From contig JAIBAQ010000032.1 of assembly GCA_019695095.1 (NCBI GenBank), forward strand, positions 1-41,333: DNA of 41,333 bases. The letters are read 5' to 3'. The notes under the pieces are model-generated. The model made no database searches. It was given only the letters and a program-made list of their open reading frames with translations, and was not told where the DNA came from. The translations under genes were made by a program, and so were the position numbers. This DNA comes from Candidatus Hydrogenedentota bacterium. Lineage in GTDB: Bacteria; Hydrogenedentota; Hydrogenedentia; Hydrogenedentales; SLHB01. Each line of letters begins with the position of its first letter. The first letter of the stretch is position 1. This document shows positions 1-41,333 of the stretch, piece after piece.

Positions 1-102
1 GGGCCCGCTTAGCCGCACGATCCCAATGCCGCCCTCACCGGGAGGCGTCGAGATCGCTGCAATGGTGTCTTCACTCGTCCTGGGAATCGCTCGATCCCGC
101 AT
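1..102 (-). CDS. mnmE: MnmE (TrmE) tRNA-modifying GTPase, N-terminal 34 codons only
   Basis: This is a partial gene that leaves the window at position 1. Read on the minus strand, it gives an N-terminus containing DTIAAISTPPGEGGIGIVRL, which matches the conserved start of MnmE (DTI.A..TPPG.GG.GI.R.SG). With MnmG, MnmE makes the carboxymethylaminomethyl modification of U34 in certain tRNAs. No ATG, GTG or TTG lies directly before the conserved part. The first in-frame ATG is at 102, inside the 3' end of jag, so the two genes would overlap by about 32 bases. Its place after yidC and jag is the usual gene order. The identity is firm; the start codon is not. Confidence 0.85.
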   Translation of the reverse strand, partial: MRDRAIPRTSEDTIAAISTPPGEGGIGIVRLSGP

Positions 103-1438
103 CGAAGTCCGCCGTGCCCTGCGAAGGCTGGGTCTGCTGTTCGACGCCTGCCCGCTGTCCGCCGCCACGCCGTCTGCGCGGCCGCCGCCGCCGCGAGGGG
201 CGATTGCCTTCGCGGGATTCCGGTTCGTAGTCGATCCGGTTGCCATCCACGGGTTCCTGATTGTCATCGGCCCGGTTGCCGTTGTCAGGACGCACGGAGC
301 GACCGTCCCGTTGGTTGCGCGAATGACCTGAATCGCGACGGCCCTGTGGATGGCGTCGTCCGCCGTTGTCGCGGCGGCCTCTACCATCGCGTTGTTGGCC
401 GTCCGGCCGCCGGCGCGGCGAACGGTCGTTATTGGGGGCATCGTCCTTGAGGCCGATAATCACACTTCGCACGGAGGCTTCGCCGACACTGTACGTGCGC
501 ACTTCGGGATCGTCTTCCAGGGTCAAATGTATGATGCGTCGTTCGTCCGGGCTCATGGGCTTCACGCGGACGCGGCGTCCCGTTTCTTTGACGCGTTGGG
601 CAAGCTTGCGAGCCAAATCTTCCAAGGCTTCGCGACGGCGGTCCACGTATCCCTCGACATCCACGACAATCCGCTCGGTGTCTTCGTTGCCTTCACCGCT
701 ATGGGCAATGCGATTGATAAGGTACTGAAGCGACTGCAGGGTGCGGCCTTTCCGGCCGATGAGGATCGCGGAATCCGGCGATTCGACCTTCAGGCGCAGG
801 CTTCCGTTTTCCGTGACCTCGCTGGCGACCGTGGCTTCGATTCCCATCTTCTGGATCAATTCACGCAGCAAGGCTTCTGCTTCCGCGATGAATCGCTCGC
901 TCGGCGGAGTCAATGGTTCGGCCGGAGGGCGGGGACTCTCGCGCCGGGGCTGTTCCTGACGCGGCGTTTCTTTGCGTGGCTGTTCGGCGCGATTTCCGTC
1001 TCGCTCCCGGCGAGGCTGCTCGGCGCGATTTCCGTCTCGTTCGCGGCGTGGTTGCTCGGGGCGTGGGCCTTCTCTGCGAGGCTGCTCGTGGCGATTGCCT
1101 TCGCGGCGGGGCGATTCGCTCCGGGGCGATTCGCTTCGGGGCGCATCGCTCCGAGGGGCTTCCCGCCGGCTTGCATCACGCCGCTGTTCGCCGCCGCGGC
1201 GCGGCCCGTCGCGCCGGGGAGTTTCCCTGCGCTCTGGTTCGTGGGGAGCCGGAGCTTCCGGTTCGTCCGATTCGTGTGTAACCCGCAGTTTGACTGGGCG
1301 CGCGCCAAATCCAAAGAATCCTGGACTCCCCTCGTCCACGATTTCGACGTTGACTTCGTGGCGCTCCGCCCGCAACTGCTTCAAGGCCAATTTGATGGCC
1401 TCCTCCCGGGTCTTTGCCGTTACTTCCACCGATCGCAT
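71..1438 (-). CDS. jag: Jag/KhpB RNA-binding protein (Jag-N, KH, R3H) with long charged linkers
   Basis: This is a KhpB-type RNA-binding protein of about 455 residues. The start ATG at 1438 is chosen because GGAGG lies 9 bases upstream; an in-frame start further upstream adds an Arg-rich stretch without family support. The order is a Jag-N domain (MRSVEVTAKTREEAIKLAL, with SPGFFGFGARPVKLRV near residues 35-55), a very long Arg/Glu/Pro-rich linker of about 115 residues, a KH domain (SAILIGRKGRTLQSLQYLIN), an R3H domain (ending PMSPDERRIIHLTL), and an Arg/Gly/Asp-rich tail of about 130 residues. The family is usually 200-300 residues; the excess is low-complexity linker and tail. It follows yidC in the conserved rpmH block. 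Its role in RNA regulation and envelope growth is inferred from the family. Confidence 0.93.
   Translation of the reverse strand: MRSVEVTAKTREEAIKLALKQLRAERHEVNVEIVDEGSPGFFGFGARPVKLRVTHESDEPEAPAPHEPERRETPRRDGPRRGGEQRRDASRREAPRSDAPRSESPRSESPRREGNRHEQPRREGPRPEQPRRERDGNRAEQPRRERDGNRAEQPRKETPRQEQPRRESPRPPAEPLTPPSERFIAEAEALLRELIQKMGIEATVASEVTENGSLRLKVESPDSAILIGRKGRTLQSLQYLINRIAHSGEGNEDTERIVVDVEGYVDRRREALEDLARKLAQRVKETGRRVRVKPMSPDERRIIHLTLEDDPEVRTYSVGEASVRSVIIGLKDDAPNNDRSPRRRPDGQQRDGRGRRDNGGRRHPQGRRDSGHSRNQRDGRSVRPDNGNRADDNQEPVDGNRIDYEPESREGNRPSRRRRPRRRRGGGQRAGVEQQTQPSQGTADFDAGSSDSQDE
980..1051. repeat. Tandem 36-bp repeat inside jag (two near-identical copies)
   Basis: Two adjacent 36-base units (980-1015 and 1016-1051) differ at only a few positions. 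They encode the 12-residue unit RRERDGNRAEQP twice in the linker of Jag. Shorter related units (RRE.PR, RSESPR, PEQPRRE) extend from about 930 to 1250. The pattern suggests growth by slippage of a disordered basic/acidic linker, so copy number may vary between strains. Confidence 0.8.
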
Positions 1439-1547
1439 CTGCTTCTTCCTCCTTGGGTGCCTGAGCACGCGCACGGTATGACGCCCGGCCGTCCGTATCC
1501 CCCGGTACGTCAACGGACACTGGCCATCCGGAATAGGGCCCTACACC

Positions 1548-3458
1548 CTACTTGGATCGTCTGTCTTTGGGCGTCGCGTCTCCCGACTTCGTGGGCTCTT
1601 TGCGCTTCCCGTTTTCCTTGAGATCCCTACCCGTCTGCGGGACCTGCTTCTTAGTATCCTTGGCTGCCTGACGGCGACGTGCCATGGCAGCGGCATACCA
1701 GTTCTGTTTTCGTTTCGGCTGCACCTTCTCTGGAACGTCCCCCGCGGAAACGTGAACGAGTTTGTTTTGCGCGATTCCGAGGACGGTGCTGACCAAGATA
1801 TATAGGTTCAACCCCGACGCGAACGAGTAGCAGATCAGGCTGAAGAAGACCGGCATGATCGTCATCATCGTTTTTTGGGTCGGGTCTTGTATCGGCGCCG
1901 AAGGCATAATGCGGGTGCTGATGACCATGGCGACTGCGCAGAGCAGCGGCAACACGTTCAAGAACTGAATGTGATTGCCCAGCGGCAGGTTTGCCAGCGC
2001 GGGAATGTGCAGGAGCTTGTCCGGTTCGGAAAGGTCCGTCATCCACAGTATGAACGGCGCGCCGCGCAGTTCGTATGCGCTCCACAGCATCCGGTACAGC
2101 GCGATAAACACAGGCAATTGGAGGAGCATCGGCAGACACCCGCCCAGGGGATTCACGCCTCGTTCCTTGTACATCAGCATGATTTGCTGCTGAAGTTCCT
2201 GTGGATTGTCCTTGTATTTCTCTTTGAGCTTTTCCATTTCGGGCGCGAGTAGCTGCATCCGCTTCATGGACTTCATCTGCTTGAGCGTGAGCGGATACAT
2301 TGCGCTGCGCACGAGGACGGTCAGGATGATGATGGCGACCCCGTAGTTGGGAATGAGCGAATGGAAGAAGTTCAGCAAGGCCAAGAGGATTTTCGCGAAC
2401 CAGTCCATGAACCCCCAATCAAAGAAGCGGAGCGCAGTGTCGAGGGTTGCCCAGGCTTCCTTGAGCTGCCGGGTTTCATTGGGGCCGACGTACAGCTTGA
2501 AGGTATTGGTTTTCGTTTCACCCGCGGCGAGTTCGAATCTCGGCGCGGCCACGCCAAAACGGAATTGTTCGTGAGTCCCTTCCACCCACCCGTTTGCGGG
2601 GTCGGACTCCGGTTTGAATGCAACGAGGAAGTAGGCGCTTTTCAGGCCGACCCAATCGGGATTCGAAATCGTCTTCTTATACGGGGCGCCTTCCTTTGTG
2701 GGAGTGAACTTGGCGGTGGTCACCCAGTCCGTGGCGCCCATGGTGTGCCATATAAACTGCTGCTGTACGCCCTTCTGCAGGTCCAGCGAATGGACATTTG
2801 GACCCCAGTTCAGCACGTACGCCGGGATATCGTCCATGCCGAGTCGGCGAGGAGCAGTCTCCAGGTTTTCGTAACTTACGTGTACATCGACGACGTGAGG
2901 CGAGTCCGTTAACGTGAAGGTTTTGGTTATTTTCGCCGCGTTTGGGAGCACAATGGAGAAGGCCACGGAGAGATCCGTTTTCGACACTTCCCAGATGCGT
3001 CGATCCAATTCATCGCGCAGAGACGGTTCCGTGAAGCGAATCCCCATCGGATATACGGATTCCGCATCCACCTTGTCCGGTGATTCGGGGACGAGGTTGA
3101 TCATGTCGTCTTTGCCGCGGTGGAAGTAGACGCGCGCTTGCTTCAGCCGCGCGCCGACTGGCGTGAACACCAATTCCAGGTCTTCGTTTTTGAGCGAAAC
3201 ATCGGTGACCGCAGTATCGGCAGCGGGTACCGGAGGCAAATTCGGCCAGCCAGAGGCTACGCCAGCCACGGGAGGTTCCGCTTCGAGGATCCCGGAGGGC
3301 TTTTCGGATTCGGTCTTTTGTTCCACGGGGGCGGTCTGTGGACGTGGCTGGGGAGCGGGCATGAAGAAATTCACCCAGATGACCACCAGCAACATCACAA
3401 GCATCATCGCAACCATCTGGTTGCGCATGGCGGATTTATCTTGTTCGTCGTCCAACAA
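1548..3458 (-). CDS. yidC: Membrane protein insertase YidC/Oxa1
   Basis: This 636-residue YidC inserts proteins into the inner membrane, alone or with SecYEG. An N-terminal membrane anchor (MVAMMLVMLLVVIWVNFF) is followed by a large periplasmic beta-supersandwich domain (residues about 80-340), then the Oxa1 core. The core includes YGVAIIILTVLVRSAMYPLT, the motif MKRMQLLAPEMEKLKEKYKD, and GGCLPMLLQLPVFIALYRML. The long periplasmic domain is typical of Gram-negative bacteria. The reading frame begins with two TTG codons (3458, 3455); AAGG and GGAG lie just upstream, whereas the first ATG (3428) has no ribosome-binding site, so a TTG start is preferred. The Lys/Arg-rich C-terminal tail is usual and may touch the ribosome. 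Confidence 0.96.
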   Translation of the reverse strand: MLDDEQDKSAMRNQMVAMMLVMLLVVIWVNFFMPAPQPRPQTAPVEQKTESEKPSGILEAEPPVAGVASGWPNLPPVPAADTAVTDVSLKNEDLELVFTPVGARLKQARVYFHRGKDDMINLVPESPDKVDAESVYPMGIRFTEPSLRDELDRRIWEVSKTDLSVAFSIVLPNAAKITKTFTLTDSPHVVDVHVSYENLETAPRRLGMDDIPAYVLNWGPNVHSLDLQKGVQQQFIWHTMGATDWVTTAKFTPTKEGAPYKKTISNPDWVGLKSAYFLVAFKPESDPANGWVEGTHEQFRFGVAAPRFELAAGETKTNTFKLYVGPNETRQLKEAWATLDTALRFFDWGFMDWFAKILLALLNFFHSLIPNYGVAIIILTVLVRSAMYPLTLKQMKSMKRMQLLAPEMEKLKEKYKDNPQELQQQIMLMYKERGVNPLGGCLPMLLQLPVFIALYRMLWSAYELRGAPFILWMTDLSEPDKLLHIPALANLPLGNHIQFLNVLPLLCAVAMVISTRIMPSAPIQDPTQKTMMTIMPVFFSLICYSFASGLNLYILVSTVLGIAQNKLVHVSAGDVPEKVQPKRKQNWYAAAMARRRQAAKDTKKQVPQTGRDLKENGKRKEPTKSGDATPKDRRSK

Positions 3459-3570
3459 CCTTAACGTGCTCCAACTGTTTCGAACTGCCGAAGTCTGCGC
3501 CTATCGGTGGCAAGCCAGTCACGAGCGGCACGGTGAGAATCCGCGCCCATCGTTCATGATCGGTGATTCA

Positions 3571-3789
3571 TCAAGGGACAGGGTCATAGCCGCCTGCGTG
3601 GAAGGGATGACAGCGAGCGATGCGTCGAATGGCAAACCCCGTGCCGCGCAATGCCCCGTATTTTCGAAGGGCGTCAATTGCATACTGGGAACAGCTCGGA
3701 GTGAACCGGCAACACGGTCCGAACAGATTCAGCAAAGGCGAAAGGGTCAATTGGTACAGGCGGACAATCGCTACCAGGACCCTACTCAT
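3571..3789 (-). CDS. yidD: Membrane protein insertion efficiency factor YidD
   Basis: This 72-residue YidD shows the full family signature: [10 protein letters not shown] near the N-terminus, [19 protein letters not shown] in the centre, and [13 protein letters not shown] at the C-terminus. The family helps insertion of YidC/Sec clients at the inner membrane through an amphipathic helix. It overlaps the end of rnpA by 8 bases, as in most bacteria, and yidC follows after about 110 bases. Identity is secure. Confidence 0.95.
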
Positions 3790-4141
3790 TGCCCGAAGAC
3801 TCTCCAGGCTTCAGGAGCCGCCGCATCGCTTCCGTACATTGGTGAAAGCTCAACTCGGCCGCTTGCGGGCGCGCGACGACCACAATGTGCACGTCGTGGG
3901 CCAATTGGGCGCGGTGGGTGCGATAGAACTCGCGAAGAAACCGCTTGACGCGATTTCGAACCACTGCCGAGCCCACTTTTCGCGAGACAGCCAACCCGAA
4001 TTTTCGACCTTCACCTTCCTGCCGGGCCACGTAGCAAATGAAGGCAGGTCCCACCCGTTTACGCCCGTTCCGAAACACGAGTTCATATTCGCGTTTTCGG
4101 GTAAGCCGCTCACGCCGTGGAAAGCCTTGTGGCCCCGGCAC
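3782..4141 (-). CDS. rnpA: Ribonuclease P protein component
   Basis: This 119-residue protein subunit of RNase P supports the RNA subunit in removing 5' leaders from pre-tRNAs. The family motif is present as [27 protein letters not shown] (quoted in part), containing the basic RNR core helix, and the N-terminal [15 protein letters not shown] is typical. The gene lies between rpmH and yidD, the standard order. The first residues (MPGPQGFP) are variable in the family, so the start could move slightly. Confidence 0.95.
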
Positions 4142-4162
4142 AACAGACTCGCCGCCTCCCTG

Positions 4163-4297
4163 TTACAACGCCAGCCGCTTGCGGCCCTTAGCACGACGAC
4201 GGCTCAGCACCGTCCGTCCGCCGGGGGTCGCCATACGAGCACGAAATCCGTGCGTTCGTTTGCGTTTCACAATCGATGGTTGAAAAGTACGCTTCAC
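4163..4297 (-). CDS. rpmH: 50S ribosomal protein L34
   Basis: This 44-residue L34 begins KRTFQPS and continues with [18 protein letters not shown] and [10 protein letters not shown], essentially the universal family sequence. It starts at a GTG (4297) with AAAGGAG 6 bases upstream. It is a structural protein of the large ribosomal subunit, and rnpA follows after about 20 bases, so the two are surely co-transcribed. Confidence 0.97.
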
Positions 4298-4389
4298 CGG
4301 ATTCTCCTTTTTCCTTGTACATTCACCACGTCCCCACCTGTAGACGCAGTGACGTCGCGTTCGCCCGCTCCGGGGCTCTCTATGGGTTA

Positions 4390-4405
4390 CCGGCCCAGTG
4401 GCCGG
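4390..4405. other. GC-rich perfect hairpin in the rpmH leader
   Basis: CCGGCC-CAGT-GGCCGG forms a perfect 6-bp stem with a 4-base loop. On the plus strand it is followed by GCTTTTC; on the minus strand it lies within the rpmH leader about 95 bases before the start codon. It could be an attenuator or leader structure. The function is not known. Confidence 0.4.
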
Positions 4406-4521
4406 GCTTTTCGGAACGCTTGCCAAAGGCAGATACATTGCCCGCGAGGCCAAGCCGCACCGCTTACCTCTTGCCAATTGGCGCAGATACATCCAGTCTG
4501 TGCATCTCAAGGTAACGCGGT

Positions 4522-4551
4522 ACTATAGTCTATTCCCACAAAAAGAGTCAA
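4522..4551 (-). promoter_or_regulatory. Sigma70-type promoter for the rpmH-rnpA-yidD-yidC-jag block
   Basis: On the minus strand, TTGACT (4551-4546), an 18-base spacer and TATAGT (4527-4522) match the -35 and -10 consensus at 5 of 6 positions each. The predicted transcript starts about 215-220 bases before rpmH. Confidence 0.65.
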
Positions 4552-4731
4552 ATGCATGTAGGGCAGCACGTTGCGCCAGGATTCCGCCATTTTCCCGTAT
4601 CAAGTGCCGTTCTGGAATATCAACGATTCCGCGTTCATTCGCATCTATGGAGAAGAGACAAGAGGTAAGTCGCGTTGAGCGTGTGGGGCACTTGGACCAA
4701 CGGACGCCCGCACTTTAAATTGACTGTCCTA

Positions 4732-4760
4732 TTGACGGATAGCGGCTGAACAGGCAGAAT
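4732..4760 (+). promoter_or_regulatory. Possible promoter for the M4 protease gene
   Basis: TTGACG (4732-4737), a 17-base spacer and CAGAAT (4755-4760) lie about 80 bases before the chosen ATG at 4845. The -10 match is modest, so this is a candidate only. Confidence 0.4.
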
Positions 4761-4844
4761 GAAGAGGCATTGACGCAGGTTTTGGGGTTGCGAGAGCAGT
4801 TTGGGTTCGTAGGTTCGAACTCGATCGCATATGAGGGAGGCGCA

Positions 4845-7841
4845 ATGAATCCGTACGGTAATCGTCACGATTGCAGCAGGGGGCTTACGGGTAGTTCCTC
4901 ACGAAAAATTGGCCGTGCAGGCTACAAGGGCACGAAGCGCGTGCTGAAGGTGTTCGCGGCGCTGATGTTGGGACTGGTGCTCGCGTATCCGGGATTCGCG
5001 CAGGCCAATCCCGAGGAGTTGAATGCGCTGCTGGGAAGCGTTTCGGGGGCGAAAACGGTTGCTACGCCAAGACATACGCTGAGCGCTGACGGCTATGTCC
5101 GCTCGTTGAGCAGCGGACCGGAAGGCGCGTTCGTTTCTCCGTTGAAACAGAAAGCGGATGCGGAATCGGTAGCTGTCGCGTTTGTCAGCAAGCACGCGGG
5201 GTTGTTTGGAGCAATCGGGGCGGACACGCAGTTTACGCTCCATTCGAAAGGGATGTCGTCGGCTGACACCGTTGTCCATCTTCAGCAAGTGATTGGAGGC
5301 GTCCCTGTGTATAACGGACGCATGGTGGTTCAGGTCGATCCCAATGGGGGAGTGCGAAGTGTTTTGAGCGATATCCTGCGCGGCAGCACGCCTTTTGATA
5401 CCGACAAAGGTCTTCTCAAGCCCACGCTTACTACCGATGCGGCCAAAGCGGTTGCTTTCAAGCTGGGCCAGAAGAAGGAACTGAAACCGGACGAACTGGA
5501 AGTACAGTCGGAACCGGTTCTCGTCATCTTCGCGCCAGTAGTTGTCGGGCGGACTGGCAAACCGGTGTTGGCGTGGCAGATGGAGATTGCCTCGAAGACG
5601 GAGGCGGTGTTCAAGGAACGCGTAATTGTGGATGCGCACTCCGGCCGTATTGTGTATCACTTTTCGCTTATTCACGAGGCGAAGAACCGTCAGGTCTACG
5701 ACTCCAACAACACGACGGCCGACCCGGGCACGCTCCGGCGGTCGGAAGGGCAGGGGGCGAGCGGCATTACAGAAGTCGACAATGCTTATGAATTCCTGGG
5801 CGACACGTATGATTTCTATAGCACCGAACATGGACGCGACAGTATCAACGGTTTGGGTATGGCGCTCATCGCCACGGTTCGATACTGTGAATCTGCAGAG
5901 TTTTGTCCTTACAGTAACGCATTCTGGAATGGGGAGACGATGCACTTCGGCGACGGATTCGCGACAGACGACGTGACGGCTCATGAGTTGACGCACGGCG
6001 TGACGCAGTACGAGTCGAACCTGGACTACTTCGATGAGTCCGGTGCGATTAACGAGTCGTTTTCGGACATCTGGGGAGAGTTCATTGACCTTACCAATGG
6101 CGCGGGCAATGACAGCGCGTCGGTGCGTTGGCTAATGGGCGAAGACATCTCCGGAGGCCCCATTCGCGATATGGCCAATCCGACCGTGTACGGCGATCCG
6201 GATCGTTACTACAGCCCTTTGTTCCATGCCGGCGCGGACGTGCATATCAATAGCGGTGTTGGAAACAAGCTGTGCTACCTGCTGACGGACGGCGATGATT
6301 TCAACGGTCGCACCGTTATTCCCCTGGGAATATCCAAGACAGCGGACCTTTTCTACGAGGCGCAGGCGAACCTCCTCACGAGTTCTTCGGATTACGCCGA
6401 CTTGTACACGCAATTGACGCAGGCCGCAATCAATATCGGTCTGACGTTATCGGAAAGGAACTCGGTGGAGCGGGCCTGCCGCGCGGTCGAAATCGGCGGA
6501 CTGCCCGAAGGTGTGAGCGATTTTAAAGCGAACAGTTCTTCCGGCAATCCCAACATCACGATAACGTGGACCAATCCGTCCTCGCCCGCGACGATTAAGG
6601 TCGTGCGGAAGTCCGGCTCGTATTCGTCGAGTCCGTCTGACGGGACGGTAATCTACTCAGGAACGGGAACGAGTTGCGTTGATGGTCCCTACGCGCAAGG
6701 AACCACGTATTACTACACGGCCTACGCATACTATGGCCTGGATGAATTCAGCGAAGAGTCGTATTCGCCGCCCTCGCGGAGTCGCGCGACCACGGGCATA
6801 CAAAAGCCGGACACGTATTTCGCGGAGTTTTTCGAATATGGGGACAACGATCTCGACAATACGATGATCACGTTTACGCCGATTGGCACAGGCGATTTCT
6901 ACGCGACCTGTTCGCAGTCCGCATCTGTGTTCCCAGTCGATGCGTCCACGATGACATGGACGTCTATGGCAGATGACGACTACCGGTTGGTCGCACTCAC
7001 CGGAGGGAAGACAGTGTCGTTATACGGACAAGCGTATTCATCCGTGTACATCGGCAGCAATGGCAATTTGACGTTCCTTGGACCGGATATCGGGTACATT
7101 GACAATCTTGACAACCATTTCAGCCAGCCGCGCGTTTCCGGGCTCTTCAATGACTTCATGCCCGACCTCTACGGCAATGTTGGCTACCGGCAGATGGCCG
7201 ATCGCCTTGTGGTGACCTACTTGTGGGTGCCCGATTTTTGGATGGGAGGCTATACGACTTTCCAGATCGAGATGTTCTTCGATGGGAAGATCCGGTTCAC
7301 GTATCTGGGTGTCGACGCGATTTTCGGAGTGGTCGGTCTGTCGAGCGGAGATTGGGATGCTTATACATTCGAAGAAACGGACATGACCGATAGCGCTGGC
7401 TGCAGCGTGGACCATGACTCCGATGGCATTCCTGATTACATTGAAGGCAACGGCGATTCGGACAACGATTCAATCGGCAACTTTGAGGATTCGGACTCGG
7501 ATGGGGATGGCATCAATGACTCGGTCGAGTCGGCCACCGACACCGATCACGACGGTACTCCCAACTACCTGGATCTGGATTCGGATGGAGACGGTCTGTC
7601 CGACGAAGATGAGAGCCTCGCGCCAGCAGATGTCGACGGGGACTCCATACCGAATTACATAGACACCGATTCGGATGGCGATGGAATTGACGATTTTGTC
7701 GAAGTGGCTTTTAATACCGATCCGTACAATGCCAATGACGTGCCGGACGTGCCTTTGCCGTACGCAGGGCTGGCTTTGGCATTGCTGGTTACGGGGGTGC
7801 TGACGATTCGTGTCCACGTCCGTCGGCGACGCGAGGTATAA
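4845..7841 (+). CDS. Secreted M4 (thermolysin-family) metalloprotease with calcium-binding repeats and C-terminal anchor
   Basis: This 998-residue secreted zinc endopeptidase starts at the ATG at 4845, which has GAGGGAGG just upstream. A signal peptide with a long basic n-region (hydrophobic core VFAALMLGLVLAYPGFAQA) is followed by an FTP/PepSY propeptide. The M4 catalytic domain has HELTH (H380, E381, H384), the third zinc ligand in GAINESFSD (E404), and the later catalytic His in HINSGVGNK. After it come a fibronectin-like segment and a further beta-rich region. A run of Asp-rich repeats (DSDGIPDYIEG, DSDGDGIND, DSDGDGLSDEDE, DSDGDGIDD) follows, as in thrombospondin type 3 calcium-binding modules. 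The C-terminus is a Pro-rich stretch, one hydrophobic helix and an RRRR tail, which looks like a surface-sorting signal. Convergent with der. Confidence 0.93.
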   Translation: MNPYGNRHDCSRGLTGSSSRKIGRAGYKGTKRVLKVFAALMLGLVLAYPGFAQANPEELNALLGSVSGAKTVATPRHTLSADGYVRSLSSGPEGAFVSPLKQKADAESVAVAFVSKHAGLFGAIGADTQFTLHSKGMSSADTVVHLQQVIGGVPVYNGRMVVQVDPNGGVRSVLSDILRGSTPFDTDKGLLKPTLTTDAAKAVAFKLGQKKELKPDELEVQSEPVLVIFAPVVVGRTGKPVLAWQMEIASKTEAVFKERVIVDAHSGRIVYHFSLIHEAKNRQVYDSNNTTADPGTLRRSEGQGASGITEVDNAYEFLGDTYDFYSTEHGRDSINGLGMALIATVRYCESAEFCPYSNAFWNGETMHFGDGFATDDVTAHELTHGVTQYESNLDYFDESGAINESFSDIWGEFIDLTNGAGNDSASVRWLMGEDISGGPIRDMANPTVYGDPDRYYSPLFHAGADVHINSGVGNKLCYLLTDGDDFNGRTVIPLGISKTADLFYEAQANLLTSSSDYADLYTQLTQAAINIGLTLSERNSVERACRAVEIGGLPEGVSDFKANSSSGNPNITITWTNPSSPATIKVVRKSGSYSSSPSDGTVIYSGTGTSCVDGPYAQGTTYYYTAYAYYGLDEFSEESYSPPSRSRATTGIQKPDTYFAEFFEYGDNDLDNTMITFTPIGTGDFYATCSQSASVFPVDASTMTWTSMADDDYRLVALTGGKTVSLYGQAYSSVYIGSNGNLTFLGPDIGYIDNLDNHFSQPRVSGLFNDFMPDLYGNVGYRQMADRLVVTYLWVPDFWMGGYTTFQIEMFFDGKIRFTYLGVDAIFGVVGLSSGDWDAYTFEETDMTDSAGCSVDHDSDGIPDYIEGNGDSDNDSIGNFEDSDSDGDGINDSVESATDTDHDGTPNYLDLDSDGDGLSDEDESLAPADVDGDSIPNYIDTDSDGDGIDDFVEVAFNTDPYNANDVPDVPLPYAGLALALLVTGVLTIRVHVRRRREV

Positions 7842-7867
7842 GAGACCCGCTCACGGCAGGTATAGCA

Positions 7868-7891
7868 GGGGATGCCCCCGAGGGCGTCCCC
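7868..7891. terminator. Bidirectional terminator between the protease gene and der
   Basis: A 10-bp stem (GGGGATGCCC / GGGCGTCCCC with one G-T wobble) has a 4-base loop CCGA and sits between two convergent stop codons. A short T-rich run (CTTTCGCTATTCTTT) follows on the plus strand. Confidence 0.75.
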
Positions 7892-7896
7892 TTTCG

Positions 7897-9243
7897 CTAT
7901 TCTTTGGGGGCGCTTTCGCGTAACTCGACTGTCACGGGCACGCCTTCAAAACCGAATTTCTCTCGAATGCGGTTCTCGATGAAACGCAGATAGCTGAAGT
8001 GGAACAGGCTCTTCTTGTTGACAAAGAACACGAAGGTCGTGGGTTTGACGCTTGCCTGAGTCGCGTATTTGATCTTGGGCGTTCCACCCTTGTGTGTTGA
8101 AGGCGGCTGGGTGGCGCGCAGTTCGTCGAGAAAGGCGTTGAGCGCGCTGGTCGAAACTCGCTTCTCAGTTTCTGCCGCGACGCGGTCGATGAACTCGAAG
8201 GTTGTGAACAACCGCTGTCGCGACATATTCGAGATGGTGACGTACGGCACGTACCGCAAAAACGGGGCTTTGAGATCGATTTCTTCGGCGAGCGCCTTGA
8301 AACGCTGTTCTTTGTTTTCTACGAGGTCCCACTTGGTCCAAACCAGGACCATGCCTCGGCCTTGTTCCTTGACGTAGTTGACGATGCGTTTGTCTTGTTC
8401 GCTGATTCCGTCGGTAGCATCGATCATTACGAGGCAGACGTCGGCCCTTCGCACGGCGCGCAGGCTGCGCGACACGCTGAAGAGTTCGACTTCCTTCTTA
8501 ATCCCCGACCTGCGGCGCATGCCCGCGGTATCGATAAGCAGATAGTCTTTGTCTTTCCAGCGGAAGTCGATGTCGATAGCGTCGCGCGTCGTACCCGGAG
8601 TCGAATCAACGATGCTTCGCTCTTCGTTGAGGATTGCGTTAACGAACGAGGACTTGCCGACATTGGGCTTGCCGACGACGGCCACCCGAGTTATGGCGGG
8701 CTCGGTTTCCGATTCTTCTTCCGCGGGCGCGCATTCGGGTAGGTGCGCGACAATGGCGTCCGTGAGGTCTTCGATACCCAGGTTGTGGGAGGACGAAATA
8801 GCATACGGTTCTCCCAGTCCCAATTCGTAGAAGTCCGTCCGTTGCTGCTGCAGTCTATGGTTGTCCAGCTTGTTAACGGCCAGCACGACGGGCTTTCCGA
8901 GCTTGAGCAACTCGTCGCGAACTTCATAGTCAACCCGGGTTAGTTCCTGTTGACCATCTACAACGAAAACCACCACGCTCGCTTCTTCGAAGGCGACACG
9001 GACTTGCTCCTGGATTCGGTGCGTGATTGGATCGGTGGGGTTTTCGACGATGCCACCGGTATCGACTACTCGGACTTTTCTCCCATCCCAGTCCGCCGTG
9101 GCGTAGGTTCGATCCCGCGTGACGCCCTCTTCCAAATGCACGATCGCGCGTTGCCGCCCGACCAGCCGGTTAAAGAGGGTGGATTTGCCGACATTGGGGC
9201 GGCCACAGATGGCGATAAGGGGCAACTTCGCGCGGCGAGACAT
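7897..9243 (-). CDS. der: Ribosome biogenesis GTPase Der (EngA)
   Basis: This 448-residue tandem-GTPase acts in maturation of the 50S subunit. The first G domain has GRPNVGKSTLFNRLVG with DTGG and NKLD. The second has GKPNVGKSSFVNAI with DTAGMRRRSGIKKEVE and TKWD. A C-terminal KH-like domain includes PPSTHKGGTPKIKYATQ. Length and order are standard. The start ATG overlaps the stop of pgsA (TGATG), which indicates translational coupling, so der is the last gene of a comEC-pgsA-der unit. Confidence 0.96.
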   Translation of the reverse strand: MSRRAKLPLIAICGRPNVGKSTLFNRLVGRQRAIVHLEEGVTRDRTYATADWDGRKVRVVDTGGIVENPTDPITHRIQEQVRVAFEEASVVVFVVDGQQELTRVDYEVRDELLKLGKPVVLAVNKLDNHRLQQQRTDFYELGLGEPYAISSSHNLGIEDLTDAIVAHLPECAPAEEESETEPAITRVAVVGKPNVGKSSFVNAILNEERSIVDSTPGTTRDAIDIDFRWKDKDYLLIDTAGMRRRSGIKKEVELFSVSRSLRAVRRADVCLVMIDATDGISEQDKRIVNYVKEQGRGMVLVWTKWDLVENKEQRFKALAEEIDLKAPFLRYVPYVTISNMSRQRLFTTFEFIDRVAAETEKRVSTSALNAFLDELRATQPPSTHKGGTPKIKYATQASVKPTTFVFFVNKKSLFHFSYLRFIENRIREKFGFEGVPVTVELRESAPKE

Positions 9244-9800
9244 CAGGCTTGGTCCTCATTGCCGACCTGCTTGACGCCGGCTCGTAAATAGTCCACAAAC
9301 GAAAACACAGACACGACCAGGGTAGCAATCAGAAATCCCCAAACAAAGCGCGGATTCAGTTCAAGCAATACGGAAATGATCAGCGCCATCTGGAAGGTTG
9401 TCGTTAGTTTGCCGCTGATTTGCGGGCGTACGCGCACGGGGCCGAAATACTCGTTGATGAGGTAGGCGCCAATAACGATGATCGCATCGCGACTCAGGAT
9501 GACCACGGGAAACCAAGCTGGAATTGGCGTGCGCAACTGGTCGTTGACGGCGAGAAATACGAAAGCCAGATTCACGAGCAGTTTGTCTGCCAGCGGATCG
9601 AGTACGGCCCCCAGCTTCGATTTTTGGTTATAGGCGCGCGCCACAAAGCCGTCTATGCCGTCGCTGACAGCCGCGACAATGAATGTGACGAGCGCGGCAA
9701 TTCGGAAGAACGGCTCTTCGCGTGTATAGCTCATGATGAGGACGATGAACACCGGAATCAGGACAAGTCTTCCGATGGTGATTCGATTTGCCAGAGTCAT
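9243..9800 (-). CDS. pgsA: CDP-diacylglycerol-glycerol-3-phosphate 3-phosphatidyltransferase
   Basis: This 185-residue integral membrane enzyme makes phosphatidylglycerol-phosphate from CDP-diacylglycerol and glycerol 3-phosphate. The CDP-alcohol phosphotransferase motif (DGxxAR...GxxxDxxxD) is present as DGIDGFVARAYNQKSKLGAVLDPLADK. There are four to five hydrophobic segments, and the N-terminus NRITIGRLVLIPVFIV is typical of PgsA. It could be a related CDP-alcohol transferase, but length and N-terminus favour PgsA. Its stop overlaps the start of der. Confidence 0.9.
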   Translation of the reverse strand: MTLANRITIGRLVLIPVFIVLIMSYTREEPFFRIAALVTFIVAAVSDGIDGFVARAYNQKSKLGAVLDPLADKLLVNLAFVFLAVNDQLRTPIPAWFPVVILSRDAIIVIGAYLINEYFGPVRVRPQISGKLTTTFQMALIISVLLELNPRFVWGFLIATLVVSVFSFVDYLRAGVKQVGNEDQA

Positions 9801-9964
9801 GCCAAGGCTCTCTGTGAAATGAACACACTACATTCCTTTCGATGCCCTGCGATGACACAGGAACTCGCCATTTTTACGGCAAATGACGAAAGGAATTAGC
9901 TACTACCAGAGCAGAAGTATAGCGACCCCATGCTCTTACAAGCAATGCCAATCGGCATTGCCAC
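9801..9964. other. Gap between comEC and pgsA with hairpin
   Basis: This 164-base spacer contains no visible gene. It has the comEC-proximal hairpin (9942-9961). A separate promoter for pgsA-der may lie here, but I could not recognise a clear one. Confidence 0.5.
9942..9961 (-). terminator. Hairpin just after comEC
   Basis: GCAATGCC and GGCATTGC form a perfect 8-bp stem with a 4-base loop, 3 bases after the comEC stop codon on the minus strand. The following T-run is weak (TTGT), so termination may be partial. Confidence 0.5.
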
Positions 9965-12391
9965 TCAATTTGTCCGAGGCATTGGGTACTCCCGAATCTC
10001 ACGTTCCCCTTCTATGACAAGTGAATTCCGCCGATACCGCACGCGAATCGCTCCCTCGTAGTCCGTGCGCCAAACCGGAATCTCTCGCTCGCGGTAACGC
10101 AACATGACGGTGTCATCCACCGGCTCACTTCCCTGGCGTCCACCCGTGGATACAACCGCCGCTTTTGGGGCGGCGCGATTTAGAAAGGCTGGAGTACTTG
10201 AGGTGGCCGAACCGTGATGGGGAACCTTGAGGATATCGCAGCGGCAATCGATATCCGCCAGTTTGGATTCCGCGGTATCTTCCACGTCTCCGGGGAAGAG
10301 TATGGACAGATTTCCGAAATGAACACGCAACACCAGACTATTCTCATTAGTACCCTTTTCCGGCGCCTGCCCAGCGGAGGGATACAACACGTCAAACGTG
10401 CCGGAACCGAGTTTCCATGTGTCGCCTTGCGTTGTGCGCCGAACCGGGATGCCTCGCCGGTTGCAGCGCCCGATTAGGTCTTGTTCCATCGGATTATCGG
10501 AGGGATGCGGGCCGAGAATAACGGCGCCCACGGAGAATCGATCGACGATGGTCAGCGCTCCGCCGATATGGTCGCTGTCGGAGTGGCTCACGAAGAGGAG
10601 GTCCAAGTGCGTGAGTCCTCGTGACAACAGAAACGGAGTGACGATGCGCTTTCCGTAGTCGACGTTCTTGACCTTGTCTCCTGCGTCAATCAGTGCGGTT
10701 CCTCCGCCGGGAAAGCATAGGAAGGCTGAATCGCCGTGACCCACATCCAAGAAGACAATCTCGGGCTCGGGAAACAGTGGCCTCCAGAAGACCAGCGACA
10801 ACACAAGTAGACCGGTAGCGAGCGTTCCACGAAACCACTTCCTCGATGCGCCGAGAGCGCTACCCACGGTTAACCAGGCAAAAGCGCCCGACCACAGCAA
10901 CGCAACGGCCGTGGGGGTGGGTGTCGTCACTGCGTACGAGACACGCGACCAATCCGCGACACGCTGAATCAAGATGATTGCGGGACCTGCCGCGTGGCCG
11001 AAGATTTGCGCGAGGGCCGGCGAAAACCAGCAGAAGATGGACGCTGCAAAGCATAACCACAGAACGGCGGTCAGCAGCGGAATTATCAACAGATTCGAAA
11101 ACGGCGCTGAAACGGAAAACACGTGGAATGCTCGAACGGCCATAGGCACAGGCAGTATCTGAACCGATAGCGTTGTGGCAACAGGCGCGCGAAGGAATTG
11201 CCACGCGCGAGATTCAGCGTCCGGTACTCTTTTTTTTCTGATGGTGCGCACAATTCGACTACGGAGGGCGTCGAGTCCGTTCTGGAGCGGTGCGCTGAAA
11301 ACAAGAATTGATGCAAGGCTAAGAAACGACAATTGAAACCCGACATCGAATACGAGGTCCGGATTCCATACGAGGAATACGAGTGCGGCGATACTCAGGG
11401 CGGTTGGCGTATCGGGGTCCCGGTCGACGAATTCGGCGGCGAGGTAGATACAGACCATCAAGGCTGCCCGCACGCTGGGTGTACTCGCGCCTGTCATCAA
11501 TGCATACAGCAAAACAATCAAGACGCTGAGAGTCGCCCGCGTTCTTCGCGACCGGATGAACAGTCCGAGCACAAAATCGGCGCTCAGGAAGATGATGCTT
11601 ACGTGGACGCCCGACACCGAGAGAATATGCGCCGTTCCCGATTCCACGTAGGACTGGAACTCGCCTTCCGAGAGACTGGAGCGTTCACCTAACCAGACTG
11701 CGTAGACAAAGGGGAGTATCTGCTTGGGCATCACGGCTGCGAGGCGCGTGGCGAGCGCTGCTCTCAAGCGCGACGCCCAGTAGGCTGGTGACAGGAGAGG
11801 TGCTTCTGAAATTCGCTCCACGCTTCCCAGATCAGCGGCGGTGATCATGCTGTGCACGTTTTGCAGCCGATAGTAGGTCTCCACGCCGCCGATGCCGGGG
11901 TTTACCTGCGCGATGGTGACAGAGAGCTGGCCACGGACACGCACCCGTTCACCGCAGTAGGGCTGTTTGTCCGGGTGGATCCAGCGGACAAGCACGTTGC
12001 CTTCTGTCTGGCGCACTACGCCGTCGGATAGCTGGTAACGGTCAACGGCGACGATCAGGGTTATGGACTCATGTTTGGGATTTACCAGCCCCGCCTGAAG
12101 TACGTGGCCCTCGATTTCCACCGGGACATCGTGATACGTCTCGGCTATGCGACTGAACGGATCGCCAGGGCCGTCGGCATGGTGCAGGACCCAGATGAAC
12201 CCGCCCGAACCCGAGAAGACCAGAGCAACAGTCAACAGCCGCAATGCTCGCCGTTTTTGCGCCAAAATGGAGCATGTGAGCCCGCTGAAGAGAACCAAGC
12301 ACGGCAACCAGACGTGGACGACATGGGCGAAACTGGCAAACAGAAGCCCAAAGAGGAAGAAGGAAGCGGCGACCGCCACCGGTCGGTTCAC
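9965..12391 (-). CDS. comEC: ComEC/Rec2-family DNA uptake channel
   Basis: This 808-residue membrane protein carries single-stranded DNA across the inner membrane during natural transformation. An N-terminal hydrophobic region is followed by the periplasmic OB-like DUF4131 region and the Competence domain with many membrane helices (SGTAHILSVSGVHVSIIF is the family signature). A C-terminal metallo-beta-lactamase-like domain has FLDVGHGDSAFL and SHSDSDHIGG, with HHGSATSS further on. All three parts and the normal length are present, so it is likely functional. It starts at GTG (12391) with only a weak ribosome-binding site. No other competence gene is in the window. Confidence 0.94.
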   Translation of the reverse strand: MNRPVAVAASFFLFGLLFASFAHVVHVWLPCLVLFSGLTCSILAQKRRALRLLTVALVFSGSGGFIWVLHHADGPGDPFSRIAETYHDVPVEIEGHVLQAGLVNPKHESITLIVAVDRYQLSDGVVRQTEGNVLVRWIHPDKQPYCGERVRVRGQLSVTIAQVNPGIGGVETYYRLQNVHSMITAADLGSVERISEAPLLSPAYWASRLRAALATRLAAVMPKQILPFVYAVWLGERSSLSEGEFQSYVESGTAHILSVSGVHVSIIFLSADFVLGLFIRSRRTRATLSVLIVLLYALMTGASTPSVRAALMVCIYLAAEFVDRDPDTPTALSIAALVFLVWNPDLVFDVGFQLSFLSLASILVFSAPLQNGLDALRSRIVRTIRKKRVPDAESRAWQFLRAPVATTLSVQILPVPMAVRAFHVFSVSAPFSNLLIIPLLTAVLWLCFAASIFCWFSPALAQIFGHAAGPAIILIQRVADWSRVSYAVTTPTPTAVALLWSGAFAWLTVGSALGASRKWFRGTLATGLLVLSLVFWRPLFPEPEIVFLDVGHGDSAFLCFPGGGTALIDAGDKVKNVDYGKRIVTPFLLSRGLTHLDLLFVSHSDSDHIGGALTIVDRFSVGAVILGPHPSDNPMEQDLIGRCNRRGIPVRRTTQGDTWKLGSGTFDVLYPSAGQAPEKGTNENSLVLRVHFGNLSILFPGDVEDTAESKLADIDCRCDILKVPHHGSATSSTPAFLNRAAPKAAVVSTGGRQGSEPVDDTVMLRYREREIPVWRTDYEGAIRVRYRRNSLVIEGEREIREYPMPRTN

Positions 12392-12541
12392 GCGATTAAT
12401 CCGTTATGGCAGGGTATCCCGGGCCGATTGGGTCGGCCGTGATCCGAGGAGGACGAGAAAAAGAAAAAGAGCACCTGCTCGCCCACGGCAAGTAGGGGCT
12501 CTTCTTCAAAAACTAGATCTAAGCCCGTACGAATACGGAGC

Positions 12542-12625
12542 TTATACGGTCGGGGTGGTGAACCCGAAGATAAGGTGGATGATCCACAGAAGTACGGTAT
12601 ACCAGAAATCCAACACGATGTCCAT
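12542..12625 (-). CDS. Possible 27-residue hydrophobic small protein upstream of comEC
   Basis: The minus strand encodes a 27-residue peptide (MDIVLDFWYTVLLWIIHLIF followed by GFTTPTV) with one likely membrane helix. Its ATG (12625) has a strong GGAGGAAAGC ribosome-binding site, and a good promoter lies about 50 bases upstream. An in-frame ATG nine codons earlier (12652) would add MAQSKKEES but then contains the ribosome-binding site within the coding part. I recognise no family. It could be a small membrane protein or a leader peptide for comEC-pgsA-der. Confidence 0.4.
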   Translation of the reverse strand: MDIVLDFWYTVLLWIIHLIFGFTTPTV

Positions 12626-12676
12626 GCTTTCCTCCTTCTTGCTCTGAGCCATATGCTCAGGTTCCAACGCAACACC

Positions 12677-12706
12677 ATACTACGCTACCCAAAAAGGCTT
12701 TGTCAA
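12677..12706 (-). promoter_or_regulatory. Sigma70-type promoter for the small ORF-comEC-pgsA-der unit
   Basis: On the minus strand, a perfect TTGACA (12706-12701), an 18-base spacer and TAGTAT (12682-12677) precede the small ORF and comEC. Confidence 0.6.
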
Positions 12707-13065
12707 GAAAGGGCAGTATCCCTACCCTGAATCGCTGTACAGAAATTCCCCTACAGATACCTCGTGCTATCCATACAAGTACAAACGGCATTTGTTGCAC
12801 ATTCTGGATAGATCGCTGGCGATACGCTATTCCAATGCTAGAACTTTACTGGATTTTGCCCATTAAGTCAAGCATTTCCTCCCTAGGGTGGTCATGTGTC
12901 CGGGAGATCGGCAAAAAGGAGCTACATCCCGCGAGCGAATCGATTTGCGTCCTTTTCTTGCGCTTTCCCATCCCATTACGATGCCTGTCCCTCGCGCCCT
13001 TTTCGGGACAACACGCCGTTTTGATCGCAGCACACCCAATTAGCACATTACTAATTCGTCACGCT

Positions 13066-13094
13066 TTGACATGCGCCCCTTGTCGTGCGATACT
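13066..13094 (+). promoter_or_regulatory. Sigma70-type promoter for tRNA-Sec and the sel genes
   Basis: A perfect TTGACA (13066-13071), a 17-base spacer and GATACT (13089-13094) place a transcript start about 35 bases before tRNA-Sec. No terminator is visible between the tRNA and selA, so this promoter could serve both. Confidence 0.6.
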
Positions 13095-13135
13095 TCAAAC
13101 GGAGAAGGGGGGCCAAGCTCCAGATTTGCCGATTT

Positions 13136-13229
13136 GGAGGTGAGGGGGATCCGGTGGTTCCCGCGGTCTTCAAAACCGTTGTATCGCTTAACGGCGATGG
13201 GTGGGTTCGACTCCCATTCACCTCCGCCA
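13136..13229 (+). tRNA. selC: tRNA-Sec (anticodon UCA), CCA encoded
   Basis: This 94-base tRNA has the special features of bacterial selenocysteine tRNA. The acceptor stem is 8 bp (GGAGGTGA / TCACCTCC), followed by G73 and an encoded CCA. The anticodon loop CTTCAAA carries TCA, which reads UGA, on a stem GCGGT/ACCGT. A long variable arm is closed by ATCGC/GCGAT, the D-arm has a long stem (GGGGA/TTCCC), and the T-arm is GTGGG-TTCGACT-CCCAT. The 8+5 stem arrangement is that of bacteria. It lies 22 bases before selA, so the adaptor and its charging and decoding genes form one locus. Confidence 0.97.
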
Positions 13230-13251
13230 ATTCTCAACCCACTGCGACACG

Positions 13252-14646
13252 ATGAACGACACGAACGCTCCCAACGATCCGCGTACACGGCTCCCATCAG
13301 TCTCTAAACTGCTGGATACACCGGAATGCCAGTCGTATGTCGCCCGGTATTCCCGGCCAATCGTCTTGGATGCGGTCCGTTCTGTTCTCGATGGGTATAG
13401 AAACACTCTTGACAAAATCGAGGCCGTTCCTGGCGTCGAGGTAGTGCTTGAGCAGACCCGCCTGCGCCTGGAAGAGGATTCTCTTGACCGTCTTCGTCCG
13501 GTCGTCAACGCGACGGGAATCATCCTTCACACGGGCTTGGGCCGGGCCGTGCTGCCGCGTCAGGCCGCGCAGGCGCTTGGGCAGCAAGACCGGTGCTGCA
13601 ACATACAGATTGACCTCGCGTCCGGTTTGCGAGGCAAGCGCAATTACGAGTGCCAGCGGCTGCTTTGCGCGCTGACCGGCGCGGAGGACGCGCTTCTCGT
13701 CAACAATAACGCCGCCGCGACCCTGCTAATCCTGGCCTCATTGTGCGCGGGCAAAGACGTAATCGTATCCCGGGGGCAGCTTATCGAGATAGGCGGCTCC
13801 TACCGTCTGCCCGACTGCGTGCATCAGAGCGGAGCGCACCTCGTCGAAGTGGGAACGACCAATAAAACGCATCTACGCGATTACGAGGCCGCGCTAACGG
13901 AAGAGACGGGAGCGATTCTCCGGGTCAATCCCAGCAACTACCGCATTGTTGGATTCTCCAAGGAAGTCTCCATAGGCGAGTTGGTTAGTTTGAAGGAAAA
14001 GACGCCGGCGCTTGTCATAGACGACTTGGGGTGCGGTGCGCTCGTCGATCTGACTCAGTTCGGTTTGCCGCACGAGCCTACCGTGCAAGAGAGCGTGGCG
14101 GCAGGAGCCGACCTTGTGTGTTTCAGCGGAGACAAGCTCATTGGGGGTCCTCAATGCGGGATCATCGTGGGCAAGAAGGCATTGGTACAGCGGATTCGCA
14201 AGCACCCGCTGACACGAATGCTGCGCGTGTGCAAGCTGACCGACGTGGCGCTGGAGCACACGCTGCGGTTGTTCCTTACTCCCGAAACGCTCGTCGCGAA
14301 CAATCCCACGCTCAGAATGTTGGCGGCTCCGGTCAACGAATTGAAGTCGGCCGCCGTCTTACTGAAGGAGCAGTTGGACGCCGCCGGGACCTCGTTCACC
14401 GTTTCGGTGGAAGCAGGGGAGAGTGCCATGGGGGGCGGATCGCTTCCGGCGACTCCGATTCCGACCTGTCTGTTGACGGTACGTGACGGTGGCATGTCAG
14501 CCGAACGATTGAGTGCGTTGTTGCGGCGCAACGAGCCGCCCATTATTGCCCGTATCGCGGACGACAAGGTCGTATTCGATATGCGGACCTTGTTGGAAGG
14601 CGAGGCCGCCATCGTGCTTGAGGCCCTCAAGCGGCTCAGCGCGTGA
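13252..14646 (+). CDS. selA: L-seryl-tRNA(Sec) selenium transferase
   Basis: This 464-residue pyridoxal-phosphate enzyme converts Ser-tRNA(Sec) to Sec-tRNA(Sec) using selenophosphate. The family signature NATGIILHTGLGRA is near residue 85. The cofactor-binding lysine is in FSGDKLIGGPQCGII (K295 by this numbering, matching the family position). An alternative GTG at 13201 would put coding sequence inside tRNA-Sec and is rejected; the ATG at 13252 leads into the normal SelA N-terminus (RTRLPSVSKLLD). It is followed 25 bases later by selD. Confidence 0.97.
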   Translation: MNDTNAPNDPRTRLPSVSKLLDTPECQSYVARYSRPIVLDAVRSVLDGYRNTLDKIEAVPGVEVVLEQTRLRLEEDSLDRLRPVVNATGIILHTGLGRAVLPRQAAQALGQQDRCCNIQIDLASGLRGKRNYECQRLLCALTGAEDALLVNNNAAATLLILASLCAGKDVIVSRGQLIEIGGSYRLPDCVHQSGAHLVEVGTTNKTHLRDYEAALTEETGAILRVNPSNYRIVGFSKEVSIGELVSLKEKTPALVIDDLGCGALVDLTQFGLPHEPTVQESVAAGADLVCFSGDKLIGGPQCGIIVGKKALVQRIRKHPLTRMLRVCKLTDVALEHTLRLFLTPETLVANNPTLRMLAAPVNELKSAAVLLKEQLDAAGTSFTVSVEAGESAMGGGSLPATPIPTCLLTVRDGGMSAERLSALLRRNEPPIIARIADDKVVFDMRTLLEGEAAIVLEALKRLSA

Positions 14647-14671
14647 CGATTCTTGAGAGAAGGGGAGGGTG

Positions 14672-16312
14672 ATGCCTGAACAGGGGATAGCGGTCGATCC
14701 TATCCGGCGCGAAACCGTTATGTCTCGCTCGCAGAAGCTGGGTCACTGTGTGTGCAACCTCAAGCAACCGTGTCCGTGCCCGGAACTCGTGGAGCAGAAT
14801 ATCTGTCACTGCGCGGGCGAGCGGCCCGCCAATAAGCCGAAAAACATTGCCCTGACCAAGCATGTGCGCAAGGCGGGGTGCGCATCCAAGATCGGCCAAG
14901 CCGATCTCCTTCAGATTATCAAGAATCTTCCTTCGGTGACGGACCCACGCGTACTTCTGGGTGCTGCAGCGGGTGATGACGCCGGGGTGTATCGCCTTGA
15001 TGAACACCGTTCGCTTGTCCAAACCGTGGACGTATTCACGCCTTGCGTCGACGATCCCTATTTGTTCGGCCAGATCGCTGCGGCAAATTCGTTGAGCGAC
15101 GTCTATGCAATGGGAGGGCAACCGCTGACGGCCCTGTCCATTGTCGGATTCCCAATCGATGAACTTGATGGGTCCATCATGGAGGCGATGTTGCGTGGCG
15201 GTATGGACAAGCTGGCCGAGGCGAACTGCGCCTTGCTCGGCGGGCACAGCATTAACGATCCCGAGATCAAGTGCGGATTCGCAGTTACCGGTCTGATCGA
15301 CACCGAACGGGTCGTTGCGCGCGATCGGGCGTTGCCCGGCGACGTGCTCGTATTGACCAAACCGCTGGGTACCGGGCTGGCGGCGTATGCGGCCCAGTTG
15401 GGGCGTTGTGAACCGGACGCGTTAACAGATGCAGGCATGGCGATGGCGACCCTCAACAAGGATGCCGCCGAACTGATGTGCCGGTATCAGGCGCATGCGT
15501 GCACGGACATCACCGGATTCGGTCTCGCGGGCCACTTGGTCTCGATGGCACGCGGAAGCGGCGTCGTTGCCGAGGTGGATATGACGCGGCTTCCCGTTTT
15601 CGGAATCGCGGCCGCGTGTTTGCGGGAAGAGATATTACCTGGAGCCGTCGATCGGAACCGTGCTTATGCGATGGCGTGGATGCGGATAACGGATGATGGG
15701 CACCCTGAGAATCTGCCGATCCTGTTCGACCCGCAAACGTCGGGAGGATTGTTGATCGCTTTACCGGAAGACAGGGCCGCGCAGTTGGTGGCGGACTTGA
15801 ATGCCCGCGGCCACAAGGGCGTGGCAGTCATCGGCCGCATACGAGCATCGGAAGACGGCGAGGGACGCGTGGCCGTAACAAACACCCAACTGAGCAACTT
15901 TGTGGGAGCATTGCCATCCCTCAAGACGGCAACTACGGAGGAAAGTCACGTGACGGATTCGGTTGAGGACGGCACGTCGTGCTGCGGCGATCTCTTCGAA
16001 GAGCAAGGGACCAACGAGGCCGAAGTCCTAGCCGTATTCCAGGACTTCATGAAGAAGGCCAATGAGCCAGGGCGTATTGACCGGCGTGCGAAGAAGTTGA
16101 TGGCCGTCATTCTTTCGATTGCGCACAAGTGCAAGCCGTGCCTGGCCATTCACCTCAAGGGCGCGTTGGCCATGGGCATCTCCCAGGCCGAGATCGACGA
16201 GGCCGCCAACCTCGCTATCGCGTTCGGCGGATGCACGGCGATGGTGTTCTACAAGGAAGCCGTCGACGAGCTCGCTGCGCAACGAGCAAAGAACCGGGGG
16301 GGAAAGGAGTAG
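14672..16312 (+). CDS. selD: Selenophosphate synthase fused to a C-terminal AhpD-like domain
   Basis: This 546-residue protein has three parts. Residues 1-55 are an unusual Cys-rich extension (C26, C28, C34, C36, C45, C47). Residues about 56-425 are selenophosphate synthase, with the active-site motif LTKHVRKAGCASK (C70, K73; the Cys form, not Sec), GDDAGVY, NSLSDVYAMGG and FDPQTSGGLL. Residues 427-546 resemble the AhpD/carboxymuconolactone decarboxylase fold, with a CKPC redox pair (C487, C490) in SIAHKCKPCLAIHLKGAL. A GTG immediately before the ATG is also possible as start. The frame is continuous through the fusion, but a strong internal ribosome-binding site and GTG precede the last domain. 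The SelD part makes selenophosphate from selenide and ATP; the AhpD part may supply reducing power, which is inference. Confidence 0.93.
   Translation: MPEQGIAVDPIRRETVMSRSQKLGHCVCNLKQPCPCPELVEQNICHCAGERPANKPKNIALTKHVRKAGCASKIGQADLLQIIKNLPSVTDPRVLLGAAAGDDAGVYRLDEHRSLVQTVDVFTPCVDDPYLFGQIAAANSLSDVYAMGGQPLTALSIVGFPIDELDGSIMEAMLRGGMDKLAEANCALLGGHSINDPEIKCGFAVTGLIDTERVVARDRALPGDVLVLTKPLGTGLAAYAAQLGRCEPDALTDAGMAMATLNKDAAELMCRYQAHACTDITGFGLAGHLVSMARGSGVVAEVDMTRLPVFGIAAACLREEILPGAVDRNRAYAMAWMRITDDGHPENLPILFDPQTSGGLLIALPEDRAAQLVADLNARGHKGVAVIGRIRASEDGEGRVAVTNTQLSNFVGALPSLKTATTEESHVTDSVEDGTSCCGDLFEEQGTNEAEVLAVFQDFMKKANEPGRIDRRAKKLMAVILSIAHKCKPCLAIHLKGALAMGISQAEIDEAANLAIAFGGCTAMVFYKEAVDELAAQRAKNRGGKE
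15937..15952 (+). promoter_or_regulatory. Internal ribosome-binding site and GTG start before the AhpD-like domain of selD
   Basis: GGAGG (15937-15941) is followed 8 bases later by an in-frame GTG (15950-15952) exactly at the domain boundary. This could start a free 120-residue AhpD-like protein in addition to the fusion. Confidence 0.55.
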
Positions 16313-16316
16313 ACGC

Positions 16317-18350
16317 GTGTCGCCGTTACCCAGCACCGTTCGCCGGCCGCCTGGCCTGCTCACGAAAGAGCAGGATCCGGATGTCGTGATGATGGTGTGC
16401 ACGGCGGGGCACGTCGACCACGGGAAGACGAGTTTGGTCAAGCTGCTGACGGGCTGCAATACCGACAAGCTCAAAGCCGAACAAGATCGGGGCATGACCA
16501 TCGAGCTGGGGTTTGCCCCGTGCTTCCTGGGCGGCAACGAGTGCGTCGGCATTGTGGACGTGCCGGGTCACGAGAGTTTCATCCGCAACATGGTGGCGGG
16601 CGTGTCGGGAATCGATCTGTGCGTTCTCGTGATTGCCGCGGACGACGGAATCATGCCGCAGACCGTCGAACACGTGCAGATAATGGAACTATTGGGCGTG
16701 CGACGTGGGATTGTCGCGCTTACGAAGATCGACCTTGTACCCGAGGAAATGGTGGCGCAACGTGTCGAGGAAATCGCGGCGTATCTTCAGACTACGTTTC
16801 TGGCCGGGTCGTCCATATGCCCCGTATCGTCGGAAACCGGAGCCGGTTTCTTCGAATTCTACGACGTGCTCGTGAAAGCTATTCGCTCCCTTCAGAAACA
16901 GCGCCGCGAAGGCGTGTTTCGCATGCCCATCGAGCGGAGCTTCCTGCAACCGGGATTCGGGGCCATTGTGACGGGCGTCGCTATCGCCGGGCGAATCTCC
17001 GTGGGCGACGCCGTGGAAATTGTACCGGGTCACCGCATTGGAAAAGTCCGGGGAATGCAGCGTTTTCTTCGCAGCACCGGAGAGGCGGAGTACGCCCAAT
17101 GCCTGGCGTTGAACATCGCGGAACCTGGAAAGGAAGCCTTCGAGAGGGGACAGATCGTTTCGCTGCCCGGCTACCTGCGGGAATCCGCCATCTTTCATGT
17201 GCGTATCCAGACAGTCTCGGAGGTATCGCCGCCTTTACGCAACGCCGAGGCAATCAAGTTCCACATCGGCACAGCGGAAGAGGTGGGCAAAGTCTACCTG
17301 CTGGAGGATGCGGAACTCGGGGCGTCCGCTTCCGCGTTGGCGACCATTCAGTTGAATCGTCCCGTAGCGGCCGTCGCCTATGATCGTTTTATTCTCCGAC
17401 GCGCATCTCCTCATGCGACTATTGCAGGTGGCCGCATTCTTGACATTGTTTACGAGCCGCACCGACCGCCCAAAAAACACGCCTTGGAGATTCTGCGAAC
17501 CCAAGAGGCCTTTCTGGGGATAGATTCCAAGACGTTGTTTGCGCTCGACACCGGAGACGAGACGTTCGCAATGCGACTGATTCAACATCGTCTGAAGACC
17601 GTGTTTCGCCACGGGGCCACGGCGGATGCCTTGGCTCACGCCACAGTCATGACGCCCGCCATGGTGGAACGGTCGCTCGACGCGCTTGTCAAGGAAGGGA
17701 GCGTGTCCGCGATGGGTGAAGGCGCTTTCATCGATAGCCAAACCTATCGAGAGAGCCTGGACGAAGTGGTAGCGCGCCTGAATCACGCGCGCGACGTAGA
17801 AGGGGCGATGACCGTGACGTTGAGCGCGTTGCGGCAGAGTCTCGACTGGCCAGATGCGCTTTGGAAGCGGGTTCGCCGCGAGTTGGAGGACCGCAAACTC
17901 GCGGAATTCCGTGGCAACCAGATTGTGCTTCAGGGGGCCGAGTCCTCACTCAGGGCAGATGAGCGTCTATTATTAGGGAAGATTCTCGGAATCTATCGCG
18001 AACAGGGGTTTCATTCGCCCAGACCCGAGGAATTACCCGAGTTGACCGGTGGCACGCCGGCGCAAACGGAGCGCCTTCTCGAGTTTCTCTGCCACGACGG
18101 ACGTCTCGTCCGGCTGGCTAAGAACGTCGTTCTGAGCAGAGAACACTGCCTGAAGGCGCAGGAGTTAGTTATCAGCATCATTCAAGAGAAGGGGGTGCTT
18201 GACAGCGCCGATTTCAAGTACGCCATCGACTCGTCGCGCAAGTATGCGCTTTCTATTCTCGACTTTTTCGATGCGCGCCACGTGACGGTTCGGCAGGGAA
18301 ATGACCGAAAGCTGGCGCCCAACTACCAGCGGAACGTGCTGACACCATGA
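16317..18350 (+). CDS. selB: Selenocysteine-specific elongation factor SelB
   Basis: This 677-residue GTPase brings Sec-tRNA(Sec) to the ribosome and reads the SECIS hairpin. The G domain begins GHVDHGKTSL (residues 31-40), with DRGMTIELGFAP, DVPGHESFIRNM and TKIDLV. Domains II and III follow (FGAIVTGV, then the Sec-tRNA pocket region). Residues about 440-677 form the C-terminal winged-helix array that binds mRNA. The GTG start (16317) has GGAG 7 bases upstream and lies 4 bases after selD; an ATG at 16386 is a weaker alternative. Its stop overlaps the start of the next gene (ATGA). Confidence 0.96.
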   Translation: MSPLPSTVRRPPGLLTKEQDPDVVMMVCTAGHVDHGKTSLVKLLTGCNTDKLKAEQDRGMTIELGFAPCFLGGNECVGIVDVPGHESFIRNMVAGVSGIDLCVLVIAADDGIMPQTVEHVQIMELLGVRRGIVALTKIDLVPEEMVAQRVEEIAAYLQTTFLAGSSICPVSSETGAGFFEFYDVLVKAIRSLQKQRREGVFRMPIERSFLQPGFGAIVTGVAIAGRISVGDAVEIVPGHRIGKVRGMQRFLRSTGEAEYAQCLALNIAEPGKEAFERGQIVSLPGYLRESAIFHVRIQTVSEVSPPLRNAEAIKFHIGTAEEVGKVYLLEDAELGASASALATIQLNRPVAAVAYDRFILRRASPHATIAGGRILDIVYEPHRPPKKHALEILRTQEAFLGIDSKTLFALDTGDETFAMRLIQHRLKTVFRHGATADALAHATVMTPAMVERSLDALVKEGSVSAMGEGAFIDSQTYRESLDEVVARLNHARDVEGAMTVTLSALRQSLDWPDALWKRVRRELEDRKLAEFRGNQIVLQGAESSLRADERLLLGKILGIYREQGFHSPRPEELPELTGGTPAQTERLLEFLCHDGRLVRLAKNVVLSREHCLKAQELVISIIQEKGVLDSADFKYAIDSSRKYALSILDFFDARHVTVRQGNDRKLAPNYQRNVLTP

Positions 18351-18613
18351 AACGTTTTTCCAGAGAGCGGTTAGCCGCGTGGGCCGTGGTGGTGTTGGCC
18401 TTGGCTCTGCTCGTTTTCGGGACGGTGCACACGCATCAGGTGTTCGACCCGACCGTTGAAGAATTCGGCATGGTTGCCTTCATGAAGCTGCCCGATTGGC
18501 AGATGGTCATCGATTCCACGTTTGGCGGCGTAACCCGAAAAGACGGGAAGCTGTACAGCACCTATGACCGGGCGGAGTCGCGCGGCAAACGCGCCTGCCC
18601 CACTTGACAATGA
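18347..18613 (+). CDS. Small membrane-anchored selenoprotein candidate ending Cys-Pro-Thr-Sec-Gln
   Basis: A conventional reading stops at the UGA at 18605 and gives 86 residues. I propose that this UGA codes Sec (U87), followed by Gln and a real UGA stop (18611-18613), for 88 residues. It has one N-terminal membrane helix (WAVVVLALALLVFGTV) and an outward-facing domain of about 60 residues. The tail ACPTUQ is a CxxU redox pair with Sec as the second-last residue, as in C-terminal Sec enzymes. A 6-bp GC hairpin with loop CATGGGC follows, with CATGG 19 bases after the UGA, the same distance as in the three large paralogues. The start overlaps the selB stop. The function is unknown; a thiol/selenol electron carrier is likely. 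Confidence 0.72.
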
Positions 18614-18620
18614 TCCACTT

Positions 18621-18639
18621 GGCGGCCATGGGCGCCGCC
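18621..18639 (+). promoter_or_regulatory. SECIS-like hairpin for the CPTU small protein
   Basis: GGCGGC (18621-18626) pairs with GCCGCC (18634-18639) around the 7-base loop CATGGGC. The stem starts 13 bases after the UGA at 18605-18607 and the loop 19 bases after. It lies beyond the proposed real stop codon, so its stem and loop are free of coding constraint. Confidence 0.68.
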
Positions 18640-18652
18640 TCAGGAATCGTCT

Positions 18653-19480
18653 ATGCTTGAGAATCTGAGAGTACGTACCATTGAGCGAAGGGTCACACAA
18701 GTCCTATCGCTGATAGCTCTGCACAGTTCATGGGGGCCGGAGTTCAAATGGCTCTGCAACCCCGTGTTGAGTTGTCATTCGTGCGTTTTGGCGTGGTTCG
18801 CGTGCCCGGTGGGCGTTTTTGTTCACTACTCGGGTTTTCACACGATTCCGTTCCTTGCCCTGGGAATGGTGCTGCTGCTCGGCGTTACCGTGGGCAGGCT
18901 TCTCTGCGGGTGGGTCTGTCCGTTTGGCTTCCTGCAGGACCTGCTGTACAAGATCCCCAGCCCGAAGTTCCATCTCCCGGCCTGGACGGCAAAACTTAAA
19001 TACGTCGTACTGGCGCTAACCGTGATCGCGTTGCCGTTCGTTTTCGGTGAGCAGACGTGGCTGTCATTCTGCCGAGTATGCCCGGCTTCGGCGCTTCAAG
19101 TCACCATTCCCAACATCATAATCGGTGGCGTATCCACGCTGAGCGTGGCGTCGATAGTTAAGCTGGCCATCCTTGTCGTGGTTCTTGTCGCGGCAGTGCT
19201 GAGCAGCCGGTCCTTCTGCAAAGTCATCTGCCCGATCGGGGCAATTCTTGCACCGCTCAATCTGTTGTCGTTCTGGAAGATTAAGGTGCCGACCCAGAAC
19301 TGCTCGGGATGTCAGAAGTGCAACCATGCGTGTCCGCAAGACGGGTTGCCGCAACTGCGTGTAGCGCAAGGTGTCTCTGCCAGCCGCACGGCGGAATGCG
19401 TGTTTTGCTACGAGTGTCAGACCACCTGCCCGATGCCGTTGCTTGAGGCGCAGGCGCGCGCGGAGGAAGGCCAATCATGA
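18653..19480 (+). CDS. NapH/YccM-like polytopic 4Fe-4S membrane protein
   Basis: This 275-residue electron-transfer protein resembles NapH/NosR-type quinol-side carriers. The N-terminal half has Cys-rich loops between membrane helices (NPVLSCHSC with FACPVGVF, then CGWVCPFGFLQDL). Further motifs are CRVCPASALQ and CKVICPIGAILAPL. The soluble C-terminal part has two ferredoxin-type clusters (CSGCQKCNHACP and CVFCYECQTTCP). AGGA lies 7 bases before its ATG. It follows the CxxU small protein by 39 bases in the same frame, and its stop overlaps the start of the first large selenoprotein (ATGA). It likely feeds electrons from the membrane to these redox proteins, which is inference from context. 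Confidence 0.9.
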   Translation: MLENLRVRTIERRVTQVLSLIALHSSWGPEFKWLCNPVLSCHSCVLAWFACPVGVFVHYSGFHTIPFLALGMVLLLGVTVGRLLCGWVCPFGFLQDLLYKIPSPKFHLPAWTAKLKYVVLALTVIALPFVFGEQTWLSFCRVCPASALQVTIPNIIIGGVSTLSVASIVKLAILVVVLVAAVLSSRSFCKVICPIGAILAPLNLLSFWKIKVPTQNCSGCQKCNHACPQDGLPQLRVAQGVSASRTAECVFCYECQTTCPMPLLEAQARAEEGQS

Positions 19481-20937
19481 GAATCCCCCACGTGCGAGTG
19501 CTTGTGCTGGCAATGGCAGCGATGGCTCAAGTGCTTGCGCTTGAGGTGCCTCTGAGATACTTCTCCCCTCCCATGGGTCTCGAGAACGCGCGACGTAGCG
19601 GGACGCAGTGTGTTACGGTTTCCCAGACTCCGCCTCCCGGCGAATGGAAGCTGCCGCCGATGGTTGCCCGCATTCCACTATTTGGATTGGCTAAGCTAGG
19701 TGATGCGAAGCACCTCATTGTCTTGGACTGCGCGAATCCGAGCGATCAGTTCTACACGCGCTTTCTTTTCGATGCGAATGCTAACCGCGATCTGACCGAC
19801 GACCCAGTCGTCACGGGACGATGCCATTGGGAGTCAGATGGCCATCGCGTCAGCATGAGATCCAGGCAAGGTATCGAACTGGACGTATTGACCGGTGAGG
19901 GCAAGACTCACTACGAATTCGACTTTGAGGTCCAAGGGGGATTCTCAACGAGGTTTCCGGACATAGGCGATTCGAGCAATCTCCACGATATCAGGATCTA
20001 CTTATACTCGCGAAACTGGTACGTGACAGCTCTCGATATAGACGGCACGCGCTACGGCATCGAGATTGATGATAGGAATATGAACGGCCGTTTTGGCGAT
20101 ACGGCAAGAATTCCGCCTGACCTCGTGCGCGGAAATAGGTTGATTTGTGAAGGAGACCGCATTCACATCAGCGACGAGGGCGGTTACGACTACTACAACG
20201 AGATGAACCTCACCGACAAGCTTGCCTTGGGCGATAAGCTCTTTAAGGTGCAAGTCGATACCGCCGGATTGAGACTTATCCTGACCCCAATAACCGAGAA
20301 TCTCTCCGCTATCAAGATCCCGGAAGGCGTTGAGCGACTGGTTGTTCTGGACGCGAACGGTTCAACCGGCATCGCGGCATTTCGTCCCGGAAAGGTCTTG
20401 CGCGTGCCTGCGGGTGAATATCGGTTGCAGTTCTATCAGCTTCTGCGCAAAGACAAGGAGGGTGACCTCTGGCGCTTGAATGCGAACGGCATCGCCTACG
20501 ACCAAACCGTCACCGCCACGACCGGCGCCGAGGCTGTACTCGCCATGGGAGAGCCATTCAGGCCCGTTGTGAAGGGACGGATACTATCGCGCGACGCAAG
20601 TTACACGGGGCAACCTGAATCGCGTTTGGCATTTGGAGTATGCGGCAAAGGGAACGAGATGGTAACGGACCTGTCTCGCATTCGCGGCAACAGTTCCGCA
20701 ATCGCGATGTCCACCACAATCAACCACCGTCCCAAGGAGCCAACGTATAAGGTAGTCAGCAAAGATGGCGAAGTGGTGGCTCAAGGCCAATTCGAGTATG
20801 GGTGAGGATTCAGTTGCTCAGCCACATGGGTTGGCTACAAAATCAATGAAGAGTACACGGTCCTTTGCACTTATGTTGCGGGCCCGTTCGAAACAGAAGT
20901 GAAGGCGCAACCACTGGAGATCACGTTCATTAGGTAA
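19477..20937 (+). CDS. Candidate selenoprotein, tandem paralogue 1 (Sec at codon 443)
   Basis: The frame reads 442 codons to a UGA (20803-20805), then 43 more to a TAA, so 486 residues if UGA is Sec. A signal peptide ends near LALEVPLRY. Two Asp/Asn-rich EF-hand-like loops are visible (FDANANRDLTDDP near residue 98 and DDRNMNGRFGD near 200). The C-terminal part has RPKEPTYKVVSKDGEV and then QFEYG-U-GFSCSATW, LCTYVAGPF and AQPLE. The post-UGA part is conserved in paralogues 2 and 3, and a hairpin with loop CATGG follows at 19 bases. It overlaps the NapH-like gene by ATGA. I recognise no named family. A periplasmic redox protein is inferred from the signal peptide and the U...C pair (UGFSC). 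Confidence 0.82.
20820..20836 (+). promoter_or_regulatory. SECIS-like hairpin, paralogue 1
   Basis: AGCCA (20820-20824) pairs with TGGCT (20832-20836) around the loop CATGGGT. TTG (20814-20816) and CAA (20838-20840) can extend the stem across an internal loop. CATGG begins 19 bases after the UGA. Confidence 0.68.
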
Positions 20938-21004
20938 CGGCTTTCGTTGAGGGAATGCGATGAGTTGCGGAGTTGCCCATTTGGAGCATGTGAATACAAT
21001 GGCC

Positions 21005-21033
21005 TTGTCAGAATTCTATTGCTATGGTACTAT
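21005..21033 (+). promoter_or_regulatory. Sigma70-type promoter for paralogue 2
   Basis: TTGTCA (21005-21010), a 17-base spacer and TACTAT (21028-21033) match consensus at 5 of 6 positions each. The start codon is about 300 bases downstream, so the message has a long 5' leader. Confidence 0.6.
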
Positions 21034-21152
21034 GCGAGCAAGTAGTAGAAGGCGCAGAGTCGCGTTGAGGGGGCGGCCTATGCGGATGCGCGAGAGTTCT
21101 GAGTCTCCAAGGGGGAACCCATCTCTGCCCGGTGTTTACTCGACCAGACTGT

Positions 21153-21212
21153 GCAATGTGAGAGCGGTTAATGCTGTCTCTGTTGATCGTTTTTCAGACG
21201 TTAACACATTGC
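21153..21212 (+). promoter_or_regulatory. Long nested hairpin in the paralogue 2 leader
   Basis: GCAATGTG (21153-21160) and CACATTGC (21205-21212) form a perfect 8-bp outer stem. TTAA/TTAA and GTCT/AGAC can pair inside it, leaving an apical region with a T-run. It may be a regulatory leader structure; no known riboswitch was recognised. Confidence 0.35.
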
Positions 21213-21337
21213 ATGGGGGGAACCATCGAACCTAGTTTAAGCATCGGCGATTCGCGGTGTAGTTCCGACTCGATTCTAACACGGTGGATCGGTTGGAAGT
21301 GACTCGCGATAGCCGGAAAACGACAGGGGGCCGCAGT

Positions 21338-22786
21338 ATGAGATATACACGACTCGCGGTGCTGGTTTTGGGGGTGGCGCTTGTTGCGCCAGCCTTTGCG
21401 CTGGAAGTCCCGCTGAGGTATTCCGCCTATCCCCAGGACTTGCGTGAATTTCGACCGTATGGAAATCAGCATGTTCGGACGGTGACTACCGTGCCTGAGG
21501 GGGACTGGAAATTACCTCCCTTGGTGGCCAAGGTACCGCTGTACGGACTGGTTGAGTTCGGAGACAGCAAGTACCTCATGGTGCTGGACTTCGCCAATGC
21601 GAACGACAAGTTTTACTCGCGCATTTTGTTCGACGCCAATGCCAACCGGGACCTCACGGACGATCCCGTGGTGGATGGTAAATGCAATTGGGCTGACAAC
21701 AATCAGTATGCCTTTATTGAGATGAGGCAGGCGGTTGATGTCGAGTTCACTCTTGGCGGCGCGAAAGTGAAGTACAGTTTTCGTCCGCAGGCCAATGCAT
21801 GGTTCCCCAATTCGTCGGTTGACCTATCCAAGCCGGAGAACCTGCAGAACATCACCGTTTATCTGCGGACAAACTGTTCGTACTCGGGCGAATTCGATCT
21901 GGATGGAGTTCACTACGGAGTTGAGTTGGGCGATCGCAACGCAAACGGACGGTTCAACGACATTGCCGAAGTGCCGGCCGAGATGAGAGGCGACGATCGT
22001 CTGTATGCTCAAGGCGACAGCTTCTACATCAACATCGACGCGAAGAACGATTACTACAATGAGATGAGCCTTGGCGACAAGCTTGTGCTGGGAGATAAGG
22101 TTTTCAAAGTCGAGATCAATACCCCCGAATCGAAAATGGTATTGACGCCGATCACGGAGAACCTCTCCGCTGTCAAGCTTCCGGAGAAACTTGAGCGGCT
22201 GGTGTTGCTGGAAGACTCACTCAAGAACGGCGTCATGGTGTTTCGTCCCGAAAAGACGGTGACCGTGCCTGAAGGCAACTATCGACTTCTGTATTACCAA
22301 ATACTCAGGGAAGACAAGGAAGGCGATCTGTGGCGCTTGATTGCAATGGGTTCCAGAAAGGCCAACGCATTCACGGCGAAGAAGGGCGGGCACGTCGCGC
22401 TGGAAATGGGCGAGCCCTTCCGTCCGATTGTCGAAGTGCCGGAATGGGCGCGAAGCAATATGCGCGGCGGAAGCAACGAGGTGAACCTGTCATTCGTCAT
22501 TCGCGGTAAAGGCGACGAGATGGTGGCGGACCTGAGCCGTATTCGCGGTAACAAGACCAAACTGCCGATGTCCGCAAAAGACGGTTCCCGCCCCAAAGAA
22601 CCCACCTATAAGATTGTCAAACAGGACGGCGAAGTGGCCAAACAAGGCCAGTTCGAGTATGGGTGAGGATTCAGTTGCTCGGCCACATGGAGTGGCTACA
22701 AGAAAGACGAGAAGTACAACGTTTTGTGCACGTTTGTGGCAGGACCTTTCGATACCAAGATAAAGGCTCAGCCACTGGAGTTCTGA
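21338..22786 (+). CDS. Candidate selenoprotein, tandem paralogue 2 (Sec at codon 443)
   Basis: The ATG at 21338 has AGGGGG 7 bases upstream and starts a clean signal peptide (MRYTRLAVLVLGVALVAPA, cleavage near AFA-LE). The frame reads 442 codons to a UGA (22664-22666), then 39 codons to a second UGA (22784) that acts as the stop, for 482 residues. It shares with paralogue 1 the loops FDANANRDLTDDP and GDRNANGRFND, the segment NDYYNEMSLGDKL, MGEPFRPIV, RIRGNK and the tail QFEYG-U-GFSCSATW, LCTFVAGPF, AQPLE. It has its own promoter and long leader. Expression may therefore differ from paralogue 1. The function is unknown. Confidence 0.82.
22681..22697 (+). promoter_or_regulatory. SECIS-like hairpin, paralogue 2
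   Basis: GGCCA (22681-22685) pairs with TGGCT (22693-22697), including one G-U, around CATGGAG; an extra inner C-G pair is possible. The outermost pair is A-U in paralogue 1 and G-U here, so pairing is kept despite base change. CATGG begins 19 bases after the UGA. Confidence 0.68.
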
Positions 22787-22805
22787 AGAAGAGAGAGTCT
22801 GAATG

Positions 22806-22837
22806 GGGAGAGGGTAACGCAGGCGTTGCCCTCTCCC
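22806..22837. terminator. Long hairpin between paralogues 2 and 3
   Basis: A 15-bp near-perfect inverted repeat (GGGAGAGGGTAACGC / GCGTTGCCCTCTCCC, one wobble) starts 19 bases after the final stop of paralogue 2. It is followed by ATTTG rather than a long T-run, so it may terminate only partly or act as an mRNA 3' stabiliser. Confidence 0.6.
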
Positions 22838-22897
22838 ATTTGAAGGCGACAAGTCCGCGTCCGGGCGACCGAGGGGGCCTGAGCAGGATTACGTGCG

Positions 22898-24337
22898 ATG
22901 AGAGTCTTTTCGATACTCGTATTCCTTTTTGCGGTGGGGGCGAATGCCGCGCCGATTGAGGCGCCTTTGCAGTTTAAGGCGTATAAGGATGGGATAGACT
23001 CCTTGTTGTCTTGGAGTCCGTCGCAGGTGGTTCTTTCAAAACAGCCGCCCGCCGGCGAGTGGAAGCTGCCGAGTCTGAAGAGCAGCGTTCCCGCATTTGC
23101 ACTACTGAAACTGGCGGATACGGAGTTTCTAATCGTTCTGGACAACAAGTCGCCAAAAGATCCCTTCTATACCCGCCTTTACTTCGATGCAAATGCGAAC
23201 CGCGACTTGACAGACGACCCGGAAGTTGCCACGGCCGGCGACTATAGTTGGTGGTTTGGCAGTGCCAGGCTGAGTACGACCTCGGCAGTCAATGTCACGT
23301 TTCCGGTGAACGGTCAACTTGTGCCGTATGCCTTTTCGATTCATGTAAGCTGCGGCTTTTCAGGTTTTTCGACGAGCCTAAAGCAAAATGGAAATTGGGA
23401 ACGGCTGAGTTTTTACGTCCAGCCCAGTTGCTTGCTCGCGGGTGAGTTCGATTACGCAGGAGAACACTATCTCGTAAGCCTTTGCGATCAAAACTGCAAC
23501 GGCCGCTTTGACGACCCGGCGGCGCGGCCACAAAATGGAGTTGCGGACTATTACTTCAATTCCGGCGACGCGATGTTCATTACCACCGGCCGTCAAGTCG
23601 AGTACGGGGACGAGGTGGGGATGGGCGGCTATCTCGGAATTAAGGATACCCTCTTTCAAGTTCAGGTGGATCGCGTTGCGAACAAGATGACGTTGATACC
23701 GGTCACCGAGAGTCTTGGAAAGCTCAACCTTCCGCAAGGCGTTGTGCGCCTGGTGCTCGCTCGAACAGACACCAAAAGCGCCGTTACAGTGATCGACTCG
23801 GGGCCATCGATCGCCTTGCCCGCCGGAGAATATCGCGTCTATTCGTACAGCGTTGCGCGCAAAGACGCCTCCGGGAAGTACTGGAGACTCGAGGCGCGAG
23901 GCTCTGCCAAAGGAATTGCGAGCCGGGTGGTCGAAGGAAAGGAGACTACGCTGGTAGCCTGCGATCCTTTTCAGCCGCGCATGAAGCTGGCGTATTACAG
24001 AGAACCTGGATTCCTGGATTGGGAAGGAAGCGCATCGTTTGACTTCCAATTAAGAGGGGCTGCTGGAGAGGAGGTCGTTGGCTTATATTGCGGGGGCAAG
24101 ACCCCAACGGATCCGCTTTCATCCCTGCAATGGACCCGGCCCCCCAAGTCTCCCACCTACAAAATCATGACCAGCGACGGTCAGATCGTTGCGCAGGGCC
24201 AATTTGAGTATGGGTGAGGATTTAGTTGCAGGGCCACATGGCGTGGCTACAAACCCGATTCGGACTATCGTGCCTTGTGCACAGTTGATATCGGCCCGTT
24301 CAAGACTTCGGTCGAGGCGCAGCCTATCGAAAAGTAG
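22898..24337 (+). CDS. Candidate selenoprotein, tandem paralogue 3 (Sec at codon 440)
   Basis: This is the most diverged of the three copies. The ATG at 22898 has AGGA 9 bases upstream and starts a signal peptide (VFSILVFLFAVGANA). The frame reads 439 codons to a UGA (24215-24217), then 39 codons to a TAG, for 479 residues. It keeps FDANANRDLTDDP, CDQNCNGRFDDP, the PTYKIMTSDGQ segment and the tail QFEYG-U-GFSCRATW, ALCTVDIGPF, AQPIE. The tail after UGA keeps W, GYK, LCT, GPF and AQP despite divergence elsewhere, which argues that it is translated. The final stop is TAG, so a UGA-specific recoding event is required. Confidence 0.82.
24232..24248 (+). promoter_or_regulatory. SECIS-like hairpin, paralogue 3
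   Basis: GGCCA (24232-24236) pairs with TGGCT (24244-24248) around CATGGCG, with an extra inner C-G pair possible. CATGG begins 19 bases after the UGA. The loop's last two bases differ from the other copies while CATGG is kept. Confidence 0.68.
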
Positions 24338-24436
24338 ACGCGCAAGATCACAGTGTTTCGTTGAGGAGGGGCGATGCTTGCGTCGCCTCTTTTTGATTGG
24401 TGCGGGGGCGAAGTCCGCGAGGGAAAGGATTTGCGC

Positions 24437-25246
24437 GTGAAGACATTGTCGGCAGTTCGCTTGGAGGATGTTCAGGCCGTTTATGGCGGGGCCGAGGGTA
24501 CGTTGTGGGAATTGCTGATGGGAGAACAAATCCACATCGGTGGATTCGAATCATCTCTGGATCTTGCGCAAAACGCTGGGATAGCACCCGGAATGCATGG
24601 AGTGGACCTTTGTTGCTGCACCGGAGCGGGGATGCGGTTTCTGTGTCGCGTGTGCGGCGTTGACCACATGACTGGCGTCGATGCCACCGAGCGCGTTGTG
24701 ACGCTTGGGCGGTCCCGTTGCGAGGCAGAAGGATTGGCAGACAGGATTGACTTCGTCCCCGGCTTGGCGACAGATACCGGACTGCAAGAGGGGAAGTTCG
24801 ATTTCGTGTGGGGGGAGGATGCCTGGTGTTACGTCGAGGACAAGCAAGCGCTGGTCGCCGAAGCGGCGCGACTGGTGAGGCCGGGCGGCGTTGTTGCATT
24901 CACGGATTGGATTGAAGGAGAAGCGGGACTTTCACAAGAAGAATCGGAGCGATTCCTGTCCTTCATGAAGTTTCCGTCGCTGTGGGACCGCGAGACGTAT
25001 TTGGAGGCGTTGGAGGCGAGCGGATGCATCCCGCAAATTGCGGCGGATACAGGGCGCTTTGGCCCATTTGCGCAACTGTATTCGACGCTTCTGTCGTCGC
25101 AGTTTCGGCTGGATGCATTGAAGATAATTGGCTTCGATGAAACGGTCATGCGGGCCATCGAAGGCGAGATGGCGTTTGTCGTCGAATTGGCGCAAGCGGG
25201 GAAGATAGCACAAGGCCTATTCGTCGCGCGCAAGAGTGGCGGATAA
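24437..25246 (+). CDS. SAM-dependent methyltransferase (class I)
   Basis: This methyltransferase of about 269 residues starts at GTG 24437 with AAAGGA 7 bases upstream; an in-frame ATG at 24374 with GGAGG is a possible longer start. The N-terminus has LWELLMGEQIHIGGFESSLD. The SAM-binding motif I is GVDLCCCTGAGMRFL, motif II is GVDATERVV, and WGEDAWCYVEDK with LVRPGGVVAFTDW are the later class I motifs. The protein belongs to the group near sarcosine/dimethylglycine-type methyltransferases by general look. It is directly followed by three dehydratase-like genes, so it probably modifies the same substrate or a cofactor of that system. The substrate is not identifiable from sequence. Confidence 0.85.
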   Translation: MKTLSAVRLEDVQAVYGGAEGTLWELLMGEQIHIGGFESSLDLAQNAGIAPGMHGVDLCCCTGAGMRFLCRVCGVDHMTGVDATERVVTLGRSRCEAEGLADRIDFVPGLATDTGLQEGKFDFVWGEDAWCYVEDKQALVAEAARLVRPGGVVAFTDWIEGEAGLSQEESERFLSFMKFPSLWDRETYLEALEASGCIPQIAADTGRFGPFAQLYSTLLSSQFRLDALKIIGFDETVMRAIEGEMAFVVELAQAGKIAQGLFVARKSGG

Positions 25247-25259
25247 GGGAGAGCGCATC

Positions 25260-26471
25260 GTGAACACGTGTGATTCGGTATCCACGAAACCTTCCTGCGG
25301 CAGCAATAACGGGGCCGTTGCGGATTCGGGCGACCCCCTGGGGTGGTTTGCGAATACGATTTCGCACAGCCTGACCTACGCCCAAATCCAGCGCGCGCAA
25401 GGCCGGCCGATTGTGGGGATGATGTGCGAGTTCACCCCGCGTGAACTTATTATGGCGGCGGGCGCCATACCGGTGTGCCTGTGCGCGGGGTCCGCGGCCA
25501 CGATTCCCGCGGCGGAACGGCATCTGCCCGCGAATCTCTGTCCCATGATCAAATCCGCATACGGCTACCATGTGGAACGGTCGAATCCGTTTCTCGAAAT
25601 GTCGGACCTGATCGTTGCGGAGACAACCTGCGACGGCAAGAAGAAGATGTATGAGTTGATGGCCGAATCGAGAGCGATGCATGTGGTTCAACTTCCACAT
25701 GAGCAAAATGGGAAAGACGCCCTCGAATACTGGGTTAACGAGCTGTATTGCCTGAAGGAGGCGCTTGAGCGGAGATTCAAGATAGAGATTGACGAGACCA
25801 GACTGCGCGAGTCCATACACACGATGAATCGTGAGCGTTCGTTACGTCGAAGACTGGCTCAGTTGATGAAGCGCGACGCGCCGCCTTTGACGGGGAGGCA
25901 ACTCGCGCAACTGCGCTCGAATACTTCCGGAATCCCCGAGGACCTCCGGCAATACGAGCGGGCCTTGGCCATGCTGGAAGGACGTGAGGCGTGCCCCAAA
26001 ACGGCGAAGAAGGTGCGTGTACTGCTGACCGGTGTTCCAATGGCGTTCGGGGCCGAACGTGTGCTCGACATAATCGAAGGCTCTGGGGGGCTTGTCGTTT
26101 GTACGGAGAGCTGTACGGGACTGAAGCCGATCTATGAAGACGTCGACATTGACGCGCCGGATCTCATGCGCGCTCTCGCGACCAAGTACTTCCATTTACC
26201 GTGTTCCGTCATGTCGCGAAATACGGACCGTCTGGATCTTTTGCGCAACCTTGCGGTCGAGTACCGGCCCGATTGTGTCGTCGAGCTTATTTGGCAGGCG
26301 TGTTTAACGTATGATGTTGAGTCCTTCTACGTGAAACGTCTCGCGGAGGAGGAGCTTCAGATTCCGTATCTTCGTATCGAGACCGATTATGCTCCGGCGG
26401 ACTCGGCGCGCATTCAAGTGCGCGTCGAAGCTCTGCTTGAAACGGCCAAAGGACGTAAACAGCGAGTTTGA
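25260..26471 (+). CDS. 2-hydroxyacyl-CoA dehydratase/benzoyl-CoA reductase-like protein A (HgdB family)
   Basis: This 403-residue HgdB/BcrC-family subunit starts at GTG 25260 with AAGGGA 9 bases upstream; a GTG at 25236 would overlap the methyltransferase. Family hallmarks are FTPRELIMAAGAIPVCLCAG, the cluster cysteines in LPANLCPMIKSAYGY, ETTCDGKKKMYEL and LIWQACLTYDVES, and the C-terminal IPYLRIETDY...RVEALLE. Such proteins hold a 4Fe-4S or double-cubane cluster and accept electrons from an ATP-driven activator. All three cluster cysteines are present, so it should be active. The substrate is unknown. Confidence 0.88.
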   Translation: MNTCDSVSTKPSCGSNNGAVADSGDPLGWFANTISHSLTYAQIQRAQGRPIVGMMCEFTPRELIMAAGAIPVCLCAGSAATIPAAERHLPANLCPMIKSAYGYHVERSNPFLEMSDLIVAETTCDGKKKMYELMAESRAMHVVQLPHEQNGKDALEYWVNELYCLKEALERRFKIEIDETRLRESIHTMNRERSLRRRLAQLMKRDAPPLTGRQLAQLRSNTSGIPEDLRQYERALAMLEGREACPKTAKKVRVLLTGVPMAFGAERVLDIIEGSGGLVVCTESCTGLKPIYEDVDIDAPDLMRALATKYFHLPCSVMSRNTDRLDLLRNLAVEYRPDCVVELIWQACLTYDVESFYVKRLAEEELQIPYLRIETDYAPADSARIQVRVEALLETAKGRKQRV

Positions 26472-26472
26472 T

Positions 26473-27396
26473 ATGCCGACGACAAACATCCCCATCGCCT
26501 ACGTGTCGCCCTTTATACCTCGCGAGTGGGTCGCGGCACACGGTTGCACGCCCATCCGCGTAACGGCACGTGCCGCGCGCGGAACCACATTCGATGGTCA
26601 AGGCGTCTGCTACTTTTGCCATTCCTTGGCAGAATCCATGATGCAAGTGGAGGAAGCGGCGGCTGTGGTGATGGCGACCACGTGCGATCAGATGCGCCGC
26701 ATGGCGGAACGCCTATCCACCGAACTCTCGAAGCCGGTCTTTCTCATGAATGTTCCCGCGACGTGGCGAACTGAGACTGCGCGCACGATCTATCGCGACG
26801 AATTGCGGCGCTTGGGCGACTTCTTGGTGGAACTCGGAGGGCGCCGCCCATCGGTAGACGAGTTCGTCGCCGCGGCGAACGCATGCGGTCAACGCGCCGA
26901 CGATCTATTGTACTCGCGCGGAGGCAATTTCAATTCCGCCGAATCCAGGGGAGACTCGATTCCAATTCTTCTTTTGGGAAGTCCTGACTTGCGGGAGCAT
27001 GAAGAGCTTGTCGAGTGTATTCGCCAAGCGGGAGGTCACGTCGAGGTCGATGGGCGGGAGGGCGTAGAACGCACGTACCCGTTGTCCATCGACAAGGTGC
27101 TCGCGGAACAAGACCCCATCGAGGCGATGGTCGATGCGTACTTCGATCAGATTCCAGGGGCATTCCGCAGGCCGAACGACGCGCTATACACGTGGGTGGA
27201 GCAGGTTGTGAAGACGCGGGGCATCTGCGGGGCAATCGTTGGGCACTATGTGTCGTGCGACCCCTGGCATGCGGAGAGCCACCGGCTTAAGGAACGATTG
27301 GACATACCATGTCTTGTGCTTGACTACGACGAATGCCCTGATATCAGCGAGCGCGCAAAGGGGCGAATTCATGCGTTTATGGAGACCCTGCGATGA
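26473..27396 (+). CDS. 2-hydroxyacyl-CoA dehydratase-like protein B
   Basis: This 307-residue HgdB-family protein starts at ATG 26473, one base after the stop of protein A. It has FIPREWVAAHGCTPIRV, cluster-type cysteines in GVCYFCHSLAES and MATTCDQMRRMAE, and HYVSCDPWHAESHRLKERL, followed by CLVLDYDECPD in place of the usual lEtDy. It is shorter than protein A, mainly in the middle region. It may form a heterodimer with A or C; that is inference from coupling. Confidence 0.85.
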   Translation: MPTTNIPIAYVSPFIPREWVAAHGCTPIRVTARAARGTTFDGQGVCYFCHSLAESMMQVEEAAAVVMATTCDQMRRMAERLSTELSKPVFLMNVPATWRTETARTIYRDELRRLGDFLVELGGRRPSVDEFVAAANACGQRADDLLYSRGGNFNSAESRGDSIPILLLGSPDLREHEELVECIRQAGGHVEVDGREGVERTYPLSIDKVLAEQDPIEAMVDAYFDQIPGAFRRPNDALYTWVEQVVKTRGICGAIVGHYVSCDPWHAESHRLKERLDIPCLVLDYDECPDISERAKGRIHAFMETLR

Positions 27397-28787
27397 GTGT
27401 GCCTCCTGCAAAGATATCGTTTGCCGAATGGGAAACGCGGTTTGAATCGTGTTCCGGGTCCGCCCCGGATACGGATGGGCTTGTCCCCTTGAGCCGCCAC
27501 CTTCGCGAGGGCGATGCGCGTCTGCCGAAGCTACAGTACGACAATTCCGTCGCGGCGTTGCGACTATGGAACTTGGTTCTCGGCGAGGAAGACCGTCTTC
27601 ACGAGGCGCGCGTAGCAGGCAAGAAGATCGTGGGAACCATGAAGGACCTGGGCACGATCCCCTTGATTGCATATGCCGCGCCAAATCTCGTCGCGTTTTA
27701 TCCCGACGGCGCATGGTGGACGCCCTGCATAATGGAGGACAGCACCGGTCTTCTGCCTGTCGCGGATTCGCTAGGCTTGGGAGATTCCTTCTGCCCGGTT
27801 CGGGCGATGGTGGGAGCATTCGTCACGCGCGCGCATTTCCCGTTGCCGGATATGCTTGTGTGCAGTGTGGGAGCCACCTGCGACGATTTTTCCGCGATTG
27901 CGCAACGCCTTGAAGGGTTAGGGTACCCCATCGTGTGGTGGGAAATGCCTCACCGCCGCCGGCCTTTGAACGGGGAAGAATCCGTTGAATTGGCCGCGCC
28001 TCATCGCGCGCCCGTGCGGTTGATGCAGTATGTGATAAAGGAGTTGGAACGCATCCGCGAACTCCTGAGCGATTTGTCCGGCTACAGCATCAATGACGAA
28101 GCCTTGATGCAGAGTATCCGCAAGGCTAACCGCATTCGCGCGGTGCTCCGGGAATTGCGCGAGCTTGCCTTCACCGCAGATCCTTGCCCGTTGCCGGCCC
28201 TTGAGGTGATGCTTGCGGAGATGTTAGCCATTCATTTTTGTTCCGACCCCGCACAGTCCGAATCGATCTTGGATGACTTGCTTACGACGGTAAAGTCGCG
28301 CGCCGCTTCCAAGCAAGGAGTCTTGCCTGAAGGTGCGGTTCGCGTGTTTTGGGTGAACCCCGTAGCGGACCTTCGCGTACTGAATGTGCTGGAAGAGAGC
28401 GGAGGACGGCTATGCGGCACCGACTTCATGTTTGGTCATGCCATAGAGCCAATCCCGCAAGACACTTCTCCCATGGAAGCGTTGGCGCGAATGGCACTTT
28501 CCGATCCCATGGTTGGGACCACTGCAGATCGCGCCCTCGCGATTTGTCAGGAAGCGGAGCGGCTGAAGGCGGAAGCCGTGGTCATCTCGCGAATTCCGGG
28601 CGCGAGTCATTGCACGTATGAAGGTCGCGCGATACGGACCATTGTTCAAGATCGTTTGGCGTTGCCGGTTGTGGAAATTGAGGTTCCTCCCGTGTGCGAT
28701 TCTCTGTTGCCCTCGTTGCGAACGAGACTGGAGGCCCTCATCGAGACGGTCCTGGAGAAGAGAGACTCATGCTTGTCGCAGGCGTAG
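27393..28787 (+). CDS. 2-hydroxyacyl-CoA dehydratase-like protein C
   Basis: This 464-residue protein overlaps the stop of protein B (ATGA). It has an N-terminal extension of about 65 residues (FAEWETRFESC...VAALRLWNLVLGEEDR). The HgdB-type core follows, with DSFCPVRAMVGAFV, VCSVGATCDDFSAIAQRL and a C-terminal SHCTYEGRAIRTIVQDRL. The final electron-cluster region is more diverged than in A. It is probably the third member of a heteromeric or chain-like complex, which is unusual because known systems use two such subunits. Confidence 0.82.
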   Translation: MSVPPAKISFAEWETRFESCSGSAPDTDGLVPLSRHLREGDARLPKLQYDNSVAALRLWNLVLGEEDRLHEARVAGKKIVGTMKDLGTIPLIAYAAPNLVAFYPDGAWWTPCIMEDSTGLLPVADSLGLGDSFCPVRAMVGAFVTRAHFPLPDMLVCSVGATCDDFSAIAQRLEGLGYPIVWWEMPHRRRPLNGEESVELAAPHRAPVRLMQYVIKELERIRELLSDLSGYSINDEALMQSIRKANRIRAVLRELRELAFTADPCPLPALEVMLAEMLAIHFCSDPAQSESILDDLLTTVKSRAASKQGVLPEGAVRVFWVNPVADLRVLNVLEESGGRLCGTDFMFGHAIEPIPQDTSPMEALARMALSDPMVGTTADRALAICQEAERLKAEAVVISRIPGASHCTYEGRAIRTIVQDRLALPVVEIEVPPVCDSLLPSLRTRLEALIETVLEKRDSCLSQA

Positions 28788-29536
28788 ACGCGGGATCGCG
28801 TGCCGTGAAGCTGGTCCTGTGGGACCGTGCCGAAGGCCGATCTCTGGCAGCGGGCATGCTGGATCAGGGTGTGCAGCAGGATGCTCTGGCCAACGACTTG
28901 CTGGAGCGTTTGTTGGCCGAGGCGGGTTGCAGCCGAGACGATTTGCGTGGTGTCGTCGCAACGGGCTATGGGCGAAACATAGTCAGTTTCGCGGACAGAA
29001 CCATCACGGAGATTACGTGTCATGCACACGGCGTCCGCCACGTGATGCCCGAAGCGCGCACCATCATTGATATCGGCGGACAAGACTGCAAAGTGATTCA
29101 TCTGGACGACCGCGGAAACGTCTACGACTTCTCCATGAACGACCGCTGCGCGGCGGGAAGCGGGCGCTTCTTGGAGATGGTGGCGTCGCGGCTGGACGTC
29201 AGTCTGAACCACTTGGCCGAACTCTCGAATCGAAGCGCGTCGCCTGCTGCTATCAGCAGCATGTGTGTCGTCTTCGCGGAAACGGAGATTGTCGGCCTGC
29301 TTGCCACCGGCACACCTTCCGAAGACATCGTCGCAGGCGTGTTGCAATCGCTGGCGCGGCGCGTGGCCGGCATGATGGGCCGCGTCAAAGACGGCCCAGT
29401 TGTCTTCACTGGAGGAGCCGCTCAGATTTCGGGATTGGTAGATGCCCTGGAAGAGGCTTTGGAACGGCCGGTTATCGTTGCTCCGGAACCGCAAATGACC
29501 GGCGCATTGGGCGCCGCGCTTAACGCATTGCAGTAG
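28769..29536 (+). CDS. ATP-dependent activator of 2-hydroxyacyl-CoA dehydratase (HgdC/BcrD family)
   Basis: This 255-residue homodimeric ASKHA-fold ATPase couples ATP hydrolysis to low-potential electron transfer through one 4Fe-4S cluster. It has GVDAGSRAVKLVLWD, DIGGQDCKVIHL, NDRCAAGSGRFLEM and SSMCVVFAETE (the two cluster cysteines), and a C-terminal FTGGAA phosphate motif. The ATG (28769) overlaps the end of protein C by 19 bases. Its 3' end overlaps the convergent ArnT-like gene by 17 bases. Confidence 0.93.
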   Translation: MLVAGVDAGSRAVKLVLWDRAEGRSLAAGMLDQGVQQDALANDLLERLLAEAGCSRDDLRGVVATGYGRNIVSFADRTITEITCHAHGVRHVMPEARTIIDIGGQDCKVIHLDDRGNVYDFSMNDRCAAGSGRFLEMVASRLDVSLNHLAELSNRSASPAAISSMCVVFAETEIVGLLATGTPSEDIVAGVLQSLARRVAGMMGRVKDGPVVFTGGAAQISGLVDALEEALERPVIVAPEPQMTGALGAALNALQ

Positions 29537-31472
29537 CGGACGGGGCGGGGGGTTGGTGCTTTTGTGCTTCGAGAAGCTTTGCGCCTGCGGTGTTGGCGAG
29601 TAGCAGGACGAAGCGGCTACCTACCGACTCGCGGCCTACCAGGGGGAATGCGCACATGCGCGGCGCGAAGGACAGCAGCCACTTCCAGTCTTTCTCTTGT
29701 ACCACCATGAACGCAGGGCCACCAGTCTCGAATTGCGCGGCGAATTCTTCTGTGATGCGCGTCAATTCCATCTTGAAGTGATCCGCGTACTTGGATTTCC
29801 CGGCCATGAATGCGAAAGCTTCGTCGCGGCGCGCTTGAAGGGCAGACTTTTCGGCATCGGTTACGTGAGCCAAGTCCGCGACCGGAACGTTATCGAACGC
29901 GCGCAGCAATATGGACCCAAGATACTTGGTGTCTTCCAAACCCTCCAACGCATCGACACCCGGCGGTGGCTCAATTGGCCACTCGTCGACGAGGAAATCC
30001 GTCTGGAAATGCTTCGTGTAGAAGATGTAGGCCTCCGAAGAAAATCGCACGGAGTAGAACCGGTACTCTGTGCCTGCGTCGGTGAGCTGGCGCAGCGGCG
30101 CACAGAATTCGGCTGCCCCTTTGAAGGTGTTAATGAAAGGAAAGAGCAGCACGGCCATGACCAGATAGAGCCCTGCGACGTGCCCGGCCATCGCGAAATG
30201 AACCGCGCGGCCTTGCTTTCGAATTGTGGCAATGAGCGCATGGACCCCAAACAATAGGGCGCAAACGGCAAGCGCAACAATTCGTTTCCAGTCGTCGCTT
30301 TGCACGATTTGCTGCAATGTCGCCGTTTCGATCTCGATATCAGGATGTGAGACTGCGTAATGCGGCGCGGCAAAGATCCCAATGGCGAAGACGAGCAACA
30401 GCAGAGTCCACACCGAACCGATGGTTCGCCGCAAGGCGGTAAGGTTCTGGCGATCGGCCAATTGAATGATCGTGGTGGCTAGCAGGATTGCGAAGGCCGG
30501 CGCCAACGGCAAAATGTATATCGCGCGCTTGCCTGCGCTGATGGTGAAGAACACGAGCGCGGGCAGGGTCCAATACAGAAGAAGGCGCATGCCATCGCCT
30601 TCCTTGCGCCGCTGCCAAATCGCAAAGACAGTCCAAGGGAGAAACAGCGTCCACGGAAACAGATCCGCGGGCACGTTCACGAGATAGAACCAAAACGGCT
30701 CCGCTTTGCTCACTCCGAGGAAGAACCGCCCAATGGTCTGGCGGAACAGATTCGCGCCGATGCCCTCTTGGACAGCGCTGGCAACTTCGGGCGCTGCCAT
30801 CAAGCGTGCCGGTATGTACCACAACGCGATAGCCACCACGACAAACAAAAGTCCCATGCCCAGCCGAACTTGCCTACGCTCTGCTTTGCGTCCCCAATAG
30901 AAAAAGACGATTAGGAGAATAGGGAAGACAATTCCAGGAGGGCCTTTTGCGTAAACGGCGGCAGCAATGGCCGCGTAGAAGGTAATGAGCCAGGATCGCT
31001 TCTTCGATTCATGGAACATCCAGAATGCGTATAAAGCAATTGCGAGGCATCCCGTCAGGACCATGTCTATCTGTGCTGTGCGCGCCTGCCACCAGAACCG
31101 GGCCGAGGTCATCAGCACGATGCTGGCAAGCAGTGCGGTGCGCAGGCCGTATAGCCTTTCGGCGAGCAGGAACGTACACAACAACGTTGTCAGAGCGCCC
31201 AGCACGGACGGAATGCGCGCAGTCGTCTCCGTCACGTCGCCAAAGGGCGCGGAAAGCGCGGCGATCATCCAGAAGAAGAGCGGCGGTTTCTCTTTGTAGG
31301 GCTGGCCGTTGACATGCAGGACGATCCAGTTTCCGTCCTGCAGAGCCTCGCGCGCCACCTGGCCAAAACGCGGCTCATCGGCCGGCCACAGTTCGTATCC
31401 GCCGAGGTTGGCTGCAAAGAGCAGCGCGCCAAACGCTAGAAGCGCGATGAGTACAATGTGCCGGTAGGACAT
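29520..31472 (-). CDS. ArnT/PMT-family glycosyltransferase
   Basis: This 650-residue polytopic GT83/PMT-type enzyme moves a sugar from a polyprenyl-phosphate carrier to lipid A or another envelope acceptor. The conserved acidic motif WPADEPRFGQVAREAL lies in the first outside loop. ARFWWQARTAQIDMVLTG, YAKGPPGIVFP and GKRAIYILPLAPAFAI are typical. About ten to twelve membrane helices precede a C-terminal soluble domain of about 180 residues. It follows the LAB_N protein and GT2 gene in one minus-strand unit, which supports sugar transfer from undecaprenyl phosphate. The exact sugar is unknown. Confidence 0.9.
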   Translation of the reverse strand: MSYRHIVLIALLAFGALLFAANLGGYELWPADEPRFGQVAREALQDGNWIVLHVNGQPYKEKPPLFFWMIAALSAPFGDVTETTARIPSVLGALTTLLCTFLLAERLYGLRTALLASIVLMTSARFWWQARTAQIDMVLTGCLAIALYAFWMFHESKKRSWLITFYAAIAAAVYAKGPPGIVFPILLIVFFYWGRKAERRQVRLGMGLLFVVVAIALWYIPARLMAAPEVASAVQEGIGANLFRQTIGRFFLGVSKAEPFWFYLVNVPADLFPWTLFLPWTVFAIWQRRKEGDGMRLLLYWTLPALVFFTISAGKRAIYILPLAPAFAILLATTIIQLADRQNLTALRRTIGSVWTLLLLVFAIGIFAAPHYAVSHPDIEIETATLQQIVQSDDWKRIVALAVCALLFGVHALIATIRKQGRAVHFAMAGHVAGLYLVMAVLLFPFINTFKGAAEFCAPLRQLTDAGTEYRFYSVRFSSEAYIFYTKHFQTDFLVDEWPIEPPPGVDALEGLEDTKYLGSILLRAFDNVPVADLAHVTDAEKSALQARRDEAFAFMAGKSKYADHFKMELTRITEEFAAQFETGGPAFMVVQEKDWKWLLSFAPRMCAFPLVGRESVGSRFVLLLANTAGAKLLEAQKHQPPAPSATAMR

Positions 31473-31475
31473 GGT

Positions 31476-32177
31476 TTACTCAGCCATCTCCGCGTCACTC
31501 TCACCCATTTGTTTGCCCCGGTGATTGAAGTAGATGTTCCGTATGTAAACAAAGAGATTGGTCACCATCCCTACAGCATACACCCATTCGCTGCGATGCC
31601 AGTAACAGGCGAACTGAAGTAACGTAGCGACCACGGAGATATGCCAGAAGATATGCGGCACAACGCTCTTGCGTTTCAACTCCGTAGCAATCCATTGGAT
31701 AAGGAAGCGGCTGCCAAATAGCAGGGCACCCACGGAGCCAATCGCGATCCAGAACCACGTTTCGGTGGCTTCTTTGCCCGATGCCGCCTGCGTGATCTCG
31801 TATTCGCGACGCCAGATAAGGGCCAGAAGCACCAACGCCACAACCGTGATGAGGCCAATGACACCTTGAAACGCGAGTCCTTTGGTTCGGGTCAGCGTTC
31901 CTTTCTCCCGCCAAATGTGAATAAGATTGCGGGAGTAGATGACGCTGTTAAGACTGAAACTGAGCGCACCAACGGGCGACTGCTCGTGGACGGCGTATAA
32001 AAGCAGCATGATGGCGCCCACGCTGCTCATATACCAGAACGACACCGGCATCACGCTGCGCCCCGCGCGTTCCGAAGCCCACCACTGCAGGTAGAAGCGG
32101 CTGAAGAAGATCAATCCACCGGTCACGCCCAGGGCGGTCCACAACACGTACGACAACGTCAGCGGCTGAGAATCCAT
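31476..32177 (-). CDS. Double LAB_N (lipid A biosynthesis N-terminal-like) membrane protein
   Basis: This 233-residue membrane protein contains two copies of the LAB_N unit. The first is FFSRFYLQWWASERAGRSVMP with FWYMSSVGAIMLLLYAV; the second is LFGSRFLIQWIATELKRKSVVP with FWHISVVATLLQFACYW. Each ends with an RN motif (SRNLIHIWRE and IRNIYFNHR). The family is found next to GT2 and ArnT-like enzymes and may act in flipping or handling the lipid-linked sugar. It lies 2 bases from the GT2 stop and 3 bases from the ArnT-like start. Confidence 0.88.
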   Translation of the reverse strand: MDSQPLTLSYVLWTALGVTGGLIFFSRFYLQWWASERAGRSVMPVSFWYMSSVGAIMLLLYAVHEQSPVGALSFSLNSVIYSRNLIHIWREKGTLTRTKGLAFQGVIGLITVVALVLLALIWRREYEITQAASGKEATETWFWIAIGSVGALLFGSRFLIQWIATELKRKSVVPHIFWHISVVATLLQFACYWHRSEWVYAVGMVTNLFVYIRNIYFNHRGKQMGESDAEMAE

Positions 32178-32179
32178 GG

Positions 32180-32896
32180 CTACTCTTCACCTTCCACTCG
32201 GAATGTCACGTATCGCATGGACAGCCAGCGGACTCCAATCAGGTCATGAATGCCTCGCCACAGACGATTCCCGATTCCGTACTTCGATACTCCGTGGATG
32301 CGTGGGTGATGGGTCACCGGGGATTCGGCGATGGTTAACCCGCCGTTACGGACCATTACGGCGAAGTAGCGGTGCACGCCGTTAAAGGGGATGATGTGCT
32401 CCACGCATACCTTGCGGAAACCTTTGCTGCCGCAACCCGCGTCGCGAATACCGTCATCGATAATCTTGCGCCGTACGGCATTCGCAATCTTGCTCGACAT
32501 CTTGCGCACCCACGTGTCCTGCCGCTTTTCGCGATATCCGCACACGCAATCGAATTCTTTGAGCAGATCGAGAAACTTCGGGAAGTCACACGGATCGTTC
32601 TGAAGATCGCCGTCGAGTGTAAGGATGTACTCCCCGCGCGCACGGCGCATACCCGCCACGAGCGCTGCCGACTGGCCGCGGTTTTGCACCAAGTGAATGG
32701 GCCGCACACGCGGATTCTGCGCATTCGCTTCTTCGAGTTGCTTCCGTGTTCCGTCCTTGCTTCCATCGTTTACGAACACGCATTCATAGTCGTATTCCGG
32801 CAATCTCGCGAATACGGCCTCTATTTTCTTCACCAGCGGCGCAACGTTCTCTTCCTCGTTGTAGAACGGCACGACCACCGAAACCAAGACTTGCAT
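32180..32896 (-). CDS. GT2 polyprenyl-phosphate glycosyltransferase (DPM1/ArnC-like)
   Basis: This 238-residue GT-A fold enzyme has VSVVVPFYNEEENVAPLV, VFVNDGSKDGTRKQLEEA, and the DxD-type motif LTLDGDLQNDPCDF, followed by GCGSKGFRKV. It lacks the C-terminal membrane helices of ArnC/GtrB, so it is closer to soluble DPM1-like enzymes. It makes the polyprenyl-phosphate sugar used by the ArnT-like enzyme downstream. The start ATG (32896) is preceded by GGGGG 6 bases upstream, which lies within a hairpin. Confidence 0.9.
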   Translation of the reverse strand: MQVLVSVVVPFYNEEENVAPLVKKIEAVFARLPEYDYECVFVNDGSKDGTRKQLEEANAQNPRVRPIHLVQNRGQSAALVAGMRRARGEYILTLDGDLQNDPCDFPKFLDLLKEFDCVCGYREKRQDTWVRKMSSKIANAVRRKIIDDGIRDAGCGSKGFRKVCVEHIIPFNGVHRYFAVMVRNGGLTIAESPVTHHPRIHGVSKYGIGNRLWRGIHDLIGVRWLSMRYVTFRVEGEE

Positions 32897-32902
32897 GGGA
32901 TA

Positions 32903-32922
32903 CCCCCGTTTGCCAAAGGGGG
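32903..32922 (-). promoter_or_regulatory. Hairpin covering the GT2 ribosome-binding site, next to a TATAAT box
   Basis: CCCCC and GGGGG (32903-32907 and 32918-32922) pair around a 10-base loop. On the minus strand the GGGGG closest to the ATG is the only candidate ribosome-binding site. A perfect TATAAT (32930-32925, minus) lies just upstream but its -35 is poor. Confidence 0.4.
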
Positions 32923-32966
32923 CTATTATAGCTGTCCCGAGTCAGGCCGAGCCAATTTGACATTTT

Positions 32967-34997
32967 CTATTGCGGCGCAGGGCTTTCGGCGGGCAGCGTG
33001 CGCCGCAAGGTTTCTACTCCATCGACCGCGAGATCGGGTCCGTACCGTGCTCGCATATAGGCCCGGTACCACGCGACAATGGCTGCGGTATCGGGTGTGG
33101 GGGAGTTGAGAATTCGCGCGCAGAACTGTTCGAGCGTCTCGTGCGCTTCGCGCCGGAGGCCCGCCTTGGCAACGCGACGGTCCATCATGCCAAGTAGGCA
33201 GTGGAATTCCGCGAATGCATCGCGCGCTCTCGCCATTCGGCGACGCCTGTTCCTTCGGTGGAGGATTGCAGACGCAAGGACCAACGCCACGGCCAAAAGC
33301 GAGATTATCCAGCGCGGTGATGCGAGGCGCGCCGCCGCAGCTTGCATATATTGCGGGAAGCGGTCAATGGCCTTTTGCAGAGCATCCGTGGTTGCGGCGA
33401 GGACTCGCCCTCCATAGAACTTCAGGCCATCCCATAGACTTGCCATGGGGGAGGCAGCTTCCACGGACGGGCGGCCCGAAGGCGGCGTTGCATCGACGGT
33501 GGTCCATCCGTGCTCGCTGTCGAATGCCTCGCACCACGCGTGGGCGTCTCGGTTTCGCGCGTACCAATAGCCGCCAAGGGCATTGCGCTCGGTGACTAAG
33601 AAACCGACGACATAGCGCGCAGGAACCCCCGCGGCTCTCAGCAATACGGTTGTTCCCGCCGCAAAGAACTCGCAATGCGCGGGGGGCTTTTCCATTAAGA
33701 AATACACCAATGGATCGTCCGCGGCGGGAATGCGAATGTCGGTCGAGTAGCGGTAGTCGTGAAAATAATGCAACACGGCGGCGATTTTCTCGCCGTCGCT
33801 GTTTGCGTCTCGCGTCAATTGCAGGGCCAAGGCAGTTATGCGCGGATCGATATCGTCGGGCAGCTTCGTTAGCGATTCCCGCATCTCCACCGAGAGCGGG
33901 CGCGTATCGGGCTTTCCGGACAGCGCATTTGTGAATTCCGCAAGAATCGTCTCGGCGCGGACAATGCTTTGCGGGTCCATTGCGACACCGGTGGAGCGGG
34001 TGGCCATCCAGGCGGTGTCGAGCGGGGCAAACAGGGCGCCTTCCTGTCTGCCAACGCGCCAAACGACTTGAGGCTTCCATGTTGTCGATCCGTCATCGCG
34101 AATCGAATACCACGGTTCACTCGATGTGAAGTCCTTTAGGCGGGCAGGTGGAGACGTCGCCGGGCTTAGGGCATCCACTTCTCCGGTAACGCGCCATTCC
34201 GGCGGGGCATAGGTATCGTAGGCGATGCCGCGCATGTATCCGGGCGGGTCGTCAGAGACGATGCGCAACGCAATCTTCGTCCCGCCGGAGCCTCGCAGCC
34301 TCGTCATGGAGTCCAATCGCGCGCGCGCCGTGAATGCGGTGGTGGAAGGCATGGACGAGCCAGCAGCGATTCCAAGTAAGCGGTCCAATTCGTTTCCATA
34401 GTGTTGCACCGCCGCACTGACCGAGATGGCGACCGATAATGCAACCCCCATGAATCCGATGTTAAGAGCCCAACGGAGCACGTGGGCGCGGGTCTTGCCT
34501 TGTGCGGAATCGCGCAGCGAAGAGGCGAAGTATGCCGCAATCAGCACCGCGAAGAAGAGCGACAAGAGGCGAAACATGTCGACGGGGACACTCAGGGAAG
34601 AGACATTGCCGATGCACGTCATGACAAGGATCGCCAGAAACGGCAGCAAGGCAACGATCACGGGCGAGGGAGTCTGCCGGGAATTGCGTATGACGATCAT
34701 GATTTGAAGAAACAGGAAGAAGCGTCCAAACGCGACGGCCATCGCGTAGGTCGGAAACCACATCGTAAAACCGCCCTGTTGCTCGGCGCGTTGTGCATAC
34801 GTAAGCAGGATTGCCCCCACGACAACGGACAAAAATGCCGTTGCGCGTCCGTCCGGAATGAGGCGCTTCGGTGTAAGGGGCGCGAGCACCGCCAGCGCCA
34901 GCATCGCAAGAGGATAGGAATAGGACTTAGTCAAGGAGGCCATTGCCGCACATTGAACGGCGATCAGCGCCAGTGTGGCCATACGCCGGGCGTTCAC
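32967..34997 (-). CDS. Transglutaminase-like membrane protein (TgpA type)
   Basis: This 676-residue protein has about seven N-terminal membrane helices, a periplasmic domain with a transglutaminase core, and one further C-terminal helix followed by a DUF4129-like cytosolic tail. The core shows the catalytic Cys in KPPAHCEFFAAGTTVLLRAAGVPARYVVGF, the His in RDAHAWCEAF and the Asp in VDATPP. The preferred start is GTG 34997, overlapping the stop of the DUF58 gene by 3 bases; an ATG at 34982 is possible. It is the third gene of the MoxR-DUF58-transglutaminase set. Confidence 0.88.
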   Translation of the reverse strand: MNARRMATLALIAVQCAAMASLTKSYSYPLAMLALAVLAPLTPKRLIPDGRATAFLSVVVGAILLTYAQRAEQQGGFTMWFPTYAMAVAFGRFFLFLQIMIVIRNSRQTPSPVIVALLPFLAILVMTCIGNVSSLSVPVDMFRLLSLFFAVLIAAYFASSLRDSAQGKTRAHVLRWALNIGFMGVALSVAISVSAAVQHYGNELDRLLGIAAGSSMPSTTAFTARARLDSMTRLRGSGGTKIALRIVSDDPPGYMRGIAYDTYAPPEWRVTGEVDALSPATSPPARLKDFTSSEPWYSIRDDGSTTWKPQVVWRVGRQEGALFAPLDTAWMATRSTGVAMDPQSIVRAETILAEFTNALSGKPDTRPLSVEMRESLTKLPDDIDPRITALALQLTRDANSDGEKIAAVLHYFHDYRYSTDIRIPAADDPLVYFLMEKPPAHCEFFAAGTTVLLRAAGVPARYVVGFLVTERNALGGYWYARNRDAHAWCEAFDSEHGWTTVDATPPSGRPSVEAASPMASLWDGLKFYGGRVLAATTDALQKAIDRFPQYMQAAAARLASPRWIISLLAVALVLASAILHRRNRRRRMARARDAFAEFHCLLGMMDRRVAKAGLRREAHETLEQFCARILNSPTPDTAAIVAWYRAYMRARYGPDLAVDGVETLRRTLPAESPAPQ

Positions 34998-36289
34998 AGC
35001 GTATCCACTCCGCCATCGAAGATGGCTTTTGGCGTCAGGCGAACAAGAACCTCGGACCACTCCTCGATGCCATCATGTGCGGCATTGGTGTCTTCCTCGA
35101 TCAGAATCACCTTGAGTCCGCATCCATTCTCCACCGCTGCCCGAAGTAGATCTCTGCGCGCTTCGTCCCAATGGAGAAACACGCAGATTACGGTTGAGAT
35201 GGTAGTCAACTCCTCATTAAGCGAGGGTACGAGGGAATCGAATGGATTGTCCGCGCACGGTTCCACGCACGCGAGGATTTCGAGTACATTGTCGAGGTGG
35301 CTGATATGGCGGCCTGCGCGGAATACGTGCAATCTCGGGCCGGCTGCGAACAGATCAATAACGTGCTCTCCACGCGCCAATACGTCCGCAATGGCCGCCG
35401 TAAGGCTGATTGCGGCTTCGAGAGGATTGTCCGGTTTCGGATGCCGACGGTTTGCGAGCGACTGGATTGCTCGCCGCATCAGCGCATCCAAGGTGTAGCC
35501 CGACCCTGGCAGGAAGGTGTCGAGCACTAGCGCGACGCGGCAAAGATACTCTTCTTGAAATTCCTTGACCACCGGCCGGGCGATGCGTCCCCATGCCCTA
35601 AAATCGATGTGCCGGACGGGATCGCCATAGCGGTACTCGCGGTTTCCGATGTACTCTGCCGATTCCCCCACGTTCGAAGTCAGGGCGATGCCTCCAGGTT
35701 GATAGCGCGCTCCAATCGGAACATCGAGGGCCGAAATGGGATGAAAGTCCGGCAGGACGAGCAAGGGCCGGCCCTCCGCGTACGACGAACCCGCGCGGCA
35801 AATGCCGAACGGAAACATGGTGAACGCGCGTAGGCGCGGCATTTCATAGACGCCCCGGCGCGAGGCGCGCAATGAAATGGTGAATGAACACGAATCCCGC
35901 GCGGGTATCTCGCGGACAACCTCCGCTTGTCTTGCGATCATTACGTGGTCGGGCAAGTCGAAGTAGTCGACTCCGACGTCAAAGCAGGGAAGAGGCGAAG
36001 TATTGGATACAGTGAATGTTCCCGCTACTTCGTGGGCCGTGGTAGCGGTCTTGGGAAAGGCGCCCGTTATTCGAAGACGAGGGCGATAGACGGCGCCAGC
36101 GCACAACGCCAGCAATCCCAGGAAGAACAGGGCGAAGAGGAGGTGAAACAACGGGATGTCGATCGACGTGCTCGCGAACGACCCCAGCACAACACCGCCC
36201 AGCACCAACGTCTTTCCACATGGCGTCAGCTTGAAGCGCCACAAGTACTCCGCGAACCGCGTCAGTGTGCCCAGAAGACTCTGTTTCAT
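34994..36289 (-). CDS. DUF58-domain protein
   Basis: This 431-residue protein has two N-terminal hydrophobic helices and a beta-rich region. The DUF58 signature is EYRYGDPVRHIDFRAWGR with PVVKEFQEE, followed by a vWA-like region (RVALVLDTFLPG). DUF58 proteins are coupled to MoxR ATPases and are thought to be chaperone or assembly partners. The gene lies 27 bases after moxR and overlaps the transglutaminase gene. Confidence 0.9.
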   Translation of the reverse strand: MKQSLLGTLTRFAEYLWRFKLTPCGKTLVLGGVVLGSFASTSIDIPLFHLLFALFFLGLLALCAGAVYRPRLRITGAFPKTATTAHEVAGTFTVSNTSPLPCFDVGVDYFDLPDHVMIARQAEVVREIPARDSCSFTISLRASRRGVYEMPRLRAFTMFPFGICRAGSSYAEGRPLLVLPDFHPISALDVPIGARYQPGGIALTSNVGESAEYIGNREYRYGDPVRHIDFRAWGRIARPVVKEFQEEYLCRVALVLDTFLPGSGYTLDALMRRAIQSLANRRHPKPDNPLEAAISLTAAIADVLARGEHVIDLFAAGPRLHVFRAGRHISHLDNVLEILACVEPCADNPFDSLVPSLNEELTTISTVICVFLHWDEARRDLLRAAVENGCGLKVILIEEDTNAAHDGIEEWSEVLVRLTPKAIFDGGVDTL

Positions 36290-36316
36290 GTGCTGGAATC
36301 TCGTATGACCGGGCCG

Positions 36317-37258
36317 TTACGTGGGAACCGCCGTTTCCTCCATGCAACGCGCGATCACATCGCGTTTCGACAGACCGCCGTACTTCGCTTTGGGCGTCAA
36401 CACCAACCGGTGCGGCAAGACGTGCGGAGCCAACCGCTGCACATCGTCTGGCATCACGTAGTCGCGTCCCGCGCAGAACGCCGCCGACTGGCTGGCGCGA
36501 AAGAGCATCAACGACCCGCGCGGACTGACTCCCAGTTTCAACGACGCGTCGCGGCGTGTCTTTGCCACGATGTCCACAATGTAACGTGAGACACTATCTT
36601 CAACGTGCACGGCCCGCGCCGCCTTCTGCATCTCGATGACTTCGTCGCCCGTCAGTACCTGCTGCAAAGTGTCCAGCGGATGCGCCAGCGCCTGCGACTT
36701 CAGAATGCTCACCTCGGCGTCCGCGTCCGGATAACCGACATCCAATTGCACGAGGAAGCGATCTAGCTGCGCTTCCGGCAACGGATAGGTGCCGTGGAAC
36801 TCGACCGGATTTTGCGTTGCCAATACCATAAAAGGCTCGGGCAGCGGACGAAGATGCCCCTCGATCGTCGCCTGCATTTCGCTCATGGCCTCCAGCAGCG
36901 CGGACTGTGTGCGCGGCGAAGCGCGGTTGATCTCATCGGTGAGCAGCACGTTGCAGAAGATCGGTCCCGGATGAAATGCGAACTCACCGGTGACGGGGTT
37001 GTAGATGGATGAGCCGAGAATGTCCGCGGGCAGCAAGTCTGGGGTGAATTGAATGCGGCTAAATGCGACTCCAACCGACTTTGCCAGCGCTTTCGCCAGC
37101 GTCGTTTTGCCCACACCCGGCACATCTTCGATCAAGACGGAGCCGCCCGCGACCAGCGTTGTCACCAGAACGTCAATCGCATCGGGTTTTCCTAGGATCA
37201 CTTTTCCCAGGTTGTCCTTCAGACCGCGCAATTTCGGTTGATACTGCTCCATTGCCAT
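36317..37258 (-). CDS. MoxR-family AAA+ ATPase
   Basis: This 313-residue AAA+ ATPase has a Walker A in DVPGVGKTTLAKALA, a Walker B in LLTDEINRASPRTQSALLEAM, sensor motif ATQNPVEFHGTYPLPEAQLDRF and the C-terminal lid with SPRGSL. ATG 37258 begins the family-typical N-terminus (two ATGs, at 37258 and 37252); longer in-frame starts exist without support. MoxR proteins work with vWA or DUF58 partners in folding or activating other proteins. Here it leads a three-gene operon. Confidence 0.93.
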   Translation of the reverse strand: MAMEQYQPKLRGLKDNLGKVILGKPDAIDVLVTTLVAGGSVLIEDVPGVGKTTLAKALAKSVGVAFSRIQFTPDLLPADILGSSIYNPVTGEFAFHPGPIFCNVLLTDEINRASPRTQSALLEAMSEMQATIEGHLRPLPEPFMVLATQNPVEFHGTYPLPEAQLDRFLVQLDVGYPDADAEVSILKSQALAHPLDTLQQVLTGDEVIEMQKAARAVHVEDSVSRYIVDIVAKTRRDASLKLGVSPRGSLMLFRASQSAAFCAGRDYVMPDDVQRLAPHVLPHRLVLTPKAKYGGLSKRDVIARCMEETAVPT

Positions 37259-37480
37259 ACCCGATCGATGTCCCCTTTCCGGTACGAACTTTAGCGCAAA
37301 TCGTGCGGGCATCATAGCAGCCGCTCAGGGGTAGCACAAAGGTATGCGCGTGCGCCTGAGACCAATGACTCAACGGAACTGCAGCGTTCTTCAGTAATTG
37401 CCGATTTCACACAGATGCGCTACTATCCAACCGGGTACGCGCATGTAACTTCATCGGCATCTGAATCGGAGACTTCTGCC

Positions 37481-39847
37481 GTGGTCCTGTCCAAGCGCCT
37501 GTATATGCCGTTCATGCTGTTGACCGTTCTCCTGACCCCATCTGCGTTGCCAACAGTACCGGTTGATGCGCCGTTGGATCTTGTTTCCGAGCAAACGGAT
37601 TTTTGGGTGCGCGGGCAACTTGTGTCGGTGCAGTCGAAAGTGCTTACAGGCGAGGTGAAGCCGGAGAATGGACGGCAGGGCGACCTCGAGATCACGGCTC
37701 TATTTCATGTAATCGACTCTGATCCCGAGATGGAGCCGTCAGACGTTACTGTCCGCTGGGCGTGCCCACGCGATTATCCGGGCGGCACGGGCGGCGTCGG
37801 ACAAGGCGACTATATTGCGGCCTTGAAGCGGCATTCGGATGGTACGTTCGGAGTATTCTGGAGTGGAGGCGTCGGTGGCTGGATTCGTCTTGATCCAGCT
37901 ACGGGAACGTGCCGTCGCCTGGACCGAATTGGCGATAGCATCTCTTCAGACCTCATGTGGGAGTTGGTTACAGCCGTGAGGTCAGGACTGGATGCGCCGG
38001 CAGGGCTCGATTCGGCGGTGATCGCGACGTGGATGTCACGGCTCCAGTCGGGAGACCTCCATGAGTTCGCCGCGGCGCAACTCCTTTTCGATGCAATACC
38101 AGGGGGCAACGGACTTGCGGATACGCTTATTTCGGGATTGGAGAAGCAATGTGCAGACGGACAGGAAGCCGCGCTTCGTCGATATCTCGACATCAAATCT
38201 GTTCTGCCAGTCACACTTGGTCTATTGCAGCGCGTGGGTACTCCCTCGACTACCAAGCGGCTCATTGACCTTTGCGAACGCGACTTCGCTTCCACAAAGA
38301 GTGTCTTTGACGATACTGACATCTGTCGCCAAATTGTCCGTGTGGTCTGTGCCTGCGGTGGCGATGAGAGAGTTGCCCAACTCACCGGACTTCTTAACAA
38401 GGAGTACGAGCATTTCGAGGCGGATGGAAAGAGTATGGGCGAACGACGCCCCCTCCGTTCAGACTACGGCATCATAACCACTATAGGCGAGTTCAGAGGG
38501 CAAGACATCGATTCGCTCTTGGTTGACATGCTGCATCGTCCCGCCGAATTCGGCATTAATGACAGCCTTGCTTTGGCGGGTGTGTGGCAGACCCTTGCTT
38601 TGCGAGGCAACCCAGAGTTCAAAGACTATCTTGACTGCCTGTTCACAGAACCGACTGCGTTTCAACTCGGAATTGAGCGGGAAGAGTCGCGCGAGATGAC
38701 CCTTGCCTCTGCAAGGGAAAGTGCGAAGCAGTACGCGTTGGCATTGCCTCGTGCCGAGGGGATGAGAGAGTCCATTCGGTTATACAAGCGGGGTCAAATC
38801 GACGCGTTAGCGCATGTATTCGAGTCAATGACCATGGAAGATGAGGACCTTGTCCCCGAGCTCGCGGCGATTCCCTTGGCGCATCTTCAAGGTGTGCACT
38901 ATAGACTGGCGGATGCATTCTGCACGATGGCGGCGCGAGTCCCTGACCCTGCATTCCTGCCGCAATTGCGTGGCCTAGCCGAAACGTCGGTGCACGAGAA
39001 CACTCTGGTAGCCCTTCATACTTGCGGCGAGAGAGACCTTGCGCGTTCTCTGGCGACCGACATCATCAAGAGGAGACTGTCCGAAGGTGATCTGCGCGCA
39101 CTCATGGAGGCGGCGTCCGCGAAGTCGGGTGCGCTGCGATTTCTCGGTTGGCTCGGCGATCCCAAAGCCGCGCGAATGATAGAGCCTTTCACGCGTGCAT
39201 CCCTTCTTAAGAAATACCGCCTCGCTTTCGACGCGGCAGAACGCGCCGACAAGCAGCCCCCCTTGCACGACAGCGTGGGAACTCTTGAGAGAAGCGCGAT
39301 TCTCGCGTTGGCGCGAGCGGGTGGCGGTGACGCGATTCCTCGTCTGCGTGAGATCTATGAAGAAGGGGACACGTCCACAAGAGTAACCGTTTCCATGGCA
39401 CTTTGTGCATTGGGAGACGCAACCGGCCAAGAACTTGTTCGATTATTTGCCGAACGTCGCGAACTTGAGAACCCTGAGCTTGCACAAGTCTATCAAGTCA
39501 CCCCATCCACTACGTTTTATGAGGCTGCGCGATACCTGGAAGACCCCGAGACAGACGCCGTCTTGGAGAAACGCCTGACATACGGCTTCGATAGCAGCGA
39601 CCAGGACGTGTTGGCCTACTCCAGGTTTATGGAAGCGAACAAGCCATTGGTACTCCATGCTCTCGTGGAGAACCTTGGCCGACGGGATATTTCCGCGCGG
39701 CGTGAGGCGGTGCGCGTGCTCGAGTACGTAACGCATCAGAAGTTCGAGTACGATCCATTGAAGCCGGTCCGCGTGCAGCAAGCGGCCATTGCTCAGTGGC
39801 AAGAGTGGATCTCTACAAACTTCGGGACAATAGCGCCCTCCAAATAA
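37481..39847 (+). CDS. Secreted HEAT-repeat-like protein of unknown function
   Basis: This protein of about 788 residues starts at GTG 37481, chosen because GGAG lies 9 bases upstream and a signal peptide follows (PFMLLTVLLTPSALPTVPVDA). An ATG at 37415 would add 22 residues without a ribosome-binding site. The N-terminal 150 residues are beta-rich. The rest is mostly helical with HEAT-like repeats (for example LGWLGDPKAARMIEPFTRA and ILALARAGGGDAIPRLREIYEEGD). I see no catalytic motif. HEAT repeats usually bind other proteins. It stands alone between divergent and downstream terminator signals. Confidence 0.75.
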   Translation: MVLSKRLYMPFMLLTVLLTPSALPTVPVDAPLDLVSEQTDFWVRGQLVSVQSKVLTGEVKPENGRQGDLEITALFHVIDSDPEMEPSDVTVRWACPRDYPGGTGGVGQGDYIAALKRHSDGTFGVFWSGGVGGWIRLDPATGTCRRLDRIGDSISSDLMWELVTAVRSGLDAPAGLDSAVIATWMSRLQSGDLHEFAAAQLLFDAIPGGNGLADTLISGLEKQCADGQEAALRRYLDIKSVLPVTLGLLQRVGTPSTTKRLIDLCERDFASTKSVFDDTDICRQIVRVVCACGGDERVAQLTGLLNKEYEHFEADGKSMGERRPLRSDYGIITTIGEFRGQDIDSLLVDMLHRPAEFGINDSLALAGVWQTLALRGNPEFKDYLDCLFTEPTAFQLGIEREESREMTLASARESAKQYALALPRAEGMRESIRLYKRGQIDALAHVFESMTMEDEDLVPELAAIPLAHLQGVHYRLADAFCTMAARVPDPAFLPQLRGLAETSVHENTLVALHTCGERDLARSLATDIIKRRLSEGDLRALMEAASAKSGALRFLGWLGDPKAARMIEPFTRASLLKKYRLAFDAAERADKQPPLHDSVGTLERSAILALARAGGGDAIPRLREIYEEGDTSTRVTVSMALCALGDATGQELVRLFAERRELENPELAQVYQVTPSTTFYEAARYLEDPETDAVLEKRLTYGFDSSDQDVLAYSRFMEANKPLVLHALVENLGRRDISARREAVRVLEYVTHQKFEYDPLKPVRVQQAAIAQWQEWISTNFGTIAPSK

Positions 39848-39887
39848 CATCGTCCTGAACGGTTGCCGTTTGGACCACCAGTGCCAA

Positions 39888-39908
39888 TGCCAACGCTGCC
39901 CGTTGGCA
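39888..39908 (+). terminator. Hairpin terminator after the HEAT-repeat gene
   Basis: TGCCAACG and CGTTGGCA form a perfect 8-bp stem with a 5-base loop, 40 bases after the stop. A second CGTTGGCA-like copy follows at about 39919-39926, and T-rich sequence comes after (TCTTTCTGTTTTCTCC). Confidence 0.6.
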
Positions 39909-40008
39909 GGCGGCCTCGTTGGCATGTCTTTCTGTTTTCTCCTCTCACAAATCTCTGTGTGTTAAGCTGTCTGTATCGCGGAGTCTAAACTCACAGGAGT
40001 GGCTAGTC

Positions 40009-41333
40009 GTGATAAACGCAATCAGGGATGTTCTGTGCCGCAATTCGAGACTCATGGTATCTCTGCTTTCTGCAGGGGTATTGATTGCTGCCGTGGGTTG
40101 TCCTCCCTCCACGGGCGCATGGCGCAGCGTCCTTTATCCTGTGAATTGGACTCCTTCTTTCGAGGACAACGCGGGACGTTACCTGCATGACTTTTCCTAT
40201 GCGGGATACCATTACGGAGAAGACGATCCTCCCAACCCCGCGCCGGGGGCGGTGTTCAATGCCGTTACCGGTTACGGAGCCGACAACACCGGCGCCAGCG
40301 ATACAACTGCGGCGATCCAATCCGCTATTGCTGCTGCTTCTGTGGCCGGCGGCGTTGTCTTTCTGCCCGAAGGTCTGTATCGATGCGACGGCGTGCTTTC
40401 CGTGACCTCGCCGGGTGTCGTCATTCAAGGCGAAGGACAAGACAAGACGAAGTTGTATTTCACAAAAACCGACGGGATGGCCTACAACGCGCACATCTCA
40501 TTTCACGGGAACGTTAGTCGTGGTACAGACATCCTCTTAGCACAAGACGCCGAAAGCCGCTCCTTCGACGTATACGTGAATGACGCGTCGAGTCTGAACG
40601 TGGGTGACGAGGTAAGCCTTGGCTGGGTCATAACGGATGAGTTCATCGCGGAACATAACATGACCGGCACGTGGGTTGTGTTTGTCGGGCAGTGGAAGCC
40701 CATTTTCCGCCGGACAGTGGTTGCCGTGGATACGTCTGGTACGCCAGACAAGGTTACGTTCGACGTTCCCTTGCGCTATGCCGCCAAGATGCGCGATAGC
40801 GCCAGCTTGCGCGAGGAATCCGGCTATCTCTCGGAGTGCGGTATCGAGTCGCTGTCCGTCGCCAATGCGGTCGATTGGGACACGGCATGGTCTCTGAATC
40901 AGGTGGACGCCATTTCGATGCTCAATGTGAAAGACTGCTGGATGAAGAACATCGGCAGCTTTGCTTCGCCGCATCCCGATGCGGACGGATATCATTTACA
41001 GAGTAACGGTCTCTTAGTCGAGCAGAGCAAGCGTGTCACCGTTGAGGACTGTCATCTGGAGCGGTCCCAGAACCGAGGCGGCGGCGGAAACGGCTATCTG
41101 TTCCAGGTGGGAACGAGTAACGAGGTGTTGACCCGCGACTGCGTGGGATTGGCGGGCCGCCACAACTTCATTCAGAACTGGGATTTCGGCACGACGGGTT
41201 GCGTGTGGCTGCGCTGCCGTAGCGCGGGCAGCACCAATATGGTGTCTAAAGACATTCCCGTGGGCCTTCCCGCGTATTGTGAATTTCATCATTCGTTGTC
41301 GATGGCGTGTCTCGTCGATTCGTGTTTGCTGGA
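40009..41333 (+). CDS. Beta-helix lipoprotein of the pectate-lyase-3 superfamily, partial
   Basis: This gene runs off the right edge, so only 441 codons are seen. It starts at GTG 40009 with GGAG 9 bases upstream. A lipoprotein signal (SLLSAGVLIAAVGC, Cys after Ala-Val-Gly) is followed by AVTGYGADNTGASDTTAAI, the classic start of pectate-lyase-3 and pectin-degrading parallel beta-helix proteins. Further motifs include GVVFLPEGLYRCDGVLSV and GVVIQGEGQDKT. Later segments show repeating solenoid rungs (SMLNVKDCWMKNIGSF, VTVEDCHLERSQNRGG). It is likely an outer-membrane or surface polysaccharide-binding or lyase protein. The substrate cannot be told. Confidence 0.85.
   Translation, partial: MINAIRDVLCRNSRLMVSLLSAGVLIAAVGCPPSTGAWRSVLYPVNWTPSFEDNAGRYLHDFSYAGYHYGEDDPPNPAPGAVFNAVTGYGADNTGASDTTAAIQSAIAAASVAGGVVFLPEGLYRCDGVLSVTSPGVVIQGEGQDKTKLYFTKTDGMAYNAHISFHGNVSRGTDILLAQDAESRSFDVYVNDASSLNVGDEVSLGWVITDEFIAEHNMTGTWVVFVGQWKPIFRRTVVAVDTSGTPDKVTFDVPLRYAAKMRDSASLREESGYLSECGIESLSVANAVDWDTAWSLNQVDAISMLNVKDCWMKNIGSFASPHPDADGYHLQSNGLLVEQSKRVTVEDCHLERSQNRGGGGNGYLFQVGTSNEVLTRDCVGLAGRHNFIQNWDFGTTGCVWLRCRSAGSTNMVSKDIPVGLPAYCEFHHSLSMACLVDSCLL

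Follow-up and report, generated by a model that had tools for sequence, protein, structure and literature searches.

Bacterial selenoproteins with UxxC or CxxU sites (119 families, PMC13188914) combine a selenocysteine (Sec, U) encoded by UGA with a bSECIS just downstream, the Sec machinery and a nearby partner cysteine. All of these features recur at the locus described here, in a group of genes that we call type A; the type A site, however, has the spacing U-x3-C and lies in an Ig/FN3-like beta-sandwich. A second point of comparison comes from Haft and co-workers, whose selenoprotein neighbourhoods include Sao, Tso, MduS and MbdU (names from PMC13188914). There, as here, a cluster holds several selenoproteins, and methyltransferase and AhpD/CMD-like domains recur, but the NCBIfam models of the Sao, Tso, MduS and MbdU families match neither type A nor the two other selenoprotein groups introduced below, type B and CPTUx. 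The selenoproteomes of the phyla concerned have been little studied.

The window, by which we mean the whole stretch of 41,333 nt analyzed here, comes from a Candidatus Hydrogenedentota bacterium and contains the following genes:

13136..13229, + strand, tRNA-Sec (Rfam RF01852, 75.8 bits)
13201..14646, + strand, selA (TIGR00474, 536.8 bits); the first ORF start overlaps the tRNA, and the likely start is ATG 13252
14669..16312, + strand, selD with a C-terminal CMD/AhpD-like domain
16389..18350, + strand, selB; the match begins at 16389 inside the ORF 16119-18350
18347..18613, + strand, CPTUx, a small membrane-anchored selenoprotein ending RGKRACPT-U-Q-stop (UGA 18605-18607, CAA, stop TGA 18611-18613)
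18653..19480, + strand, NapH/MauN-like membrane [4Fe-4S] ferredoxin, recurring next to CPTUx and next to type A or B genes
19477..20937, + strand, type A selenoprotein copy 1 (UGA 20803-20805 = U443, stop TAA, 43-codon tail; signal peptide, beta-sandwich domains, FEYG-U443-GFSC)
21338..22786, + strand, type A selenoprotein copy 2 (UGA 22664-22666 = U443, stop TGA, 39-codon tail; AlphaFold pLDDT 91.9)
22898..24337, + strand, type A selenoprotein copy 3 (UGA 24215-24217 = U440, stop TAG, 39-codon tail)
24374..25246, + strand, SAM methyltransferase related to the DVU_1556 family, a recurrent neighbour
25236..26471, + strand, double-cubane-cluster anaerobic reductase HgdB1 of the HgdB/BcrC superfamily (NF040772, 414.4 bits versus a cut-off of 350)
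26389..27396, + strand, HgdB-like protein 2
27393..28787, + strand, HgdB-like protein 3
28694..29536, + strand, ATP-dependent activase (BcrAD/BadFG, acyl-CoA dehydratase activase; TIGR00241, 261 bits)

A preliminary description of this DNA had reported three tandem genes with an in-frame UGA and a conserved tail, and both the coordinates and the shared motif (QFEYG-UGA-GFSC.ATW.GYK...LCT...GPF...AQP.E) were borne out in all three copies. Copy 1 is 51% identical to copy 2 and 36% identical to copy 3, and signal peptides are evident in the type A sequences. Within the window, tail dN/dS values of 0.10 (copy 1 versus 2) and 0.23 (copy 2 versus 3) indicate purifying selection. We infer that these genes encode exported selenoproteins of an unnamed family in which UGA is read as Sec, with a probability of roughly 0.93 and without direct evidence of selenium. 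The Sec genes do lie upstream, as had been stated, but not directly so, with CPTUx (18347-18613) and the NapH-like ferredoxin (18653-19480) placed between selB and copy 1; CPTUx is a fourth selenoprotein gene of the cluster, which the preliminary description missed.

Surveys of four phyla (68+392+388+297 genomes, ~1,140 in all) place the family in Hydrogenedentota, Planctomycetota, Verrucomicrobiota and the phylum of Aminicenantes. Exactly one TGA is present in 71 of the 73 family matches, its position at the motif having been checked in 65 copies, whereas TAA or TAG is found in 0/73. Because all 71 stop-bearing matches carry TGA, this pattern is far beyond chance. The remaining two matches lack the motif and retain the tail in a frame that is open throughout. 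In type B, a subfamily anchored in the membrane, the frame runs on for ~270-305 codons after the UGA; this subfamily has 5-10 TM-like segments, and its post-UGA dN/dS is 0.30 and 0.36 over ~300 codons. With its UGA in mid-protein, gene callers that end at UGA would lose ~300 residues and the membrane domain.

Were the UGA a true stop, the downstream frame would be a relic or an RNA element, and bSECIS-like hairpins could in principle work in 3′ UTRs. Purifying selection on the tail, the ~300-codon type B extensions and the motif-less paralogues that carry the tail as an in-frame fusion all argue against this, as does the structural model, whose confident fold needs the tail strands; on present evidence, short of proteomics, we regard this explanation as already refuted. 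A pseudogene or relic tail was rejected as well, and genome-wide UGA reassignment was ruled out, TGA terminating about half of the 21 window genes.

Downstream of the UGA, each type A copy contains a short hairpin:

20820..20836, + strand, bSECIS hairpin of copy 1, AGCCAC-AUGGG-UUGGCU, 5/6 pairs
22681..22697, + strand, bSECIS hairpin of copy 2, GGCCAC-AUGGA-GUGGCU, 6/6 pairs
24232..24248, + strand, bSECIS hairpin of copy 3, GGCCAC-AUGGC-GUGGCU, 6/6 pairs

At this fixed place after the UGA, 370 of 390 pairs form across 65 copies, compared with 227±8 (maximum 251 in 1000) upon resampling codons for the same protein. Paired cells make up 97.9% of the total, and double changes occur in 74 cells versus 25.8 when shuffled (0/500). 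The hairpin covaries more than coding constraint alone would demand. The fixed-position test is decisive, but the position was picked after inspecting folds, which makes the slide and resampling controls important. A generic best-hairpin search and whole-region folding, each compared with synonymous resampling, gave no clear signal (mean MFE z ~0), a result of the hairpin's small size and fixed position. In the 6.8 Mb genome, the covariance model R1 was convincing only at the three known sites. The apical UGG lies 21 nt past the UGA and the loop starts at ~20-21 nt, meeting the bSECIS criterion of 16-37 nt after UGA. Most type A and B hairpins have a five-base loop with G as its third base, and only the three-base UGG loops strictly satisfy the published rule, which asks for a G at loop position 1 or 2. 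Available in dozens of natural variants, the UGG-capped hairpin is a good test set for SelB requirements.

The Sec machinery accompanies the family beyond the window, in which selA, selD and selB all score above their NCBIfam cut-offs and an Rfam scan returned tRNA-Sec as the sole credible match (mir-3569, with 27.7 bits, falls short of its cut-off). We detected selA in 20/22 family-positive versus 24/52 family-negative genomes (p=2e-4), including 6/6 versus 1/20 in Verrucomicrobiota, and selB in 6/11 family-positive versus 4/57 family-negative Hydrogenedentota (p=7e-4). All five genomes of other phyla behind loci L019, L020 and L022-L024 have the machinery, and in several genomes selA lies on the contig of the family gene, within ~20 kb. 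Four family-positive genomes (G019, G056, G122 and G362) gave no selA, and G019 and G056 also lack selB over its cut-off; all four look like draft MAGs, and these cases are unresolved.

Translated tails would also be explained if the UGA were suppressed without Sec, for example through near-cognate Trp or Cys readthrough yielding two isoforms. This is extremely unlikely given that tRNA-Sec, selA, selD and selB share one cluster with the type A genes, that the family co-occurs with selA and selB, that a hairpin with compensatory change sits at bSECIS distance, and that TAA and TAG never take the place of the UGA. The selenoprotein reading that had been proposed for the three genes is supported, with UAA or UAG at the UGA position in 0 homologues and tails under purifying selection, and it gains independent support from the covarying hairpin, the long type B tails, the motif-less read-through paralogues and the co-occurrence with Sec machinery.

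Cysteine homologues are usual, though not defining, for bacterial selenoproteins, and their absence is unusual. The preliminary description had suggested looking for them, and none was found at the Sec position in any of the four surveys, although the search profile carries Cys there. With no Cys form found, type A again differs from the UxxC/CxxU families, as it does in having no entry in their inventory. The claim of an unrecognised family holds in the libraries searched: types A and B have no match in Pfam, NCBIfam or PDB sequences (locus L023 shows only a sub-threshold GEVED match), nothing in the 119-family 2026 inventory (PMC13188914) resembles them, and the main text of a 2016 paper on planctomycete selenoproteins (PMC4807772) describes no such family. 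Types A/B and CPTUx add two selenoprotein families to the known list.

The AlphaFold model of copy 2 (pLDDT 91.9, pTM 0.88, tail included) is all-beta and Ig/FN3-like, with the tail folding into the last beta-sandwich. It contains no thioredoxin fold, and membership of the thioredoxin-fold selenoproteins fails on this model together with the U-x3-C spacing, which is neither UxxC nor CxxU. A fold search with type A returned only generic beta-sandwiches (TM <=0.16 normalised by query) and no specific relative; type B gave weak, local SoxZ-like beta-sandwich matches. A beta-sandwich around Sec, export and the lack of any Cys form found are departures from usual selenoproteins.

The UGA could instead act as a selenium-responsive switch, giving full protein with selenium and a short form without it. 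Any Sec-UGA yields some truncated product, and no fallback Cys copy was found; the short form, however, is predicted to stop inside the beta-sandwich, and there is no evidence of its being used. We consider such a switch quite improbable.

CPTUx, the second selenoprotein family, is a single-TM protein of ~88 residues, present in 14/38 family-positive versus 0/42 family-negative genomes and missing from the other 24/38. Every copy ends in CPT-UGA, one codon and a stop. Just 3′ of the stop codon in the window lies a further predicted element:

18621..18639, + strand, putative SECIS hairpin of CPTUx from RNA folding, GGCGGC-CAUGGGC-GCCGCC

Across 11 homologous sites this hairpin has 6-9 bp stems and AUGGC-like pentaloops. 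CPTUx combines a CPT-U-x ending with a hairpin of the type A/B kind. Thioredoxin reductase has the C-terminal tail Gly-Cys-Sec-Gly, and CPTUx resembles it in that Sec is the second-last residue, near a Cys, and the C-terminus is mobile. It differs in being a small single-TM protein without a flavoprotein, with C-P-T-U spacing. CPTUx is not a thioredoxin reductase member; by analogy, it may at most work similarly.

These components suggest a route for selenium chemistry outside the cytoplasm. On the selenoprotein reading, SelB-GTP and Sec-tRNA read the UGA with the aid of the UGG-capped hairpin, and the ribosome then completes a C-terminal beta-sandwich domain bearing the U-x3-C pair. The membrane NapH-like Fe-S protein might donate electrons to the mobile CPTU tail, which would hand them to the U-x3-C site of type A or B; the NapH-like protein itself may be fed by the ATP-driven double-cubane reductase and its activase. 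Types A and B, CPTUx and their neighbours would then form an exported selenium redox relay, an inference that we place just short of even odds; its final substrate is unknown, and the basis for a redox function is the motif and the neighbours alone. More tentative still, and in our estimate somewhat more apt to be wrong than right, is the broader proposal that at least four phyla share an exported electron-transfer system based on selenium that has not been described before. Its parts would be Sec in an Ig-like beta-sandwich (A, B), CPTUx as a single-TM carrier with penultimate Sec, a NapH-like Fe-S protein and a double-cubane reductase driven by ATP, with no selenoprotein member having a Cys version. 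If the redox reading is true, extracytoplasmic selenium chemistry in uncultured bacteria becomes directly testable.

An alternative keeps the selenoproteins but gives the U-x3-C site another extracytoplasmic role, in which it would bind or transport a metal, a metalloid or a selenium/sulfur species rather than pass electrons. The fold, Ig/FN3-like and not thioredoxin-like, would suit this, as would the SoxZ-like matches of type B, the nearby methyltransferase and SelD-CMD, and the variation of the Cys partner, which is missing in L065 (U kept) and displaced in L062, L066 and L079. U-x3-C is nevertheless kept in most copies, and the neighbours (NapH-like protein, double-cubane reductase, activase) are electron-transfer proteins; we see the odds as running appreciably against such a binding or transport role.

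As for the relay's proposed partners, family neighbours vary in Planctomycetota, and Pfam assigns mixed families (sulfatase, EamA, YfhO, M28, Malectin) to flanking genes in other phyla, so that Planctomycetota neighbours do not fix function. In the window, the NapH-like neighbour resembles NapH/MauN ferredoxins in being a membrane protein that carries Fer4_5 and [4Fe-4S] motifs, but scores below the TIGR02163 cut-off (65.4 versus 213 bits) and belongs to an unnamed subfamily. Like known double-cubane reductases (NF040772), HgdB1 scores over its cut-off and has an adjacent activase; the cluster departs from them in its two further divergent HgdB-like proteins and in its association with selenoproteins.

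Each of the three tandem type A genes (copies 1, 2 and 3; 19477-20937, 21338-22786 and 22898-24337, + strand) reads through to QFEYG-UGA, beyond which the frame stays open for 43, 39 and 39 codons and closes at TAA, TGA and TAG, respectively. The preliminary description of these genes as probable selenoproteins held in these features and in their surroundings: the post-UGA tails align gap-free, keeping U, G, Cys, Trp and GPF, and tRNA-Sec and selA-selD-selB are located upstream. The contig belongs to a 6.77-Mb draft genome.

Using the full-length protein as query, we found more copies in same-phylum relatives, with one TGA apiece, and a degenerate-peptide scan of genome contigs extended the family to Aminicenantes, Verrucomicrobia and Planctomycetota. 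We then surveyed 68 Hydrogenedentota, 392 Planctomycetota, 388 Verrucomicrobiota and 297 Aminicenantes-phylum genomes with a C-terminal-domain profile (A2) that carried Cys at the UGA position to give any Cys forms a high score. Exactly one TGA was present in 71 of the 73 matches and no stop in two. UAA or UAG at this position would have refuted a selenoprotein; neither occurred among the 73. For 65 distinct copies we inspected the position at the motif itself; the weakest other matches rest on an automated stop count. No Cys forms were among the A2 matches, including the two without a stop, L080:1501-1806 (...LSYERSDARGFIWSASWDG...) and L081:3569-3916 (- strand; ...KMEYEYGGRFGHCGYWWNIP...). 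In both of these paralogues the UGA motif is substituted, the frame uninterrupted and the tail retained, with a U-bearing sister adjoining; judged by sequence, they are natural controls for the tail being translated protein.

Selection on the post-UGA codons, proposed at the outset as a check, proved to be purifying, with dN/dS of 0.10 (copy 1 versus 2) and 0.23 (copy 2 versus 3). Other close pairs gave mostly 0.0-0.4, and the tails of the membrane-anchored type B subfamily (about 300 codons) 0.30 and 0.36. One pair, L071/L072, exceeded 1 because its synonymous changes number only two.

RNA folding revealed a recurrent hairpin 3′ of the UGA. Counting from the UGA, we fixed the pairs at 15-31, 16-30, 17-29, 18-28, 19-27 and 20-26 nt; across 65 copies, 370 of 390 possible pairs form, compared with 227±8 (maximum 251 in 1000 runs) upon synonymous-codon resampling with each gene's own usage, and 119-236 when the hairpin positions are slid. 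The complete six-pair stem is found in 53/65 copies (2.5 expected), and UGG is the apical triplet in 61/65. In a covariation set of 48 sequences, 97.9% of cells are paired, double changes occur at every pair, and the score is 0.702 versus 0.189 shuffled (0/500 shuffles); stem variants include GGCCAC/GUGGCC, GUACUC/GAGUAC, GCUCUC/GAGAGC and GUGCGU/ACGCAC. These counts are not independent events because the sequences are related. Under a model of this hairpin, the L080 paralogue without U reaches 18 bits, compared with 42.6 bits for its U-bearing sister. Published bSECIS rules require 16-37 nt from the UGA and a G within the first two loop positions (PMC13188914); the family hairpin satisfies the first, and only three-base loops satisfy the second.

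Family-positive genomes are enriched for Sec machinery. Among Hydrogenedentota, selB exceeds the cut-off in 6/11 family-positive versus 4/57 other genomes (p=7e-4). We detected selA in G023, G064 and G031, in each of the five genomes of other phyla to which L019, L020 and L022-L024 belong, and, in a second genome set, in 20/22 family-positive versus 24/52 family-negative genomes (p=2e-4; Verrucomicrobiota alone, 6/6 versus 1/20). It is a near neighbour of family genes on one contig in G091, G264, G356, G103, G359, G1053 and G064. Four family-positive genomes lack detectable selA. In the window, the selD product (14669-16312) is extended at its N-terminus by a Cys-rich stretch (CVCNLKQPCPCPELVEQNICHC) and has a CMD/AhpD-like domain at its C-terminus.

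Clustering of neighbour genes surfaced a further gene, CPTUx, between selB and the NapH-like gene (18347-18613, + strand). It encodes a small transmembrane protein ending ACPT-UGA, one codon (Q) and a stop, with a hairpin past the stop. A CPTUx profile (A3) run on 80 genomes matched 14, comprising 14/38 family-positive and 0/42 family-negative genomes. All copies end CPT-UGA-(Q/K/S/I/L)-stop, a single codon separating UGA from stop, and the product is predicted to be a membrane-anchored C-P-T-U-x tail. Nearly all have a hairpin about 19-22 nt past the UGA (6-9 bp stem; loop AUGGC, ACGGC or AGGGC); that of the window scores low in a five-base-loop test and folds with a seven-base loop. CPTUx matched no NCBIfam model and gave only below-cut-off matches to Pfam. 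On these sequence features, we identify it as a second unrecognised selenoprotein, alongside types A/B.

Library searches likewise bore out the suggestion that the tandem genes form an unrecognised family, matching no library family, and a 2026 inventory of 119 families contains nothing with the family motif (PMC13188914). The Haft and Tolstoy 2025 families listed in that inventory have NCBIfam models (PMC13188914), and those models do not match the families found here. Bacterial selenoproteins are known as a kind; what appears to be new is the families, their fold and the cluster.

An AlphaFold model of copy 2 built with 32 sequences (pLDDT 91.9, pTM 0.88) places the tail (443-482) as three strands of the last beta-sandwich, so a product ending at the UGA would carry a broken domain. 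Searching with this model, Foldseek retrieved nothing beyond strings of FN3/Ig-like domains (TM no higher than 0.16, normalised by the query) and no thioredoxin fold.

Type A proteins, as in the window, end shortly past U. Type B carries FEYG-U-GG(T/S)CSYSWRVP followed by about 270-305 codons and 5-10 TM-like segments; its model (pLDDT 80.3, pTM 0.67) has beta domains, then a helical membrane bundle past U. Type B genes neighbour type A in L007-L010, L017, L020, L021 and others, and gene callers ending at UGA would split or lose them. Genes with a mid-protein UGA and several TM helices after it include, among others:

L021:195-2225, type B
L021:2225-4258, type B
L101:57-2288, type B
L104:3995-6082, type B

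Planctomycete forms read FEYG-U-GFTCRYSWRVP or similar, and one Planctomycete copy (L112:5391-8249) has 565 residues past the Sec UGA.

The second Cys is less conserved than U, being displaced or absent in L062, L065, L066 and L079. L065 (G203:C154) retains U (YGUGSQATGTW) and lacks the partner Cys. Only D199, P311, G442 and U443 are invariant among 32 full-length type A-like proteins, a set whose copies were selected for carrying U.

In Hydrogenedentota, the recurrent gene set comprises CPTUx, a NapH-like protein, types A/B, a DVU_1556-like methyltransferase and double-cubane reductases, portions of which also occur in Verrucomicrobiota, Planctomycetota and G1053. In an Actinomycetota MAG (L025:10001-10681), a distant N-terminal-domain homologue is joined to a WCGPC-containing, TlpA-like thioredoxin domain, a hint of a redox setting for the family. 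We tentatively infer that the most likely role of the gene set would be an exported redox relay using Sec at two steps (probability about 0.45), the substrate being unidentified. Metal or chalcogen binding, the main rival, is a real possibility that we place short of even odds. At 25236-29536, the window encodes three consecutive HgdB-like proteins and one activase; the first alone passes the double-cubane cut-off, the other two being divergent.
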